The translations under genes and the position numbers were made by a program. 64,000 nt of DNA from Stappia sp. WLB 29 (GTDB lineage: Bacteria > Pseudomonadota > Alphaproteobacteria > Rhizobiales > Stappiaceae), in contig NZ_JALBGD010000007.1 of NCBI RefSeq assembly GCF_023507705.1, positions 124,001 through 188,000 on the forward strand. The letters are read 5' to 3'. The notes beneath the pieces were generated by a model. The model did not search any database, had not been told where the DNA came from, and saw only the letters and a list, made by a program, of their open reading frames with translations. How positions within the stretch are numbered: position 1 is the stretch's first letter; every line of letters starts with the position of its first letter. Positions 1 through 64,000 of the stretch are shown here, one piece after another.

Positions 1-717
1 CCGGTCTACTGCATCGGCGACCAGATCTGCGAGGCGATCCTCGCCCATGAGAAGGTCGGCAAGGCCGTCGCCTGGGCGCGGGCGGAGGAAATGTTCGCCC
101 TCGTCGGCCTGCCGGCGGAGCGTCTCTACGAATTCCCGCACCAGTTCTCCGGCGGCATGCGCCAGCGCGCGGTGATCGCCATGGCGCTGGCGCTCAATGC
201 CGGCATGCTGCTGGCCGACGAACCGACCACCGCGCTCGACCCGATCATGCAGTCGCAGATCATGTCGCGCATCCGCGGCATCCACGAGCACATGCGCCGC
301 TCGATGATCCTCGTCACCCACGACATCGCCGTGGTGGCGGAGACCTGCGAGGCCGTCGTCGTCATGTATGCCGGCAAGGTCGCCGAGAGCGGGCCGACGG
401 CCGACGTGCTGGAGCGCCCCTTGCACCCCTACACGATGGGCCTGCAGAACGCCTTTCCGCGCCTGCCGGTGCGCGGCCAGCCGCGCCAGCCGCTGATCTC
501 GATCCCCGGCACCGTGCCGAACCTGCTGCTGCCGCCCTCGGGTTGCCGCTTCGCCAGCCGCTGCCCGTTCGCGACGGACCTGTGCCGCACCACGGCACCG
601 CAGCTCCACACCGTCGGCGCCCAGTCGGCGGCCTGCCATTACACCGAGCGCGCAGACGAGTTTCGCGCGGCGGCCGCCCGCCCAGAAACCTGGCGCAACA
701 TGAGGGTAGGCGCATGA
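1..717 (+). CDS. Oligopeptide/dipeptide ABC transporter ATP-binding protein, 5' end outside window
   Basis: The frame is open from base 1, so this is the C-terminal 238 residues of an OppD/DppD-type ATPase; the Walker A part lies left of the window. Visible are the ABC signature SGGMRQR, Walker B LLADEPTTALD, the H-loop VTHD, and the C-terminal oligopeptide-transporter extension with its cysteine cluster (CRFASRCPFATDLC). This family energises import of peptides, nickel or opines at the inner membrane. Its stop overlaps the start of the next ATPase (ATGA), as is usual for the D/F pair of one transporter. The substrate cannot be told from the ATPase. Confidence 0.93.
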   Translation, partial: PVYCIGDQICEAILAHEKVGKAVAWARAEEMFALVGLPAERLYEFPHQFSGGMRQRAVIAMALALNAGMLLADEPTTALDPIMQSQIMSRIRGIHEHMRRSMILVTHDIAVVAETCEAVVVMYAGKVAESGPTADVLERPLHPYTMGLQNAFPRLPVRGQPRQPLISIPGTVPNLLLPPSGCRFASRCPFATDLCRTTAPQLHTVGAQSAACHYTERADEFRAAAARPETWRNMRVGA

Positions 718-1808
718 CCGACACCACCGCCACTCGCCCGGTGATCGAGGCCCGCGATCTCAAGACCCATTTCCAGGGTCGCACCGGCATCTTCACCGCG
801 CTGGCCGGCGTCACGCCGCCGGTCGCCCGGGCGCTCGACGGCGTCGACATTTCCATTCGCGAGAAGGAGATCGTCGGCCTGGTCGGGGAATCGGGCTGCG
901 GCAAGTCCACGCTCGGCATGTCCCTGGTGCGCATGTACCAGCCGACCTCCGGCAGCATCACCTTCAGTGGCGACGACATCACCCATGTGGAAGGGCGCAA
1001 GCTGAAGGACTATCGCCGGCAGGCTCAGATCATCTTCCAGGATCCCTACAGCTCGCTCAATCCGCGCCTGACCATCGGCCAGATCATCGAGGAGCCGCTC
1101 GTCATCCACGGCATCGGCTCGGCGACGGAGCGACGCGCAAAGGTCGAGCGGGCGCTCGATCTGGTGCGCATTCCGGCAGCGGAGAACATCCACCGCTTCC
1201 CGAGCGACCTGTCCGGCGGCCAGCGCCAGCGCATCGCCATTGCCCGCGCGCTGGTGCTCGAACCGCGCTTCATCGTCGCCGACGAGCCGGTGTCGATGCT
1301 GGACGTGTCGATCCAGGCAAGCGTGCTGGAACTGCTCGACGAGCTGTCGCGCGAGCTCGGCCTTGCCGTGCTCTACATCTCCCACGACATCGCCACCGTC
1401 GGCTACATCTGCAAGCATGTGGCGGTGATGTATCTCGGCCGCATCGTCGAGGAAGGCCGGGCCGAGGACATTCTGGCCCAGCCGCTGCACCCCTATACCC
1501 AGCGTCTGATGGCAGCGATCCCGCGCATGGACCCCGGCGAGGTGCCCGAGCGTGTGGAGCTGCGCGGCGACGTGCCCTCGCCGATGAACGTGCCGCCGGG
1601 CTGCCGCTTCTCGTCCCGCTGCCCCTATGCGACCGAGCTGTGCCGGGCGGTGGAGCCGGATCTCACCGACCAGCCGGGCGGCCAGCGGGTGCGCTGCCAT
1701 ATCCACGACGACCGCGCCGCCAAGGCACGGCCGGAGCTCGAACGCCCGCAGGCGGGCCGCATCACCGAAATCGAAGATGCCGGGCTGCTGGCCCAGACTG
1801 CCGGCTGA
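714..1808 (+). CDS. Oligopeptide/dipeptide ABC transporter ATP-binding protein (OppF/DppF type)
   Basis: A 364-residue second ATPase of the same importer. Walker A GESGCGKSTLG, signature LSGGQRQR, Walker B VADEPVSMLD and H-loop ISHD are all intact, followed by the C-terminal CRFSSRCPYATELC region typical of the peptide/nickel subfamily. The frame is open upstream, but the ATG at 714 forms a four-base overlap with the preceding stop and begins exactly where family members begin. An alpha/beta hydrolase and a GntR regulator follow, suggesting one catabolic or uptake operon. Confidence 0.95.
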   Translation: MTDTTATRPVIEARDLKTHFQGRTGIFTALAGVTPPVARALDGVDISIREKEIVGLVGESGCGKSTLGMSLVRMYQPTSGSITFSGDDITHVEGRKLKDYRRQAQIIFQDPYSSLNPRLTIGQIIEEPLVIHGIGSATERRAKVERALDLVRIPAAENIHRFPSDLSGGQRQRIAIARALVLEPRFIVADEPVSMLDVSIQASVLELLDELSRELGLAVLYISHDIATVGYICKHVAVMYLGRIVEEGRAEDILAQPLHPYTQRLMAAIPRMDPGEVPERVELRGDVPSPMNVPPGCRFSSRCPYATELCRAVEPDLTDQPGGQRVRCHIHDDRAAKARPELERPQAGRITEIEDAGLLAQTAG

Positions 1809-1826
1809 GCGACAGGACAAGACGCG

Positions 1827-2993
1827 ATGAGCGACCTCGCCTTCGACTGGAAACATATCGCCTTCGCGGCGAAGCAGGCCTTCACGGAGACTTACGGCTT
1901 CAACGGCTCGCAGGGCATGACCCATCTGGAAGGCGTGCTGATCCGCCCCGCGAACCGCCCCTCGCAGACGCTGCTGATCTTCATGCACCCCTCCTCCACC
2001 TTGCAGCTGCTGCCGCTGCCGCGGGCCATGGCCGAACTCGGCTTCCATGTTCTGTGCGCCGGCAGCCGCTACCAGCGCAACGACACCGCGTTGATCATGG
2101 AGAACGTGCTGCTCGATCTCGGCGCCTATATCCGCGCGGCCAGGGAAGACTGGGGCTACGAGCGCGTCGTCCTGTGCGGCTGGAGCGGCGGCGGATCGCT
2201 GACCATGCTCTACCAGTCACAGGCCGAGCGGCCGAGCATCACTCAGACGCCGGCCGGCGATCCGGTCGATGTGGCCGGCGCCGGGCTGATCCCGGCCGAT
2301 GCGGTGCTCAGCCTTGCCGCCCATGCCTCGCGCGCGGTGCTGCTGCAGGAATGGCTCGACCCGTCCATGCGCAACGAGGCCGATCCCGACGACCGCGATC
2401 CCGAGCTCGATCTCTACCGCCCCGGCTACGAGGCACGGACCGAGCCCTATTCGCCGCAGTTCGTCACGCGTTATCGGGCCGCGCAGGTCGCACGCATGGA
2501 GCGCATCACCAACGGCGTGCTGGAGCGGCTGGAGGACCTGCGCCGGCGCGGCGGCAAGGAGATGGAGCGCGCCTTTGTCACCTACCGCACCATGGCCGAT
2601 CCGCGCTTCCTCGACCCGACGCTGGAGCCGAACGGCCGCAAGCCGGGCTGGAGCTATCTCGGCCATCCGGAGACGGTCAACAGCGGCCCGGCGGGCCTCG
2701 GCCGGTTCTCCACCCTGCGCAGCTGGCTGTCGCAGTGGTCGCCCGCCCATTCGCGCGCCAACTCGCTGATCACCGCGCGCGATGTCAGCGTGCCGTTCCT
2801 TGCCATCGAATGCGGCGCGGACGATGCCGTGCCGCAGCCGCACACGGCCGCGGTCTTTTCCGCCGTCGGCTCCGCCGACCGCGAGATGAAGCTCGTCGAG
2901 GGCGCCAATCATTACTTCGTCAATCAGCCCGAAAGGCTTGCCTCGGCAGCCGGCATCGTGTCGGAATGGCTGAAGACGCGAGGTTACGACTAG
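1827..2993 (+). CDS. Alpha/beta hydrolase
   Basis: A 388-residue cytoplasmic protein without a signal peptide. The nucleophile elbow GWSGGG lies near residues 117-122 with Ser119 as likely nucleophile. A late GANHYF segment near residue 360 supplies the probable catalytic histidine. It starts 18 bases after the ABC ATPase stop and is followed at 22 bases by a GntR regulator, so it probably acts on the imported compound (ester or amide cleavage). Subfamily and substrate are not identified. Confidence 0.85.
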   Translation: MSDLAFDWKHIAFAAKQAFTETYGFNGSQGMTHLEGVLIRPANRPSQTLLIFMHPSSTLQLLPLPRAMAELGFHVLCAGSRYQRNDTALIMENVLLDLGAYIRAAREDWGYERVVLCGWSGGGSLTMLYQSQAERPSITQTPAGDPVDVAGAGLIPADAVLSLAAHASRAVLLQEWLDPSMRNEADPDDRDPELDLYRPGYEARTEPYSPQFVTRYRAAQVARMERITNGVLERLEDLRRRGGKEMERAFVTYRTMADPRFLDPTLEPNGRKPGWSYLGHPETVNSGPAGLGRFSTLRSWLSQWSPAHSRANSLITARDVSVPFLAIECGADDAVPQPHTAAVFSAVGSADREMKLVEGANHYFVNQPERLASAAGIVSEWLKTRGYD

Positions 2994-3015
2994 TCTCAAC
3001 CGGATCGGAATCGGT

Positions 3016-3735
3016 ATGGCGGGCGATATCTACGACAGGATCAGGGCGCTGATCGCGTCCGGGGCCTATCTCGGCGGCGATGTCCTGCCGGAAAGCGAGC
3101 TCGCCGCTCGCCTCGGCGTCAGCCGCACGCCGATACGCGAGGCGATGCGCCGCCTGCAGGCGGAGGGCGTGATCCGGCGCGAGGCCTATCGCCGGGCGGT
3201 GGTCGTCGATGTCGACCCCAACGAGGTCATCCACATCTTCACCGCCCGCGCCTCGCTGGAGCCGATTGCCGTCGGCATGGCGGCGCGCCACAGCGACGAA
3301 GCCTTCCTCAAGGAGTTGCGGGAGCTTCACGAGGCCATGGACGAGGCGATCCACGAGAGCGAGCCCGACCGGCGCCTCTACCGCGACCTCAATGCCCGGT
3401 TCCACCGGGTGATCTGGGCGCAGGGCGGCAATGCCTTCTTTGCCGAACTGGTCAATCTGGTGGCCCGCAAGCCGGTGGTCAGCCCGACCTTCAACAGCTG
3501 GCCGCGGACCGAACTGATGCGCAGCAACCGCCAGCACGGCGATCTGGTGGAAGCGCTGTCGGTGGGCGATGCGGAATGGGCGGAGGCTGCGATGCGCGCC
3601 CACCTCCTGTCCTCGCGCGCCACCTATCGCCGGATCAGCGCCGACACGCCCGAGACGGCACCGCGCAAGCAGGACTGGATGTTCCCCGATCCGGGCACCG
3701 CGGAAATCAAGCCGGAGGCCGCCTCGGTGCGCTGA
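3016..3735 (+). CDS. GntR family transcriptional regulator, FadR/FCD subfamily
   Basis: A 239-residue regulator. Residues 1-70 form the winged helix (ESELAARLGVSRTPIREAMRRLQAEG is the recognition region). Residues about 80-220 form the all-helical FCD ligand domain, including the FHRVIW segment and the late HLLSSRATYRRI helix that bear metal/ligand-binding residues in this family. Being last in the ABC/hydrolase operon, it is the likely local regulator, with the imported substrate or its product as ligand (inference). Confidence 0.92.
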   Translation: MAGDIYDRIRALIASGAYLGGDVLPESELAARLGVSRTPIREAMRRLQAEGVIRREAYRRAVVVDVDPNEVIHIFTARASLEPIAVGMAARHSDEAFLKELRELHEAMDEAIHESEPDRRLYRDLNARFHRVIWAQGGNAFFAELVNLVARKPVVSPTFNSWPRTELMRSNRQHGDLVEALSVGDAEWAEAAMRAHLLSSRATYRRISADTPETAPRKQDWMFPDPGTAEIKPEAASVR

Positions 3736-3793
3736 CAGCAGACAGACGGCGACCGAACCGCCCCCCCCGGCCCGGCCGCGCGCCTCGTCACCT

Positions 3794-4978
3794 TCAGGCG
3801 GTGCAGGCGACGGCGGCCGTCCGGCGCCTGCCGACCCAGACCAGCCCCAGCGCCGAGGCCGCCAGCAGCCCGCCGACAACCGGCACGGCGGCATAGCCGA
3901 GGCCGAGGCTGATCGCCGCCCCGCCGACGGCCGCGCCGATGGCGTTGCCCAGATTGAAGGCGCCGATGTTGATCGACGAGGCAAGGCCGGGCGCATCGGC
4001 TGCGGCCTGCATCACCCGCATCTGCACCGGCGGCACGATGGCGAAGGCCGCCGCGCCCCAGACCAGCAAGGAGACCGCCGCCACGCTCGGGCTGCCGAGC
4101 AGCACCGGCATTGCCAGCATGATCGCGGCCAGCGCGCCGAGGAAGATCGCCGTCGCCCCGTCCAGCGACCAGTCGGCGACGCGCCCGCCCAGCCAGTTGC
4201 CGACGGTGAAGCCGAGCCCGACCAGCACCAGGGCAAGGGTGAGGAAGCTGCCGGATGCCCCGGTCAGCACGTCGAGCAGCGGCGCGACATAGGTGTAGAG
4301 CGTGAACATGGCGCTGGAGCCGAGTACGGTGGTCAGCAGCGCGATCAGCACCGGCGGCTGCACCAGCACCCGCGCCTCGCGCGCCACGTCGGGGCGCTGG
4401 CCGGGAGCGCCCTTCGGCAGGGCGAGCCAGAGCGCGGCGATGGTAACGAGACCGAGGACAGCGGTGCCCGCGAAGGCCTCCCGCCAGCCGATCTGCTGGC
4501 CGATCCAGGTCGCCAGCGGCACGCCGCCGACATTGGCGATGGTCAGGCCCATGAACATCGTCGCGACGGCGCTTGCCTGCCGCTCGCGCGGCACGACGCT
4601 GGCCGCCACCACCGCACCGAGGCCGAAGAAGGCGCCATGGTTGAGACTGGTGACCACGCGCGAGGCAAGCAGCGTCCAGTAGTCAGGCGACAGCGCCGAC
4701 AGGACGTTGCCGAGCGTGAAGATGGCCATCAGGCACATCAGCGCCGTGCGCTTGCCGAAGCGGGCGAACAGCAGCGTCATCACCGGCGCGCCGGCCATCA
4801 CGCCGATGGCATAGGCGCTCACCAGCAGGCCGGCGGTGGGAATGGAGACATCCACCCCGTCGGCGATCACCGGCAGCAGGCCCATGGGAGAAAATTCGGT
4901 CGTGCCGATGCCGAAGGCGCCGATCGCCAGCGCCAGCAACGGCCAGCGCGAGCTGCGCTGGTCGGGAATTGCGGTCAT
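3794..4978 (-). CDS. MFS transporter, AraJ/YdhP-like drug or sugar efflux family
   Basis: A 394-residue membrane protein with about 12 hydrophobic segments. The N-terminal AIGAFGIGTTEFSPMGLLP stretch is characteristic of AraJ/YdhP-type 12-TM exporters, and a motif-A-like loop (LLFARFGKRTALM) follows TM2. I start at the ATG at 4978 (MTAIPDQRSS); the longer frame begins at non-ATG codons in low-quality sequence. It is transcribed away from the LysR gene at 5169, the usual target/regulator arrangement. Confidence 0.9.
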   Translation of the reverse strand: MTAIPDQRSSRWPLLALAIGAFGIGTTEFSPMGLLPVIADGVDVSIPTAGLLVSAYAIGVMAGAPVMTLLFARFGKRTALMCLMAIFTLGNVLSALSPDYWTLLASRVVTSLNHGAFFGLGAVVAASVVPRERQASAVATMFMGLTIANVGGVPLATWIGQQIGWREAFAGTAVLGLVTIAALWLALPKGAPGQRPDVAREARVLVQPPVLIALLTTVLGSSAMFTLYTYVAPLLDVLTGASGSFLTLALVLVGLGFTVGNWLGGRVADWSLDGATAIFLGALAAIMLAMPVLLGSPSVAAVSLLVWGAAAFAIVPPVQMRVMQAAADAPGLASSINIGAFNLGNAIGAAVGGAAISLGLGYAAVPVVGGLLAASALGLVWVGRRRTAAVACTA

Positions 4979-5140
4979 TGTCCTGTCCTCATGCGGGAAG
5001 CGGCCGGCACCGCCGCACAGGGGCATGCGCTCGGCCGGGATCGCGGCGGCAAAGCCGGCCCGATCCGTTCCTCGTTTTCATGGGCGAAGACATATGGCGC
5101 TCGAAAGCGCTTGATAATCGGCCCGAATGGCACATGATCC

Positions 5141-5155
5141 GTGAACTTTTTTCAC
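5141..5155. promoter_or_regulatory. Short inverted repeat upstream of lysR, possible LysR operator
   Basis: GTGAA and TTCAC arms separated by a T-rich five-base spacer lie just upstream of the LysR start (5169) in the MFS/LysR divergent gap. LysR-type proteins usually bind such short dyads, but the arms are only five bases, so this is a suggestion. Confidence 0.3.
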
Positions 5156-5168
5156 AGATGAGGCCGCC

Positions 5169-6077
5169 ATGGACAATCGCGTCGGCGAAATGCAGGTTTT
5201 CCTGCGGGTGGTGGAGAACGGCAGCTTCTCCGCCGCCGCGCGGCAGATGCAGATGACCCCGTCGACCGTCTCCAAGCTGATCGGCCGCATCGAGGCGCGG
5301 CTCGGCGTGCGCCTGCTGGAACGCTCGACCCGGCATCTGTCGTTGACGGCGGAAGGGCGCGCCTATTACGAGCGCAGCCAGGCGCTGCTGGCGGACCTGG
5401 AGGAGATCGAGCGCGAGCTGACGCAGGGCTCGGCAAACCCCGGCGGCACCATCCGCGTCAGCGCCTCGGTCGGCTTCGGCATCGTCGCGCTGGAGCCTTT
5501 GCTGCCGGCCTTTTGGGCGGAATATCCCAATGTGGTGGTCGACCTCTCTCTGTCCGACGAGATCGTCGACCTCTATCTCGACCGCACCGACGTCGCCTTC
5601 CGCGTCGGCGCGCTGGCCAGTTCCAGCCTGACCGCCCGCAAGCTCGGCACAGCGCCGCGCAAGATCATCGCCTCGCCCGCCTATCTCGAACGCCGTGGCG
5701 TACCAAGGACCATCGAGGACCTCGCCCAGCACAATTGCATCGGCTTCAACTTCCGCCGTTCGGCGCCGGTCTGGCCGCTGCGCGAAGGCGGGCGCCTGGT
5801 CGAGCGGAGCGTTGCCGGGACTTTGCTCGCCAACAATGGCGAGACCGTGCGGCGGATGGCGCTTTCCGGCGTCGGGCTCGGCCGGATGGGCGAGTTCCAC
5901 GTGCGCGAGGACCTGAAGTCCGGGGCGCTGGTCGAGGTGCTGGCGGATGCGGTGGAAGGCGATACCGAGGACATCCACGCCCTGTTCCTCGGCGGGGACC
6001 GCCTGCCCCACCGCCTACGCGCCTTTCTCGACTTCATGACGCCGCGCCTGCGCGCCTTCCTGGCCGAGGCGCGCTGA
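5169..6077 (+). CDS. LysR family transcriptional regulator
   Basis: A 302-residue LysR protein: N-terminal winged helix at residues 1-60 (FSAAARQMQMTPSTVSKLIGRIE) and a substrate-binding domain from about residue 90 to the end. The ATG at 5169 has a GAGG-containing leader. It is divergent from the MFS exporter, which it probably controls. Confidence 0.92.
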   Translation: MDNRVGEMQVFLRVVENGSFSAAARQMQMTPSTVSKLIGRIEARLGVRLLERSTRHLSLTAEGRAYYERSQALLADLEEIERELTQGSANPGGTIRVSASVGFGIVALEPLLPAFWAEYPNVVVDLSLSDEIVDLYLDRTDVAFRVGALASSSLTARKLGTAPRKIIASPAYLERRGVPRTIEDLAQHNCIGFNFRRSAPVWPLREGGRLVERSVAGTLLANNGETVRRMALSGVGLGRMGEFHVREDLKSGALVEVLADAVEGDTEDIHALFLGGDRLPHRLRAFLDFMTPRLRAFLAEAR

Positions 6078-6079
6078 TC

Positions 6080-6415
6080 TCACCCGGCGGTTTGCGGCGG
6101 CAAGGGCAGCAACACGATCCGCACGTCCATGGCCGTCAGGCCGAACCCCTCGACGGCGGCCAGCACGGCGCGACGAAGGTCGGCATCCTCGTTCTCGCGC
6201 CCGCTTACGGCGAAGGCAATCTCGATCCGGGTAAAGGCGGAGCGGCCGGGCACGGGCGGGGCAAAGCAGTCCTCATCATATTCCAGAAGCCGGATGACAG
6301 GCCCTGCGGCTCCCGGCGGCAGGGCGGCCGAGACCGCACCATGCACGCTGTCGAGGAAGGCTGCACGGTCCGCCCCCAGCCAGCCGCGCCGGGTCTCGAT
6401 CAGGATATCGGCCAC
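6080..6415 (-). CDS. Tautomerase-like protein lacking the N-terminal proline
   Basis: A 111-residue protein with GTG start. The pattern (short N-terminal strand, AFLDSVHGAVSAALP helix, a central LLEYDEDCFAPP loop, FTRIEIAF strand, second helix, IVLLPLPPQ end) matches 4-oxalocrotonate-tautomerase-like proteins in which Pro1, exposed after Met removal, is the catalytic base. Here the second residue is Ala (MADILIE), so the usual catalytic proline is absent. It converges on the LysR gene with a two-base gap and lies downstream of the TauE gene on the same strand. Function unknown. Confidence 0.6.
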   Translation of the reverse strand: MADILIETRRGWLGADRAAFLDSVHGAVSAALPPGAAGPVIRLLEYDEDCFAPPVPGRSAFTRIEIAFAVSGRENEDADLRRAVLAAVEGFGLTAMDVRIVLLPLPPQTAG

Positions 6416-6441
6416 GCTGCCCTCTCCGCCCCGGCGACACG

Positions 6442-7185
6442 TCAGACGAGCAGCGGCTGGAGGGTCAGCCAGACGCCGAGCACGAACAGGCCGCCGAGAA
6501 AGGCCCTACGGAAGGTTGCCACCGGCATGCGCCGGCGCGCGGCCTGGCCGAGATACATGCCGGCGCAGGCCGCAACCAGCGCCAGCGGCGCGAGCGGAAT
6601 CGTCGCGGCCGAGACCACGCCGCTCGCCGCGATGTTGACCGCCAGCGCCGCCGTCGAGACGACGAAGAACAGGCCCAGCGCCTGCACCAGGCGGGTCTGT
6701 TCCAGCCCGAGCGCCTGCATGTAGGGCACGGCGGGAATGACGAAGACGCCGGTGGTGGCGTTGAGCAGGCCGGTGACGATCCCGACCACGAGGCTGGTGA
6801 CCCGCTCGTGCCGGCGCGGCACCGTCAGTTTCAGCGAGGCCATCGTCACCAGCGCGTAGAGGCAGACGACCGCGCCGAGGACGGAGGTGCCGTAGCGCCC
6901 CGCCGCCCCTTCCATCCAGCCCATGCCCGACCAGGTGCCGATACACAGTCCGATCAGCATCGGCCAGAGCTTCTTCGCCAGTTCCCGCAGCGCCCCGCCC
7001 TGCAGCATCTGCCAGATGTTGGTGACGAAGGACGGCAGCAGCATGATCGCGGCCGCCTGGGTGGGCGGCATCACCATGGCCAGCAGACCGATGGAGATCG
7101 TCGGCAGGCCGAAGCCGACGACGCCCTTGGCGAAGCCGGCAAGCGCAAAGGCGGCGGCCACAAGCAAGAGAAGCGAGACTGTCAT
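6442..7185 (-). CDS. TauE/SafE family membrane exporter
   Basis: A 247-residue membrane protein with seven to eight hydrophobic segments. The first segment ends in FAKGVVGFGLPTIS, the hallmark glycine-rich motif of TauE/SafE (sulfite or anion permease) proteins, and a related TGLLNATTGVFVIPAVPY motif starts the second repeat. The ATG at 7185 is chosen over an upstream TTG because it begins directly at the first membrane segment. It is divergent from the LysR gene at 7273. The transported anion is not evident. Confidence 0.88.
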   Translation of the reverse strand: MTVSLLLLVAAAFALAGFAKGVVGFGLPTISIGLLAMVMPPTQAAAIMLLPSFVTNIWQMLQGGALRELAKKLWPMLIGLCIGTWSGMGWMEGAAGRYGTSVLGAVVCLYALVTMASLKLTVPRRHERVTSLVVGIVTGLLNATTGVFVIPAVPYMQALGLEQTRLVQALGLFFVVSTAALAVNIAASGVVSAATIPLAPLALVAACAGMYLGQAARRRMPVATFRRAFLGGLFVLGVWLTLQPLLV

Positions 7186-7236
7186 GGGGCGAAACTGCGC
7201 CAACCCCGGCAGGCTCGCAATGCGGAGGTTTCGAAG

Positions 7237-7258
7237 TTAGGCTTTGGCAAACCCATAA
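7237..7258. promoter_or_regulatory. Imperfect dyad in TauE/LysR divergent gap
   Basis: Between the divergent tauE-like and lysR genes lies TTAGGCTTTGGCAAACCCAT, with TTTG/CAAA and GG/CC arms around a central G. Position and size suit a LysR operator controlling both genes; the dyad is imperfect. Confidence 0.35.
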
Positions 7259-7272
7259 GCTGGGGATGACCC

Positions 7273-8163
7273 ATGCGGTTCGATCTGGTCGACCTTCGTC
7301 TGTTCCTCAATGTGGTCGCTGCCGGCAGCATCACCCATGGCGCCGAACTGTCGAACCTGACGGTCGGCTCGGCCAGCGCCCGCATCCGCGCCATGGAGGA
7401 AACGCTCGGCGCGCCGCTGCTCGTGCGCCAGCGCCACGGCGTGATCCTGGCGCCGGCCGGCGAGTGCCTTGCCGGGCATGCGCGGTTGATCCTGAGGCAG
7501 GCGGAGGCGATGCGCAGCGAGCTCGCCCCCTTCGCCCGCGGGCTGACCGGCACGCTGCGGCTCGTTTCCAACACCGCCGCCCTGAGCGAGCACCTGCCGG
7601 AACTGCTTGCCGGTTTCCTGCACGCCAATCCGTCGATCAGCATCGACGTGGAGGAGATGGAGAGCGCGGCCATCGGCGCGGCGATTTCCGCGGGCGACGC
7701 GGATATCGGCATCGCTTCGGCGTCCGAGCTTCCCGAAGGCCTCGAACGGCTTTCCTTTTGCGAGGACCGGCTGGTCGCCGCCTTGCCGAGGGCCGAGGCG
7801 CATAGCGATGCCCCGCTCGCCTTTGCCGACATCGTCGAGCGCCCCTTCATCTGCCTGTCGCGCGGCAGCGCCCTGCAGCGGCACATCGCCAGTCACGCCG
7901 CGCGCATCGGCAAGACGCTGAAGGTGCGCGCCCGCGTCACCAGCTTCGACGCCATGTGCCAGATGGTCGGCGCGGGGGCAGGCATCGCCATCCTGCCCGA
8001 GGCGGCCACCCGCCGCCACGGCGCCACCGCCGGCATCGCCGCCGTGCCGCTTGCCGACAGCTGGGCCCGGCGCGATCTTTCCATCTGCGTCAGCACGACC
8101 AGCCGGCTGCCGGATGCGGCGCAGCGCCTCGCCCGGCACCTGCATACGCAGGGCCGGCGTTGA
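7273..8163 (+). CDS. LysR family transcriptional regulator
   Basis: A 296-residue LysR protein with N-terminal HTH (residues 1-60; GAELSNLTVGSASARIRAME) and a LysR substrate-binding domain. It is divergent from the TauE-type exporter and probably regulates it. Confidence 0.92.
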   Translation: MRFDLVDLRLFLNVVAAGSITHGAELSNLTVGSASARIRAMEETLGAPLLVRQRHGVILAPAGECLAGHARLILRQAEAMRSELAPFARGLTGTLRLVSNTAALSEHLPELLAGFLHANPSISIDVEEMESAAIGAAISAGDADIGIASASELPEGLERLSFCEDRLVAALPRAEAHSDAPLAFADIVERPFICLSRGSALQRHIASHAARIGKTLKVRARVTSFDAMCQMVGAGAGIAILPEAATRRHGATAGIAAVPLADSWARRDLSICVSTTSRLPDAAQRLARHLHTQGRR

Positions 8164-8303
8164 CTTTCCACCGGCAAGGGCCGAGTGAACGGGCGCCGAC
8201 ACGGATATGCCGCGTGGTGCCTTGCATTTGACCTTATCGACGGACAGGCTGGACGAAACCGAACCCCCTGCCCTTCCTCCTCACCGATTTCCTGGAGCCA
8301 CAC

Positions 8304-9374
8304 GTGGGATCTTCTTCAGACAAGCTGCGCATCGCCGTGCTCTTCGGCGGCCGTTCCGCCGAACATGACGTCTCCATCCTGTCGGCGACCAATGTGATGG
8401 GCGCCCTCGATCCCGCGAAATACGATGCCGTCCCGGTTTACGTCTCGCCTCAGGGGGCGTGGTTGCTGAGCCGCTTCGAGGACGGCAAGCTCGCCCGCCC
8501 CGAAACCGGCACACAGCTGGCGCTCGTTCCCGGCGGCAAGGGCCGGCTGCTGGCGCTCCCGCCCGAGGGCGGAGTGCTGGACCTGCCCGCCATCGACATC
8601 CTGTTCCCGGTGCTGCACGGGCTGCACGGCGAGGACGGCTCGGTGCAGGGCCTTGCCGAGGTCGCCGACGTGCCGCTGGCAGGCTGCGGCATCCTCGGCT
8701 CGGCCACCGCGCTCGACAAGGACATCGCCAAGCGGCTGTTCCGCGATGCCGGGCTTTCCGCCGCCCGTTCGCTGACCCTGCATCCCGGCGCGGTGCCCTC
8801 GTTCGAAGAGCTCACAGGCACGCTCGGCCTGCCGGTCTTCATCAAGCCGGCCCGCCAGGGCTCGTCGGTCGGCGTCAGCAAGGTCACCAGCGCAGAGGGT
8901 TACGCCGCAGCGCTGGAAGAAGGCTTCCGGCACGACCGCAAGCTGCTCGCCGAGGAGTTCATCAAGGGCCGCGAGATCGAGTGCGCCGTGCTGGAACGGC
9001 CCGACGGCACGCTGTTCGTCTCCCGCCCGGGCGAGATCGTTCCGGCCGAAAGCCACGGCTTCTACAGCTACGATGCCAAGTATATCGACGCGGACGGTGC
9101 GGCCCTGATGGTGCCGACGGAGCTTCCCGAGCCGGTCGAGGCGGAGATGCTGGACATGGCGGCCCGCGCCTTCCGCGCACTCGGCTGCGACGGCATGGCC
9201 CGTGCGGACTTCTTCGTCACCGCCGACATGCGCATCCTCGTCAACGAGCTCAACACCATCCCCGGCTTCACCGATATCAGCATGTATTCCAAGGTGATGG
9301 CGGCCAGCGGCGTTCCCTATGCCGAGCTGATCGACCGGCTGGTCGAGCACGGCCTTGCCCGTGCGGGTCGCTAG
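8304..9374 (+). CDS. ddl: D-alanine--D-alanine ligase
   Basis: A 356-residue ATP-grasp ligase joining two D-Ala for peptidoglycan. The N-terminal domain carries AVLFGGRSAEHDVSI, the central ATP-grasp carries VFIKPARQGSSVGVSKV, and the C-terminal domain carries the Mg-binding LVNELNTIPGFT. Length fits the longer DdlA class. The GTG start at 8304 is preceded by CTGGAG. It stands alone rather than in the mur/fts cluster, so a second Ddl elsewhere in the genome is likely. Confidence 0.96.
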   Translation: MGSSSDKLRIAVLFGGRSAEHDVSILSATNVMGALDPAKYDAVPVYVSPQGAWLLSRFEDGKLARPETGTQLALVPGGKGRLLALPPEGGVLDLPAIDILFPVLHGLHGEDGSVQGLAEVADVPLAGCGILGSATALDKDIAKRLFRDAGLSAARSLTLHPGAVPSFEELTGTLGLPVFIKPARQGSSVGVSKVTSAEGYAAALEEGFRHDRKLLAEEFIKGREIECAVLERPDGTLFVSRPGEIVPAESHGFYSYDAKYIDADGAALMVPTELPEPVEAEMLDMAARAFRALGCDGMARADFFVTADMRILVNELNTIPGFTDISMYSKVMAASGVPYAELIDRLVEHGLARAGR

Positions 9375-9391
9375 GCGCCCTTGAACGAAAA

Positions 9392-9415
9392 CGCCCGGCC
9401 GTTGCCGGCCGGGCG
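9392..9415 (-). terminator. Rho-independent terminator of the AztD/ZinT fusion gene
   Basis: Arms CGCCCGGCC and GGCCGGGCG (perfect, nine pairs, one more possible) enclose a short loop. Read on the minus strand the hairpin is followed by TTTTCG, so it terminates the leftward zinT-like gene. It can also slow transcription coming from ddl. Confidence 0.75.
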
Positions 9416-9439
9416 CAAGAGGTGTGCGGCGCGCGACAA

Positions 9440-10687
9440 TCAGTGCGCCATCATCTCCCTGACGATCTCCTCGGCCGAAAGCTCGGACGGGTAGTAGGTC
9501 GGCCAGTTCGTCACCTCCTCCAGAAGGGCGGCGCGATCGTCGCCCCAGTAGAGGTGGTAGTGGTCGGTCTTTGCCGGCGCGATCCGGTGGTCGCTGAACT
9601 GGATGTATTGCGGCGCCGCCTCGTCGCCTTCGCTTTTCCTGAAGATGAAGCGCACGCCGCGATTGCCCTTCTTGTAGGTCAGCACTTCGTAGCCGTCGTC
9701 GGCATAGCGGGCCGAGGTCGGCTTGCCATCCCTGTAGAAGGTGACCGTGTCGCCCTCGATGGCGATCCGCTCGACATCGGTGCGGTAGCCGATTTCGTAA
9801 TAGGCCTTGTATTCCTCGGCGCTCTTGTCGCCGGCCTCGGCCTTGTGAGCCATCACCGGGTCCAGCGTGCCGTCCTGCAGGTAGGGATAGACCGACTGCC
9901 AGTCACCGGCGTAGTCGGACAGCGGGCGGTCGGCGATCTGGCTGTCCTCGAAATAGCCCTTGTAGATCTGCTCGTCGCCGTGGCTGTGGCCGTGCGCATG
10001 GGCGTGATCGTCGCCGCCCTTATCATGGGCCTTGTCATGCGCCTTGCCGCTGCCGCCGACGACGGCGATGTTGTAGGGCATGCCCTCGACCGCGACCGTG
10101 CCGATCTCTTCAAGCGCATCCCCTTCGACCGGCGCATCGGAGGCGACCGTCGTCACCCATCCCTTGCCGAGCGGCGCGACGAAGCCGTGATGCGCGCGCG
10201 CCTGCGGAATGCGGCGGCTCTCCAGCTCGCCGTGCGACAATTCGTTGGCGTCGACGATCTCGGCATAGCCGCCACGGTCGAAATTGATCGCCAGCTTGCC
10301 GTGATGGTCGATCAGGTGGAACGGGCGCGGCCCGCTCAAGGTCTCGTCGAGGGCGGCCGGATTGGCGATCTCGATGTCGGAATGGTCGCCGTGGGAGTCG
10401 AGTTTGATGCCGCTCTTGAAGAAATGCACCGCATCGCTGTCGGACTGCACGGCGACGACGGCCACGCCGTCGTTCACGCCGTAGAGCTTGTTCTGGCCGC
10501 TGGTCTCGAAGCTCCACCGGTTGTCCGGCTTGTCGAGGTCGAAAGCCGTCACCTTGGCGCCTGCATGATCGCCCACGAAGACGCGGTAGAGCGTCACGTC
10601 TTCGGCATCCTTCGAAGCGTCCTGGGCAAGGGCCGCGCCCGCCAGTATGAGCGCAATGCCCGTGGTGAAGCCTAGTCGTCGCAACAT
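9440..10687 (-). CDS. Periplasmic zinc protein: AztD-like N-terminal part fused to ZinT
   Basis: A 415-residue exported protein. Residues 1-21 are a Sec signal ending ALAQ. About 25-205 resemble the first part of the AztD zinc chaperone beta-propeller (VFVGDHAGAKVTAFDLDK, then GDHSDIEI and the HLIDHHGKLAINF blade). Residues about 215-238 form a His/Asp-rich linker. About 240-415 are a complete ZinT/YodA zinc-binding lipocalin, from QIYKGYFEDSQIADRPLSDY through DHYHLYWG. Both parts bind or deliver periplasmic zinc under zinc limitation. AztD alone and ZinT alone are known; this join, with only part of the propeller, is unusual. A strong AAGGAG site precedes the ATG. It is divergent from an ABC importer. 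Confidence 0.85.
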   Translation of the reverse strand: MLRRLGFTTGIALILAGAALAQDASKDAEDVTLYRVFVGDHAGAKVTAFDLDKPDNRWSFETSGQNKLYGVNDGVAVVAVQSDSDAVHFFKSGIKLDSHGDHSDIEIANPAALDETLSGPRPFHLIDHHGKLAINFDRGGYAEIVDANELSHGELESRRIPQARAHHGFVAPLGKGWVTTVASDAPVEGDALEEIGTVAVEGMPYNIAVVGGSGKAHDKAHDKGGDDHAHAHGHSHGDEQIYKGYFEDSQIADRPLSDYAGDWQSVYPYLQDGTLDPVMAHKAEAGDKSAEEYKAYYEIGYRTDVERIAIEGDTVTFYRDGKPTSARYADDGYEVLTYKKGNRGVRFIFRKSEGDEAAPQYIQFSDHRIAPAKTDHYHLYWGDDRAALLEEVTNWPTYYPSELSAEEIVREMMAH

Positions 10688-11130
10688 GTCGTATCTCCTT
10701 GAGTGACACTCGATTCAGTGGCTGGCCGTTTGCGGAACCCGCCATTTGATGACTGTCCTGGGGGGGGGCGCCGTGCGGCGCCCTCAGACCGACTATGTTA
10801 TGTTATTACGTCCGTCAATAATGTTATATCGTCACGCACACAAATTGCGCCGGAACTCCCCGGCGCGGGCAGGGGATTCCGGCGCTGTTTGTGGCGAGAG
10901 ACATCGCGCCGGGTCCGCTGGAACGACGCGTCCGCCAAGCCTCGCGATGCCGCGACCGCTTTTCTTTCATCTTTTACTCAGGTATTAGCTCCGGCAGCCA
11001 GCGTCCGCGATACGCCAGCCAGCGACAGACGAAGCCACGGAAGCGATCCGGCCAGCCGTTCGGCCCCTTCGGGGATGCCGCCGTCCTGCCACCATCCGCT
11101 CCGGCTCGCTCGAACCGATGGAGGGCATTC
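10688..11130. other. 443-base divergent intergenic region of the zinT-like and ABC operons
   Basis: It holds both promoters. Visible are nine G residues in a row (10760-10768), a GGGCGCC/GGCGCCC hairpin at 10766-10783 in the zinT leader, two AT-rich ATGTTAT half sites (10795 and 10821), and a long leader before the ABC operon ending in GGAGGG at 11120-11125. I could not assign a riboswitch family to the rightward leader. Confidence 0.6.
10795..10827. promoter_or_regulatory. Candidate Zur-type operator half sites
   Basis: ATGTTAT GTT ATTACGT (10795-10811) resembles the alphaproteobacterial Zur dyad ATGTTATnnnATAACAT with two mismatches in the right arm. A second ATGTTAT begins 26 bases later at 10821. 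Both sit about 110-140 bases upstream of the zinc-protein gene, in unusually AT-rich sequence for this region. Assignment to Zur rests on the gene content. Confidence 0.4.
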
Positions 11131-12186
11131 ATGAAGACTATCGTCGTGGCGGCGGGCCTTGGGCTCCTCGCGATCGCATCCACCGCAACGGAAGCGCAGG
11201 AGGTCCGGTTCACGGATCACCGCGGCAAGGAGATCCGCCTCGATGCCGTGCCCGAAAAGGTCGCGACCATCGTCCGCGCGGGACCGATCCTGTTCCGCGC
11301 CGTCGGCGGCACTGCCGACGCCCTCGCCTCCGTGAACCCGAGCTTCCTCAAGCGCGACTATGTCGCCGGCCTGTACGGCGAGTTCCTGCCCGAGCTCGGC
11401 CAGTTGCCACCGACCGCCGCCATCGAAGGGTTCTTGCCCAATGTCGAGGCGCTGCTCGAGGTCGGGCCGGATGTGGTCGTGCAGTGGATGTCGGAGGACT
11501 TCGAGCCGCTGGAGCGGGTCGGCCTCACCGTCGTCGGCTGGGACTGCTGCACCCGGCAGCACCGCCGGGACTACATCACCCTGACCGGCCACATGACCGG
11601 CCGCAGCGAGCATGCGGCCGCGATCCTCGCCCTGCAGGACGCCTCGGCCAAGACGATGGGCGAACGGTTCGGCGGCCTCGCCGATGCCGACAAGCCGAGC
11701 ATCCTCTATGTCGACCAGTTCGCGGACCAGATCCGCATCATCGCCAACGGGTCGCAGGACCTGTCCCTGAGCGGCGTCGTCAACGTGGCGGCGGACGACA
11801 GTGGTCAGTGGTGGAAGACCATCAACCTGGAACAGCTCTTCGCCTGGAACCCGGACATCATCCTGATCCCGCCCTATGCCCAGGGGCTGACCCCGCAGAC
11901 CTTCTACGACAATTCGCTGCTGTCGGGCCTTGCTGCGGTCAAGGACCGGCGCGTCTACAAGATTCCGGCCTTCGCCGGCTCGCCGGACGCTCCCGAGATC
12001 TATCTCAGCTCGCCCTGGCTCGGTGCCGTCGCCCATGGCGGCGAGGCCGTTCCCGGCCTGCGGGCCGACGTGCAGGATGCCTATGCCCGGATCTACGGCG
12101 TCGACCTGACGCCCGCCCAGCTCGACCAGGTCCTGTGGATCGAGCAGAACGGCACCTCGGCCGGCTACACCGACACCTTCAACTAG
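11131..12186 (+). CDS. ABC transporter substrate-binding protein (siderophore/B12/metal-chelate type)
   Basis: A 351-residue periplasmic protein with a Sec signal (MKTIVVAAGLGLLAIASTAT, cleavage near EAQ). The layout is that of FecB/BtuF-type binding proteins: N-lobe VRFTDHRGKEIRLDAVPEKV, a central helix, and a C-lobe ending in the LFAWNPDIILI and VYKIPAF segments. A CC pair near residue 137 (WDCCTRQ) is notable. The ATG at 11131 follows GGAGGG. The next two genes are the cognate permease and ATPase. Ligand not identifiable from sequence; divergence from a zinc protein hints at a metal chelate. Confidence 0.88.
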   Translation: MKTIVVAAGLGLLAIASTATEAQEVRFTDHRGKEIRLDAVPEKVATIVRAGPILFRAVGGTADALASVNPSFLKRDYVAGLYGEFLPELGQLPPTAAIEGFLPNVEALLEVGPDVVVQWMSEDFEPLERVGLTVVGWDCCTRQHRRDYITLTGHMTGRSEHAAAILALQDASAKTMGERFGGLADADKPSILYVDQFADQIRIIANGSQDLSLSGVVNVAADDSGQWWKTINLEQLFAWNPDIILIPPYAQGLTPQTFYDNSLLSGLAAVKDRRVYKIPAFAGSPDAPEIYLSSPWLGAVAHGGEAVPGLRADVQDAYARIYGVDLTPAQLDQVLWIEQNGTSAGYTDTFN

Positions 12187-12196
12187 GCGAGACGCG

Positions 12197-13240
12197 ATGT
12201 CAGGACTGTCCCGGCGCCTCGGCACCTCGCCGCTGTTTCTCCCGCTGCTGTCGGGCCTGCTGGTCGCCGCGATGCTCATCTCGGTGACCATCGGCCGGTT
12301 CGACCTGGAGGTGGGCGACGTCATCGCGATCCTGTGGAGCAACATCGTCCCCGCGAGCGATGCGACCTGGAGCGAGATGTCGGTGACGGTGGTGGAGCAG
12401 GTGCGCCTGCCGCGCATCCTTGCCGCGGTCCTGATCGGCTTCGGCCTCTCCGTCTCCGGCGCCGCCCTGCAGGGGCTGTTCCGCAATCCTCTGGTCGATC
12501 CGGGCGTCATCGGCGTGACGGCGGGGGCCGGCTTCGGCGGCACGCTGGCGATCCTGCTCGGCATCGGCGGCTACGGGCTGCTGGCCATCGCCTTCTGCTT
12601 CGGCATCGCCAGCGTCGTGGTGGTCAAGTTCCTGGCCAGCGTCGGCGGCCGGACCTCGATGCTGACGCTGGTGCTGGCCGGCGTCGTCATCTCCGCCTTC
12701 TTCTCCGCGGCGATCTCCATCGCCAAGCTGCTTGCCGACCCGTTCCAGAAGCTGCCGGCGATCACCTACTGGCTGATGGGCAGCATCGCCTCGGTCAACT
12801 ACACGGACCTTCTGCTGCTGTGCATCGCCATCGGTCCGGCAACGGTGCTGATCTACCTGCTGCGCTTCCAGATCAACCTGATGTCGCTTGGCGAGGAGCG
12901 GGCGCAGGCGCTGGGAACCCCGGTTGGCGCCGTGCGCTGGACCGTGCTGCTGGCGACCGCGATGATTTCCGCCGGCGTCGTCGCAACCAGCGGCATCATC
13001 GGCTGGGTCGGCCTCGTCATGCCGCATGTGGCACGCACGCTCGTCGGTGCCGACCACGGCCGCATGTTGCCGGTCTGCGGCGTCATCGGCGCGATCTACC
13101 TGCTCCTGGTCGACAATGTCGCGCGGGCAGCGACCACCGCCGAGATCCCGCTCGGCATCATCACCGCGCTCATCGGCGTGCCGGTCTTTGCGGTGATCCT
13201 GCGCCGGCTGCAGGCCGGGGGAGGCTGGCGCAATGATTGA
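12197..13240 (+). CDS. FecCD-family ABC transporter permease
   Basis: A 347-residue inner-membrane permease with about ten hydrophobic segments. It has family-typical sequences: RLPRILAAVLIGFGLSVSGA, LQGLFRNPLVDPGVIGVTAGAG, and GIIGWVGLVMPHVARTLVGADH near the C-terminal half where the ATPase docks. It starts ten bases after the binding protein and overlaps the ATPase gene by eight bases. Confidence 0.95.
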   Translation: MSGLSRRLGTSPLFLPLLSGLLVAAMLISVTIGRFDLEVGDVIAILWSNIVPASDATWSEMSVTVVEQVRLPRILAAVLIGFGLSVSGAALQGLFRNPLVDPGVIGVTAGAGFGGTLAILLGIGGYGLLAIAFCFGIASVVVVKFLASVGGRTSMLTLVLAGVVISAFFSAAISIAKLLADPFQKLPAITYWLMGSIASVNYTDLLLLCIAIGPATVLIYLLRFQINLMSLGEERAQALGTPVGAVRWTVLLATAMISAGVVATSGIIGWVGLVMPHVARTLVGADHGRMLPVCGVIGAIYLLLVDNVARAATTAEIPLGIITALIGVPVFAVILRRLQAGGGWRND

Positions 13241-13991
13241 GGTCGAGGACCTCGCCGTCAGCCGTGGCGGTAGGACGGTGCTGCAGGGTTGCAGCTTCTC
13301 GCTCCGCGAGGGCGGCATCCTCGCAATCCTCGGCCGCAACGGCATCGGCAAGACTTCGCTGCTGTCGGTGCTCGTCGGCACGCTGACCCCCGACAGCGGC
13401 ACCTGCCGCATCCATGGGCGCGCCGGCTATGTGCCGCAGCTGTTCAACGTACCCTTCTCCTATTCGGTGATGGACATCGCCCTGATGGGCCGGGCGGCGA
13501 AGATCGGGCTGTTCGGCGCTCCCCGGCGGCAGGATTACGCGGCCGTGCGCCGGCTTCTCGACATGATGGGCATCGCCGATCTGGAGGAGCAGACCTTCAA
13601 CACGCTGAGCGGCGGCCAGCGGCAGCTGGTGATGATCGCACAGGCACTCGCCTCCGACTGCCGGGTGCTGATCCTCGACGAGCCCTGCTCGGCGCTCGAC
13701 TACAAGAACCAGGGCATCGTCATCGACCTGCTGCATCGCCTCGCGACCGAGCACGGCCTCACCATCGTCTTCACCACCCACGCCCCGCAGCACGCGATCG
13801 AGGTGGCCAGCGACGTCCTGCTGATCGGCGGACGCGAGAGCTTCGTCAACGGCCCGGTCGAAACGGTGCTGACGGCCGAGAACCTGACCGACCTCTACGA
13901 CGTGCGCACCGCTCGGGCCGAGTTCGCCGGCAGCGGCTCCTTCACTTTCGCGCCGATGCTGCGCCAGGACCGTGGGGACGTCGCCCCATGA
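13233..13991 (+). CDS. ABC transporter ATP-binding protein (FepC/BtuD type)
   Basis: A 252-residue ATPase with Walker A GRNGIGKTSLL, signature LSGGQRQL, Walker B VLILDEPCSALD and the switch His in TTHAPQH. It is the motor for the FecCD permease encoded just upstream. Its stop overlaps the next ATG by four bases (ATGA), so the unrecognised downstream gene is translationally coupled to the transporter. Confidence 0.95.
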   Translation: MIEVEDLAVSRGGRTVLQGCSFSLREGGILAILGRNGIGKTSLLSVLVGTLTPDSGTCRIHGRAGYVPQLFNVPFSYSVMDIALMGRAAKIGLFGAPRRQDYAAVRRLLDMMGIADLEEQTFNTLSGGQRQLVMIAQALASDCRVLILDEPCSALDYKNQGIVIDLLHRLATEHGLTIVFTTHAPQHAIEVASDVLLIGGRESFVNGPVETVLTAENLTDLYDVRTARAEFAGSGSFTFAPMLRQDRGDVAP

Positions 13992-15268
13992 GCCGCCGCA
14001 TCGCCTATCTGCACTGCGGAAACAATGCGCAACTGCGCAGCTTCCAGGATTTCTCGCACTATCTCGACGATGCCGTCCACCTTGCCGACCTGCCGCGCAC
14101 GGACCTTGCCGCCTATGCCGCGGTTGTCGTCGCCGACGCCATGGACAGCCGGCGCATCGCCGCCCATGGAGCTCAGCTCAACGCCTATGTGCGCGGCGGC
14201 GGCTTTCTCGTCGTCTTCTTCCAGGGCGAGGCCGACTGGATCGACGTGGTCGACCTGGAGTGGCGCGACCACAAGGTCCACGACTGGCTGTGGTGGACGC
14301 GCGAGCCGCGCTACGTGGAGACCTGCCAGCCCGAGCCGAAACACCCGATCTGCGAGGCGATCCCGCTTTCGGCGATGAGCTGGCACTGGGGCGGCGTCTA
14401 CGCCCCCCACCCGCAGGCGCGTACGATCCTCGGGCTTGAAGACGGCAGCGGCTGCCTGTTCATGGATTTCCCGAACGCCTGCGGCGGGCGGCTGATGGTC
14501 GCCACCCTCGACCCGCATTCGCACAACGGCCAGCGCTTCATGCCGGCGACCACCCGGTTCCTGCAAGGCTTCTATCCCTGGTTGAATGCGGAGCTCGGCA
14601 TTGCGCGCGGTGACTGCAACCGCGTCACCTATCTGCAATGCGTGCACACGCTGGACAACTGGGAGCCGGAGCAGACCCGCGAGAGCCTGACCGGGGCCGG
14701 CTTCGCGTTCCGCACGCATCCGCATCTGGAGATCGATGCGCGCGTGCTGGGCGAGACGGACATCCTCTACCTGCCGCCGAACCACGACGAGCACTTTCTC
14801 GCCGCGCGCCAGCCGCTGTTTCTCGATTATCTCGCCTCCGGCGGCTCGCTGATCCTGTGCGGCGAACCCTTCGCGCCGTGGCTGCCGTTCCTTGCCCCGT
14901 TCCGGGCGGTTCCGCCCCGGCCTTTCACCAACATGAAGGTCCGTGTGCGCGACGACAGGGCCGGCTTCTTCCGCAACATGCCGGAGGATTTCGACGGCTG
15001 GCAGGGGGTGTTCGGGCAATATGCGCGCGGCTGGACCGACATGCCGCCGGGCGCCGTCCGTCTCACCGATGTCGGGCCGCCGGACGATCCCCGGCCGGCC
15101 GACTGGCTCTGGCGCTACCCGGCACCTTCTTTACGCGGCGGCTTCGTCTTCATGCACAATGGCGACAGCCTGATCCGCTATCCCGACCACGGCGAAGCGC
15201 CGTTCACGCTGGTGCGCGACGTCTGTCTCGGGCTGCAGGCCCTCAGCCTCGGCCGGATTCTTTTCTGA
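13988..15268 (+). CDS. Uncharacterised protein with two class-I-amidotransferase-like repeats
   Basis: A 426-residue cytoplasmic protein with no signal or membrane segment. Residues about 4-85 and 212-300 look like copies of one module: each starts with a YLxC strand (IAYLHC / VTYLQC), continues through an aspartate/leucine-rich alpha-beta stretch, and ends in a Y-x5-GG turn before a strand (AYVRGGGFLVVFFQGEADWI / DYLASGGSLILCGEPFAPWL). The fold suggests a flavodoxin-like or ThuA/glutamine-amidotransferase-like domain, without an obvious catalytic triad. Strict coupling to a FecCD-type importer suggests release or modification of the imported chelate or metal; this is inference and the family is not recognised. 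Confidence 0.6.
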   Translation: MSRRIAYLHCGNNAQLRSFQDFSHYLDDAVHLADLPRTDLAAYAAVVVADAMDSRRIAAHGAQLNAYVRGGGFLVVFFQGEADWIDVVDLEWRDHKVHDWLWWTREPRYVETCQPEPKHPICEAIPLSAMSWHWGGVYAPHPQARTILGLEDGSGCLFMDFPNACGGRLMVATLDPHSHNGQRFMPATTRFLQGFYPWLNAELGIARGDCNRVTYLQCVHTLDNWEPEQTRESLTGAGFAFRTHPHLEIDARVLGETDILYLPPNHDEHFLAARQPLFLDYLASGGSLILCGEPFAPWLPFLAPFRAVPPRPFTNMKVRVRDDRAGFFRNMPEDFDGWQGVFGQYARGWTDMPPGAVRLTDVGPPDDPRPADWLWRYPAPSLRGGFVFMHNGDSLIRYPDHGEAPFTLVRDVCLGLQALSLGRILF

Positions 15269-15357
15269 AGCCGACGGGCGAGAAAGGGACGACGGAAAAC
15301 GGCATGTGCCGCCCCCCCCCCGTCTTGCTCGTCATCCCTTCCTCGCATCTCTCCCGG

Positions 15358-16011
15358 TCAGTCCTTGGCGGCAGGGACCGGCGTGTTGAGCAGCTGCTGC
15401 TCCCACAGGAAGGCGATACCGCTGCCGGCGGCATGGTGCAGGAGCACCTCGGCAAGCTCGGCCGCATGCTCCGTGCGTGCCCAGTCGCGCTGCCACTCGG
15501 ACGCGACCGCCAGCCACGTCATCACATTGGCACCGGCGGCGATCATGCGCTGGATCGCAACCTCGTGCGCCTCGACCGAGACCCCGCCCGACGCATCGGT
15601 CACCACGGTTACGTCCCATCCCTCGCCCAGCGCCTGGATCACCGGCATGGCGACGCAGATCTCGGTCCACAGGCCGGCGATGATCAGCTGCTTGCGGCCG
15701 GTCGCCTTGACAGCGTCGACGACCTTGCGGTCTTCCCAGGTGTTGATGAAGGTGCGGTCGATCACCTCCTGGGCCGGGAACACGTCGGTGATCTGCGGGA
15801 AGATGTAGCCGCCCCGATCCGCGATAACGCTCGTCAGGATCGTCGGCACGCCGAAGGCCTTGGCGGCCTTGGCCAGCGCCGCCGCGTTGTTGACCACCAT
15901 CTGCGGCTCGTGGCTGTTCACGTTGGTCAGCTGATAGGGCTGGTGGTCGATCAGGACGACAACCGAATCTTCGGGACGAAGAAGGGAATCGAGGCCATTG
16001 CGAAAGGTCAT
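15358..16011 (-). CDS. Isochorismatase-family hydrolase (YcaC-like)
   Basis: A 217-residue cysteine hydrolase. The catalytic set is visible: Asp in VVVLIDHQPYQ near residue 21, a Lys in the central region, and Cys in IIAGLWTEICVAMPV. The ATG at 16011 (MTFRNGLDSLL) is chosen because an AGGAA site precedes it; the longer frame adds 26 unsupported residues. YcaC-like members have unassigned amide substrates. It is divergent from a LysR gene. Confidence 0.9.
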   Translation of the reverse strand: MTFRNGLDSLLRPEDSVVVLIDHQPYQLTNVNSHEPQMVVNNAAALAKAAKAFGVPTILTSVIADRGGYIFPQITDVFPAQEVIDRTFINTWEDRKVVDAVKATGRKQLIIAGLWTEICVAMPVIQALGEGWDVTVVTDASGGVSVEAHEVAIQRMIAAGANVMTWLAVASEWQRDWARTEHAAELAEVLLHHAAGSGIAFLWEQQLLNTPVPAAKD

Positions 16012-16057
16012 TGCATTTTCCTTCCCTGGGGAGGTGAGGCATTCGAGACTGCTGGAA

Positions 16058-16078
16058 AAATCCCCGATGGCGGGATTT
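16058..16078. promoter_or_regulatory. Perfect 7-7-7 dyad between isochorismatase and lysR
   Basis: AAATCCC and GGGATTT flank a seven-base spacer in the divergent gap. Size and position suit the LysR regulator's operator controlling both directions. Confidence 0.5.
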
Positions 16079-16160
16079 CCTGCACGCAACTTGCCGGTCC
16101 CTTGGGCGGCGCGATAGCGTCACAGCCGGACATGCTGTGTCGCGCGAAGGGGAACGCCGG

Positions 16161-17054
16161 ATGGATATCGAGGATCTGCAGACATTCGTTGCCGTGGCGG
16201 ATGCGGGAGGCATCTCCGCCGCTGCGCGGCGGCTCGGCGTCTCGAAGTCCATCGTCAGCCGGCGGCTCTTCCGCCTGGAGGCGGAACTCGGCGTCCAGCT
16301 TCTTGTCCGCACCACGCGCGGCGCAGCGCTCACCGAGGCGGGGATCACGTTCCGGGATCATGCAGCCCGGGCCAGCACCGAAATGGATATGGCGCGCGAG
16401 GCGATCCTGCCGAACGGCGACCTGCGCGGCCGGTTCCGCGTTGCGCTACCGCTGTCGTTCGGGCCGACCCATTTCGCTCCGGTGCTTGCGGAGATGGCGC
16501 ATCAGCATCCGCAACTCCACATCCACACCTCCTACAGCGACCGCTTCGTCGACCTGATCGCGGAAGGATTCGATTGCGCGATCCGCGTCGGCTACCTTCC
16601 CGACTCGAACCTGCTAGCAAGGCGTGTCGGGCCGATCCACGGCAAGCTCCTCGCCAGTCCCGCCTATATCGCCGCCCATGGCGCACCCGACACGCCGGAC
16701 GATATCGTTGCCCACCCGGCACTGATGCAAGGCACGGAAACCTGGCAGTTTCTCGACGGCGAGAAGGTCGTCACTGTGCAGCCGCAGGGCAGGTACAAGG
16801 CCGACAACGCGACCGCGCTCGCGGCCGCGGCGGTGGCGGGGCTCGGCATCGCATGGCTGCCCGACTGCATCACCTACGACCATGTGCAGGCCGGACGCCT
16901 GGTGACGATCATGACGCGCTACCCTCCCCCGCCGGCGGGGATCCACGTCGTTCGCCCGCCCGGCCAATACCCGACCCGCAAGGTGCGCGTGCTGACCGAA
17001 ATGCTGTCGGCGAGCGTTGCGCGCAATCCGGAAATCTGGGGGCTGGAGCGGTGA
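16161..17054 (+). CDS. LysR family transcriptional regulator
   Basis: A 297-residue LysR protein starting at MDIEDLQTFVAVADAGG; HTH within residues 1-60 and a substrate-binding domain of the CrgA-like kind (FDCAIRVGYLPDSNLLARRVG). The upstream in-frame codons do not match the family, so the ATG at 16161 is used. It is divergent from the isochorismatase gene, its likely target. Confidence 0.92.
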   Translation: MDIEDLQTFVAVADAGGISAAARRLGVSKSIVSRRLFRLEAELGVQLLVRTTRGAALTEAGITFRDHAARASTEMDMAREAILPNGDLRGRFRVALPLSFGPTHFAPVLAEMAHQHPQLHIHTSYSDRFVDLIAEGFDCAIRVGYLPDSNLLARRVGPIHGKLLASPAYIAAHGAPDTPDDIVAHPALMQGTETWQFLDGEKVVTVQPQGRYKADNATALAAAAVAGLGIAWLPDCITYDHVQAGRLVTIMTRYPPPPAGIHVVRPPGQYPTRKVRVLTEMLSASVARNPEIWGLER

Positions 17055-17189
17055 TCGTCGATCGTCTTCGGCATCCGGCAATGAAAGCGAACCTGCACCG
17101 ACCTGAGCGTGCGCCAAGCTCCTGCTGCCGCACCTGCTGACCGGTAACGCTGGCAGGCGGGCGGGGAGCGCCCGCGCGGTGCGATCCGG

Positions 17190-17633
17190 TCAGCCCGGCC
17201 CGCCCCCATGCACCGTCAGCGGCACGGGTGCATCGGGCATCAGGGTGTCCAGCGTCACCTCGCCGAAACGCGCAAGGAACAGCGCCTCGGCCTGCACCAT
17301 CGTATCTGCCAGCGCGGCGTTGACGTTCTTCTGCACCAGGCAGGCGGGATTGTCGCTGCGATTGCCGATCGCGAACAGCGTCGGCCGCCCGAGAGCCACA
17401 TAGACCGAGAGCAGCGTGATCTCGCTGAGCGGGCGCGCCAGTTGCCATCCGCCGCCATGGCCCTTTCCCGACGTGACGTGACCCGCGTCCCGCAGGCCCG
17501 CCATCATCCTGCGGAACACCGCCGGGTTCGTGCCCATGCTTCTGGCCAGCACATCGGAGGTCAAGGGCTCGTGGAGCTGGCCCATATGCAGCAGCACATG
17601 CAGTACGTCCGACAGCCGTGTGTCCTTGTTCAT
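17190..17633 (-). CDS. Rrf2 family transcriptional regulator
   Basis: A 147-residue regulator starting MNKDTRLSDVLHVLLHM with an Rrf2-type winged helix (SDVLARSMGTNPAVFRRMMAGLRDAG, then the wing SGKGHGGGWQLAR). One cysteine (NPACLVQ) lies where Fe-S or redox-sensing Rrf2 proteins carry theirs, but the usual three-cysteine cluster is not present. It is divergent from a thioredoxin-reductase-like flavoprotein, the classic partner of this YwnA/NsrR-like group, and probably represses it. Confidence 0.88.
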   Translation of the reverse strand: MNKDTRLSDVLHVLLHMGQLHEPLTSDVLARSMGTNPAVFRRMMAGLRDAGHVTSGKGHGGGWQLARPLSEITLLSVYVALGRPTLFAIGNRSDNPACLVQKNVNAALADTMVQAEALFLARFGEVTLDTLMPDAPVPLTVHGGGPG

Positions 17634-17690
17634 GTCTTCTTCCGCTCCCGCCTGCGCGCGCATGGCGCCCCTCGGGTTCTCACGAATTTC

Positions 17691-17747
17691 ATGTAACAGA
17701 TGTTGATACGTGACTTGACGCCTGTTATGTAACTTCAACTGATACGT
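17691..17747. promoter_or_regulatory. Direct-repeat operator region for the Rrf2 regulator
   Basis: Two 19-base copies, GTAACAGATGTTGATACGT (17693-17711) and GTAACTTCAACTGATACGT (17729-17747), share both ends and lie 36 bases apart in the Rrf2/flavoprotein divergent gap. ATGTAACAG and CTGTTATGT also form an inverted pair across the same span. The placement suits Rrf2 binding controlling both promoters. Confidence 0.6.
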
Positions 17748-17838
17748 TCTGAGCCACCCCATGTCCAGCGCAGACGCCCCTCCCCTCAAACCCGGTCTCC
17801 CGAAGGCTGGCGGGCGTCTGATCCAACGAGGTTTTTCC

Positions 17839-18738
17839 ATGCACCATGACGCCCTCATCATCGGCGGCAGCTTTGCCGGACTGTCCGCGGCCCTTTATCT
17901 GGCGCGCGCCCGCAAGAGCGTCTGCGTCGTGGATGCGGCCGCGCCGCGAAACCGCTTCGCCGCCACCTCCCACGGATTCTTCGCCCAGGACGGCAGCGAT
18001 CCGCAGGCCATGCTCCAGACCATGCACCGACAGCTCGCCGCCTATCCGACCGTCGGTTTCCTCACGGATACGGCTGTCGAAGCGTGCGAGGACGACGGCG
18101 TGTTCCAGGTTGCGCTGCGCAGCGGCGCTCTGGTCACCGGCAAGCGCCTGCTTCTGGCCTTCGGCATTTCCGACGTGATGCCGGGGACGCCGGGGCTGGC
18201 GGAGCGCTGGGGCACGTCCGTCCTCCATTGCCCCTATTGTCACGGCTACGAGTTCAGCGGCCGGCCGCTCGGCGTGCTGAAGACCTCGCCGCTCTCGCAT
18301 CACCAGGCCATGATGATCAGCGAGTGGGGCCCGACCACGCTCTATCTCGACGGCGGCGACCTGGAGACGGAGCACCGCGACGCGCTTGCCCGGCGCGGCA
18401 TCCGGATCGAACCTGCGGCCGTCGACCGCCTGACCGGCGAAGGCCGGAATCTGTCGCATATCCATCTGGCCGATGGTCGGTCCTGTCCGCTCGAAGCGCT
18501 GTTCATCACCCCCCGCAACCGCCTCAACAGCGCCATCGCCGAACAGATCGGCTGCGCGATCGAGGCCGGGCCGCTCGGGTCGGCGATCAAGGTGGACGAG
18601 ATGCGGATGACCAGCGCAGCGAACGTCTTCGCGGCCGGCGACATCACCCGCATGGCGCACAATGTCACCTTCGCCTGCGCCGATGGCGTCATGGCGGCCC
18701 TGGCGATGCACCGCTCCCTGGTCTTCGAGGCCGCCTGA
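17839..18738 (+). CDS. FAD/NAD(P)-dependent oxidoreductase, thioredoxin-reductase-like
   Basis: A 299-residue flavoprotein. It has an N-terminal FAD fold LIIGGSFAGLSAAL, a CPYCHGYEF site in the position of the thioredoxin reductase CxxC, and a C-terminal FAD motif NVFAAGDIT. CPYC with following HGYE is the variant seen in small TrxR-like proteins controlled by Rrf2 regulators rather than in true TrxB. The ATG at 17839 starts one residue group before the FAD motif. Its stop overlaps the next start (TGATG), so it is coupled to a methyltransferase. Confidence 0.9.
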   Translation: MHHDALIIGGSFAGLSAALYLARARKSVCVVDAAAPRNRFAATSHGFFAQDGSDPQAMLQTMHRQLAAYPTVGFLTDTAVEACEDDGVFQVALRSGALVTGKRLLLAFGISDVMPGTPGLAERWGTSVLHCPYCHGYEFSGRPLGVLKTSPLSHHQAMMISEWGPTTLYLDGGDLETEHRDALARRGIRIEPAAVDRLTGEGRNLSHIHLADGRSCPLEALFITPRNRLNSAIAEQIGCAIEAGPLGSAIKVDEMRMTSAANVFAAGDITRMAHNVTFACADGVMAALAMHRSLVFEAA

Positions 18739-19412
18739 TGAGCACCGCACCGTTCTCGGATCCGGCGGCCGTTGCGTCCTACACGCAGGACACCCCGGCC
18801 AAGGTGCCGGGACTGGCCGACCTGCACCGGATGACGACGGTTCTTCTCGGCGAGCGCGCGGAAAGCACCGCCCATATCCTCGTGGTCGGCGCCGGCGGCG
18901 GACTGGAGCTGCAGGCGATGGCCGAGGCGCGGCCCGGCTGGCGGTTCACCGGCGTCGATCCCTCCCCGGCGATGCTCGACATCGCGCGGCGCACGACCGC
19001 CGCCCATGCCGCCCGGATCGCGCTTCTGGAGGGCACCGTCGACGACGCGCCGGCCGGTCCGTTCGGCGGCGCGACATGCCTGCTGGTGCTGCACTTCCTG
19101 GACAGGGGCGAGCGGCTGCGCAGCTTGCGGGAAATCCGCCGCCGCCTGACGCCGGGTGCCGCGCTCGTCACGGCGCATCACACCGCGCCGGACGGCGAGG
19201 CGGAGCGCTGGCTGACCCGCTCGGCCGCTTTTGCGAGACGGGTCGGTACCGATCCGTCACGGGACGCCGCCTCGGCAAAGGCGATGGCCGAGCGCCTGCC
19301 ACTGCTCTCGCCGGCCGAGGAGGAGGCGCTTTTGCGGGAGGCCGGCTTTTGCGCGCCGGCGCTGTTCTATGCCGCCTTTTCGTTTCGCGGCTGGGTCGCA
19401 TACGCCGGCTGA
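18738..19412 (+). CDS. Class I SAM-dependent methyltransferase
   Basis: A 224-residue enzyme. The SAM-binding motif is ILVVGAGGGLELQ near residues 45-57, with the acidic end of strand 2 in FTGVDPSPAML. A conserved TCLLVLHFL strand 4 follows. Start ATG overlaps the upstream stop by one base, so it is coupled to the flavoprotein and probably under the same Rrf2 control. Substrate unknown. Confidence 0.88.
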   Translation: MSTAPFSDPAAVASYTQDTPAKVPGLADLHRMTTVLLGERAESTAHILVVGAGGGLELQAMAEARPGWRFTGVDPSPAMLDIARRTTAAHAARIALLEGTVDDAPAGPFGGATCLLVLHFLDRGERLRSLREIRRRLTPGAALVTAHHTAPDGEAERWLTRSAAFARRVGTDPSRDAASAKAMAERLPLLSPAEEEALLREAGFCAPALFYAAFSFRGWVAYAG

Positions 19413-19538
19413 GCGCCGCCCGCTTGCCGTCCTGGGGGTCTGCACCCGCGACCGGGGCATGCGGCGATGGGACGTTCTCCAACAGTCCCGACACTTGCGG
19501 CAAGATGTCAGGACCCGCCGCTGGCAGATCCTTTGTCG

Positions 19539-20429
19539 CTATCGCCACCGCTTTACGTGGTCGACCAGGGCCCGAAGCTTCGGGGCAAGATTCCGCCGGT
19601 TGGGAAAATACAGGAAGAAGCCTGCGAAGGGCGGGCAGTAGTCTTCGAGGAGTGGCACCAACTGGCCGGATAGGACATAGGGCCTGAAGGTCTCCTCCAT
19701 CCCGAAGGTTATGCCTCCCCCGGCGCAGGCCGTGCGGATCATCAGCCACATGTCATTGGTGGTAATTTCAGGATCGACGGCGACGTCGTACTCGCGCCCG
19801 TCTTCGCCAAACTCCCAGCGGTAAGGCGCTGTCTGCGGTGCGGGACGCCAGCCGATGCAGCGATGCTGCGTCAACTCGGACGGATGCGATGGTTTGCCGA
19901 AGCGCTCGATATAGGCAGGTGCGGCAACCACGGTCTGGCGCTGCTCGCCCGACACCGGGATGGCGATCATGTCCTGGTCGATCACTTCGCCAAGCCGCAC
20001 CCCTGCATCATAGCCCTCCGCCACGATGTCGAATTCCTCATCCGTAACGGTCACATCGATCCGAACGGCCGGATTTGCGTCCGCGAAGCCGGCCAGCAGC
20101 GGTCCTGAGATGAAACGTTCCGCGATCGAGGACACCGCCAGCCGCAAAAGGCCTCTTGGTGCCTCGTCCCGATCCGCTGCGGCGTCCAAGGCCAGGCCGA
20201 CCTCGGCGATGGCCGGCGCCACGCGCTGGAAAAGCTGCTCTCCGGCCTCGGTCAGGCTGACGCTTCGCGTCGTTCGCTGGATCAGCGCGACGCCAAGGCG
20301 ATCCTCGAGGCGCCGGATGGTCTGGCTAACCGCCGGCCGAGTCACACCCAGATGCTCCGCGGCCGCGCGAAAACTTCGCATCTCCGCGACGGCCAGAAAC
20401 ACAGAAATTCCAGTGAGATCGACAGCCAT
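19539..20429 (-). CDS. LysR family transcriptional regulator
   Basis: A 296-residue LysR protein (HTH FRAAAEHLGVTRPAVSQTIRRLE; substrate domain to the end). The ATG at 20429 (MAVDLTGISVFL) is preferred over an upstream TTG. It is divergent from the aldo-keto reductase at 20527 and resembles the second LysR at 23103 in layout. It probably activates the reductase. Confidence 0.92.
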   Translation of the reverse strand: MAVDLTGISVFLAVAEMRSFRAAAEHLGVTRPAVSQTIRRLEDRLGVALIQRTTRSVSLTEAGEQLFQRVAPAIAEVGLALDAAADRDEAPRGLLRLAVSSIAERFISGPLLAGFADANPAVRIDVTVTDEEFDIVAEGYDAGVRLGEVIDQDMIAIPVSGEQRQTVVAAPAYIERFGKPSHPSELTQHRCIGWRPAPQTAPYRWEFGEDGREYDVAVDPEITTNDMWLMIRTACAGGGITFGMEETFRPYVLSGQLVPLLEDYCPPFAGFFLYFPNRRNLAPKLRALVDHVKRWR

Positions 20430-20449
20430 TGGTAACTTGAGATTACCAA
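20429..20449. promoter_or_regulatory. Perfect dyad at the lysR start, likely LysR operator
   Basis: TTGGTAA and TTACCAA arms, seven bases each with a seven-base spacer, abut the lysR start codon in the gap to the aldo-keto reductase. This position would give autorepression and divergent activation. Confidence 0.6.
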
Positions 20450-20526
20450 CTTTGTTACGATTGGGCAAGTTGTCCGTTGTGCTGGCGGCCTCTAGTTTTC
20501 GGTCAGCGAATTGAGGAGGCCAACAA

Positions 20527-21585
20527 ATGACTCTCGCTGACTACAGGTTGCTGGGGCGCTCGGGTTTGCATGTTTCGCCGTTGAGCCTGGGCACCATGAC
20601 GTTCGGATCGGATTGGGGCTGGGGCGCGGATCGTCACGAGGCCCGCCGCATCTTCGATCTCTACGTCGATCAAGGCGGCAATTTCATAGATACCTCGGTG
20701 AACTACACCAACGGGGCGGCCGAACGCTTCCTCGGGGAATTCGTCGGCGACAAGAGGGAGCGGCTTGTCCTCGCGACGAAATTCACGATGGCCCGCGAGC
20801 CCGGCAACCCCAATTCGGGCGGCAACCACCGCCTCAACATGGTGCGGTCTGTCGAGCAAAGCCTGAGGCAGCTCGCCACCGACCGGGTCGATCTCCTTTA
20901 TCTCCACGGATGGGACATGACGACCCAGCCGGAAGAAGTGATGCGGGCCCTCGACGACCTCGTCCGATCCGGCAAAATCCTCTATGTCGGAATCTGCAAT
21001 ACGCCTGCCTGGCGGATCGCCGAAATGCATACCCTCGCCGGCCTGCGAGGATGGTCGCCCTTCGTCGCGCTTCAGATCGAATACAGCCTGGTGGAGCGCA
21101 CCGTCGAGCATGAACTCATGCCGATGGCTGCCGCAATGGGGCTCGGCGTGCTCCCTTGGTCGCCGCTGGGTGGCGGCGTGCTGGCCGGCAAATACACCAG
21201 GTCGGACGTCCAGGATTCGCGCGATGCCGCGGTGTCTCCGAGCCGCAAGGGCGTCATCGCCTCATCGGGGCATCTCACCGAGCGCTCGATCGAGATTGCG
21301 CAGGAAGTTCGCGCCGTGGCCGACGAAGTGGGATCGACGCCGTCTCAGATCGCGCTGGCATGGACGCTCGCGAACCCAATGGTCGTGTCGCCCATCATGG
21401 GCGCCCGCACCCTCGCCCAGGCGGAGGAGAATCTGGGCGCTCTCGAAGTGGCGCTGTCGCCAGAACAGCTCGATCGCCTGAACCGGGTCAGCGCGCCCGA
21501 TCCGATATTTCCCGACCGCTTCGTGGAACGCCCCTTGGTTCAGCAGCTCATCTTCGGCGGAGCTGCCGTCGCTCGCCGTATCTGA
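20527..21585 (+). CDS. Aldo/keto reductase
   Basis: A 352-residue NADPH-dependent (beta/alpha)8 reductase. The tetrad is visible: Asp and Tyr in NFIDTSVNYTNGAAE, Lys in LATKFTMA, His in LLYLHGWD. It belongs to the YajO/Tas-like group that reduces aldehydes and quinones. An exported NTF2-like protein follows closely, and a LysR gene with a dyad lies upstream. The cofactor site near the end (SPIMGARTLAQAEENL) is intact. Confidence 0.93.
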   Translation: MTLADYRLLGRSGLHVSPLSLGTMTFGSDWGWGADRHEARRIFDLYVDQGGNFIDTSVNYTNGAAERFLGEFVGDKRERLVLATKFTMAREPGNPNSGGNHRLNMVRSVEQSLRQLATDRVDLLYLHGWDMTTQPEEVMRALDDLVRSGKILYVGICNTPAWRIAEMHTLAGLRGWSPFVALQIEYSLVERTVEHELMPMAAAMGLGVLPWSPLGGGVLAGKYTRSDVQDSRDAAVSPSRKGVIASSGHLTERSIEIAQEVRAVADEVGSTPSQIALAWTLANPMVVSPIMGARTLAQAEENLGALEVALSPEQLDRLNRVSAPDPIFPDRFVERPLVQQLIFGGAAVARRI

Positions 21586-21626
21586 AAGACTTACTTCCCC
21601 TGCATGCCAACGACAGGAACGATCCC

Positions 21627-22178
21627 ATGGCCCTCTTTTCATTGCGCTCCCGCCTTGCAGACGCCGGTCGCAGGCTGCTCATCGCGTCTGCATTCCTGGC
21701 CGTCGTCGAGCAGGCGCATGCCGAGATCACAGCCTCCGACCCGGGCGCGGAGACCCATGACACTGCCATCGAAATGCGGAACAAGGCCATTGTCCGCGAG
21801 GCTTTCGAGAAGTGGCGCGAAGGAACCTACGTCTTCGCCGCGCTTCTCGCCCCCGATGTCGTTTGGACGATCCACGGCTCTGGTCCGGTAGCGGGCACGT
21901 ACCGTAGCCAAGACGACTTCGTCGAACGGGCATCGCGCCCCCTGACAAGCCGTCTCGCCACCCCGGTCGTACCGGAGGTACGCAGCATCTATGCCGAGGG
22001 AGACACGGTCCTCATCCGCTTCGACGGTTCGGCGACGACGACCTCGGGTGCACCATACCGCAACCAGTTCCTCTGGATGTTCCGGATGAAGGACGGTTTG
22101 GTCATCGAGGCCGAGGCGTTTCTGGATCTCGTTGCCTATCAGCAGGTCGTGGAGAACAACGAGCCGCGCGCGCAATAG
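21627..22178 (+). CDS. Exported NTF2/SnoaL-like protein
   Basis: A 183-residue protein with a Sec signal (residues about 1-32, ending VEQAHA). The rest is a SnoaL/NTF2-like cone-fold domain (IVREAFEKWREGTYVFAALLAPDVVWTI; FRMKDGLVIEAEAFLD). It lies 41 bases after the aldo-keto reductase and is probably in the same transcript. Such proteins bind small hydrophobic ligands; substrate unknown. Confidence 0.8.
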   Translation: MALFSLRSRLADAGRRLLIASAFLAVVEQAHAEITASDPGAETHDTAIEMRNKAIVREAFEKWREGTYVFAALLAPDVVWTIHGSGPVAGTYRSQDDFVERASRPLTSRLATPVVPEVRSIYAEGDTVLIRFDGSATTTSGAPYRNQFLWMFRMKDGLVIEAEAFLDLVAYQQVVENNEPRAQ

Positions 22179-22301
22179 CCGAAGGTCGCGCGGCCCTGCC
22201 ACGGCCAGCCTCGCACAGCGCGCGACGGTCAGCAGACCTCCGAATCCTTGCAGGGTTCAATTCGGCTTTTGCAGCCAACAGCGATGTTAAGGAGACCGAT
22301 C

Positions 22302-22637
22302 ATGCGACATGCACTCGCAGTCCTGATGACCGCCACACTCTTGAGCCAATCCGTACACGCCGAGGAGCCCGCATTGCGAACGGACCATCCTTACACCGGC
22401 ATGTGGATGACCGACGATGGTCGTGTCCGCCATGAACTTCTGCCCACCGGTCGCTATGTCGAGGCGCGCGGCACACGCGAGCGCGCCTATGAAGGCCGTT
22501 ACGAAGTGACCGGTACGCATATCGAGTATTGGGACGACACCGGCTTTACCGCCGATGGCGATTTCGTGGACCTCGATACCTTGCATCACGGAGGTATGAT
22601 ACTTCGCCGTCAAGCGGATCCAGCCGCAAAGCCCTGA
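22302..22637 (+). CDS. Exported Atu4866-domain protein
   Basis: A 111-residue protein with a signal peptide (residues 1-21, ending SVHA). The mature part, starting HPYTGMWMTDDGRVRHELLP, is the Atu4866 domain common beside LysR/aldo-keto reductase genes in proteobacteria. An AAGGAG site at 22289-22294 supports the ATG at 22302. Function unknown. Confidence 0.85.
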   Translation: MRHALAVLMTATLLSQSVHAEEPALRTDHPYTGMWMTDDGRVRHELLPTGRYVEARGTRERAYEGRYEVTGTHIEYWDDTGFTADGDFVDLDTLHHGGMILRRQADPAAKP

Positions 22638-23102
22638 TGTCCCGCAAGCGGCAAAGGCGGCGCGCAGCGAGCGCGGCGCGAAAGCCGGGCGCGTGCAAGG
22701 CGACGACCGCGGCGTCGCCGTAGCCGCGCGCGATCCCTTCCTCACCAAAAGCGAATGCCAGCGTAGAGGTCATGGAATTCCTCCTCGGCCGCTGCCCATT
22801 CGCGACACATCCGATCCCGCCGATGGGCTACTTACGAGAACCTGGCGGGGAGACCCGTGAGGACCTGACGCTCGTCGTCGCCGACGACCGCATGACCGAA
22901 CATCTCCGGCGTCCGGAAGGGATCGAAATCAGGATCGAATGGCAGCGCGTCGAACGAGGCATGAAAGGTGGCCGGTTCGGACAAGGTCCCGACTTTGCGC
23001 TGAAGAGCTTCCGCCCTCCGACCACGAGGACCATACCATGCGCTTCAATCGCCCTTTCATGTTCGAGGCAGGCACCGCGCAAGCTGCGTTGTGCTTCGAA
23101 AA
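22638..23102. other. Degenerate 465-base gap with possible gene fragments
   Basis: No intact gene is supported. On the minus strand a GAGGAG site precedes ATG at 22773 (MTSTLAFAFGEEGIARGYG), but that frame runs into the Atu4866 gene. Another minus-strand stretch ending with a stop at 22832 reads protein-like (DALPFDPDFDPFRTPEMFG) without a start. A plus-strand ATG at 23038 begins a 29-residue piece (PFMFEAGTAQAALCFENYV) resembling the start of PhnB/VOC-type proteins. The likely reading is remains of deleted genes. Confidence 0.4.
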
Positions 23103-24008
23103 TTACGTTCGGCCTTCCCAATCGTAACGCCTAACGTAATCGAGAAACGCACGCATGGTCGCGCTCGGGAGGCGGCGGCTGGGGTAATACAAAAACCAGT
23201 GCGGCAAGATCGGGCTCCAATCGGAGAGGAGCTCCACCAGCCTGCCACTCAGGATATGGGGCTTGGCATAGTCATCGAAAACATGGGCTATCCCACTGCC
23301 GGCCAGCGCCGCCTGCAGCTCGTTGTGCGCCGAACTGACCATTAAGCGGCCCGTGGGAGTCAGCTCTATCTCTTCGTTTCCATCGGAAAATCGCCAGGTG
23401 ACCAAAGTGCCCCCGGGGAATCTGCGTTTGATGCAGTCATGACTGACAAGATCGTGCGGTACCTGCGGCTGACCGTGCTTTTCGATGTAGTCCGGTGAAG
23501 CCACGATCGCATAGCGAAGCGCCGGGCCAAGCGGGAGCGCGATCATGTCTTGCGCCAGCTGCTTGCCGAATCTGACGCCGGCATCGAAACCCTGTTCCAC
23601 GATGTCGATCACCGCCGCATCGCTGACGATTTCAATGCTCACCTCGGGATAGGCAGCCATGAAGTCGAATGCCAGCGGGCAGAGATAATGATCGACCGCC
23701 GGCGCAGGCGCGTTGATCCGGAGCGTTCCGGACGGAGTGTCCCTCAACTCGTCGACTTCTGCGATCGCTAGCCTGATGTCACTCAATGCGGGCGCCAACC
23801 GTTCAAGAAGGCGTTTTCCGGCTTCCGTGGGAGACACGCTTCTCGTCGTGCGATTGAGGAGCCGGATGCCGAGGGTCTCTTCGAGCGCGTTCATCGTTTG
23901 GCTCAGGGCCGATGAAGACACGCCGCGTTCGAGCGCCGCCGCGCGGAAACCACCGCAGCGGACGATAGAGACGAACACATCAAAGCTGTCGAGGCGAACA
24001 GGCTTCAT
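23103..24008 (-). CDS. LysR family transcriptional regulator
   Basis: A 301-residue LysR protein (HTH RAAALERGVSSSALSQTMNALE; substrate domain LRINAPAPAVDHYLCPLAF onwards). It is divergent from the metallo-hydrolase/reductase/dioxygenase group starting at 24183, which it probably controls, and is the second LysR of this island. Confidence 0.92.
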   Translation of the reverse strand: MKPVRLDSFDVFVSIVRCGGFRAAALERGVSSSALSQTMNALEETLGIRLLNRTTRSVSPTEAGKRLLERLAPALSDIRLAIAEVDELRDTPSGTLRINAPAPAVDHYLCPLAFDFMAAYPEVSIEIVSDAAVIDIVEQGFDAGVRFGKQLAQDMIALPLGPALRYAIVASPDYIEKHGQPQVPHDLVSHDCIKRRFPGGTLVTWRFSDGNEEIELTPTGRLMVSSAHNELQAALAGSGIAHVFDDYAKPHILSGRLVELLSDWSPILPHWFLYYPSRRLPSATMRAFLDYVRRYDWEGRT

Positions 24009-24182
24009 TGGGAAGCAGCGCTAATCAAGCTGATCATGGTTGCGCATCTTATCGGATCAATTGTCCCATGTCATCGTAGGCGCAAAGTTAACTCTCGCGC
24101 CCTGCCCGCTTCCTTTCGCCGGTCATTCCGGCCCCGTACGAGTGAAAGAAGCGGGAGTGTGCCCCACGGGAAGGGAAAACCG

Positions 24183-25175
24183 ATGAATGCCTTCACTCTC
24201 AATAGACGCGCTATCATGCTGTCCGCTGTCGCAGGCGCATACAGCATTCTCGTCCCGGCTTTGAGCGGCTCCAGCAGCGCGAATGCCCAGGCCGCCCCCT
24301 CGCTGAACGGCAACTCCGGTCACTACCGCTTTCGAGTCGGAGAGATCGGCGCGACCGTCTTGAGCGACGGCGTTATCGGCGGTCCTCCTCGCGTCTATGC
24401 CAGCGACGCGCCCGAAGCGGAGCTTGAGGAGGTGCTGCGGCGAGCATTCCTTCCCACCGACCATATGACGCTCAACCTGAATACGCTTTTGATCGAAACC
24501 GGCGGCCGCCGGATTCTGATCGAGGCGGGCGCGGGCAAGACGATGGGCCCCAATGGCGGCCGGATCTTCGACAACCTCGCGGCGATCGGCCTGAGCGCGG
24601 CAGACATCGACACGATCGTCATCTCGCACACCCATCCGGACCACGTCGGCAATCTCAGAACTGCGGATGGCGGCAAGGCCTTCCCCCGCGCCACGGTTTT
24701 CGTGCCGAAGGCGGATTGGGATTTCTTCGTCCGTGCCGATCCGGATCTCTCCTACATGCCGGTGCCCGAGGAATTCCGCCTGCGTTTCGCGGCGAACATC
24801 AAGAACAGCCTCGAACCGGTCATGAACGATGTAGAGCTCTACGAAGCCGGCGCCGAGATCGTGCCGGGCCTCACGACGCTCGTCGCCGCCGGCCACACGC
24901 CGGGCATGGCGACCTTCCTCGTCCACTCCGGAAACGACCAGTTGCTTCTGACCGCCGATCTTGCCTACCACCCGGTCGTCAACGTCGACAATCCCTGGCT
25001 TCCGGGTCCCGACCGCGACAAGGAAACGGCGCTTTCCTCCCGCCGGCGCATCTTCGACAGGGCGGCAACCGACCGCATACCGGTACTCGGCTTCCACTTC
25101 CCCTTCCCCGGCCTCGGCCGGATGCTGAAGACCGATGGCGGCTACATCTGGGTCCCCGCCAACTGGCAGTTTTGA
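24183..25175 (+). CDS. Exported MBL-fold metallo-hydrolase
   Basis: A 330-residue protein. The N-terminus carries a twin-arginine-like signal (NRRAIMLSAVAGAYS, cleavage near ANAQA). The metal motif HTHPDHVGN lies near residues 149-157, a downstream ligand His is in AGHTPGM, and an Asp ligand is in LTADLAYHP. It resembles quorum-quenching or SDS-hydrolase-like exported MBL proteins, but the substrate is not evident. It is the first gene after a divergent LysR. Confidence 0.88.
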   Translation: MNAFTLNRRAIMLSAVAGAYSILVPALSGSSSANAQAAPSLNGNSGHYRFRVGEIGATVLSDGVIGGPPRVYASDAPEAELEEVLRRAFLPTDHMTLNLNTLLIETGGRRILIEAGAGKTMGPNGGRIFDNLAAIGLSAADIDTIVISHTHPDHVGNLRTADGGKAFPRATVFVPKADWDFFVRADPDLSYMPVPEEFRLRFAANIKNSLEPVMNDVELYEAGAEIVPGLTTLVAAGHTPGMATFLVHSGNDQLLLTADLAYHPVVNVDNPWLPGPDRDKETALSSRRRIFDRAATDRIPVLGFHFPFPGLGRMLKTDGGYIWVPANWQF

Positions 25176-25205
25176 ATTCAAGACCAATCGAACAGGGAAG
25201 CTCTC

Positions 25206-26288
25206 ATGGACCAGTCAAAGATCAATCGTCGCGGTTTTCTGGGAACGTTAGGAGCCGCAGCAACCGGGTTGGCGCTCGCCGGCCAGACCGCCGCCACGGC
25301 GCGGGCTCAGGACACGGTCTCCGCAGCCTCTGGCTCCCATCCCACGGTGCTGACCCGCGCCCTGCCCCGCACCGGTGAACAGGTGACCATGCTGGGCCTC
25401 GGAACCTTCCTCACCTTCGACCTGAAACCCGGCGATCGTCGCGACGCTCTTCGTCAGGTCTTCGAACGCTATGTCGCCGCTGGTGGTCGCGTGGTCGACA
25501 CCTCGCCGCTCTATGGCTCGGCCGAGGTCAGCGTCGGCCAGTTCATGGGCGAGTTCGAAGGCTCGGACGATCTGTTTCTCGCCAACAAGGTCTGGGCCAC
25601 GGGCGAATATCTCGGCGACGAAAGCCATGCGGTGGAAAGCTTCAGGCAGTCGCGGATGCGCACCTGGCGCGACACGATCAATCTCATGCAGTGCCACAGC
25701 ATCACCAACGCGCCGGTCGTCATCCCACTGATGAAATCCTGGAAACAGGACGGCCTGATCCGCCATGTCGGAGTGACCCATCACGAATCGGCTGCGCAGG
25801 AGCAACTGCTGGCGATTGTCGAGCGCGGCGATGTCGATTTCATCCAGACGAACTACTCCATCTTCAACCGCGACGCCGAGCGCCGCCTGCTTCCGGCGGC
25901 CGCCGACAAGGGCGTCGGCGTGCTGATCAATCTGCCGCTTGAAAAGGCACGTCTTATGAAGGTCGTCGAGGGGCAGCCGCTTCCAGGTTTCGCCGAGGAG
26001 TTCGGCGCGACGAGTTGGGCCCAGTTCTTTCTGAAATGGGTCATGGCGCATCCCGCCGTCACCAGCGTGCTGTGCGGCACCTCGAACCCCGATCACATGA
26101 GCGACAATATCCAGGCGATGACCGGGCCGCTTCCCGACGAACGCATGCGCGCCCGCATGGTCGCGCACATGGAAACGATCCCAGGCTTCGGCTCCATCGG
26201 TTCGATGCCCTGGTATCCTGGCAAAGAGAACATGTATTCCGGCCTCATAAGGGAGGCGCAGGCCAACGCCGTGCAGCGGCTGCGATAA
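25206..26288 (+). CDS. Tat-exported aldo/keto reductase
   Basis: A 360-residue protein with a clear twin-arginine signal (NRRGFLGTLGAAATGLALAG, cleavage after TARA). The reductase tetrad is recognisable: Asp and Tyr in VVDTSPLYGSAE, Lys in LANKVW, His in MQCHSI. Export through Tat implies the folded protein leaves with its cofactor bound. It lies 30 bases after the MBL gene. Confidence 0.9.
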   Translation: MDQSKINRRGFLGTLGAAATGLALAGQTAATARAQDTVSAASGSHPTVLTRALPRTGEQVTMLGLGTFLTFDLKPGDRRDALRQVFERYVAAGGRVVDTSPLYGSAEVSVGQFMGEFEGSDDLFLANKVWATGEYLGDESHAVESFRQSRMRTWRDTINLMQCHSITNAPVVIPLMKSWKQDGLIRHVGVTHHESAAQEQLLAIVERGDVDFIQTNYSIFNRDAERRLLPAAADKGVGVLINLPLEKARLMKVVEGQPLPGFAEEFGATSWAQFFLKWVMAHPAVTSVLCGTSNPDHMSDNIQAMTGPLPDERMRARMVAHMETIPGFGSIGSMPWYPGKENMYSGLIREAQANAVQRLR

Positions 26289-26337
26289 CCGCTCCGGACT
26301 CGTCATCAGCAACCTCACCGAACCCCGGAGACCGACC

Positions 26338-26922
26338 GTGCCCTCCACCCGACGCTCTCTTCTGACGGCCCTTCTGGCACTGCCTCTCATCGATGCCGCC
26401 AGGACGAGGGCTTTCGCGCAGGCCGCGCCCGAGTTGCCGCTGACACTCTCCTGCGAAGATGGGGACGACCGCACCCTGGAAAGGGAGGCCGGCCCCTTCT
26501 TCCGGCCGAACTCGCCGCTCGAACGCGATCTTTATACCGACGCTCCCGGCGGCGAGCGGATCACCGTCGTGGGGTTTGTCCTCGACAAGAGCTGCCGGCC
26601 GCTCGCCGGCAGCCTTGTCGAGATTTGGCATGCGGACGAAAACGGCGACTATGACCGCGTCGGCTTTCGCCTTCGCGGGCACCAGTTCACCGACGCGAAG
26701 GGGCGCTGGTGGTTCAACACCATCGTACCGGCGCTTTATCCCGGCCGCACCCGCCATTTCCACTTCAAGGTCCAGCGTCCCGGCGGGCGCGTCCTCACCA
26801 CCCAGCTCTATTTTCCCGGAGAGCCCGGGAACTCTAGAGATCGTCTCTTTCACGAGACCCTGCTTCTCGACATGAAGCAAACCGGCGACGGTTGGTTCGG
26901 GAGGTTCGATTTCGTCATTTGA
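26338..26922 (+). CDS. Intradiol ring-cleavage dioxygenase-like protein, exported
   Basis: A 194-residue protein with a GTG start after CCCCGGAG and a twin-arginine-like signal (STRRSLLTALLALPL, ending AFAQ). The intradiol fold is seen in VVGFVLDKSCRPLAGSLVEIWHAD, and the non-haem iron ligands fit Tyr in LYTD and ALYPGR plus the HFHF pair. This cluster's exported reductase and hydrolase suggest periplasmic processing of aromatic or quinone compounds. Confidence 0.85.
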   Translation: MPSTRRSLLTALLALPLIDAARTRAFAQAAPELPLTLSCEDGDDRTLEREAGPFFRPNSPLERDLYTDAPGGERITVVGFVLDKSCRPLAGSLVEIWHADENGDYDRVGFRLRGHQFTDAKGRWWFNTIVPALYPGRTRHFHFKVQRPGGRVLTTQLYFPGEPGNSRDRLFHETLLLDMKQTGDGWFGRFDFVI

Positions 26923-27062
26923 ATGAACCAAGGCCGTTCGACCGGAAGCACATGAGCGGCAAGGCGGTCCACGCCCGTGACGGAGCGGATCGCGCCGAAC
27001 TCGCAGCCGTCGCGGAAATCGCCCTGGCCGGCCGATTCCATGGCGGCGGCGCGCTTCTTGCG

Positions 27063-27674
27063 TCAGGGACGGCCCGCGGTCGTAGCGTGCAGCCGATGGA
27101 TCTTACGACGCTGAATGCGGTAGACGGCAGCCGGAGGCACGTTTGCGAAGGTGCCGCCCACATAGGTGGCCTTGAGGCCCAACCGGTCGAGCAACGGACG
27201 CGATACCGGACAGCGCGGACCATATGTGAACTGATAAAACGCACCGTTGGCGCGAAGATGCGCGAAGGCGCCTTCCAGGATCGAATAGACCGTTCGTGGT
27301 GCCATCGAGAGAAGCGGCAGGCCGCTGATGACGGCCCCTGCCGGCATGTCGTCGAAAAACTCGATGTCGCGCAGTCGCGCCGCATCCATGCACAATGTCT
27401 TCGCACGTGGGAAATCGGCATTCAGCTTCGCGGCAAACTCCTTCCCGAATTCGATGAGCGCGAGGTTCTCCTCGGCAACCCCTCGCGCCAACAGCGCGCG
27501 CGTGAACACCCCCGTTCCGGGACCGAGTTCGAGGATTGGCCCGGTTTCCGCAGAAACCTCCGATACCATCAAAGCCGCCAGCGCCCGTCCGGACGGCGTC
27601 ACGGCCGCAACCCTGAACGGTTCGGATAGCCAGGCGCGGAAGAATTGGAGGGTCTCTGATGACCTGCTCAGCAT
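27063..27674 (-). CDS. Phospholipid N-methyltransferase-like SAM enzyme (PmtA-like)
   Basis: A 203-residue class I methyltransferase. The start FFRAWLSEPFRVAAVTPSG is typical of PmtA-like phosphatidylethanolamine methyltransferases, followed by SAM motif ILELGPGTGVFT and the ISGLPLLSM strand. The ATG at 27674 overlaps the DedA stop by seven bases, so both are coupled and may act on the membrane together. The precise acceptor is not certain. Confidence 0.8.
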   Translation of the reverse strand: MLSRSSETLQFFRAWLSEPFRVAAVTPSGRALAALMVSEVSAETGPILELGPGTGVFTRALLARGVAEENLALIEFGKEFAAKLNADFPRAKTLCMDAARLRDIEFFDDMPAGAVISGLPLLSMAPRTVYSILEGAFAHLRANGAFYQFTYGPRCPVSRPLLDRLGLKATYVGGTFANVPPAAVYRIQRRKIHRLHATTAGRP

Positions 27675-28309
27675 GCTTGATCCTCCGAGCAGGTCCGGCG
27701 CCAATTGGTTCGGCCAAGCAGTCGCCAGATCAGCACGGACAATGTCTCAACCGCGAGGACGAGGAGCAGGACCTTGATCGCCAAGGCTGATGCATTGAGG
27801 TCGGGCATCCACTGTGCGGCCGTGTAGCCCGCGGTGAGGAACACCCCATTCCACAGGGCGATGCCCAGCGCAGTGCCGGTGGCAAAGCGCCATGCGTTCA
27901 AGCGAACAAGCGCAGCGGCCAGCGGCGCAACGAAGCGGACGGTCGGGATAATCTGCGCAATCAGGGACAGGCTCCGGTCACGCGCTCGCAAGGAGACCAG
28001 CATCCTGTCGATGCGCGTCGATGGCAGACCAAGGAGCCGCCCGGTTCCATACAAGAGCTTGCCGGATATATCCGGCCCGACCGCCCGGACGAAGAGGAAC
28101 AATGCCAGACTGGCGACCACGCTTCCGCAGGTCGTCATGATGAATGCGGCCGGGAACGACCCGTTGTCTTCGGCTGCAGCCATACCGATGGCAACCAGCA
28201 TAGCGTGGGACGGCAAGGCCGGGACGACGCGTTCCGCCAGTCCGGCTGCAAACAGACCGAGGACTCCGTAAAGAGAAATCCAGTCGACGAGACTTGCGAG
28301 CGGGTCCAT
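27668..28309 (-). CDS. DedA-family membrane protein
   Basis: A 213-residue polytopic protein with the DedA/SNARE-associated pattern: an N-terminal amphipathic helix, the ERVVPALPSHAML re-entrant loop, and a late RFVAPLAAALVRLNAWRF motif whose arginine is conserved in lipid-scrambling DedA proteins. It lies between an SDR gene (three-base gap) and the PmtA-like gene (overlap), forming one leftward operon. Confidence 0.9.
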   Translation of the reverse strand: MDPLASLVDWISLYGVLGLFAAGLAERVVPALPSHAMLVAIGMAAAEDNGSFPAAFIMTTCGSVVASLALFLFVRAVGPDISGKLLYGTGRLLGLPSTRIDRMLVSLRARDRSLSLIAQIIPTVRFVAPLAAALVRLNAWRFATGTALGIALWNGVFLTAGYTAAQWMPDLNASALAIKVLLLVLAVETLSVLIWRLLGRTNWRRTCSEDQAC

Positions 28310-28312
28310 CCC

Positions 28313-29293
28313 TCAGGCCTCCTCGACAAGGCCGAGCCCACTCGGATGGGTGGGGAGAGGTGTTGCCGCCGCAGCGACGAAATCAACGTTCGCCAGATTT
28401 TCCGAGATGTCCCAAAGTCGGCGGGCGACGTCCAGCTCCAGTGCGGCTGCCGGGATTGCGGCCTCGCTCGGATGGCCGCGCGTCTCCGAAAACCTGTCGG
28501 GACCGTAGTATCGGCCTCCTTGGACCTCTAGTGACGTCGCCGCGAACAAGGTGGGCAGAGCGCCCTGTGCTGCCGGCTGAAACAGAAACCACAGGATTGA
28601 CCGCAAAAGTCCCTGGGCACTGTATCGCCCCGGGGCGTTGTGCAGAAGATCGGTTCGCGAAATCCCCGGATGGGCAGCAATACTCTTCAGGCCCCAGCCG
28701 GCTTCGTCGCTGCGGCGCTGAAGTTCGAGCGCAAACATCAGGCAGGCGAGCTTGGACTGCGCGTAGACGGGCATCGGCTGATAGGTCTTTTCGGCCTGAA
28801 GATCGTCGAAATTGATGGCGGCATTCCGGCGCACGGCGATACTGGACAGGGTCACCACACGAGGATCCTGCCCACGCCTGAGCAACGGCAGCAGATGCGC
28901 ACTCAGCGCGAAGTGGCCGAGATAGTTGGTTCCGAACTGAAGCTCGAATCCGTCCGCCGTCGTCTGACGCTGCGGCGGCGTCATGACGGCCGCATTGTTG
29001 ATCAGGATGTCGATCCGCTCCCGGCTCTCGCGCAGCCGCCGGCCGAATGCGGCGATCGAGGCCAGATCTGCGAGATCGACGGGTTCGAAGCTCACGCTCG
29101 CCTGTTTCACCGACTGCCTTATACGGGCGACGGCCTCGCTTCCCTTGCGAGGGTTTCGCCCGGCGACAATGACGTCGCCGCCTGCGCGCGCAAGCGCAAG
29201 TGCATCATGGAAGCCGAGGCCACCGGTGCCCGTGACGACGATTGTCCTGCCGTTCTGGGACGGCATGTCCTGGGTGGTCCAGTTCTTTCGCAT
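28313..29293 (-). CDS. Short-chain dehydrogenase/reductase
   Basis: A 326-residue SDR of the retinol-dehydrogenase-like kind. Cofactor motif TGTGGLGFH at residues about 21-29, NNAAV, and the active-site Ser (LSSIAV) and YAQSK (Tyr-x3-Lys) are intact. The glycine motif TGxGGLG differs slightly from the common TGxxxGIG. It starts the SDR/DedA/PmtA operon. Confidence 0.92.
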   Translation of the reverse strand: MRKNWTTQDMPSQNGRTIVVTGTGGLGFHDALALARAGGDVIVAGRNPRKGSEAVARIRQSVKQASVSFEPVDLADLASIAAFGRRLRESRERIDILINNAAVMTPPQRQTTADGFELQFGTNYLGHFALSAHLLPLLRRGQDPRVVTLSSIAVRRNAAINFDDLQAEKTYQPMPVYAQSKLACLMFALELQRRSDEAGWGLKSIAAHPGISRTDLLHNAPGRYSAQGLLRSILWFLFQPAAQGALPTLFAATSLEVQGGRYYGPDRFSETRGHPSEAAIPAAALELDVARRLWDISENLANVDFVAAAATPLPTHPSGLGLVEEA

Positions 29294-29314
29294 CGGGGAG
29301 TACTTTCGTCGCTT

Positions 29315-29683
29315 TTAGGAGGAAGCTGTCTGGAGAGGCTGCAATACGGCTTCAGTCAGCGCCGCCTCGCGCAACGGTGCCGCCTTGTCCCGGTAGTCGG
29401 CATCCATCGCCATATCGGCGAATGCCCGGCGATTGGGGTAGCGGACGAGAGCCACCGCGTCCCAAGCCTGCCCGGGCTCCGCCGAAAGGGCCGGAAGACC
29501 ATTGCCCACATAGACGATTTCCGCTCCGAACCGGGCGACGATCGGCGTGGCAACGGCGAGGTAATCCGCGTATCGCTCCCTGCCGCCGTGCTCTCGGAAC
29601 CGCAGGAGATTCAACATGACGATGGCTTGTCCGTCGTCTTCTTTCAGGAAGCTGTCGAATGCATCTTCAATGAGGGTGAGCAT
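29315..29683 (-). CDS. DUF1330-family protein
   Basis: A 122-residue ferredoxin-like-fold protein (IVMLNLLRFREHGGRERYADYLA, then EIVYVGNGLPAL and VRYPNRRAFADMAMDADY), a typical DUF1330 dimer-barrel. It is 21 bases upstream of the SDR gene on the same strand and probably in its operon. Function unknown. Confidence 0.85.
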   Translation of the reverse strand: MLTLIEDAFDSFLKEDDGQAIVMLNLLRFREHGGRERYADYLAVATPIVARFGAEIVYVGNGLPALSAEPGQAWDAVALVRYPNRRAFADMAMDADYRDKAAPLREAALTEAVLQPLQTASS

Positions 29684-30179
29684 ACCAATCTCGGATCTGG
29701 GATCATTGACGGGTTTGGCCTGACGCTGCCGTGCCGGCCGCCATCATTCTCGAAGGAAATCGGCAACGCGCCGGTTGGCGACCTGAAATCCAAGCTAGAT
29801 GGAGTGCCCAACGATCAGAATGCCGGAAGCCTCAAAAAACTTGCCTGTTCATGCAGATGAGGAATAGCTTCGGAAGGCTGGGTGCAGCTTTGGCCGCACA
29901 GCCGACGGGAGGCTGGCGTCGGCTCTTCTGGCCGCCGCTGACGCGTATTTCGAGGATTGCCCGTAGCCCTGGTTCCCGGCCCGTTATGCGGACCGTCTAT
30001 CAATCCCTGCAGGAAAAGCCGATGTTGCGCCCGTACCTCGCGCAGGGCTCTCAGTAAGCTGGAGAACGCCGCCTGGCGGCTCCGAGGCGCCGCACAACCC
30101 GACAAGCGCTCGCGATCGGCAGGAAGCCGCGCCTGGCAGTATTACCGGGAGCAGTCCCTGTCAGGACAGGGCGAGGCAG
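29684..30179. other. 496-base gap holding a duplicated araC 5' end
   Basis: Apart from the fragment at 29791-29867 I see no gene. The stretch 29870-30179 has short open frames on both strands with no recognisable motif. Confidence 0.5.
29791..29867 (+). pseudogene. Truncated copy of the neighbouring araC 5' end, inverted
   Basis: The frame from ATG 29799 reads MECPTIRMPEASKNLP and stops at 29867. The intact AraC gene at 31226 on the opposite strand starts MECLMIRMPEVSKNLP. DNA similarity covers roughly 70 bases, including the bases before the ATG, with about a dozen mismatches. This is a remnant of an inverted duplication. Confidence 0.7.
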
Positions 30180-31226
30180 CTACGCAGTCTGCATCCTGCG
30201 ACCGACATATTCGCTATACAGGCGCTGCTGATTCATGACGTCACGCTTCGGAGCAACGCCAAACATCCGGGAATATTCGCGGCTGAACTGCGACGCGCTT
30301 TCGTAACCGACCTGGTAAGCTGCGTCGGCCACGTTCGCATCTTCCATCACCATCAGGCGCCGCGCCTCGAGAAGGCGCAACTGCTTCTGGAACTGCAGCG
30401 GCGTCATCGACGTCATGGCCTTGAAGTGCTGATGGAACGACGAAAGGCTCATTCGCGCCACGTCCGCCAATTCCTCCATACGAAGCGTCCGGGCGATGTC
30501 CTCATGCATGAGGTGGAGCACTTTCGCGATCCGCGCCGCGTTCGACTCGGGCTCGGCCAGCTTGCAGAGCTCGCCGCCATTCGGACCGCTCAAAAGCCAG
30601 TAGCAGATCTCGCGCATGACGGACGGAAAGAGGATCGGGATCGCCTTCGGTGTCTCGCACATCCGCAGGAGGCGGAGAACACACTCGGCCAGAGGCTCGT
30701 CCACCTGCCGCACGAACAGGCACGGCCCGGGAGTGGCGGGGGGGACCGGGGGCACCTCCAGTTGTTCCAGTACGTCGCGGATCACCGCTACGTCCAGCTC
30801 AAGCGTTAAGCCGGTATACGGCGCATCGGGGCTCGCCTCGACGATGTGCCCCGTCGCCGGCAACGTCATGCCGACCGCCAGACACTCCATCGCGCCGTAG
30901 CGAAGCGTGTCCTCTCCCAGGATGATTTCTTTCGCCCCTTGGACCACGACGCAGATCGACGGCTTGTAGACCTGTCGCATCCGCATTCTTTCCTTGAAGG
31001 AACGGACGATATTGAAGCTGCCGATCGGCGTCGGGAACACACCCTGCCCCCCGCCCTGGGCCTCGACATAGGCGGTGATTGCTCCGAACAGCGATGGCGG
31101 CACACGCACCTCCGGAGGGTTCCGAGGCCAGCACTGCACTTGGCCCTCTACTGACAGCCTATTGTCGTCTGCAGGATTGGGCAAGTTTTTTGAGACTTCC
31201 GGCATTCTGATCATCAGACACTCCAT
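30180..31226 (-). CDS. AraC family transcriptional regulator with AraC_N domain
   Basis: A 348-residue regulator. About residues 55-210 form the AraC_N (CFTR-like) effector domain (KPSICVVVQGAKEIILGEDTLRYG); the last 110 residues contain two HTH units (MEELADVARMSLSSFHQHFKAMTSMTPLQF and VADAAYQVGYESASQFSREYSRMFG). Such regulators commonly sit by SDR and aldo-keto reductase genes. It is divergent from the MFS gene at 31268 with a 41-base gap. Confidence 0.92.
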   Translation of the reverse strand: MECLMIRMPEVSKNLPNPADDNRLSVEGQVQCWPRNPPEVRVPPSLFGAITAYVEAQGGGQGVFPTPIGSFNIVRSFKERMRMRQVYKPSICVVVQGAKEIILGEDTLRYGAMECLAVGMTLPATGHIVEASPDAPYTGLTLELDVAVIRDVLEQLEVPPVPPATPGPCLFVRQVDEPLAECVLRLLRMCETPKAIPILFPSVMREICYWLLSGPNGGELCKLAEPESNAARIAKVLHLMHEDIARTLRMEELADVARMSLSSFHQHFKAMTSMTPLQFQKQLRLLEARRLMVMEDANVADAAYQVGYESASQFSREYSRMFGVAPKRDVMNQQRLYSEYVGRRMQTA

Positions 31227-31267
31227 CTAGCTTGAGGCTGCACAACCAAGCGAGGAGTACTTCGAAC

Positions 31268-32584
31268 ATGACAGAAATCGCCGCGCGGTCAATAGACACA
31301 AAAGGGGATTTTTCGCTCATTTCCGGGAGTATCTCAAAAAAATACGCGCGGGGCTGGCGCGAGTTCGCGATTTTCGCGACGCTTCTTCTTGTGAATGCAT
31401 TTTCACAGATCGACAGAATACTTCCCTTCATTCTGGCTGAGTCTATTAAGGCAGATCTCGGGCTGAGCGACACCCAGATGGGCCTGCTTACCGGCCTCGC
31501 CTTCGCAGTTTGCTATTCGCTGCTTTCGTTGCCTCTCGCCCGAGCCTCAGATCGAGGGTCGCCTCGCATAGTCTTGGTTTCGTGCATTCTGTTCTGGAGC
31601 GCGATGACGGCGCTCGGTGGCTTGGCCGCAAGCTTTCTGCTGCTGGCGGTCACGCGTTTCGGCGTCGCGTTCGGAGAAGCCGGCGCAGTACCTGCCGGCC
31701 ACGCCCTGATCGCCCGCAAGATCCGGCCGGAGCGTCGCGGCCTGGCGATCGGCCTTTTCGCCATGGGAATTCCTCTAGGCACCATGGTCGGCTTCGCCGC
31801 AGGGGGCGCAGTCGGCGACACGCTGGGATGGCGCTCCGCCATGATCGGTGCCGGAGCCATCGGCGGTCTGGTTGGCGTGTTGGCCTTTCTTGTCCCGGGA
31901 CCGACCCCAACGCTCGAGCGCACGGCCGCCGATAGCGAACCGTTTCTGCGATCCAGCCGGCGCTTGCTGGCGTCCCCGGCGTTTCGCTGGCTGTTCATTG
32001 CAGCGATCTTCCTCGGCTTCGCCGCAGCACCCTTCTACGCCTTCTCCGCTCCGTTTCTCATCCGCGCGCACGGCTTCAGCGCGAGCGAGGTGGGACTGGC
32101 CTTTGGTTTCTTGCAGGGCCTGATGGGTATCGTCGGCACGCTCCTGGGCGGACGCTGGTTCGACCGCGCGATGAGTTCAGGCACTGGGAGAGTGCTCGGG
32201 CCGCCAGCCATTCTCTTCGTGATCGCCAGCGCAACCACGAGTGCCGCCTTGTTCGCGCCGACCGGCTGGTTGTCGATCGCCCTGTTGGTGCCGGGGATGC
32301 TGTCCTTCTCGTTCCTGCTGCCATGGGCCTTCGGCGCTGCCCATCTCGTGGCCGGCGAGGGTAAGCAGGCGCAGGCGTCCAGCCTCGTGATGATCGGCTC
32401 CGGCCTTCTTGGGCCAGCGCTCGGACCTCTCATCGTCGGCATGGTCAGCGACGCGATGACGGCTGCGCAGGGACTCGACGGCCTCGGCTTCGGCCTGCTT
32501 GTCGTCCCGATTGCGAGCGTCCTGACAGCCATCGCCTTACTGATCGCAAACGGACGCATCGCCGCTTCGCTGGGACGACAGTGA
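31268..32584 (+). CDS. MFS transporter
   Basis: A 438-residue transporter with about 12 membrane segments. The first helix (LLLVNAFSQIDRILPFILAESIKADLGLSDTQMGLLTG) is the pattern of the spinster-like/hexuronate MFS group, and a motif-A-like LARASDRGSPR follows TM2. It is divergent from the AraC regulator that probably controls it. Substrate unknown. Confidence 0.88.
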   Translation: MTEIAARSIDTKGDFSLISGSISKKYARGWREFAIFATLLLVNAFSQIDRILPFILAESIKADLGLSDTQMGLLTGLAFAVCYSLLSLPLARASDRGSPRIVLVSCILFWSAMTALGGLAASFLLLAVTRFGVAFGEAGAVPAGHALIARKIRPERRGLAIGLFAMGIPLGTMVGFAAGGAVGDTLGWRSAMIGAGAIGGLVGVLAFLVPGPTPTLERTAADSEPFLRSSRRLLASPAFRWLFIAAIFLGFAAAPFYAFSAPFLIRAHGFSASEVGLAFGFLQGLMGIVGTLLGGRWFDRAMSSGTGRVLGPPAILFVIASATTSAALFAPTGWLSIALLVPGMLSFSFLLPWAFGAAHLVAGEGKQAQASSLVMIGSGLLGPALGPLIVGMVSDAMTAAQGLDGLGFGLLVVPIASVLTAIALLIANGRIAASLGRQ

Positions 32585-32689
32585 CTTTCGTCTCCTCGTA
32601 TCGGCCGACAGCAGGCCCTGGCCCACAAATCGCCGGGCGGGCGCACCTATCGCAAGCAAGCCACTCGCATCGAGAAAGGGACCATCAGA

Positions 32690-32955
32690 ATGTCGGTTTC
32701 TTAGACCTCACGCCGCACCTTCATGACCTCGCGGCCACCGCTCCCGTGGCTCTCGCCTTGGGAGGCACGGCTTCTGCCCAGGCAGCCACGGCCGGCCCAG
32801 CAACTCTCCATGGCGCCGGCAGGGCGGCCGTCGTCACCGGCTCGTCGCGGAGGCATCGGCGCTGCCATGGCATCATGACCGCGAGCCTCAGGAGCATCGG
32901 CGAGGACATCTGGAAAGCCACGTCCGTCGACACAGTGCCGGCGCAGCGGGTCTAA
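32690..32955 (+). pseudogene. Broken Tat-signal SDR gene, 5' fragment
   Basis: An ATG at 32690 is followed after three codons by TAG, then SRRTFMTS in frame 0. One frame over it continues ATAPVALALGGTASAQAATAGPA and AAVVTGSSR. A second shift then gives GIGAAMA before a stop. Together they spell a twin-arginine signal joined to the TGSSRGIGAA cofactor motif of an SDR. One nonsense codon, two frameshifts and loss of the 3' part mark it as dead. It lies just downstream of the MFS gene. Confidence 0.8.
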
Positions 32956-33110
32956 CCGTCAAAACTATAGCGGCAGCTTTTGGCAGTAAGCAAAAACTCC
33001 TGAGCGACCGATGTGAAGACGCATTGTTGACATTCAAGATGGCCCTGGCGACGTCTGCGTGAAAATCTGGAAAATTGGCCTGCTGCCGGTTTTTCGGACA
33101 CCAGGTTAAG

Positions 33111-33173
33111 CTAACTAGCTTGCTCCTCGAACTCGACGGGGCTCAGATAGCCCAGTGTCGAGTGCCGTCGCCG
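33111..33173 (-). pseudogene. IS3-family transposase C-terminal scrap
   Basis: Read on the minus strand these bases give RRRHSTLGYLSPVEFEEQAS and a stop, the standard end of IS3-type OrfB transposases. Nothing upstream continues the match, so only the last twenty codons remain. It marks a past insertion next to the broken SDR gene. Confidence 0.8.
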
Positions 33174-33247
33174 AGGAGTGATCGCGGTCGGGGAGCGGGA
33201 CGGCTGCCTCGCTATGCGACGTATGTGGATGAAACCGGCAGTCCCTA

Positions 33248-34066
33248 TCACTCGCCGCGATCATGAGGTGCAGGTCTAAGCCGCTCGAGCAGATAGCGGC
33301 TTGGCGGCTTGCCGACCATCTTTCGGAACATGGTCACGAAACTGCTGGCGCTTTCATAGCCGAGATCCATCGCGACGGCCTGGACCGTCTGGCCGGCGCT
33401 CAGATGCCGCAAGGCTAGGACAACATGCAACTGCCGGCGCCAGCGGCCGAAACTCATGCCCACCTGTTCCACCAGCATACGGTTCAGGCTGCGCTCGCTG
33501 AGCGCAATGCGGGAGGCCCACTCCGCGACGGTCGCATGATCCGCCGGCGCCGCGATCAACAGGTCGGTGAGCTTCTTAAGGCGTGGATCGCCGGGGATCG
33601 GGAGGCGGAGGTCTTCGACCGGCGCCGCAGCCAGCTCATCGAAGATAACGGACACGATGCGGCCGTCCGGACCGTCGACGTCATAGAGCTCCGGAAGTTC
33701 GTTGGCCCTGATCAGCAGATGACGGAAAAAGCTCGACACCGTGATCGTGCAGCATTCGTTCGGCAGGTTCGGAGCCTCAGGAGGTTCGATGAAGAGGGAG
33801 ATGCACTCCACCTCGCCTGAGCCGAAAACGGTATGGGGCAGCCCGCCGGGAATCCACACGGCGCATTGCGGCGGCACGATCCAGACAGCGTCTTCAACCT
33901 CGCAATTGATGACGCCACGGACCGTGAAAAGCAGTTGCGCTTTCTGATGGTGGTGCCGCGGCGATTGCTCCAGGGTCTCAAGACTGGCGACGGCATTGGC
34001 TGCGACGAGTGCGCGAGGAACCTCGTCGACATAGGAAAGCCAATCGCTCCGGACGTCTACATACAT
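33248..34066 (-). CDS. AraC family transcriptional regulator (cupin type)
   Basis: A 272-residue protein: N-terminal cupin (HHHQKAQLLFTVRGVINCEV, then PHTVFGSGEVECISLFIEPP) and C-terminal HTH pair (WASRIALSERSLNRMLVEQVGMSFGRWRRQL; AVAMDLGYESASSFVTMFRKMVGKPPSRYL). The ATG at 34066 follows a GAGG; a TTG 15 codons upstream is less likely. It stands alone beside the IS3 scrap; its target is unclear, possibly the membrane gene to its right. Confidence 0.9.
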   Translation of the reverse strand: MYVDVRSDWLSYVDEVPRALVAANAVASLETLEQSPRHHHQKAQLLFTVRGVINCEVEDAVWIVPPQCAVWIPGGLPHTVFGSGEVECISLFIEPPEAPNLPNECCTITVSSFFRHLLIRANELPELYDVDGPDGRIVSVIFDELAAAPVEDLRLPIPGDPRLKKLTDLLIAAPADHATVAEWASRIALSERSLNRMLVEQVGMSFGRWRRQLHVVLALRHLSAGQTVQAVAMDLGYESASSFVTMFRKMVGKPPSRYLLERLRPAPHDRGE

Positions 34067-34378
34067 CAAAGGCCTCGGCGTTTTCCGTTTCTGCCGGATT
34101 GAAACATACAATGGCAGGATTGCGCAATGACGCCAATAACTGGCTGACTTATACTTGCAGGCAGAAGGGACGCGTGGCGATCATGATCGCGCTCTTCTTC
34201 GAGAAGGGGCGGCGTTCAACTGCCCTGTCGAGCAAACTCGGACAGGAGTGGTGACGTAATCGCAAAGAAGCCAGTTAATCTCGCAGTCGCGTGGCTTGTT
34301 CCGGCGGTCGGCGCCGCGATCTTCGTCACGATCCAGTGCTTCTCTTTTCTGAACGATTACGTCAGAAGCGGCGGGACG

Positions 34379-34654
34379 ATGCAGGCCGTTACGTTCGGCC
34401 CTGCCGCGTTGTGGGGCGTATCTATTTTTTACGGCACATGGGTCGTCCCGTCGTTGCTGGCGCTTGCCGGAAGGCGTGCGACCGACTGGGCCATGCTCGT
34501 CCTCGGCGGTCTCCTTTTGGCGATGAGCACGCTCGCCGGCGTAGCGGATGGCTTGCGTGACGGCGGCCACCTCGTCGCCTTGGAACTGCTGGCAGTCACG
34601 TTTCCGGGCGCGGTCGCGCTGATCATGTCGTGGCGGCACATCCGTTCGAATTGA
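34379..34654 (+). CDS. Small hydrophobic membrane protein, start unclear
   Basis: From the first ATG this gives 91 residues with three membrane segments. The reading frame is open back to 34187, and another hydrophobic segment (NLAVAWLVPAVGAAIFVTI) precedes the ATG. No ATG, GTG or TTG is found there in frame, so either the start is unusual or the 5' end has been damaged. The full protein was probably four helices. Family not recognised. The next gene follows at 29 bases. Confidence 0.5.
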   Translation: MQAVTFGPAALWGVSIFYGTWVVPSLLALAGRRATDWAMLVLGGLLLAMSTLAGVADGLRDGGHLVALELLAVTFPGAVALIMSWRHIRSN

Positions 34655-34683
34655 AGCATTCCATCCCGGCAAGGAGACGATAC

Positions 34684-35088
34684 ATGCCTTTGGACAGCAC
34701 GAATTTCCCGCTCGTCTGGATGAGTTATGACGAAGCTCCCGATCACGACCACGACGAGGACTTCGAGGCGTTCGAGACGATTCTGAAGCGCGGCGCGCCG
34801 TTCGTGATCCTGACAGATTCCGCTCCGGCCGAAGAGCACGAGCACAGCCAGGAAGAAAAGAAGCGCACCTCGCTGTGGATGAAGAAGCACAAGGCCGACC
34901 TGCGGACGCTCGTGCTGGCGATGATCGTGATCGAGCCAAGCGTCGCCAAGCGCCTGACGTTCAAGGCCTTCGGTGTGGCCTTTGCCAAATTCTGGGGCTA
35001 TCCGCTGAGGCTTGCCTCGTCTCGCGAGGAGGCCATGGAGATCGCCGGGAAACTGCTGTCGGAACGCGCCGGGTCTGCCACAGCCTGA
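34684..35088 (+). CDS. Conserved hypothetical protein, SpoIIAA-like layout
   Basis: A 134-residue soluble protein with AAGGAG at 34671-34676. A strand PFVILTDSAPAEEHEHSQEEKKRTSLWMKKH is followed by LVLAMIVIEPSVAKRLTF and a C-terminal helix. This resembles small STAS/SpoIIAA-like proteins that often appear as hypotheticals. No catalytic motif is visible and no function is proposed. Confidence 0.65.
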   Translation: MPLDSTNFPLVWMSYDEAPDHDHDEDFEAFETILKRGAPFVILTDSAPAEEHEHSQEEKKRTSLWMKKHKADLRTLVLAMIVIEPSVAKRLTFKAFGVAFAKFWGYPLRLASSREEAMEIAGKLLSERAGSATA

Positions 35089-35176
35089 CAAACGACTAAG
35101 CAGAGGATGCGAAGACGATCTTCAGTTCACGCTGGCCATGAAAGGCTATTGCTTGGTGATGGCTACCGCTCACCTC

Positions 35177-35775
35177 TCGGTACGCGCATTCCGCTGGCGG
35201 CATTGATTCAGACGTTGGCGGTGGCGGAACACCTGAACTTCCGTCATGCAGCGAATGCGCTCGGCGTCAGTCAGTCAAGCGTCAGCGCCCGAGCGAAGAC
35301 TCTGGAGGACGATCTGGGCATCCTCCTGTTTGAGCGTCACACGCGAGGTGTTCGGCTGACGGACGCTGGCAGGCATTTCGTGGAAGGGGTCGCCGCAGGC
35401 GTCGACAACTCGATCATGCGGTGAAGACTGCCGGCATGACGGCGCATGGTGACTGCGGCTGCCTGCGTATCGGTGTCCATGTCCTGATCCCAGGGAGCTT
35501 CCTCGCAGAACTGATCGGGCAGTATCGACAGGACTACTCTCGTATAGAGGTCGAGATCACTGAGGGCACAGCGCGCGACGCGGTTATGCAGCTTCGCTCC
35601 GGCCGGTCGGACATTTCGTTCGTGGTAGGCACGCCGAAACCGCTCGACTGCCATTCCCGGCGGATCTGGACCGAACCGCTCATGGCCGCGCTGCCGGATC
35701 GTCATCCGCTCGCCGATCGCTCCGCTGTCGCTTGGGCTGATCTGGCGGCAGAGACGTTCCGTGTCCGCCATGGCG
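35177..35775 (+). pseudogene. Frameshifted and truncated lysR gene
   Basis: The HTH part (LIQTLAVAEHLNFRHAANALGVSQSSVSARAKTLE) stops at TGA 35422-35424. One frame over, HAVKTAGMTAHGDCGCLRIGVH continues the substrate domain to about 35775, where it changes abruptly to TraG sequence. A single missing base near 35405 explains the frameshift. The 3' half and a clear start are missing. Confidence 0.8.
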
Positions 35776-35780
35776 GCATG

Positions 35781-36603
35781 TCGATCCCGAAGGCAGCCTC
35801 GACAAGCGCAACCACTGGGAAAAGACCTCTCACGCACTGCTGGTGGGTGCGATCCTGCACGTTCTCTATGCCGAACCCGACAAGACACTGGCCGGTGTCG
35901 CCAATTTCCTGCCCGACCCCGCCCGTCCGGTCGAAGCGACCTTGCGCGCCATGATGGACACGCCGCATCTGGGTGAGGCCGGCATTCATCCCGTCATCGC
36001 CTCAATGATGAACGCACGGCAAAGCGCGTGTCCGACTCGCTCGGCACCGCGACCGAACTGCGCGACTCCACAAACTATGCAGGGCATCGCCTGGCCCCGT
36101 GGCTAGGCCACTTGATGGTCTCGCGGCAGGAAACGGCCCGGTCGCTGCTCACGCCGGGCGAAATCATGCAGCTCCCGCCCACCGACGAAATCGTGATGGT
36201 CGCGGGCACGCCGCCGATACGTGCCATCAAGGCCCGCTACTATGAGGATGCGCGGTTCACGGAGCGTGTCCTTACGCCGCCCGACCCGGCCGCCGGACCG
36301 GCTTGCGCACCGGCGCCCTCAACCGACGACTGGTCGCGCCGCGTGATTGCCGCGGCAGACCGATCGGGGTCGGGCGCCGCCCAAGGCGCCCCCGGCGATC
36401 CGGCCAATGCCGGTATCCGCCGCGAACCGGAACTGCCCGAGCATGAGGAGATTGTCCCGCCGCCACCTTCTCCGGCGCGGGAATTCGACATCCTCGACGA
36501 TGAACCCGATGTAGACGCCGCCAAGGCCCGCGCCTTGCGCTCCCGCATGCGTATGGTCGCGCGGCAGGCGTCGATGAACCCCGATGACGGTATCGAGCTT
36601 TGA
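35781..36603 (+). pseudogene. traG: Conjugal coupling protein TraG, internally deleted
   Basis: The first part, EGSLDKRNHWEKTSHALLVG through LGEAGIHPVIAS, is from the TraG/VirD4 ATPase domain. After about 36012 the frame changes and continues KRVSDSLGTATELRDSTNYAGHRL, RYYEDARFTERVLTPPDPAA to the C-terminus. The start, the Walker A region and a stretch in the middle are missing. The tail from GTG 36028 is an open 191-codon frame but not a functional coupling protein. Confidence 0.85.
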
Positions 36604-36613
36604 AGGAACTCCC

Positions 36614-37054
36614 GTGACCAAATGCACGCGCATGAATGTCTATTTCGACCCGGAACTGCTCAAACGGGTCGAAATGCTGGCGCTTCGCCGAAAGGTGTCG
36701 AAGTCCGCGATCATCGAAGCGGCCGTCGCCTCCTTCCTGTCCGGCGATTCCGCCGAGAAGCTGGAAGCAGCCTTGTCGCGCCGCGTAGACAGGCTCGGCC
36801 GCCAGATCGACACACTCGATGAAGATCTCGCTATTCTCGGCGAAACCGTCTCGCTGTTCATCCACTTCTGGCTCACCATCACGCCGCCATTGCCGGAAGC
36901 CGCGCAGGCGTCAGCGCGCGCGAAGGGCGTGGAGCGGTTCGAGGGTTTTATGCAGACCCTCGGCAAGCACCTTGCCACCGGAGACAGGTTCCTCAAGGAA
37001 CTGTCGCGCGACATTGAACCGCAACGTGCCGATGACCAAATCTCAGACTCATAG
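36614..37054 (+). CDS. Ribbon-helix-helix (CopG-like) protein of the tra/trb region
   Basis: A 146-residue protein with GTG start and an AAGGAA site. Residues 7-50 (RMNVYFDPELLKRVEMLALRRKVSKSAIIEAAVASFLS) form the ribbon-helix-helix DNA-binding unit; the rest is helical. In intact elements this gene lies between traG and trbB and is thought to regulate transfer. It is the only complete gene of the conjugation core here. Confidence 0.88.
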   Translation: MTKCTRMNVYFDPELLKRVEMLALRRKVSKSAIIEAAVASFLSGDSAEKLEAALSRRVDRLGRQIDTLDEDLAILGETVSLFIHFWLTITPPLPEAAQASARAKGVERFEGFMQTLGKHLATGDRFLKELSRDIEPQRADDQISDS

Positions 37055-37136
37055 GCGTGTGACTGTGACCGCTTGCGTTTCAGTTCACTTTCTCATGCCA
37101 TCACCCGGGCGAATCCGAAAAGATGACATCGAACGC

Positions 37137-37601
37137 CTATTGTGGTCCCTGCCGAAAAACCTCCCGGTCGCTGCCAAGCCCGTTGATGGTGGTCACGCGG
37201 AACAACTGATCTTCGCTCATGCCGGCCACACCGCAATTGCGGGTATGGGCTCCAGCAATGCTACCGATGATCGTTTGCCGCACGGCATGCTCACCGCCAT
37301 CCTCGGCAGAAACCGCGATAGACACCCGGCGATTCGGCAGCCGCGTAACGGCGAACTTCGGAATCGAACCGGAGGCGATCGGTTCCATTCCCAGCATTGT
37401 GTAGAGGAACAGCCCGCCATCCTGCGAGCAGGTATTGAGCGACCGGACGCTGGCGGTTTCACCCACTTCCAGGTCCTCGACGGCGCGCCGTCCCAGAGCT
37501 TCGCGCACTTCTTCGCCAGACATTTCGAGCCGGAAATCGGCGGTAGCCGGTGAAGAGGCGCCAAAGGCGGCCATCGCGGCGATTATTGCATAGGTCCGCA
37601 C
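37137..37601 (-). CDS. Small exported hypothetical protein
   Basis: A 154-residue protein with GTG start and signal peptide (residues 1-21, ending PATA). The mature part has two cysteines that could pair and a middle segment SVRSLNTCSQDGGLFLYTMLGMEP. It ends the leftward group below the autotransporter. Family not recognised. Confidence 0.6.
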   Translation of the reverse strand: MRTYAIIAAMAAFGASSPATADFRLEMSGEEVREALGRRAVEDLEVGETASVRSLNTCSQDGGLFLYTMLGMEPIASGSIPKFAVTRLPNRRVSIAVSAEDGGEHAVRQTIIGSIAGAHTRNCGVAGMSEDQLFRVTTINGLGSDREVFRQGPQ

Positions 37602-37650
37602 GCTACCCTCCGCTGCTGTGTGCCTTGGCGACTTGTTCGCTATGCTTGCT

Positions 37651-37845
37651 CTACGTCGCCGGGGCGCCGAGGCCGATCAATCCTCGCAGCCGCGCATTCT
37701 CTTCGCGTGCGGCACGAGCGTGCTGCTCCTCCAGCGTTGCCAGACGTTCGGCCTGCGATATCCGCTTTTCCATCTCGATCAGCGCGCGCGCGGCGGCTTC
37801 GGGATTGTTCTTCACCCATTCGATCATGTGGATGAGATCACTCAT
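37651..37845 (-). CDS. Small coiled-coil protein next to the autotransporter
   Basis: A 64-residue protein (MSDLIHMIEWVKNNPEAAA) with a charged heptad-like helix (MEKRISQAERLATLEEQHARAAREENARLRGLI). Only 23 bases separate it from the end of the autotransporter gene on the same strand, so it is probably co-transcribed. Function unknown. Confidence 0.55.
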   Translation of the reverse strand: MSDLIHMIEWVKNNPEAAARALIEMEKRISQAERLATLEEQHARAAREENARLRGLIGLGAPAT

Positions 37846-37868
37846 GACGATGACCTCGGGCACCCTGC

Positions 37869-40800
37869 CTAGAAGCTGACGCCGAGCCGCGCGGTAAACC
37901 CGTGGCTCTGCGCGTTGCCGGCAAGCTGACCGGAATAGGACAGGCCGAAGCTCGCCTGCGGACTGAACCGAAGATCGAGACCCGCCTCGATCACTGCGGC
38001 GTCCCGCGCGATCGGAGCACCGGAAATGGTAAACGGTGCGCCACCGGCAAAGGCGTGGGTCGAGTTCGGCGTGGCATCTCCAAATGCGTGGCGCCACCCC
38101 ATTGTCGCGTGGGCCGCCATTCTTGTTCCGCCCAGATCGAATTCCGTTTCCCCCCGCAACCCCAGCGTGGTGAAACCCGTGTCGGTGGCTGCGGACGAAG
38201 CTGTCAATGCTGCCGCACCACCCTGTTCGGCGAATCCCGAGCGGCTTTGATGCACATAGGCAAGAGTGGCGAACGGCTCGAGGCGATAGGTGCCGAGATC
38301 CATATCATAGGCGAGTTCACCAAAGAATTGGCCCGTTCCCGCACCATAGTCCCCTGTAAGGCTGTCGGCAAAGCCAGGGAAAGCTGCGGTACGGACCGTA
38401 GAGACGTCGTGCCAGCTATAGGCAGCACCCGTCCGGAAGGCGATATCACCCCATTTCGTGCCGCCATAAAATCCGAGATGCCAGCTTTCGACGTTCGCCG
38501 AAGAAGCGCGGTCGTCAATATCGAGTTTCGTGCTGGAGTAACCGGCAACCGCGCCGACCCGCCAGTCGCCGAGCGGCAGGTCACCGCCGAAAAAGAACCC
38601 GCCAGTTCCGCGATCGAGCTGAGCGGCATTGCCGTCGCTGTCCCATCGACCCCAGGAGCCGAACCCATGCCCCCAGACGGCAAACCTGTCGGCATCGGAC
38701 GAGACGAGTTCCGGCCCCTCCTCTCCATAAGCCAGCACCGACGCATTTGCCGCTCCGACGCCCGCGAAGGCGTCGCGGATACGGTCCAGCGCCGCCTCGC
38801 GCACGAAACGGCTGTCATCGATCAGGGCGGTTTGCACCGAGCCATGCACCTCGCCGGACAATTGGTCGAAGGCGAATTGGGCCGCCGGCGCGTCCGGCAG
38901 CATGGCGATGGCCGTCCAGACCGGATTGCCGGTGGGCAGGCTGTCGGCCCCTTGCGCGGTGGCGATCTGGTTCGGCGTCATCGCTGCGCTTTCAAACGTC
39001 GCCGACTGCTGAATGGTCAGATAGACATTGTTGGGATCGTAGCTGAGTTCCGGCGACAGGAAGTAGGAAAAGCTGCCTGCCACAGGATCGAACTGTCCAT
39101 TGACGCCGCCGGCGGCAGTCAGAATCGTATAGGGCGTCGCCAAGGCGAAATCGGGGAACGGCACCACGACCACCTGGCCGCCATTGAGCGTTGCCATGGC
39201 CGAAACATCGATCAGATCGCTATTGCCCGCCGCGTCGATCTCGACCTCGTAGGTAGAACCGGCATTCTGCACATAATTGCCGAAAATGGTTAGCGTACCG
39301 ATCGAGTTGCCGGGCGCGATGGTACCGTTCATCGTCGTCGTGCCGGCGGCGCCCGCCGAAACGGTGCCGGCACCGCTGAGATGGCTGCCGGCGTTGAAGG
39401 TCACACCGCCAAGACCGGCGAGGACGCCGTTGACGGTGACCGTGGCGCTCGAAGTCGGGAAGGCCGCGCCAGTTATCGCACCCTGGGCGATGACGATCGC
39501 TCCATCGCCAATGGTGAGTTCCGCCTGGCCGGCACCGCCGATGGCAAGGCCGCCGGAATTGCTCCAGACGATGCCATTGCCATTGGCCACGACCTGACCG
39601 GTCGAACCTGCCGCCGCCGCGATGGTCGCATTGGTCGCGGTGACCAGCCCCCCATCCTCGATGACCAGCAAACCGTTTCCTTCGTTGCCGACGTAAAGGC
39701 TGCTGGTGTTGTCCCAGGTTCCGCCGGAAACGACAGCCTGGCCCGTACTGCCGCTGCTGTGGCCGAGCCAGGCGATGCCATTATTGATGAACTGCGCGCC
39801 GTCGGTCACCAGAAGCGCGCCCTGTCCGGCATTGCCGCCAATGTCCATGCTGCCCACGAAAAGCTGGCCGTGATTGGTCCATGAGGAGCCGGTGTCCGAG
39901 ATGACGACGTCCCCGGTCCCGCCAAAGCCGATCCGGGCTTCGCCGGAATTCTGCGCACTGGTGACGGTGCCGCCCCCCGTAATCGTCATGAGGCCGGTGC
40001 CCGCGCCGCCAACGACCAGGCCGTCGGACGTAAAGAAGGTGGCGTTATCCACGCTCAGACCGCCGATTCCGCCCTCGGAAAGACCCAGAAAGGTCGATGA
40101 GATATTGGTAATGCCCGCACCATCGGTGACGGTTAGCCTGCCGTTACCGAAGTCCCCCAGAACCAGCGAACCGGTGTTCGTCCAGCCCGAACCGGCCCCG
40201 TCCACGAAAATGTCCCCGATGCCGTTCCCGAGAACGCCGACGGCGGTGCCGCCCGCGCTGGACATGGTTCCGCCGTTCTGGACAGTCACGGTCGCGTGGC
40301 CATCCACGCCCACGTTCAAACTTCCGGTAATGGCAAGATTGCCCTGGGTTTCGACGGTGATCGAGCCGGTCCCGGTCTCTTCGACACCCACAAAGGCGTC
40401 GGTCCCGACAGCGACCTGTGCCTGATCGAAGATACGCAACTGCCCAATGCCCCCATAGCCTACGCCCAGGGCCGATGTCGCCCATGAGGTGCCCAAGTCA
40501 CGGACCGATGCGAGACCATAGGAGCCGGACTGCACGCCCAGAATGCCGACATCGCTCGCAATTTGCCCGCCGGACAAAACATAAAGCCTGCCTCCTCCCC
40601 CATCGCCGACAAACAACTCGTCCGTGACCGTCCAAGTCGATCCGGTTGCGATCGTCGCGGTACCTTCGCTTCCTTCGAGCCCCCCGAGTCGGCCCTCAAG
40701 GCTGGTCAGCACACTGTTGTTCTGCGCCAGCAGCGCGCCATCGCCGGCTCCGCCCACTGCGAGCAGGTTCGATATCGCCCAGTTCGAATTGTCGAGCGTT

Positions 40801-41351
40801 ACGACGCCGGTACCGTCCTCGCCCAGGCCCAGATAGGCCGAAGCACCGCTGATAACGCTCGAATCCGTAACATTAAGGTGGCCGGTGCCGTCGAATCCGA
40901 TGAAGACATTGTCAGCACTGTTCCAAACCGAACCCGCCTCGATATCGATTTGGCCTTCTTCATCGAGTCCGAACCCCAGAAAGCTCGGCCCGCCCGAGGT
41001 GAGCAGTGTGCTGCTGCCGTCGATGGAGAGAATAGAGGGGTAGGCCGTGCCGCCGATATTGATGCTGGCGGCATTGGCGGTGATCCCCCCATCAATTACC
41101 GGAGCGTTGGCGTAGGTGCTGTCGACCAGAACCTCGGTGGCGGCGTTCGGGACCACGGCGGGGTCCCAGTTGAGGGCGGCATTCCACTCGTCGTCGATGA
41201 AACCCGTCCAGACCGTCTGGGCGTGGACAGGTGCGGCCATGAAACCGGTCAGAGCCGTACACGTCAGCAACAGGTTCTTCTGCCAACGACCCGATCTGTG
41301 CCAGGGGCGCAGGCCGATAGTGATTGTCGTCACAACTGCCGTCAGGATCAT
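37869..41351 (-). CDS. Type V autotransporter with repeated passenger
   Basis: A 1160-residue protein. A long signal (residues 1-45, ending PVHAQ) leads into a glycine-rich passenger of about 800 residues made of roughly 20-residue beta-helix repeats of the kind G-x-G-T/D-G-x-L-x-V-x-D-G-S-x-W. Residues about 880-1160 form the autotransporter beta-barrel, with many aromatic strands and a C-terminal Phe (TARLGVSF). It is likely displayed on the cell surface as an adhesin-like structure. An exported protein and an AraC gene lie upstream. It is cargo of the conjugative element. Confidence 0.9.
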   Translation of the reverse strand: MILTAVVTTITIGLRPWHRSGRWQKNLLLTCTALTGFMAAPVHAQTVWTGFIDDEWNAALNWDPAVVPNAATEVLVDSTYANAPVIDGGITANAASINIGGTAYPSILSIDGSSTLLTSGGPSFLGFGLDEEGQIDIEAGSVWNSADNVFIGFDGTGHLNVTDSSVISGASAYLGLGEDGTGVVTLDNSNWAISNLLAVGGAGDGALLAQNNSVLTSLEGRLGGLEGSEGTATIATGSTWTVTDELFVGDGGGGRLYVLSGGQIASDVGILGVQSGSYGLASVRDLGTSWATSALGVGYGGIGQLRIFDQAQVAVGTDAFVGVEETGTGSITVETQGNLAITGSLNVGVDGHATVTVQNGGTMSSAGGTAVGVLGNGIGDIFVDGAGSGWTNTGSLVLGDFGNGRLTVTDGAGITNISSTFLGLSEGGIGGLSVDNATFFTSDGLVVGGAGTGLMTITGGGTVTSAQNSGEARIGFGGTGDVVISDTGSSWTNHGQLFVGSMDIGGNAGQGALLVTDGAQFINNGIAWLGHSSGSTGQAVVSGGTWDNTSSLYVGNEGNGLLVIEDGGLVTATNATIAAAAGSTGQVVANGNGIVWSNSGGLAIGGAGQAELTIGDGAIVIAQGAITGAAFPTSSATVTVNGVLAGLGGVTFNAGSHLSGAGTVSAGAAGTTTMNGTIAPGNSIGTLTIFGNYVQNAGSTYEVEIDAAGNSDLIDVSAMATLNGGQVVVVPFPDFALATPYTILTAAGGVNGQFDPVAGSFSYFLSPELSYDPNNVYLTIQQSATFESAAMTPNQIATAQGADSLPTGNPVWTAIAMLPDAPAAQFAFDQLSGEVHGSVQTALIDDSRFVREAALDRIRDAFAGVGAANASVLAYGEEGPELVSSDADRFAVWGHGFGSWGRWDSDGNAAQLDRGTGGFFFGGDLPLGDWRVGAVAGYSSTKLDIDDRASSANVESWHLGFYGGTKWGDIAFRTGAAYSWHDVSTVRTAAFPGFADSLTGDYGAGTGQFFGELAYDMDLGTYRLEPFATLAYVHQSRSGFAEQGGAAALTASSAATDTGFTTLGLRGETEFDLGGTRMAAHATMGWRHAFGDATPNSTHAFAGGAPFTISGAPIARDAAVIEAGLDLRFSPQASFGLSYSGQLAGNAQSHGFTARLGVSF

Positions 41352-41493
41352 ATGAGTACACTCCGCCTCCAGCGTCCGATCCCCTCTACGGTCCGGCGCA
41401 ACAATGTTGGAGGAGAGTAGAAAGACGGATTTCCGCCGTCTTGGGCTGTCGGGAAACTGCCTCGGCCTGAACGGAACCCACGCGCTTTTGTTT

Positions 41494-41606
41494 AGTCAGT
41501 TCGAACAAAACCAGGCGCCATGTTGCGCGAATGCAACAAGCCAGAGGCATGACTTCAAAAATATCTTGGTGGACTGTTTGGACTGTTGGGTCAGTTCAGA
41601 CAGAAC
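41494..41606. promoter_or_regulatory. Direct repeat upstream of the autotransporter gene
   Basis: GTCAGTTCGAACAAAAC (41495-41511) and GTCAGTTCAGACAGAAC (41590-41606) match at 14 of 17 bases, 95 bases apart. One is in the autotransporter promoter gap and the other covers the stop of the upstream gene. They might be sites for the nearby AraC regulator. Confidence 0.3.
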
Positions 41607-42559
41607 AGGCGTCGGGCTTCCTCGCCCTGTGAGAGGATTGTTGAAAAGTTGGCGCGTTCCGTAGCGGTGAAGGGCGGGTTGGCCGAAAATGCCCCATCGC
41701 TGCTCGCAAGCGCGGCCAGCCGCGCATCAAGCTCGGCGCGTTCGGCATCTGAACGCGGAGCCCGCACATCGTCGAAGGCCTCGATCATCATCCGGTCCCA
41801 GGCGCCGTCGCTGGATGCTGCGGCTTCCCAGGAGCGGGATGCGGCGAGGAGGGAAAGTGCATAGCTCGCGACGTGCAGGTAATCCTCGATCAGTTGGTCC
41901 GACATGCCTCCGCCGATTACATCCGCGCGACCCAGGATGCGATCGACATAGCAACGCCAATAGTCGGCAGCGGAGATGTTTGCCACGAGAATGCCAGCGC
42001 GCAGGCGGCGCAGCAGATCTGGAGAAATACGAACAAGATGGCGGGCCATCCGGCCGTCGGACGAAATCAGCGCAAGTTCCCCGCCATTTCCTTGCGCGAT
42101 GACGATCCACGATTCCAAGCCAGTGATGGCATCGCTGCGCAATCGCCGGTCGAGTTCGGCATTGCCGCCAAAAAGAGACGCATTACCATCCCGGCGTTCC
42201 TCGAAGTCGAGAATGCCGTTCTCCAGCCGGAGCCTTGCCGTGGCGATCAGCGGCGCGTCGCTACAGGGCTGCGCGGAATCGAATAGGCAGGCTTCCTCGC
42301 CCGGAGGTTGGAAAAAGACCGCGCGGTTCTCGACCGTCCCGTCATCGTGGACGATGAGCAATTCCTCGAACACGGCCGCGCCTGCGTCATTTCTGAGACG
42401 CGGCCATAAATCATCGACGGCAAGCCACCAGCTCGCGAGCGGGTGCGGGTCCGACCGCGCCCCGGTCTCCTGCGCTCCCGACTGTCCTACCCATGCCGCG
42501 ACCAAGAGCAGCCCGGCGACGCGGATTGCGGATATGATGACGGGTGCCCGACTCTCCAT
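41591..42559 (-). CDS. Exported hypothetical protein
   Basis: A 322-residue protein with a signal peptide ending near QSGAQ. The mature chain has mixed alpha/beta character, two cysteines in EEACLFDSAQPCSD and single cysteines near the middle and the C-terminus. It lies immediately upstream of the autotransporter gene on the same strand and is divergent from the AraC gene. It may help secretion or modify the passenger, but no family is recognised. Confidence 0.6.
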   Translation of the reverse strand: MESRAPVIISAIRVAGLLLVAAWVGQSGAQETGARSDPHPLASWWLAVDDLWPRLRNDAGAAVFEELLIVHDDGTVENRAVFFQPPGEEACLFDSAQPCSDAPLIATARLRLENGILDFEERRDGNASLFGGNAELDRRLRSDAITGLESWIVIAQGNGGELALISSDGRMARHLVRISPDLLRRLRAGILVANISAADYWRCYVDRILGRADVIGGGMSDQLIEDYLHVASYALSLLAASRSWEAAASSDGAWDRMMIEAFDDVRAPRSDAERAELDARLAALASSDGAFSANPPFTATERANFSTILSQGEEARRLFCLN

Positions 42560-42759
42560 GTGGGTCCCTGGCCTCGATGATCGGTCATTGTTTCAGCATA
42601 GGTGTCGATACGCGCCGGGGCTTGGGCAGTCAGGAACGCTGGCACGGGCTGACAGGAACCGAGCGCGCCAAAAACCTGCGCGGAGGAACCCGGAACAACG
42701 ATTGTAGTTGCCCTGTATTCAACAAGGCCTGTACGCTTGCAGATCAGTATTCCAGTGAC

Positions 42760-43761
42760 ATGGGATTGAAAATGGACGCTGCTCTGCAACAGCGGGAAGG
42801 TGCCATCGACCTGCGGATCAGGGCGCCGGCGACCGATGGGTGCTTCGACAACTGGCGCGAGGCTTTCGGGCGCACCTTCCTGCGCCTCGACGTTGAACCC
42901 AGTGGCACGGTCTTCAGCACCGACATCTCCTTGCGCGCTCTGCCGGGTCTCGGCCTGGGTTCAATAACCACATCCGCGTGCAGCTTAACCCGCACGCAGG
43001 ATCTGCTTACGGACGGCCAGGACGACATCGGGCTTGTCGCCTTGCTGCGCGGGCGTGGGCGGGCCCGGGACCGGAAAGGGCGCGATGTCGATTTGCGGCC
43101 CGGTGAGGCGGTCTTCTTGCGCAACGGCACGGAGGGAGCTGTCGACTACACCGACGACACGCAGCACCTCTGCTTCACGATCCCCCAGCAGGCGCTTGCA
43201 CCGTTCATCTCCGATCTGGACGCCGCCTGCATGCGCGCCATCAATGCGGAGTCCGGCCCGCTTGCACTGCTGCTGCGCTACGCGCAAATCGTGGTGGCGG
43301 ACGATGGCGTCACCAGAGAAGCCGGAGCGGCGATTGCCCGGCATGTGCATGACCTTGCCGCGATGGTCATGACCGGATCGCCCGAGCTGGCCATGGCGTT
43401 GGTCGATCGTGGCGGACGTGCGGCGGCCCGCCTCGCCGCGATAAAGGCCGACATCGTCTCCCGGCTTTCTGACAGCACGCTCTCGGTCACCACGGTCGCG
43501 GCCAGGTTTGCAATCACGCCGCGTTATGTCGCGAGACTCTTCGAGCAGGACGGGACGACCTTCACTGCCTTTGTGCTCGAGCAGAGGCTGTCACGTGCCC
43601 GCAGTCTTCTGATGGATCCGAACAAATCCGGGCAATCGATCAGCACGCTCGCGCTGGCGTCCGGCTTCGGAGACATATCGTATTTCAACAAGCGTTTTCG
43701 ACAACGCTACAGCGCAACGCCGTCGGATATTCGCGAAGCGGCTCGGCCGGAAGACGGCTGA
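42760..43761 (+). CDS. AraC family transcriptional regulator
   Basis: A 333-residue regulator: an N-terminal AraC-binding domain of the OxyR-like cupin type (GLVALLRGRGRARDRKGRDVDLRPGEAVFLRNG) and C-terminal double HTH (TVAARFAITPRYVARLFEQDG; TLALASGFGDISYFNKRFRQRYSATPSDIREA). Start at MGLKMDAALQQ (42760); ATG 42772 is an alternative. It is divergent from the exported protein and autotransporter genes and is their probable regulator. Confidence 0.88.
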   Translation: MGLKMDAALQQREGAIDLRIRAPATDGCFDNWREAFGRTFLRLDVEPSGTVFSTDISLRALPGLGLGSITTSACSLTRTQDLLTDGQDDIGLVALLRGRGRARDRKGRDVDLRPGEAVFLRNGTEGAVDYTDDTQHLCFTIPQQALAPFISDLDAACMRAINAESGPLALLLRYAQIVVADDGVTREAGAAIARHVHDLAAMVMTGSPELAMALVDRGGRAAARLAAIKADIVSRLSDSTLSVTTVAARFAITPRYVARLFEQDGTTFTAFVLEQRLSRARSLLMDPNKSGQSISTLALASGFGDISYFNKRFRQRYSATPSDIREAARPEDG

Positions 43762-43974
43762 CAGGCTCATCCTCAATCGGGCGGATCAGTCTGCCGATTC
43801 GTCCTGCATCAACATCGCAGGCTGCATCACAATATTCGCCCCTCCCATTTACCGCCAATTACCGCCGACGCCCGCACACGGCTAAATACTTGTTGAACCG
43901 GCCGGATTTCGGGCTTTCTTAATCGACGCCGCTGCGGGGACCGTCTGTCGCGCCCCGCCAGGAACGGGGCCGAT

Positions 43975-44270
43975 ATGACTGCCACTCACGACAAACCGGA
44001 GGCGATCGCACGCGGTGGGCGCATGTTGCGCACCGCGCTTGGGTCCGCCATTTCAGGGCTGCTCGAAGACCCCGCCGTGGTCGAGGTGATGCTGAACCCG
44101 GACGGCCGCATCTGGGTGGACCGGCTGTCGGAGGGCCTGGCGGATACGGGGACATCCCTGTCCGCCGCGGATGGCGAGCGCATCGTGCGGCTGGTCGTAC
44201 ACCATGTCGGCACGGAAGTTCATACACGGGCGCCACGCGTTTCGGCCGAACTGCCCGAGACGGGGGAACG
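43975..44270 (+). pseudogene. trbB: TrbB conjugal ATPase, N-terminal fragment
   Basis: About 99 residues match the start of TrbB (LGSAISGLLEDPAVVEVMLNPDGRIWVDRLSEG, then HTRAPRVSAELPETGER). The match ends at 44270; the frame continues to a stop at 44331 with foreign sequence. The Walker motifs are missing. Confidence 0.85.
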
Positions 44271-45155
44271 GTGCGCACCAAGGACGGCTTCATGCCCGAA
44301 TGCCGCTGGCTGGATGACGGCGAGACGCTGACCTACCTTCACGCGGCGGTTTCCACGAACCGGCATCGCGTCCGGGTGCCGGAAACCCTCATGCACCTCG
44401 ACGCACTGCTCGCGGATCAGCCGCTCGCCGGCGGGCTGGAGCCACGGCTTGGCGAACAACATCTGCGCGTCCTGACCGTTGTGGGCTTCCCGACCGCGAC
44501 GACGCCTGGCCTACTCGGCGAGATGAACCGGCTGGCCTTCCCGTATCGCTGGTCGACGCGCGCCATCCTCATGGACAAGACCGATGCGGCGCGGCTGCTC
44601 ACCCGGATCCGCCGCCAATGGTTTGCCAAGCGCAAGTCCATCGCGGCGATCCTGAAAGAGGTGATGACCAACGAGCAATCCGCATTGGTCGATACCGATG
44701 CCGCCAACAAGGCCGCCGACGCCGACATGGCCCCGCAGGAACTCGGATCGGATGTCGCCGGCATGGCCTATGTCACGGCGACCGTCACCGTCTGGGACGC
44801 CGACCCGCGCGTCGCCGACGAGAAGCTGCGCCTCGTCGAGAAGGTTATCCAGGGGCGCGATTTCACCGCGATGCCCGAGACCATCAACGCCGTCGATGCC
44901 TGGCTCGGCTTTTGCGCCAAATGCGGGGGTGCGATGACGCTTCGCACCGGCCAAGGCAGCACGGGCGCGACATACCGCTATTACACCTGTTCGACAAAGG
45001 CGCGGCAGGGCAAGACCGGCTGCAAGGGCCGCACGATCCCGATGGACAAGCTGGATCACCTTGTCGCCGATCACATCGAGGATCGCTTGCTCCAGCCCAA
45101 GCGGCTGGAATCCATCCTCGCCAGCGTCATCGACCGACGGCAGATTCGCCCGTAA
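44271..45155 (+). pseudogene. trbE: Chimeric frame: TrbE (VirB4) middle part joined to serine-recombinase zinc ribbon
   Basis: Residues 1 to about 212 match the central TrbE/VirB4 region (KDGFMPECRWLDDGETLTYLHA; AADADMAPQELGSDVAGMAYVTATVTVWDADPR). At about 44908 the frame passes directly into CAKCGGAMTLRTGQGSTGATYRYYTC, the recombinase zinc-ribbon domain. The TrbE ATPase motifs and the recombinase catalytic domain are absent. The in-frame join arose by deletion and no function is expected. Confidence 0.85.
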
Positions 45156-45390
45156 GGCTCGTGAACGGATACACCTCGAGAGTGGCGGCTATCGCCGCGA
45201 CCATCTGCGCGCCTTGGCGCAGCGCGTCGAGGTTGCCGACAAGGAGGTCCGCATTATGGGATCGAAGTCGGAACTGCTCCGTACGCTCGTCGCCGCCCAA
45301 GGCGGGCAATCGGCGGCGTTCGGCGTTCAGAGTTCTGTACTGAAATGGCGCACCGGGGAAGATTCGAACTCCCGACCCCCAGATTCGTAG
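44908..45390 (+). pseudogene. Large serine recombinase, C-terminal remnants
   Basis: After the zinc ribbon (44908 to about 45145) an internal deletion and frame change lead to RKARERIHLESGGYRRDHLRALAQRVEVADKEVRIMGSKSELLRTLVAA, the normal end of element-borne serine recombinases. Its last codons (WRTGEDSNSRPPDS and the TAG stop) are encoded by the tRNA-Arg-derived att repeat. So this gene ran into the tRNA-like sequence either originally or after the satellite inserted. Confidence 0.8.
45345..45390. repeat. Left attachment repeat (attL) of the satellite
   Basis: These 46 bases are identical to 57430-57475, the 3' half (T arm to anticodon loop) of the tRNA-Arg gene on the minus strand. The bases beyond each copy differ. 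They are the product of integrase-mediated insertion at the tRNA. Confidence 0.9.
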
Positions 45391-45487
45391 GCGGACCGGT
45401 CAGCACGAACTAGCAGCGCTTTCTTGCAAAACCCCGGAAGTTCTTCCCCAAGGAAATCAGGGGCTTAGAACCCCTTTCGCAAACGAT

Positions 45488-45637
45488 ATTTCGGAGGAAA
45501 TCCGGGATCTCGCCTACCGTGTTCGGCGCATCGGATCGCATCGGCACGCCACCCCGGAAACCATCCTTGAGGACAAGCACGAGGCGGCCGACAGGCTGCT
45601 GTTGCTCGCCGACCGCCTGGAGCGGGTGCGGGCATGA
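45488..45637 (+). CDS. Possible small protein overlapping the primase start
   Basis: A frame of up to 50 codons (EIRDLAYRVRRIGSHRHATPETI...ADRLLLLADRLERVRA) has good amphipathic character and ends in an ATGA overlap with the primase gene, as phage genes do. A normal start codon is not found, so the upstream part may have been cut by the att site. Confidence 0.35.
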   Translation: MSEEIRDLAYRVRRIGSHRHATPETILEDKHEAADRLLLLADRLERVRA

Positions 45638-47532
45638 CGGACTATGCCGCCCATATTGCCGAGGTGGCCAAGCGCCTCCTGGGGGAACCGAACAAGGCCC
45701 TATCGAAGGATAAGGAATTGCGGTTCGGCTCGCGCGGTTCGCTGTCGGTGAAGGTCGGCGGCCCGCATGCCGGCACCTGGCACGATCACGAAAGCGACAA
45801 CGGCGGCGGCGTTCTCGACCTGGTGGTGCGCGAGCGGGGCGGCGACCGCAAGGCGGCGGCCGATTGGCTGGCCAAGGAAATGGGGATCGGCACGGACGAG
45901 CCGCGCGGCCGATCTCGCGAGGTCGCGGCCTATCCCTACCATGACGAGGCCGGAGCGCTGCTGTTCGAGGTGGTCCGCTTCGAGCCCAAGGACTTCCGGC
46001 AGCGCCGGCCGGACGGCCGGGGCGGGTATGTGTGGAACCTCAAGGGTGTGTCTCCGGTGCTGTATCGTGTGCCGGAGCTGCTGGAGGCCCTGGCGAACGA
46101 GCGTACCGTTTTCATTGTCGAGGGCGAGAAAGACGCGGATCACCTGTGGCGGATCAACGTTCCCGCCACATGCAATCCGGGCGGCGCGGGCAAGTGGCGA
46201 ACGGACTATGCCGAGATCTTCAAGGGCGCTGATGTCGTCATCATCCCGGACAATGACGAGCCGGGCCGCCAGCATGCCGAGACCGTGGCCCGGTCGCTTG
46301 ACGGCGTAGCGGCTCGCGTTCGCGTTCTCGACCTGGTGAACCTGCCCCGTAAGGGCGATGTATCCGACTGGCTCGATTCCGGGGCATCGGCCGACGACCT
46401 ATTCCGCCTGGTCGAGACCGCACAGGATTGGCGACGGCAGGCGGCAACGCATCTGCCCTTGGTATGGTTCGGCGAGGAAGACAACGGCCCGTCGCTGTCC
46501 TGGCTGGTCAAGGGGCTCCTGGTGGATGGCGGCCTATCCACCCTCTACGGCCCGCCGGGCACCTCCAAGACGTTCCTGGCCGTCGATATGGCCTTGCACA
46601 TTGCCCATGGGCGCGAGTGGTTCGGCCTCAAGACCCGCCGCACGGGCGTGGTCTACGTATCGGGCGAAGGTGGGCCGGGGATGCGTCGGCGCATGAAGGC
46701 ATGGCGACAGGAGCGCGACGGCGATCCGACCGCGCCTTTCGCCATGGTGCCGCAATCGGTGAACCTGTTCGATGACGACAGCGGCGCCGACCTGCTGATT
46801 TCGGACATTCTGGAGTGCAGGGCCAGGAGCGGCGGCGAGATCGGTCTTATCGTTCTCGACACCCTGTCACGCATGATCGGTTCGGGTGATGAAGACCGCG
46901 CACGGGACATGAATGTCATCGTGCAGCGAGCCGAGAAGATCCAGCGCGAGACGGGCGCGCATGTGCTCCTGGTGCATCACACAGGCAAGGACAAGGATCG
47001 CGGAATGCGCGGTTCAAACGCTCTTCTAGGCGCGGTGGATGCCGCCCTAGAGGTCGCACGGTTCGAAACAGGACTGTGCGAACTGAAGATTGCCAAGGTG
47101 AAGGATGGCGGCGACCTGACTTCCTTCAAATACGAGCTTTCGCAAGCGGTTCTCGGGGAGGATGCGGACGGTGACGAGATCACCTCTTGCGTCATCGCCC
47201 CTGCGGATGCGCGCCAGGGCTCCGAGGGAAGCGGCCGTTACAAGCTTGGCGACCGGGAAGAGATAGCGCGGCGATGCCTCGCCGATCTTCTCGCAGACCC
47301 CACCGTGACAGGCGTGACAGGCCGTGACACCGGCAAATGTCACGGCGTGACGGGCGGATATCCATCCCATGTCACGGCTGTTGTCACGCTCGATGCGTGG
47401 CGTGACGCCACCCGTGACAGGTTGGGGGAGGACCCCGGCGACAAGTGGCGCAAGCAGTGGGAACGCATGAAAAACAAGCTGTTACGCCTCAACGTGGTGG
47501 GCATTCAAGGAGGGCTGGCATGGCTGGCGTGA
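45634..47532 (+). CDS. Satellite replication protein: TOPRIM primase fused to RecA-like helicase
   Basis: A 632-residue protein. The N-terminal part (LSVKVGGPHAGTWHDHESDNGGGVLDLV) is a primase-like entry. A TOPRIM domain (VFIVEGEKDADHLW near 160-173, VVIIPDNDEPGRQHA near 200-214) follows, then a RepA/AAA_25 ATPase (Walker A LYGPPGTSKTFLA near 300, Walker B GLIVLDTLSR near 404, then HVLLVHHTGKD). This architecture replicates phages and satellites. The 3' end of its gene holds many CGTGAC repeats, probably part of its own origin. Confidence 0.9.
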   Translation: MTDYAAHIAEVAKRLLGEPNKALSKDKELRFGSRGSLSVKVGGPHAGTWHDHESDNGGGVLDLVVRERGGDRKAAADWLAKEMGIGTDEPRGRSREVAAYPYHDEAGALLFEVVRFEPKDFRQRRPDGRGGYVWNLKGVSPVLYRVPELLEALANERTVFIVEGEKDADHLWRINVPATCNPGGAGKWRTDYAEIFKGADVVIIPDNDEPGRQHAETVARSLDGVAARVRVLDLVNLPRKGDVSDWLDSGASADDLFRLVETAQDWRRQAATHLPLVWFGEEDNGPSLSWLVKGLLVDGGLSTLYGPPGTSKTFLAVDMALHIAHGREWFGLKTRRTGVVYVSGEGGPGMRRRMKAWRQERDGDPTAPFAMVPQSVNLFDDDSGADLLISDILECRARSGGEIGLIVLDTLSRMIGSGDEDRARDMNVIVQRAEKIQRETGAHVLLVHHTGKDKDRGMRGSNALLGAVDAALEVARFETGLCELKIAKVKDGGDLTSFKYELSQAVLGEDADGDEITSCVIAPADARQGSEGSGRYKLGDREEIARRCLADLLADPTVTGVTGRDTGKCHGVTGGYPSHVTAVVTLDAWRDATRDRLGEDPGDKWRKQWERMKNKLLRLNVVGIQGGLAWLA

Positions 47533-47628
47533 CAGGTATGTCACGGCGTGACATGGCCGAATGTCACGGCGGTGCGAGGGGGCGTGACACCCTACGCCCC
47601 CCTTAAGGGGGGGCTAGGGGGTGTCACG
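47304..47628. repeat. Iteron-like array of CGTGACA/TGTCACG, candidate replication origin
   Basis: Fifteen 7-mers within 325 bases. CGTGACA at 47304, 47313, 47323, 47413, 47528, 47547, 47583; CGTGACG at 47346, 47401; TGTCACG at 47338, 47370, 47382, 47539, 47562, 47622. The first half lies in the 3' end of the primase gene, the rest in the following gap. Several are paired head to head (TGTCACGGCGTGAC). A GCCCCCCTT/AAGGGGGGGC palindrome at 47596-47614 sits inside the array. Confidence 0.75.
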
Positions 47629-47764
47629 ACCAAACCCCCGCCCGGATACCGCCGGCCCGGCAGGGTCCTTCCCAGGCCCGGACAATACGGGTGGACTGAG
47701 CCCGGCGTTTTCCTCTCCAAGGTCAAATTGATAGCTAAACACCAATGATGACAGCGGGTTAGGC

Positions 47765-48268
47765 ATGCAGTTAGCGCATGGATCGGAGATGATCGGCGAG
47801 CCGAAGGTGGTGCGAAAGGCCGCCTTCGCCAAGCTGGTGAACGTCTCGCCGGGGCGGGTGTCGCAGATGATCCGCGCCGGTCTGCCGGTGGAGCCTGACG
47901 GGCGCATCGACGTGGCGCGCGGCCGCGAATGGATCCGCGCCAACGTGGACCCCAAGCGCTCGGCAGCGCAAGGCGACCAGACGGCCCTGCCCTATGCCGC
48001 GCAACCGGACGCGGCCAGCGAGCGGGCCCGGCTGGTGCGGGAACAGGCGGACCATGCGGCGCTGAAAAACGCCCTGCTGCGCCGCGAGCTGCTGCCGGCC
48101 GGCGAGGTCGAGCGCGAGTGGGCGGACATCCTGCGCCGCGTCCGCTCGCGGCTTCTCGCGGTGCCCTCGCGCCTGCGCCAGGTGCTGCCGCACCTCACCG
48201 CCCACGACGTTGCCACGCTCGACAGCGAGTTGCGCCTTGCCCTGGAGGACCTGGCGAATGACCGATGA
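47765..48268 (+). CDS. Terminase small subunit (Nu1-like)
   Basis: A 167-residue protein with an N-terminal HTH (VVRKAAFAKLVNVSPGRVSQMIRAGLPVE) like lambda Nu1 and a helical, Arg-rich C-terminal half. It binds the packaging site and recruits the large subunit. It overlaps the large-subunit gene by 11 bases. A satellite with its own small terminase can select its own DNA. Confidence 0.75.
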   Translation: MQLAHGSEMIGEPKVVRKAAFAKLVNVSPGRVSQMIRAGLPVEPDGRIDVARGREWIRANVDPKRSAAQGDQTALPYAAQPDAASERARLVREQADHAALKNALLRRELLPAGEVEREWADILRRVRSRLLAVPSRLRQVLPHLTAHDVATLDSELRLALEDLANDR

Positions 48269-50042
48269 CACCATGACCCGCGTGCGCACCGCCGCGCTGC
48301 GCGCCCTGCAGCCGCCGCCGCGCCTGCCCCTGTCCGACTGGATCGAACGCGAGATACGCTTGCCGGAAGACGTGTCGGCCCTGCCCGGCCCGATCCGCCT
48401 TTACCCGTTCCAGCGCGGCATTGCCGATGCGATCAGCGACCCTGAGACCGAGCGTGTCACGGTCGTGAAGTCGGCCCGCATCGGCTACACCACGTTGCTG
48501 GTGGGGGCGCTTGCCGCGCATGTGGCGAACGAGCCGGCGCCGGTGCTCTTCGTGCTGCCGACGGAAGACGACTGCCGCAACTTCGTCGTCACCAATGTGG
48601 AGCCGACATTCGAGGCCTCGCCGGCCCTTGCCGGGGCGCTGGCCGGTGCCAGCGAGGGCCAGGGCGAGAACCGCAACACGCTGCTGTCGCGCCGCTTCCC
48701 CGGCGGCTCGCTCAAGGTCGTGGCGGCCAAGGCCCCGCGCAACCTGCGCGCCCACAACACCCGAATCCTGATCGTGGACGAGGCCGACGCCATGGACGTG
48801 ACGGCGGAAGGAAGCCCGATCCTGCTGGCCGAAAAGCGCACCCTGTCCTTCCCGGATCGCAAGATCGTCATCGGCTCCACCCCGATTTTCGAGGAAACCT
48901 CGCATGTGCTGGCCGCCTATGCGCGCTCCGATATGAGGGTGTTCGAGGTGCCCTGCCCGGACTGCGCAACGTTCCACGAGATCGCCTGGCGCGATATCCA
49001 GTGGCCGGCCGACCGGCCGGACGAGGCCGCCTGGTGCTGCCCGTCCTGCGGATCGGTGGTGGAGGAACGGCACAAACCGGCGATGGTCGCGGCCGGGCGC
49101 TGGCGCGCCACCGCGCCGCAGGTGAAGGGCCATGCGGGTTTCCGCGTCAATGCGCTGGTGTCGCCGCTGGCCAATGCCTCCTGGGGCAAGCTCGCTGCCG
49201 AGTTCCTGGCCGCGAAGGACACACCGGACCTGTTGCAGACCTTCGTCAACACGGTGCTGGGGCAAGGCTGGCGCGCGGAAGGCGAGGAACTGGACGAGGC
49301 CGCGCTCGCCGCGCGGGCGGAAGCCTTCTCGCTCGAGGCGCTGCCGGAAGAGGTGCTGGCCCTGACGGCCGGCGTGGACGTGCAGCGCGACCGCCTCGAG
49401 ATCACATTCGTCGGCTGGGACCGCGCCGGCACCGCCTTCATTCTCGGCCATGCGGTTGTGTGGGGCAGGCCGGCGGACGAGGCGACCTGGGCCGAGCTGG
49501 AGGGGCTGCTACGCCAGACCTACGCGCACCCGCTGGGCGGCCGGCTGGCGCTGGATGCGGTGGCGGTAGATTCCGGCGACGGCGAGACCATGGAAGCGGT
49601 CTATGGCTTCGCCTTCCCGCGCGCCGCGCGCCGGGTGCTGGCGATCAAGGGCGCGCCGGGAGCCCGTCCGTGGATCGAGAAATCCAGAACCAAGACGCGC
49701 GGCGGCCGTCTGTGGATTGTCGGCGTCGACGGGATCAAGAGCCACCTGGCCGGCCGGCTCGCCAAGGGCAACACCGTGCGGTTTTCCGATGCCCTGCCGG
49801 CGGCCTGGTATGAGCAACTGGCGAGCGAGCGCGCCGTGGTGCGCTATGCGCGCGGCCAGCCGCAACGCCGCTTCGAGCGCATCCCCGGCCGCCGTGCCGA
49901 GGCGCTGGATTGCGTGGTCTATGCCTTCGCCGCGCGGCAGGTGATCAACCCGAACTGGCAGGACCGGCTGGACGAGCTGGCCCGGCCGGAGGTGCGGGCC
50001 GCAAAGCCGGCAGCGGTCATTCGGTCGGGATGGATGAGGTAA
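48258..50042 (+). CDS. Terminase large subunit (GpA family)
   Basis: A 594-residue packaging motor. The N-terminal ATPase has a modified Walker A (VVKSARIGYTT near 70-80) and Walker B (ILIVDEAD near 170). A Cys pair set (CPDC near 233, CPSC near 261) is followed by the nuclease domain beginning AGVDVQRDRLE near 371. Lambda GpA-type terminases cut cos sites, so cos packaging is expected. The ATG at 48258 sits inside the end of the Nu1-like gene. Confidence 0.92.
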   Translation: MTDDTMTRVRTAALRALQPPPRLPLSDWIEREIRLPEDVSALPGPIRLYPFQRGIADAISDPETERVTVVKSARIGYTTLLVGALAAHVANEPAPVLFVLPTEDDCRNFVVTNVEPTFEASPALAGALAGASEGQGENRNTLLSRRFPGGSLKVVAAKAPRNLRAHNTRILIVDEADAMDVTAEGSPILLAEKRTLSFPDRKIVIGSTPIFEETSHVLAAYARSDMRVFEVPCPDCATFHEIAWRDIQWPADRPDEAAWCCPSCGSVVEERHKPAMVAAGRWRATAPQVKGHAGFRVNALVSPLANASWGKLAAEFLAAKDTPDLLQTFVNTVLGQGWRAEGEELDEAALAARAEAFSLEALPEEVLALTAGVDVQRDRLEITFVGWDRAGTAFILGHAVVWGRPADEATWAELEGLLRQTYAHPLGGRLALDAVAVDSGDGETMEAVYGFAFPRAARRVLAIKGAPGARPWIEKSRTKTRGGRLWIVGVDGIKSHLAGRLAKGNTVRFSDALPAAWYEQLASERAVVRYARGQPQRRFERIPGRRAEALDCVVYAFAARQVINPNWQDRLDELARPEVRAAKPAAVIRSGWMR

Positions 50043-50052
50043 ATAGCACCTC

Positions 50053-50928
50053 CTACCTGACCACGGAATCGGGTATAACGATATTCAATTTGTCGCCGCC
50101 CAATACATCTTCTGAGTGCTTTATGATTTTTGCAGCTTGATTCAACGCCTCATCGCTCGAATCTGCCTTGATTAAGGTGGACTTCATTTCGCTTAACAAA
50201 TTAACTTCCATCTCTTCTATTAGGAAATATATTGAATACTCCCCGAGATTATCTATGATATCCGAATTTTCCGGGAAAATTGACCTTACTAGATCAACGA
50301 AATCAGCCGGATCGCTTAGCATTTTTGCACCAAGACCGTTCTTAATGACTAAAAGTTGAGCAATAGGATGTATTAGAGCACTCATATATGCTTTATACAA
50401 AGCCCATAGTACAGGAGGCACATGTAACCGCTCCACCTGAAGAGAATTACTACCTATACTTTCCGATCCTGTCACCCCGACTCCGCCAAGCATCAATTCG
50501 GCAAAACTCCGAATCTTTCGAGCTTCATCATTATCCTCTTCCGATATTTTTAAAGCGGCATCAACATCAATACGTTGCATAATTTTGTGAATATTTTTAT
50601 ATTTTTCTAACTCAACAACAGTTCTCCACATATTCTCAATTGCATCCAATCGACGCCTATCCAATTCTGCGTGACGACTTGCTAGACCGGCCAACACGCC
50701 CGTACGAAGGGCCTCAATTTGCCTGCCCTTTGCTTGCAAATCTGCTCGGAACTTCTCTTCATCTCGCCGAAAAGCAGACCGAAGTGTCTCGATTTTTCTA
50801 TCGTAGTTATTCTGTATCGATTTTTCGACTTTAGATTTATAGTAGTTTCCGAAAAAAAATCCGAGAACCATCACAATTGTCGATGAGCTAATTGAAGCAA
50901 TCCACTCATCAGGAATCCAAGAAATCAT
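50053..50928 (-). CDS. AT-rich membrane/coiled-coil protein, probable satellite cargo
   Basis: A 291-residue protein on the opposite strand to the head genes and strikingly AT-rich. One N-terminal membrane helix (IASISSSTIVMVLGFFFGNYY) is followed by a charged coiled coil of about 65 residues and a helical C-terminal domain. No family is recognised. It overlaps the upstream xre stop (ATGA), so repressor and this gene are expressed together in the integrated state. Foreign base use and lysogenic expression suggest superinfection exclusion or anti-phage defence (inference). Confidence 0.7.
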   Translation of the reverse strand: MISWIPDEWIASISSSTIVMVLGFFFGNYYKSKVEKSIQNNYDRKIETLRSAFRRDEEKFRADLQAKGRQIEALRTGVLAGLASRHAELDRRRLDAIENMWRTVVELEKYKNIHKIMQRIDVDAALKISEEDNDEARKIRSFAELMLGGVGVTGSESIGSNSLQVERLHVPPVLWALYKAYMSALIHPIAQLLVIKNGLGAKMLSDPADFVDLVRSIFPENSDIIDNLGEYSIYFLIEEMEVNLLSEMKSTLIKADSSDEALNQAAKIIKHSEDVLGGDKLNIVIPDSVVR

Positions 50929-51152
50929 CGGTCTTTCCTCAATCGAGCACCTGGTCCTTCGCCGTTCTCGTCAATGAAGATCACGCCGGCCGCTTCCAAT
51001 GCGGCGCGGATCGCCTCGACCGTGCGGGGCTTCAATTCCTCGCCGCGCTCCAGCCGGGAAATAGTGGCCGGCGCCACCATGGCCATTTCTGCCAGCTCCC
51101 TAACGCCAAGCCCTAGAGCGGCGCGCGCCATCCGGCATTGCACAGCCTGCAT
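50925..51152 (-). CDS. Xre-family repressor of the satellite
   Basis: A 75-residue HTH protein (CRMARAALGLGVRELAEMAMVAPATISRLERGEELKPRTVEAIRAALEAAGV). It is divergent from the rightward genes with a repeat-flanked promoter between them, and coupled to the AT-rich gene downstream. It is the best candidate for the element's master repressor, similar in place to Stl of PICIs, though much smaller. Confidence 0.85.
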   Translation of the reverse strand: MQAVQCRMARAALGLGVRELAEMAMVAPATISRLERGEELKPRTVEAIRAALEAAGVIFIDENGEGPGARLRKDR

Positions 51153-51242
51153 TTTATAACACCGTTTTCATTTTAGCTTGACGTTATAACCAAGCTGAGA
51201 AATAATCACACCGTTATCAATTTATACCACAGGAGCACACGG
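51153..51242. promoter_or_regulatory. Divergent control region with paired operators
   Basis: ACACCGTTTTCATTTTA (51159-51175) and ACACCGTTATCAATTTA (51208-51224) agree at 15 of 17 bases. Between them is a sigma70-like rightward promoter TTGACG (51178-51183), 17 bases, AATAAT (51201-51206). TTATAAC occurs twice as well. The AT-rich gap contrasts with its surroundings. A repressor bound to both repeats would cover this promoter. Confidence 0.65.
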
Positions 51243-51605
51243 ATGGGCATCCATTTTCGTGAACGGGCGAGGTGCGTCCCGGTCTGGCTGACGATAGAGC
51301 CGGCCACCCGCCGACGCATCGAGGCGGCGATTGAGAACCTGGTGGCACTGCTCGACCAGATCGACGGCGATTGCGACTACGAGGAAACCGGCGACGGCGA
51401 GCCCTATCTCTCATGGCCGGCGAACGGCCCGCATGTGGTGCGCCCCGAACGCGACCCCACCGGCGAAGGGGAACAGCCGCTCGGCTGGACGACGCACGGT
51501 TCCGAACGGCAGGACCACCATTTGCACTTCTGGTCCCACGACGAAAACGAGGAACCGGGGCTGGAGCTGGACACGGCAGAGTTCGAACAGGAACACGAAC
51601 TGTGA
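51243..51605 (+). CDS. Acidic hypothetical protein of the satellite
   Basis: A 120-residue, strongly acidic protein rich in Glu, Asp, His and Trp, with AGGAG before the ATG. It is the first gene rightward of the control region, where PICIs carry an anti-repressor or regulatory gene. No motif is recognised. Confidence 0.6.
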   Translation: MGIHFRERARCVPVWLTIEPATRRRIEAAIENLVALLDQIDGDCDYEETGDGEPYLSWPANGPHVVRPERDPTGEGEQPLGWTTHGSERQDHHLHFWSHDENEEPGLELDTAEFEQEHEL

Positions 51606-51648
51606 GGGGGCCGGTCAAGTCAGCCTCTACACGTCATGAAAAGAAAGC

Positions 51649-51677
51649 TTGACATGCCGTGAAGAGACAGCAATCAT
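51649..51677 (+). promoter_or_regulatory. Promoter upstream of the MerR-like gene and head genes
   Basis: TTGACA (51649-51654), 17 bases, AATCAT (51672-51677). A partly repeated ACATGCC..TG..CAATCAT stretch recurs at 51690-51710, overlapping the next start. It could drive the MerR-like gene, portal and capsid genes, perhaps with autoregulation. Confidence 0.5.
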
Positions 51678-51708
51678 CCGCTCACTCTACATGCCATGGG
51701 AAGCAATC

Positions 51709-52257
51709 ATGTCCAATCCGATGACAGTCAAAGACATGGCGTATCGCCTCGCAGCCGCCACCGGGCAGAGCGAAACGCTTCACGCGCGCCAGGTGCGTCA
51801 CTGGGCACAGCATGGCCTTTTCGGGTTCGAAGCCCTGCAGAGGTCGGGTGAAGGCCGGACGGCGAGCTACTTCTACAATGATCGTCACCTGGCGGCGGCT
51901 CGCCTCTACGCTCTCTTCACCGCCATGGGCTGGAATATCGACCAACTCGGAAAGGTGTCCCGGCTGATCAAGAATATCAGCACGGAAGACGCTCCGAAGG
52001 AGGAGGGGGACGGCTTCGTCAAGATCGACCGCAACGGCATCAAGGCCGTGGTGAACGCTGCCAAGGCCGGCGATTTCGACTGGCACTTCGGCGTCTACAG
52101 CGACGAGGCCGGCGCGGTTTACGGCGGCAACATGATGCGTGACCCGGCCGCCGGCTATGCGAACCTGCTGCACAACGTCGCCCCGGTCTTCACCGTCATC
52201 GCCCTGGGGCCGCTCTTCCGCAGGCTCTTCGCCTCGGATACCGGCAGCGAGGCCTAA
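51709..52257 (+). CDS. MerR-like DNA-binding protein preceding the portal gene
   Basis: A 182-residue protein. Its N-terminal region (VKDMAYRLAAATGQSETLHARQVRHWAQHGLF...SYFYNDRHLAAARLYALFTAMGW) is a MerR-type winged helix; the rest is alpha/beta with a hydrophobic C-terminus (YANLLHNVAPVFTVIALGPLFRRLF). The ATG at 51709 is preferred; ATG 51691 is possible. It lies three bases before the portal gene and is likely a late-gene regulator. Confidence 0.65.
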   Translation: MSNPMTVKDMAYRLAAATGQSETLHARQVRHWAQHGLFGFEALQRSGEGRTASYFYNDRHLAAARLYALFTAMGWNIDQLGKVSRLIKNISTEDAPKEEGDGFVKIDRNGIKAVVNAAKAGDFDWHFGVYSDEAGAVYGGNMMRDPAAGYANLLHNVAPVFTVIALGPLFRRLFASDTGSEA

Positions 52258-52260
52258 GCG

Positions 52261-53673
52261 ATGCGCGCCCTCGCCCGCCGTGTCCTGGATGCCCTGTTCT
52301 CCGCGCGGTCGCTGGACGCGGCCGGCGGCGGCCGCCGGTGGCGGGATGCGCCGACCGTGACCAGCGCCGGCACCCTGCACGGGCTGGCCGCCACGGTGGC
52401 GGCACGGGCGATGCACTTTGCGATGAACAATCCGACGGGCGTGCGCATCACCGAAAGCCTCGCCACCAACATTGCCGGCGACGGCATCAAGCCCCGCTCG
52501 CGGCATCCGCAAGAGGCGGTGCGCCAGCAGCTCCACCAGCGGTTCCTGACCTGGACGGACGAGGCGGACGCGGACGGGCGGACAGACTTTTTCGGCCTCC
52601 AGCAAAACGCGGTGCGCGATCTCGCCACCTTCGGCGAAGCGCTGCTGATCTTCACCGCCGATCCCGACACCGGTGCGCCGCAGCTTCGCCGGCTGCACCC
52701 GGAACAGCTCGACCGTGCCGTGACCCGCGTCAGCGACACCGGCCCGATGGTCTATCAGGGCGTCGAGTTCGACGGCACGGGCCGCGTCGCCGCCTATCAC
52801 ATTCGCCGGGCAGCGCCTGGCGATATGCTCGCCGGCATCCAGCAAGCGCCCGTGCGGATGCCGGCGAGCAACGTTATCCACCTGTTCCGGCCGATGATGC
52901 CGGGACAGGTGCGCGGCCTGTCGTGGTTCGCCCCGGTGCTGCTGCCGGCGCGCGAGCTGGACGCGCTCAACGATGCGCTCTTGATGCGCGCCAAGGTCGC
53001 CGCCCTGCATGCCGGCTTCATCACCGATCCGGACGGCGCCACCCTTTACGACGGGGAACAGACGGGCAACGCACAGCAGGCCGGGCTGGAACCGGGCGCG
53101 CTGATCCCGCTGCCGCCGGGCAAGTCGGTGGAGTTTCCCGACGTGCCCGACCAGGGCGGGGCCGGCGCGCTGGCCGTCAGCACCTATCGGATGATCGCCG
53201 CCGGCACCAATGTCACCTACGAACAGGCGACCGGCGATTACAGCCAGGTGAACTATTCCAGCGCCCGGGCGGCGCTGCTGGAGTTCCGCCGCTTCTGCCA
53301 GTCCATCCAGCATCATGTGATGGTCTTCGGCATGTGCCGGCCAGTCTGGCGCGCCGTCATCCGCCACCAGGTGCTTACCGGCGAGATCCCGGCCGCGATC
53401 TACCAGGCGGAACGGCAAGCGCTGGAGGCGGTGAAATGGCTACCGCCGGCCTGGCCCTGGGTGGACCCCGAAAAGGAAGCGCGGGCGGCAGAGATCGCGA
53501 TCAACAACCGGCTGCGCTCGCGCTCCGAAGTCATCGCCGAACGCGGCTACGACGCGGAAGACGTGGATGCGGAGATCGCCGCCGATGAAGAGCGGCTGGC
53601 CCGGCTCGGAATCGCCCGTGCCGCCACGCCGCCGGCCGCGCCGCAACCGGACGAACAGGAGGCAGCGGAATGA
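52261..53673 (+). CDS. Phage portal protein, lambda GpB family
   Basis: A 470-residue portal. Typical segments are MNNPTGVRITESLATNIAGDGIKP, NAVRDLATFGEALLIF, VIHLFRPMMPGQVRGLSWFAPVL and TYEQATGDYSQVNYSSARAALLEFRR. Portals form the ring through which DNA enters the head. It starts three bases after the MerR-like gene and overlaps the capsid gene by four bases (ATGA). Confidence 0.93.
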   Translation: MRALARRVLDALFSARSLDAAGGGRRWRDAPTVTSAGTLHGLAATVAARAMHFAMNNPTGVRITESLATNIAGDGIKPRSRHPQEAVRQQLHQRFLTWTDEADADGRTDFFGLQQNAVRDLATFGEALLIFTADPDTGAPQLRRLHPEQLDRAVTRVSDTGPMVYQGVEFDGTGRVAAYHIRRAAPGDMLAGIQQAPVRMPASNVIHLFRPMMPGQVRGLSWFAPVLLPARELDALNDALLMRAKVAALHAGFITDPDGATLYDGEQTGNAQQAGLEPGALIPLPPGKSVEFPDVPDQGGAGALAVSTYRMIAAGTNVTYEQATGDYSQVNYSSARAALLEFRRFCQSIQHHVMVFGMCRPVWRAVIRHQVLTGEIPAAIYQAERQALEAVKWLPPAWPWVDPEKEARAAEIAINNRLRSRSEVIAERGYDAEDVDAEIAADEERLARLGIARAATPPAAPQPDEQEAAE

Positions 53674-55496
53674 ACGCACCCGTTCTCATGCGCACGGGCT
53701 TCACCCCGGCCAGCCTGGACGAGAAGGCCCGCACGGTGGAGCTGATCGCCTCCACCGGCGCGGGCGTGACCCGGCACGATGCCGCCGGCCCCTTCACCGA
53801 ACTCCTGACCGTCTCCGGCGCTGCCATCGACCTGGCCCGCCTGGAGGGCATGCCGCTTCTCGACAGTCACCGGCAGGACGGGCTGGAAAGCGTGCTCGGC
53901 GTTGTCCTGGCCGCCCGCATCGAGGCGGGCAAGCTGGTGGTCAAGGTCCGCATTTCCCCGCGCCACGAGGCCATCTGGGCCGATGTGCGCGACGGGATCA
54001 TCCGCAACGTATCGGTCGGCTATCTCCCGAAGAGCTGGCGCGACGGCAAGGACCCGAACACGGGCGCGAGGGTCCGCACCGTCACCCATTGGGAGCTACG
54101 CGAAGTCAGCCTTGTGGCGGTCGGAGCCGACCCGGCCGCACGAACCCGAGGAACCGGAATGCCCGAAACGCAGAACCAGCCGGAAGCGCCCCCGGCAACC
54201 ACAACGACCACCACGACCGGCACGCCGCCGGTGCAGGAGACGACCCGCGCGGCCGTCAACCAGGAGATCCGGGCACTTGCCGTCACCTTCGATCTCGGCA
54301 GCGACTGGGCAAACGACCAGATCGACCGCGGCGCGAGCGAGGGCGAGGCCCGATCCGCGGCGCTGGAGCGGCTGCGCACCGCACGCGAGCGGGCGCCGGT
54401 GGCACGCACCAGCAACATGGTGCACCACGACGACCCGGCCACCCTCGCCACCCGCATGGGCGAAGCGGTCTATGCCACCCGCGTGAACCCGGCGCACAAG
54501 CTGTCCGACCAGGCCCGCGCCTTCACCGGCATGACCACGCTGGACATGGCGCGCGACTGCCTGCAGCGGGCGGGGGTCTCCACCACCGGCCTGCTGCCGG
54601 CCGACACGATCACCCGCGCGCTGCACACCACCAGCGACTTCCCGGCGATCTTCGCCGACACGGCCAATCGCACCATGCGGGCCGCCTACCAGTCCGCACC
54701 GGCCACCTTGAAGCGGCTGGCCCGGCAGACCAGCCACAAGGATTTCCGCGCCAAGACCAAGGTGCAGGCGGCCGACATGGCCAAGCTGGAGAAGGTGAAC
54801 GAGCACGGCGAGTTCAAGAGCTCCGGCTTTGTCGAGGCCAAGGAAACCTACGCCATCGGCACCTACGGCACGATTGTCGGCCTGACCCGCCAGGCCCTCG
54901 TCAACGACGACCTGGGAGCCTTCACCGATCTTGCCGGCAAGCTCGGCCTCGCCTCTTCCGAGTTCGAGGCGCAATTCCTGGTCGACCTGCTGACCGTCGG
55001 CGGCGGCCTCGGCCCGGTCATGGGCGACGGCAAGGCCGTGTTCCATGCCGATCACGGGAACGTTGCGGCGGCCGGCGCGCCGATCTCCAAGGAAACGCTG
55101 TCGGCGGCGCGTCTCGCCATGCGCCGACAGAAGGGCATCAACGGCCGGCCGATCGCCATTGCCCCGAAGTTCCTGGTGGTGCCGCCGGAGCTGGAGACAC
55201 AGGCGGAAGAGATCCTGGCGGCCATCCAGCCGACCAAGACCGATGACGTCAACGTCTTCGGCGGCAAACTGGAATTGGTGGTGGAGGCCCGCCTTACCGA
55301 CGTGAACCGCTGGTACGTCGCGGCCGATCCGGCGACCGTCGAGGGGCTGGAATATGCCTACCTGATGGGCTCCGAAGGTCCGCAGACCGAAAGCCGGGCC
55401 GGCTTCGAGGTGGACGGCGTGGAAGTCAAGGTTCGCCTGGACTACGGCGCGTCCTTCCTCGACTGGCGCGGCTGGTACACGAACGCGGGCGCGTGA
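53670..55496 (+). CDS. Prohead protease/major capsid protein fusion
   Basis: A 608-residue protein. Residues 1-165 are an HK97-type prohead protease with the His (LLDSHRQDGLESVLG) and Ser (NVSVGY) of that fold and the closing ELREVSLVAVGADP. A proline/threonine linker near 170-190 (scaffold-like) leads to a major capsid domain of the Mu gpT/HK97-like kind from about 240 to the end (FPAIFADTANRTMRAAYQ; EFEAQFLVDLL; SFLDWRGWYTN). Protease, scaffold and capsid in one chain are known from phages; processing should release mature capsid. Confidence 0.88.
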   Translation: MNAPVLMRTGFTPASLDEKARTVELIASTGAGVTRHDAAGPFTELLTVSGAAIDLARLEGMPLLDSHRQDGLESVLGVVLAARIEAGKLVVKVRISPRHEAIWADVRDGIIRNVSVGYLPKSWRDGKDPNTGARVRTVTHWELREVSLVAVGADPAARTRGTGMPETQNQPEAPPATTTTTTTGTPPVQETTRAAVNQEIRALAVTFDLGSDWANDQIDRGASEGEARSAALERLRTARERAPVARTSNMVHHDDPATLATRMGEAVYATRVNPAHKLSDQARAFTGMTTLDMARDCLQRAGVSTTGLLPADTITRALHTTSDFPAIFADTANRTMRAAYQSAPATLKRLARQTSHKDFRAKTKVQAADMAKLEKVNEHGEFKSSGFVEAKETYAIGTYGTIVGLTRQALVNDDLGAFTDLAGKLGLASSEFEAQFLVDLLTVGGGLGPVMGDGKAVFHADHGNVAAAGAPISKETLSAARLAMRRQKGINGRPIAIAPKFLVVPPELETQAEEILAAIQPTKTDDVNVFGGKLELVVEARLTDVNRWYVAADPATVEGLEYAYLMGSEGPQTESRAGFEVDGVEVKVRLDYGASFLDWRGWYTNAGA

Positions 55497-55711
55497 TGGC
55501 GGCCCTTTCCGAACTGGCCGACCGGCTGGAGCGGCTGCGCAAGCTCCGCTCCAGCGGGCGCCGGGCGGCCGAAAGCGAGGGCGAAAAGGTCGAATACCGC
55601 AGCGATGCCGAGTTGGCCGCCGCGATTGCCGACCTGGAACGCCAGATCGCCGCGCAAGCCGGCAAACCGCCCGTGCGGGTGGTCTACATCAACTCTTCGA
55701 AAGGCACATGA
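55496..55711 (+). CDS. gpW-like head-tail joining protein
   Basis: A 71-residue protein (two helices, then KVEYRSDAELAAAIADLERQIAA), the pattern of gpW-type proteins that close the filled head and prepare it for tail attachment. Start ATG overlaps the capsid stop by one base (GTG 55493 is an alternative). Its presence fits a head that must accept a tail from elsewhere. Confidence 0.6.
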   Translation: MAALSELADRLERLRKLRSSGRRAAESEGEKVEYRSDAELAAAIADLERQIAAQAGKPPVRVVYINSSKGT

Positions 55712-56049
55712 CCATGAAGAACTTCGTGCAGCCTGGGAACTACGTCACCGTCACCGCGCCCGCCGGCGGCCTGTCTTCCGGGGAAGGCGTGCTGGTCGGC
55801 CACCTGTTCGGCGTGGCCGCCACCACGGCGGCGGAAGGGGCGGAAGTCGAGATCGCCACCAATGGCGTCTACGACTTGGCCAAGGACGACACGGCGGCCT
55901 TCACGGCCGGCGCGCCGGCCTACTGGGACGACGCCAACAAGGTGGTCACGGCCACGGCGACCGACAACCTTCGCATCGGCACGGCGCTTGTCGCCGCTGC
56001 CACGGCGGCCACCGTCGGCCGCATCCTCATCACCGGACACGCGATCTAG
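55708..56049 (+). CDS. DUF2190 capsid-associated protein
   Basis: A 113-residue protein (FVQPGNYVTVTAPAGGLSSGEGVLVGHLFGVAATTAAEGAEVEI...ALVAAATAATVGRILI). DUF2190 proteins lie by capsid genes and resemble lambda gpD decoration proteins. The ATGA overlap with the gpW-like stop ties it to the head operon. Confidence 0.85.
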   Translation: MTMKNFVQPGNYVTVTAPAGGLSSGEGVLVGHLFGVAATTAAEGAEVEIATNGVYDLAKDDTAAFTAGAPAYWDDANKVVTATATDNLRIGTALVAAATAATVGRILITGHAI

Positions 56050-56156
56050 CGGCGGGTGTGGGATGGGCGGCGCGGTCCCGCCTCAAGCCCCTGCCTGCCG
56101 CCGCTGGGATTCCTTCAGGCAGGGGCAGACCGCCTTCAACAATTCGAGGTCGAGCG

Positions 56157-56354
56157 ATGCGCGGAAAACCATCTTTCAGACAATCCGACCTGACCCGCGC
56201 CGCGAAGGGCCTCAAGGCCGCAGGCGTGGAGGTCAGCCGCGTGGAGATCGAGCCGAGCGGGCGCATCGTTCTGCACACCGACGGCGATAACGAGCCGGAG
56301 GCCGTTTCGGCCCTGGATGCATGGAAGAGGAAGCGGGATGCGCGTCCGGCTTAA
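56157..56354 (+). CDS. Small protein upstream of the integrase
   Basis: A 65-residue protein (RQSDLTRAAKGLKAAGVEVSRVEIEPSGRIVLHTDG) overlapping the integrase start by 17 bases. This short form is common just upstream of phage integrases in alphaproteobacteria; a role as excision-related factor is possible but no HTH is obvious. Confidence 0.7.
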   Translation: MRGKPSFRQSDLTRAAKGLKAAGVEVSRVEIEPSGRIVLHTDGDNEPEAVSALDAWKRKRDARPA

Positions 56355-57420
56355 AGGCGTCAACACGATCCGCAAGCGGCGGAAGGACGGCACGGTCACG
56401 GTCTATCGCTACCACCGCGCCACCGGCCATCCGCTTCGCGGCGAGCCGGGCTCTCCGGAGTTTCTGGCTTCCATGCACGAGGCCGGCCAGCTCCAGCTTT
56501 CCCGTCACGACGGAAGCGTCATCGGCCTTATCCGGCACTACACGCTGTCGGATGACTTTGCCGGCAAGGCGGAAGCGACCAAGCGGGAATATCGGCGGAT
56601 CCTGACCAAGGTGGAAGGCGAATTCGGCGACATGCCCATTGAGGCGCTCGACGACCCGCGCGTGCGTCAGGAGCTGCTGGCATGGCGTGCGCGCGTTGCC
56701 GAGGAATCGGGACCGCGCGAGGGCGATAATCGCCTGTCCATCGTCTCTTCAATGCTGACCTGGGCGCGCGAGAACGGGCACATTCTTCATAACCACGTCA
56801 TCGGCTTCAAGCGCCTGTACAGGAGCAATCGCGCCGATGCCATCTGGCAGCCCGCCCATGTCGAGGCCTTTTGTGCGGTCGCGCCTGTCGAGTTGCAGCG
56901 CGTCCTGGTCCTGGCGCTCCACACTGGGCAGCGCCAAGGCGATATCCTCGCCCTGTCGTGGACCAACTACGATGGCCGATACATCTCAATTCGGCAGAAC
57001 AAGACCGGCGCGCGGGTGGAAATCCCCTGCACGGCAACGCTCAAGACCATGCTGGATGGACTGCCGAAAACGGCAAATGTGATCCTGACCACCAAGACCG
57101 GCCGGCCGTGGACGGCCTATCATTTTCGCCATGCGTGGAAGGCTGCTGCTGCCAAGGCCGGCATTGAAGGCCTACACTTTCACGACCTTCGCGGCACCGC
57201 TGTCACGCGGCTTGCCGAGGCCGGCTGCACGCTTCCGGAAATCGCGGCCATCACCGGGCATTCGCTGCGGTCGGTGAACTCGATTCTTGAAAAGTATCTG
57301 TCACGCACGCGGCATCTGGCCGACCAGGCAATTGCCCGTCTGGAGAACAGACCGCGACCGGAATTTGCAAACCTGCTGCAAACTTCGGCTGATCCCGTCA
57401 ACGGGAGGAATGCTAAGTGA
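56338..57420 (+). CDS. Tyrosine recombinase (integrase) of the satellite
   Basis: A 360-residue site-specific recombinase. After a DNA-binding N-terminal half, the catalytic set is complete: Arg in TGQRQGD (near 199), Lys in NKTGARVE, HDLRGT (near 282), GHS (near 307) and Tyr in EKYLSRT (near 320). It ends ten bases from the tRNA-Arg/att repeat, the normal place for an integrase acting on that tRNA. The ATG at 56338 (MRVRLKGV) is chosen. Confidence 0.95.
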   Translation: MRVRLKGVNTIRKRRKDGTVTVYRYHRATGHPLRGEPGSPEFLASMHEAGQLQLSRHDGSVIGLIRHYTLSDDFAGKAEATKREYRRILTKVEGEFGDMPIEALDDPRVRQELLAWRARVAEESGPREGDNRLSIVSSMLTWARENGHILHNHVIGFKRLYRSNRADAIWQPAHVEAFCAVAPVELQRVLVLALHTGQRQGDILALSWTNYDGRYISIRQNKTGARVEIPCTATLKTMLDGLPKTANVILTTKTGRPWTAYHFRHAWKAAAAKAGIEGLHFHDLRGTAVTRLAEAGCTLPEIAAITGHSLRSVNSILEKYLSRTRHLADQAIARLENRPRPEFANLLQTSADPVNGRNAK

Positions 57421-57429
57421 TTGGGAAAT

Positions 57430-57475
57430 ATGGCGCACCGGGGAAGATTCGAACTCCCGACCCCCAGATTCGTAG
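57430..57475. repeat. Right attachment repeat (attR), within tRNA-Arg
   Basis: A 46-base copy identical to 45345-45390. Here it forms the 3' half of the intact tRNA-Arg gene, so the satellite restores or leaves the tRNA whole. Confidence 0.9.
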
Positions 57476-57507
57476 TCTGGTGCTCTATCCAGCTGAGCTA
57501 CCGGTGC
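57431..57507 (-). tRNA. tRNA-Arg (anticodon ACG)
   Basis: Minus-strand 77 bases fold as a cloverleaf: acceptor GCACCGG/CCGGTGC with encoded CCA, D arm AGCTCAGCTGGATAGAGCA, anticodon stem CCAGA/TCTGG with loop CTACGAA, and T arm GGGAGTTCGAATCTTCC. ACG reads CGN arginine codons (with inosine). It is the integration site of the satellite. Confidence 0.96.
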
Positions 57508-57696
57508 TTAGGCCATCATGCCGCCGTACCAGACACAACTGTCAGGCACGAGGCGAGGCGGTCCGTCCGTGGCATCGCCTCCGGACAGGGCGCTACCTCT
57601 ACTCTGGTCCTTTGAGGATTGCAAGCGAGGGCGCGCGTTTTTTCTCCGACTTTTTTGCCTCCCCCCACAGCCTGTTGATAAGCTGTCGGGACAAGC

Positions 57697-59367
57697 TCAG
57701 CCGCTGCGGTCGAGCGAAGCGGAAAGCGGCCCGGTTTCCGCCGGTTCGCGATCCTCGCCCGGCTGTTCGAGGGGACCGTCCGGCGCAGCCCGCGGCAGGC
57801 GGATCTCGAACTCGGCGCCCGGCCCCGCCCGCTCCGCCAGGCTGATCTCGCCGCCATGGGCGCGCACCAGCTCGGCGGCGATCGCCAGCCCCAGGCCGGT
57901 GCCGCCGCGCCTGGCGGCAGACTGGAACGGACGGAAAAGCTTCTCGCGCAGGGCCGGCGGCACGCCGGGCCCGGTGTCGCGCACCCTGACCACCACCTCC
58001 CCGGCGCGGCAGTCGGCCTCGACGATCACGCGGCGCACCAGCATGTCCGAGCCCGACTGCTGCAGCGCCTGGACGGCGTTGCGACACAGGTTCATGAGCA
58101 CGCGGAACAGCTGCTCGGGATCGGCCTCGACCTCGGCCCCCTCCTCCACCCGGTTCTCGAAGGCGACCGCCCCGTCGCCCGACAGGCCCAGCACCTCGCC
58201 GACATCGCGCACCAGGAGGTCGAGCCGCACCACCCGGCGCCGCAGCGGCGCCTCGCGGGCGCTGCCATAGGCCAGCACCGAGCTGGTATAGCCGACGGCA
58301 CGGTCCAGCGTGGCGATGATCTTCGGCGCCAGCCGCTGCACGGTCGGGTCGGCGACCTGCTCCAGGCGCTCGGAAAACAGCTGCGCGGAGGCGAGAAGGT
58401 TGCGCAGGTCGTGGTTGATCTTGGAAACGGCGAGGCCGAGATCGGCAAGTTGGCGCCGGCTCTGCAGCGTCTCCGTCAGCGTCGCCTGCATGGCGGCCAG
58501 GCTGTGCTCGGCATCGCCCACCTCGTCGTCGCGGCGCGAAGGCTCGATGATCAGGTCGGTGTCCTCGGGCGAGGCCTGGAAGCGGGCCATCGAGCGCGTC
58601 AGCCGCTGCATCGGCCGCACGAGCAGCCAGCGCAGCGACAGGTAGACCAGCGTCGCGGTGATCGCCGAGATCACCAGCGAGAGCGCCAGGATGCGCACGG
58701 AAAAGGCCAGCATCGCGTTGCGCAGCTTGGCTTCCGGCATGACGATGTCGACCCGTCCGCCGATGCCCATCTGCGTGGGGCCGATCACGCGCATCTGCCC
58801 CTCGCCGGACGACAGCAGGATGGCGAAGCTCTCCAGCACCGACGTCATCGCATCGGCCTGGCCCATGTCGACCGTGCGGTCGACCTCGCCGGGCGTCTCG
58901 ACCATGGCGATCAGCCGGCGGCGCTCGCCCTCGTCGAGGGCGACGGCCAGTGCGCCGGTGGCGCGCAGCAGCTCCGCCTGCACCGCCGGGGACACCATGT
59001 CGGTCTCCACCAGCACGCTGGCGGCAACGCCGGCGATGGTCAGCTTGTCGGTGAGCCAGGTATTGCGGAAATTGGCGACGGAGGGAACGAAGATCAGCAC
59101 TTCGCTCAGCATCACGAAGAGCACGGTGAGGATCAGCAGCTTGCCCGACAACCCGCCCCAGCGGCGCCGGCGCCGCCCCTCCGTGACCTTTACGCCCTGC
59201 GGGGCCGCGCGCAGGCCTGCCGCCGGCGCGGATCGGTCATGCGCCGCTGCGTCCCGGCGGGACGTTTCGTCGTGATGCGGTGCGCTCAAAGGCCACCCTG
59301 TCGCTGCTCTGCCGTCCGGCCTGCCTGCCGGACGGGCCGAAACGGTCCGCCCCGTTTGCCGGCACAA
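57697..59367 (-). CDS. Membrane sensor histidine kinase
   Basis: Up to 556 residues. A first membrane helix (GKLLILTVLFVMLSEVLIFVPS) and a second (ILALSLVISAITATLVYLSL) enclose a periplasmic sensor part. A HAMP segment follows, then a DHp region (SKINHDLRNLLASAQLF) and an ATPase with N-box NLCRNAVQAL, DTGPGV and GGTGLGLAIA. The start is uncertain: only a TTG is found at 59367 and the first 60 residues are unlike the family, so the real start may be later. No response regulator is adjacent. Confidence 0.85.
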   Translation of the reverse strand: MCRQTGRTVSARPAGRPDGRAATGWPLSAPHHDETSRRDAAAHDRSAPAAGLRAAPQGVKVTEGRRRRRWGGLSGKLLILTVLFVMLSEVLIFVPSVANFRNTWLTDKLTIAGVAASVLVETDMVSPAVQAELLRATGALAVALDEGERRRLIAMVETPGEVDRTVDMGQADAMTSVLESFAILLSSGEGQMRVIGPTQMGIGGRVDIVMPEAKLRNAMLAFSVRILALSLVISAITATLVYLSLRWLLVRPMQRLTRSMARFQASPEDTDLIIEPSRRDDEVGDAEHSLAAMQATLTETLQSRRQLADLGLAVSKINHDLRNLLASAQLFSERLEQVADPTVQRLAPKIIATLDRAVGYTSSVLAYGSAREAPLRRRVVRLDLLVRDVGEVLGLSGDGAVAFENRVEEGAEVEADPEQLFRVLMNLCRNAVQALQQSGSDMLVRRVIVEADCRAGEVVVRVRDTGPGVPPALREKLFRPFQSAARRGGTGLGLAIAAELVRAHGGEISLAERAGPGAEFEIRLPRAAPDGPLEQPGEDREPAETGPLSASLDRSG

Positions 59368-59391
59368 GACCCGCCCGACCGCCCGTCCGCC

Positions 59392-60822
59392 TCAGCCGAA
59401 CCGGGCGAGGAAGCGAACGAGGCGGCGAATCCACGGGTTGCGCGCACTGTCAGCATAATAGGAAATCGCCGCGCGGCGAACCGCTTCCGACAGGGAAGGA
59501 TAAGGAGAGACGAAACCGGCGAGATCGCGCACGCTCAGCTTGCGGGCAACGACCAGCGACAGGAGGTTGGCGATCTCGCCCGCCTCGGCCCCGACGACGC
59601 TCGCCCCGAGGACGCGCCCGCCGCGTCCGGCGACAAGCCGCACCAGCCCGTCCGTGCGCGCTTCGGCCTGCGCCCGGTCGTTGCCGGCAAAAGCCGCCTC
59701 CAGCACCCGCACCCGCGCCGTTCCGAAGCGGGTCCGCGCCTCCTCCGCGCTCAAGCCGACATGGCCGATCTGCGGATCGGTGAAGGTCACGCGTGGGATG
59801 ATCTCGCGGTTCTCCTTCGCCGGCAGGCGGAACAGCAGCGCCCGGATGACCACCCCGGCGTGATAGCCGGCGACATGGGTGAACTGCAGGCCGCCGGCGA
59901 CGTCGCCGATGGCATAGACCCGGCGGTTGGAGCTGCGCAGGTCCGCCCCCACGGCGATGCCGCGCCGGTCGAAGGCGATGCCCGCCTCCTCCAGGCCCAG
60001 CCCCTCGACATTGGCCTTGCGGCCTGCCGCCAGCAGCAGGTGCGTACCCTCGATCTGCCGCGTCGTGTCGCCCTCTCCGATGGTCAGGCGGATCGCGCCG
60101 GGCGTGCCGGAGACGGCGGTGACGCTCGCGCCCTCCAGGATCTCGACCCCTTCGGCGCGCAGCCGCTGCAGCACGATGGCGGCCAGCTCCGGGTCCTCGC
60201 GCGGCATGGCGCTGGCCGCCTCGACGACGGTGACGCGGGCGCCGAGCCGGCGATGGGCCTGCGCCAGTTCCAGGCCGACCGGCCCGCCGCCGATCACCAG
60301 GAGATGCTGCGGGCACTCGCGCAGGGTGAAGATCGTCTCGTTGGTGTGCCAGGGCACCGTGTCGAGGCCCGGGATCGGCGGCACGAGGGGCGAGGAGCCG
60401 GTGGCGACGACGAAGCGGCGGGCGCGGATCTCCGTGTCGCCGGCCACCACCGTGCGCGGGTCGCGGAAGCGCGCCGGCGCGCGGATCACCGTGACGCCGA
60501 GGCCTTCGAAGCGCTCCTGCGAATCGTGCGGGGAAATTGCGGCGATGACCTTGCGGACATGATCGTTGACCGCGGCGAAGTCGACATCGACGCGCGGCAC
60601 GGCGATGCCGAAGCGCTCCGCCTCCTGCGCGTGGCGCGCCGCCTTGCCCGCGGCGATCAGCGCCTTGGAGGGCACGCAGCCGTAGTTCAGGCAGTCGCCG
60701 CCCATCTCCCCCTTTTCGATCAGCACGGTCTCGACCCCGAAGGCGGCAGCCGCCGCCGCGACGGAGAGCCCGCCGCTGCCGGCGCCGATGACGCAGATAT
60801 CGGGAGTGAGGAGACGGGACAT
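59392..60822 (-). CDS. FAD-dependent disulfide oxidoreductase (mercuric reductase/dihydrolipoamide dehydrogenase family)
   Basis: A 476-residue pyridine nucleotide-disulfide oxidoreductase. FAD motif CVIGAGSGGLSVA, the redox-active CLNYGCVPSKAL, an NAD motif VIGGGPVGLELAQ and YAIGDVAGG are intact. It lacks the mercuric reductase C-terminal double cysteine, and the usual catalytic HxxxxE end is replaced by a YPSLSEAVRRAA segment, as in the uncharacterised group found next to TVP38-type membrane genes. The next gene upstream encodes such a protein. Confidence 0.9.
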   Translation of the reverse strand: MSRLLTPDICVIGAGSGGLSVAAAAAAFGVETVLIEKGEMGGDCLNYGCVPSKALIAAGKAARHAQEAERFGIAVPRVDVDFAAVNDHVRKVIAAISPHDSQERFEGLGVTVIRAPARFRDPRTVVAGDTEIRARRFVVATGSSPLVPPIPGLDTVPWHTNETIFTLRECPQHLLVIGGGPVGLELAQAHRRLGARVTVVEAASAMPREDPELAAIVLQRLRAEGVEILEGASVTAVSGTPGAIRLTIGEGDTTRQIEGTHLLLAAGRKANVEGLGLEEAGIAFDRRGIAVGADLRSSNRRVYAIGDVAGGLQFTHVAGYHAGVVIRALLFRLPAKENREIIPRVTFTDPQIGHVGLSAEEARTRFGTARVRVLEAAFAGNDRAQAEARTDGLVRLVAGRGGRVLGASVVGAEAGEIANLLSLVVARKLSVRDLAGFVSPYPSLSEAVRRAAISYYADSARNPWIRRLVRFLARFG

Positions 60823-60859
60823 GCGAACCTCCTTGCAGGACGCGGAAACAGGCGCGACG

Positions 60860-61708
60860 TCAGGCTTGCGGCGGCTTGCGGCCACGCCATTTCCGCAACG
60901 CGACGGGAATGAGCGCGACCAGCCCCAGCGCGGCGAAGGCCAGCAGCAGTTTCGGCGTCACCAGCGCCGACAGCTCGATGCGGCAGGTGCCGGCCGCCGC
61001 GCAGCCGGGCGAGGCCGCCTCCTGCGCCGCGATCACGCTGTCGAGCCCGGCGCCGATGAAGGCATAGGCATAGGTGCCCGGCAGGATGCCGACGAAGGTC
61101 GCGACCAGATAGGGCTGCAGCCGCATGCCGAAGACCGCCGGGGCGACATTGACCAGCCAGAACGGGAAGACCGGGGCAAGGCGCAGGAACAGGAGATAGT
61201 GGAACGCGTCCTCGCGAAAGCCCTCCGCCAGGCGCGACAGGAACGGCCCGGCCCGTGCCGCCAGCGTCTCGCCGAGCGACAGGCGCGCGGCAAGGAAGAT
61301 CAGCCCGGCGCCCGCCGTCGCGGCAAAGGCGACCACGGTGCCGCCGAGCGCCCAGCCGAACAGGAAGCCGCCGAGCACGGTCAGCAGCGAGGCACCGGGA
61401 AAGGACAGCGCCACCGCCGCCACATAGACGGCGGCAAAGCCGGCAACGGCGGGCCACAGGTTGTCCGAGACGATCCCGGCAAGCTCCGTGCGGTGGCGGA
61501 TCAGTTCGGAGAGGCTCAGGTGCTCGTGCAGGCCGAAGGCATAGCCGAGCGCCATGGCCGCCAGGATGACCGCCAGCGGCAGGAAACGGCGCACCGACGA
61601 GCGGCGCGGAGCCGGCCCGCTCGCCTTCCCTGTCCGGCCCTCGCCGCTGTCCATAAGTCCGTCTCCCCCGTCCTGACCGACCGCAGCCTGCTTTCCTTCA
61701 GCGCGCAT
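60860..61708 (-). CDS. TVP38/TMEM64 (DedA-like) family membrane protein
   Basis: A 282-residue polytopic protein. Typical segments are FPGASLLTVLGGFLFGWALGG and FLRLAPVFPFWLVNVAPAVFGM, the re-entrant loop region of TVP38/DedA lipid transporters. ATG 61708 overlaps the DUF547 stop by 11 bases; MDSGEG at 61654 is an alternative. It sits between the DUF547 and flavoprotein genes, a recurrent neighbourhood. Confidence 0.9.
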   Translation of the reverse strand: MRAEGKQAAVGQDGGDGLMDSGEGRTGKASGPAPRRSSVRRFLPLAVILAAMALGYAFGLHEHLSLSELIRHRTELAGIVSDNLWPAVAGFAAVYVAAVALSFPGASLLTVLGGFLFGWALGGTVVAFAATAGAGLIFLAARLSLGETLAARAGPFLSRLAEGFREDAFHYLLFLRLAPVFPFWLVNVAPAVFGMRLQPYLVATFVGILPGTYAYAFIGAGLDSVIAAQEAASPGCAAAGTCRIELSALVTPKLLLAFAALGLVALIPVALRKWRGRKPPQA

Positions 61709-62549
61709 CGTTCAGCCTCCAGTCGTAGTCGTAACCGATGACCGGCGGGTTTGCATCGAGCCTTGCGGCAAGGCCTGCATCCGCATGGCTGCGCCAGTGG
61801 CGGCGCAACTCGCGCTCGCTGCCGAAATCCTCGTCGAACCAGCTGTAGATGCGCGACACGCGCAGGCCCTCGGCCCGCGCCTCCACCCCGCGCGGATGGT
61901 TGACGAAGGCGCGTGCCCCCTCGTCCAGCATCCGCTCCAGGTCGCGGGCGCGATAGGCGCGCCGTGCGAGGTTGGGGCAGCCGATGGAGGCGCAGTTGAT
62001 GGCATAGTGCACCCGCGGCTCGCGCCAGCGCTTTCGCAGGATCTCGTGCTCGATGCCGTCGAGCGACAGGTCCCGCCCCTCCACGCGCACCAGGGTTTTG
62101 CGCCAGGGGCCGCGGGAGAAGAATCCGCCGCCCAGATTGATGTCGCGGATCGAGGCGACCGGATAATGGGCGAGCACCACCTGCAGCGTGACCGCATTGT
62201 AGAGATTGACCCAGTAGGCGAAGGCCTCGTCGCGCGGCAGGCGCGAGGCGGCGAGCCCGGCCAGACTTTCGATGTAGCGGTCGAGCGCTGTGCGCCCCTC
62301 CTCGCGAAAGCGCGCGTAGCGCACCCGGTTGAGGCCGTCGCCGCCCGCCACCACGTAGCGCTGCAGCAGCTCGGTGAAGGCCTCGTGCGAGGGCGCGGCC
62401 GCCTCGGCGCGCCGCGTGCCGGCAAGGGCCGCAGCACCGATTCCGGCGATCACCATGCGGCGCGACAGGGGGCGGCGCGACAGGGGCGTGCCGCCAACAT
62501 CGTTGGCAGCGTCCGCCTGCGTCTTCCCGATCCTTCGCCTCCAAGCCAT
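61698..62549 (-). CDS. DUF547-domain protein with twin-arginine signal
   Basis: A 283-residue protein. A twin-arginine signal (SRRMVIAGIGAAALAG, ending RRAEA) precedes a DUF547 domain (AFAYWVNLYNAVTLQVVLAHYP; INCASIGCPNLARRAY; FVNHPRG; YSWFDEDFG). DUF547 has a Cys/His arrangement reminiscent of thiol hydrolases, but its role is unknown. The ATG at 62549 is the family-like start. It leads the three-gene leftward operon with TVP38 and the flavoprotein. Confidence 0.88.
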   Translation of the reverse strand: MAWRRRIGKTQADAANDVGGTPLSRRPLSRRMVIAGIGAAALAGTRRAEAAAPSHEAFTELLQRYVVAGGDGLNRVRYARFREEGRTALDRYIESLAGLAASRLPRDEAFAYWVNLYNAVTLQVVLAHYPVASIRDINLGGGFFSRGPWRKTLVRVEGRDLSLDGIEHEILRKRWREPRVHYAINCASIGCPNLARRAYRARDLERMLDEGARAFVNHPRGVEARAEGLRVSRIYSWFDEDFGSERELRRHWRSHADAGLAARLDANPPVIGYDYDWRLNDAR

Positions 62550-62951
62550 CGCACACTCTCCCCTCGGCCTTGCTGTCGTTCTAACGTCGATATGGGGGCA
62601 AGAGGTCGCAGAATCGGTTGCTCTCACCGTGAAGTGAACCTGCGGGCGGGGCGCGTGAGGCCCGCGTGAGCCGTTCATGAGCCGGGCATGAACCCGATTG
62701 TGCCGCCGACGAAGCGGAAACTTGCGCAAAGAGGGGAAAACCTGCGCTTCCTGCGCTGTCCAGACGCAGCGCTTGTCGTTGACTTCATCCGGTTCGGCCC
62801 GTATAAGCCCGGCAATCGGGTCGTGCTGACTTACGCGGCGCCCACGACGCCTCCGTGCGAACGGTCTTGAGGACCTTGGCCGGCGGGGGTCGACCACCAG
62901 AAAAATTCGATAACCAGGGCCGCGCGCCCCTCAGCGCGCGGGAAGAAGACA
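62550..62951. other. 402-base divergent region upstream of rpmH
   Basis: It holds the rpmH promoter at 62779-62807 and a leader of about 145 bases. The DUF547 operon promoter must also lie here, but I cannot point to it. Confidence 0.6.
62779..62807 (+). promoter_or_regulatory. Strong sigma70-type promoter for rpmH-rnpA-yidC
   Basis: TTGACT (62779-62784), exactly 17 bases, TATAAG (62802-62807). A near-consensus promoter, as expected for ribosomal protein L34. Confidence 0.8.
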
Positions 62952-63086
62952 ATGAAGCGCACCTATCAGCCGAGCCGCCTCGTCCGCAAGCGCCGCCACG
63001 GCTTCCGCAGCCGCATGGCCACGAAGAACGGCCGCCAGGTTCTCGCCCGCCGTCGCGCCAAGGGCCGCAAGCGGCTGAGCGCGTAA
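62952..63086 (+). CDS. rpmH: 50S ribosomal protein L34
   Basis: A 44-residue basic protein, [20 protein letters not shown] at the start and KRLSA at the end, canonical L34. It is a component of the large ribosomal subunit and begins the conserved rpmH-rnpA-yidC block. Confidence 0.98.
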
Positions 63087-63122
63087 CGCAGGCCTGGGCG
63101 GGCGGGCAAAGGAGTCGTTTCG

Positions 63123-63569
63123 GTGATCCAGCCCCCGCCGCGCACGACATTGCCGACGCTGCAGAAGCGCGCCGAGTTCCTGGCCGTCGCAAAGGGCGGC
63201 CGGAGCTCTCGGCGTGCTTTTGTCATGCAGGCAGCCGCCAGCGAGGACGGCCCGCGCATCGGCTACACGGTCACCAAGAAGACCGGCAACGCGGTGGAGC
63301 GCAATCGCATCCGCCGTCGTTTTCGTGCAGCCGTGCGCGCCGCCGCAGAGCAGGCGCGCGGCGATGTCGACTATGTTCTGGTCGGCCGGCGCGCAGCCTT
63401 GTCCGCCGGGTTCGGCGACCTGGTGCGGGAGATCGGCCAGTGCCTGGCCCGCGCCCCGCTTTCGGGCGGAGACGCGGCCCGGCCGCGCCACCGCAAGCGC
63501 CCCGCCCCGGGACATCCCGAACAGCGCCGTGGCGGTAGCGACCGCCGCGGCGAAACTTCCAGCGAATAA
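63123..63569 (+). CDS. rnpA: Ribonuclease P protein component
   Basis: A 148-residue basic protein with GTG start. The family motif GNAVERNRIRRRFRAAVR (RNR signature) is intact, with FLAVAKGGRSSRRAF before it. It helps the RNase P RNA mature tRNA 5' ends. The C-terminal 30 residues are an Arg/Pro-rich extension seen in alphaproteobacteria. Confidence 0.96.
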   Translation: MIQPPPRTTLPTLQKRAEFLAVAKGGRSSRRAFVMQAAASEDGPRIGYTVTKKTGNAVERNRIRRRFRAAVRAAAEQARGDVDYVLVGRRAALSAGFGDLVREIGQCLARAPLSGGDAARPRHRKRPAPGHPEQRRGGSDRRGETSSE

Positions 63570-63587
63570 CGAAGGTGAACGCCGACA

Positions 63588-64000
63588 ATGGCCGAAAACC
63601 GTAACACGATCCTGGCTATCGTCCTGTCGCTGATCGTCCTGCTGGGCTGGCAGTATTTCGTCGCCCAGCCGCAGCTCGACAGGCAGCGCGAGCTTGCCCA
63701 GCAGCAGGCCGCCCAGAGCGAGCAGGCCACGGCCGACGGAACCCCGGCCCCGCAAACCCCGGGCGCGGCTCCCGCCGCCGGCCAGGGCGGCGCGAGCGTT
63801 CCCGGCAGCACCGGCCCGGTCGCCACGGGGTTGACCCGCGAACAGGCGCTGGAGGCCGGTTCGCGCGTTGCCATCGACACTCCGCGCGTCGGCGGCTCGA
63901 TCAATCTGATCGGCGGCCGCATCGACGATATCCGCCTGAAGGACTATCGCGAGACCGTCGATCCCGACAGCCCGACCATCGTGTTGTTCTCGCCCAAGGG
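63588..64000 (+). CDS. yidC: Membrane protein insertase YidC, 3' end outside window
   Basis: The first 137 residues: an N-terminal membrane helix (NTILAIVLSLIVLLGWQYFV), a Gln/Ala/Pro-rich linker, and the start of the periplasmic domain (VAIDTPRVGGSINLIGGRIDDIRLKDYRETV). The five-helix insertase core lies right of the window. Adjacent to rnpA as in most proteobacteria. Confidence 0.96.
   Translation, partial: MAENRNTILAIVLSLIVLLGWQYFVAQPQLDRQRELAQQQAAQSEQATADGTPAPQTPGAAPAAGQGGASVPGSTGPVATGLTREQALEAGSRVAIDTPRVGGSINLIGGRIDDIRLKDYRETVDPDSPTIVLFSPK

Follow-up and report, generated by a model that had tools for sequence, protein, structure and literature searches.

A tail-less, capsid-encoding element at a tRNA-Arg gene of a marine bacterium as a probable member of an old phage-satellite family

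In the accounts cited here, published capsid-forming satellites fall into those with capsids of the HK97 type (PF05065) and those found in Streptomyces and Vibrio. The cf-PICIs encode their own capsid, protease, portal, connector and terminases and have no tail (PMC10690885, PMC10803314); they are integrated, about 14 kb long on average, and a regulator controls their induction (PMC10690885, PMC10803314, PMC11389934, PMC13230959). Their published capsids belong to PF05065 (PMC13230959) and form three clades, or radiations (PMC11389934), their packaging module has an HNH endonuclease (PMC10690885), an AlpA homologue and a Pri-Rep initiator are among their features (PMC10448857), and the main hosts named in PMC10803314 do not include Alphaproteobacteria. 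The Streptomyces satellites MulchRoom and MiniFlayer carry their own terminases, portal, capsid and head-tail adaptor, have linear genomes with ~1-kb terminal repeats, no obvious replicase and a virulent helper, and are stated to be without homology to PICIs, cf-PICIs, PLEs and P4; the MulchRoom tail is thought to be helper-derived (PMC10690885). Two Vibrio satellite-plasmids, TG54 (cf-PISP, 15.8 kb) and TG93 (PISP, 11.1 kb), encode capsids and are tail-less (PMC13230959), and E. coli satellites at tRNA sites are described with capsid, decoration and tape-measure genes and no full tail set (PMC10448857).

Here we analyse a 12-kb mobile element of a marine bacterium that very probably belongs to an old family of phage satellites that lack a tail but build small heads of their own and fill them with their own DNA. 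It is integrated at positions 45,345-57,475 of the window (the whole 64-kb stretch of DNA analysed) and measures 12,085 bp from the start of one flanking repeat to the start of the other. The sequence-only reading had reported identical 46-bp repeats at a tRNA-Arg gene, and the direct match between 45,345-45,390 (attL, a copy of the tRNA-Arg 3' half) and 57,430-57,475 (attR core) is indeed exact; the right copy coincides with the 3' half of the integration target, tRNA-Arg(acg), placed by ARAGORN at 57,431-57,507 on the minus strand. This pair is the only exact repeat of at least 20 bp at a spacing of more than 3 kb in the window, and a search of the element's own genome found no third copy of the left repeat at E <= 0.001. 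The integrase, also named in that reading, is a tyrosine integrase (56,317-57,420, plus strand; phrog_1, E 2.4e-37). Beside it lies a small gene for a proposed excisionase (56,157-56,354, plus strand), which is retained with the same integrase type in the relative G022b; an 80-aa gene at this position in G022a matches excisionase phrog_66 weakly (E 0.006). Empty sites, with joined flanks aligned over the junction, were found for four of the ten relatives tested. An attP-like junction in L074, where the integrase is linked via the half-tRNA to the left end on one contig, would fit an excised circle or a tandem array, and none of the 22 IMG/VR contigs examined had the terminal repeats that mark circular contigs. 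The integrase, att repeats and empty sites rule out a gene transfer agent. The genome also contains an RcGTA-like cluster, located elsewhere, on contig C3.

Scans of the element's proteins against Pfam, NCBIfam or PHROGs identified the head and packaging genes by family matches, and all recognised genes are open frames. On the plus strand these are the terminase small subunit, TerS (47,765-48,268; phrog_57, E 1.1e-34); a large subunit, TerL, of the lambda gpA type (48,258-50,042; PF05876, PF20454, phrog_15), which has GpA ATPase and nuclease domains in Pfam and which gene calling starts probably at 48,258, not 48,210; a lambda-family portal (52,261-53,673; PF05136, TIGR01539); a fused prohead protease and major capsid protein (MCP; 53,670-55,496; NF045541, PF25209); a gpW-like head-tail joining protein (Ad1; 55,493-55,711; NF047331, phrog_2545); and a DUF2190-type head decoration protein (55,708-56,049; phrog_122). 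The fusion scores 737.5 bits against NF045541 (cut-off 525), and its only Pfam matches are PF25209, PF10124 and PF04586 (Phage_capsid_4/Mu-gpT-like). Overlaps of 4 bp connect portal and MCP, MCP and gpW, gpW and DUF2190, and the cargo and Xre genes described below. The intact, tightly overlapping arrangement reported earlier is borne out. The absence of tail and lysis genes also stands: none was recognised in the element by these scans or with 60 tail and late phage proteins, and no FII-like gene and no HNH gene was recognised among its proteins. The element thus has the gene set of a capsid-forming satellite: capsid, protease, portal, connector, TerS, TerL and integrase of its own, together with att sites, while genes for tail or lysis were not recognised.

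Between terminase and portal, where an Xre repressor had been claimed, there is an HTH_3 gene on the minus strand (50,925-51,152). We infer that the adjoining 51,153-51,242 is the divergent promoter/operator region of a switch, from motifs read by eye in an alignment: TTGACGT is common to six aligned elements, and TTATAAC occurs twice in the window copy. It is followed on the plus strand by a gene for an acidic early protein (51,243-51,605), conserved in a 10-row alignment and without a family match in Pfam or PHROGs, and by a gene for a MerR-like regulator (51,709-52,257) that precedes the portal gene. The latter protein has no Pfam family; its AlphaFold model (pLDDT 81.5) has the MerR-type protein CvkR as best PDB match (E 6.7e-4), and we propose it as the activator of the head operon. 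Overlapping the Xre gene is an AT-rich orphan cargo gene (50,053-50,928, minus strand), in a stretch with a G+C content of 0.468 as against 0.659 for the surrounding 17 kb. Its product matches no family of Pfam, PADLOC or PHROGs; 100 other genomes yielded no relative of it and IMG/VR no close one, and its AlphaFold model (pLDDT 42.7) is unusable. This cargo slot between TerL and portal holds restriction-modification genes in some members of the family and, in a Paracoccus relative, an HNH gene flanked by two methyltransferases; defence cargo is present in larger relatives.

The claimed TOPRIM/AAA primase-helicase (45,634-47,532, plus strand; Pfam, PHROGs) was confirmed in its AAA part, as AAA_25; the Toprim match in the same protein reaches 16.9 bits, under the Pfam cut-off of 27.2. 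It forms an exchangeable replication module, and relatives have O-like initiators or D5_N/Prim-Pol proteins. CGTGACA-type repeats and hairpins 3' of the primase gene (47,528-47,640, plus strand; single-strand DNA fold of -40.3 kcal/mol, z -7.1) are a possible origin or TerS site. Upstream of TerS lies a putative cos site, GGGTCCTTCC...ACGGG...GCCCGGCGTTTTC (47,663-47,724, plus strand), assigned from conservation and position; the motif is exact in 17 of 26 satellites.

Stappia indica strains SBBC 49 and SN13-18 have capsid relatives at 94% and 82%. Relatives with both ends numbered 21, and their recurring gene order is rep, TerS, TerL, Xre with cargo, portal, MCP, gpW, DUF2190, small gene and integrase. 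This standard order is found in 16 of the 21, with spans of 11.1-12.5 kb and in tRNA genes of eight anticodons; the DUF2190 gene was not found in G102. TerL is placed after gpW in G177 (10.9 kb), a Paracoccus plasmid copy measures 10.6 kb, G110 (9.2 kb) has no recognised TerL or portal, G031 spans 18.0 kb, and G438 (17.8 kb) includes genes for a tape-measure and a minor tail protein. When the 60 tail and late phage proteins were compared with the two-ended elements, 20 of 21 gave no match beyond the DUF2190 protein, indicating that the tail-less boundary is shared by relatives; the sole further match was to the tape-measure and minor tail proteins of G438. An earlier screen with 40 proteins had false negatives, missing the G438 tail genes and 8 of 26 tailed-labelled loci. 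A PHROG scan of 59 non-core proteins from 12 elements showed no tail or lysis function among the 25 of 32 families listed. One metagenome element has an FII-like gene and, together with the G438 tail genes, shows that the tail-less boundary of the family is not absolute. L232 is interrupted by long stretches of N, and the repeats listed for it carry no meaning. Differences in the length of the replication module are compensated by those of the cargo module, which suggests a packaging limit. The length test was by design run without G110, G177, G031 and G438, includes L244 in three of its eight sets, and loses strength where these are small and non-redundant (two of the eight gave P 0.14 and 0.04).

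The element shares with the cf-PICIs an own capsid, protease, portal, connector and terminases, the lack of a tail, integration and a similar size (PMC10690885, PMC10803314). That it is a member of this published, HK97-type family is nevertheless very unlikely: its capsid, fused to the protease, matches PF25209 and Mu gpT and not PF05065, its portal (PF05136) is lambda-type and its TerL GpA-type, a cargo slot separates the two, and no HNH gene was recognised, unlike in the cf-PICI packaging module as described. There was no AlpA match in the Pfam scan or among the 25 of 46 families listed in a further one, and the MerR-like regulator and primase-helicase may take roles similar to those of AlpA and Pri-Rep. 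The analogy drawn by the sequence-only reading thus holds for the functional set and fails for sequence membership; the element appears to work like a cf-PICI, yet is set apart from them by the family descriptions. Compared by description only, MulchRoom and MiniFlayer are alike in encoding terminases, portal, capsid and adaptor, and unlike it in their linear genomes, ~1-kb terminal repeats, lack of an obvious replicase and virulent helper. TG54 and TG93, as described, are episomal with PF05065 and PF03864 capsids, unlike the integrated element with its PF25209-type capsid. The E. coli tape-measure satellites recall G438 and are described without terminase, protease and head-tail adaptor genes, whereas the present family has all three.

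The head genes are also homologous to those of tailed phages, and individual relatives are damaged (the portal split in G022b, TerL in two pieces in G442, and G110), as might be expected of an inert prophage that has decayed by losing the genes for tail and lysis. RcKemmy (a Rhodobacter phage) and S1 (a Stenotrophomonas phage), with genomes of ~40 kb, share a related TerL, lambda-type portal, protease-MCP fusion (MCP identity 38% and 36%, respectively) and decoration protein, and the element ends where such tailed relatives go on with FII, neck, tail or lysis genes. We reject decay as very unlikely on recurrence, synteny and trees. The tail-less boundary recurs in different tRNA genes, mostly with intact reading frames, and the replication and cargo lengths compensate each other. 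The gpW gene lies downstream of portal and capsid in all 16 standard-order elements, whereas a gpW-like, Ad1 or connector gene precedes the portal in four annotated phages, as gpW/Ad1 does in RcKemmy and S1. No phage with a related head module is close: the highest capsid identity among the 40 listed of 146 matching records is 41.7%, and all 146 fall below 60%. Satellites form one branch in the MCP tree (26 satellites and 26 others, SH-aLRT 98) and in the portal tree (24 satellites and 15 tail-verified, SH-aLRT 100), separating cleanly from tailed relatives and lending support to the new lineage suggested earlier. The two checks by which the sequence-only reading could have failed, on tailed close relatives and on the sharing of the boundary, both speak for it. 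In the TerL tree they are not one branch and two changes are needed, which we read as two apparently exchangeable terminase types. A further reading, in which the heads serve, for instance, to maintain the element inside the cell, to release it with a different carrier or to use up helper tails as a decoy, would fit the lack of a recognised tail, lysis or FII-like gene in the element, and other capsid-encoding elements are described as carrying plasmid maintenance genes (PMC13230959). We consider it highly improbable, since the head-tail joining protein kept in all 16 standard-order elements has no obvious purpose without a tail, and since relatives in widely separated families and on plasmids, with integrases exchanged among them, point to horizontal transfer.

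The family probably spreads by borrowing the tails of other phages, and we infer that the element depends on a helper-phage tail. The sequence itself shows that integrases of exchangeable types place these elements in tRNA genes, and it shows a module for replication, an operon of repressor and cargo, terminases, a cos-like site and head genes. In the cycle we propose, Xre would hold the element silent until a phage signal relieves repression, the integrase and the neighbouring small protein would excise a circle, and the primase-helicase would replicate it. The MerR-like protein would turn on the operon from portal to decoration protein, and terminase would cut at cos and fill a small procapsid with the ~12-kb genome. 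The portal-gpW end would then take a neck and tail made by the helper, which would also lyse the cell; the helper probably supplies an FII-like stopper as well as the tail, because the element ends where RcKemmy continues with an FII-like protein. The exchangeable cargo gene probably shields the host from competing phages. A resident siphovirus-like phage (contig C9; 44,021 bp, 40,000 bp read) was considered as helper and set aside, its neck proteins being of another type than gpW; its compatibility is uncertain because head and neck are HK97-type.

Taken together, we favour, with reasonable though not strong confidence, a separate ancient origin of capsid-forming satellites, in which an alphaproteobacteria-centred head lineage would have lost its tail once and spread beyond one order. 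The head cassette would have stayed constant, and defence cargo, both terminase types, integrases and replication modules would have reassorted freely about it. The element's own small capsid would keep the total length close to 12 kb, and a second size class would lie at ~18 kb. By ending at gpW, the element would present lambda-type necks with a portal end of a general kind, and host range would be set by the available tails. The offsetting module lengths give a testable prediction of capsid capacity, and the cargo slot, whose gene in the window matches nothing known, is a place to seek new anti-phage genes. Prophage finders may score such elements as broken prophages. The family provides a comparative set for which parts of the head-tail joint satellites must retain, and this additional lineage, whose capsid, portal and terminase belong to other families, points to a recurrent origin of head-only elements.

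The sequence-only reading of the element at 45,345-57,475 held up for its 46-bp flanking repeats, its tRNA-Arg(acg) target and its gene set; within the 64-kb window the repeat is the sole one of its kind, and searching the organism's own genome gave no third copy. Repeat searches, confined to spans of about 6-20 kb, found flanking direct repeats with one copy inside a tRNA gene at 14 of 18 loci and none at the other four (in genomes G073, G016, G104 and G076). Both ends were also found in one of 22 IMG/VR contigs (L106), in five of the 12 loci read from class and phylum samples, and in a Paracoccus plasmid copy with a 17-bp repeat, giving 21 two-ended elements in total. The tRNA genes targeted are those for Arg (three anticodons), Phe, Ser, Trp, Asn, Gly, Met, Lys and Glu.

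With these 21 elements we compared 40 late proteins of four phages and another 20 that were either tail proteins or large late proteins. In 20 of the 21 the 60 queries matched nothing except the DUF2190 head decoration protein, in keeping with the earlier expectation that relatives share the tail-less boundary. The exception is the element of genome G438, whose own tape-measure and minor tail genes were among the queries and were matched. Absence from the 40-protein screen is weak evidence by itself, because that set overlooked the G438 genes and matched only 18 of the 26 loci labelled as tailed. Outside the 21, locus L112 has an FII-like gene. Two PHROG scans, one of 103 non-core proteins from 16 elements (25 of 106 families listed) and one of 59 non-core proteins from 12 elements with replication proteins excluded (25 of 32 families listed), gave replication, regulation, integration, partition and unknown classes among the families listed. 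The four annotated tailed phages that were read have a gpW-like, Ad1 or connector gene upstream of the portal. Their genes for the major capsid protein (MCP) and a DUF2190-type or similar protein lead into the neck and tail genes, or, in S1, into lysis genes with the tail genes after them. In the G438 element, an 18-kb family member, the tape-measure and minor tail genes lie downstream of DUF2190 (9,086-12,243 of locus L231); this element may set tail length and borrow the rest of the tail.

The satellites also separate from tailed phages in capsid and portal trees. In a quick MCP tree, built without bootstrap, 26 satellites fall on one branch (SH-aLRT 98) apart from 26 others, of which 18 have a tail marker, four have a tape-measure protein and four (L056, L062, L080 and L173) are tailed by label only. 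The portal tree places 24 satellites on one branch against 15 tail-verified loci (SH-aLRT 100), and the TerL tree needs two changes for the satellites. The single branch in these unrooted capsid and portal trees is compatible with one origin of the satellites.

Portal-MCP-gpW, usually followed by DUF2190, forms the constant core, around which other modules are exchanged. The window element shares 94-100% identity with those of G002 and G012 in TerS, TerL, portal, MCP, gpW and DUF2190, while its integrase is unrelated to theirs (26-27% identity), the tRNA sites differ too, and the G002 replication protein is also different. Two terminase types cut across the capsid tree, and G022 holds two elements, one of each type, whose TerL proteins are 69% and 37% identical to that of the window element. 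Gene order departs from the standard in G177, where TerL sits downstream of gpW, and in G569, where TerS-TerL follow DUF2190. Across the window's own genome and the genus, family and order searched, capsid protein matches occurred in 36 of 101 genomes; the neighbourhoods of the stronger matches were read, and at least 12 of the 101 carry elements of the window type. Within the genus there are five among 14 genomes (G000, G002, G009, G012 and G013), G012 carrying the same element as Stappia indica SBBC 49 (L031). Relatives occur in Stappia indica, Stappia taiwanensis, Roseivivax halotolerans and a Roseiarcaceae bacterium, with further copies on Paracoccus and Pseudorhodobacter replicons. Capsid-profile matches at E <= 1e-60, which mix satellites and tailed phages, were found in 16 of 385 genomes of the class sample and 36 of 398 of the phylum sample, a few genomes belonging to both; gpW lay downstream of the capsid gene in 11 of the 12 neighbourhoods read, and one of the 12 was tailed.

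Evidence for mobility comes from the insertion sites. Twelve relatives have the right flank, and in four of ten tested the joined window flanks align across the junction (G002, 93% over 506 positions; G008, 85% over 595; G004, 87% over 451; G003, 77% over 387); for the remaining six, similarity begins at the core. In G012 the sequence past the tRNA shows homology to the window from position 19,416 leftwards, and the simplest account of window 19.4-45.3 kb is therefore a further insertion. This stretch of about 26 kb (19,416-45,344), at the same tRNA-Arg and missing from G012, has at its end an apparent recombinase fragment, judged by eye (44,271-45,155). The tRNA-Arg site is thus an insertion hot spot. 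On contig C238 of G076 (L074), portal-MCP-gpW-integrase is followed, after 55 bp, by the 3' half of a tRNA-Arg(ccg), then by TerS and TerL. The half-tRNA core at 3,216-3,261, between integrase and terminase genes, reads as the attP junction that an excised circle or a head-to-tail array would show. In the 88%-complete G076 genome, searching with a 30-base piece of this core at up to three mismatches gave no second copy, and no other locus screened has such a junction.

Cos sites near TerS are the usual cutting place of lambda-type terminases. In the 1,200 bp that precede TerL, GGGTCCTTC is exact in 17 of 26 satellites and in two of 24 tailed-labelled loci, with a common downstream pattern, and has one mismatch in eight more of the 24; the satellites include near-copies (the window, L031 and L105; L032 and L033). 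Of 23 exact matches across these loci, 19 are in that interval, and the satellites L069-L071 have no match at all. For the window alone a chance match is expected in about a third of shuffles, so the weight for a putative cos rests on conservation. Mean length in the 16 standard elements is 11.8 kb with an SD of 0.45 kb, smaller than the ~0.96 kb obtained by shuffling modules between elements (P 0.0002), and left and cargo module lengths are negatively correlated (r -0.73). Over eight sets the length test gave P 0.0002, 0.0014, 0.0004, 0.0018, 0.019, 0.14, 0.043 and 0.003. We read the offsetting lengths as suggesting a capacity limit, a reading weakened by relatedness and few independent elements.

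From the TerL stop codon to the switch runs an AT-rich cargo stretch, with lower G+C (0.37-0.55) than its surroundings (0.50-0.66) in all 14 elements measured. A PADLOC scan of ten cargo proteins identified, in larger elements, a type I restriction-modification set (G016), a methyltransferase with a HEC-06/Orf5-like gene (G031) and a type II restriction enzyme (G073), gave a marginal match for G018, and returned nothing for the 193-aa protein of L090, the 347-aa protein of L091 or the window cargo gene (50,053-50,928), which matched nothing in the searches made. The G153 slot holds a methyltransferase and a restriction enzyme, and the Paracoccus slot is annotated with an HNH gene and two methyltransferases. 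By analogy, we propose the single cargo genes as candidate defence genes too. From a 90-bp region, Xre and cargo are transcribed to the left and hyp120 (an acidic early protein), the MerR-like gene and the head genes to the right; by eye, TTGACGT is common to six aligned elements, and TTATAAC occurs twice in the window copy. The gene upstream of the portal has a predicted MerR-type DNA-binding fold. We propose that Xre is the switch that keeps the element silent and that the MerR-like protein activates the late genes.

Searches of open-licence literature turned up no capsid-forming satellite of Alphaproteobacteria or with this capsid family, though the two founding papers may mention one. Other capsid-bearing loci were seen. 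In Shinella (L038, 1,778-11,794) and Flavimaribacter (L047, 5,227-14,549), integrase-bearing stretches encode a protease-capsid protein together with a tape measure, with no window-like portal or terminase nearby, recalling E. coli satellites with capsid and tape-measure genes, as described in PMC10448857. Four Burkholderiales loci (L055, L058, L059 and L060) have protease-capsid genes, again with no window-like portal or terminase found nearby; L058, the one scanned, also has an integrase, a primase, a helicase and a minor-tail-like phrog_1924 protein. Besides the protease-capsid fusion gene, the 10,690-bp plasmid RHOAph of Rhodovastum atsumiense (L242) encodes ParA, a DUF3987 protein and a toxin-antitoxin pair; it has no annotated portal or terminase, and is possibly a satellite-plasmid. 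In the window's own genome, contig C9 (44,021 bp; L208 and L209) is siphovirus-like, with an HK97-type head, neck, tape measure and fibre, and phage genes extend over all of the 40 kb that was read; it is possibly a phage-plasmid or prophage, and is a candidate helper.
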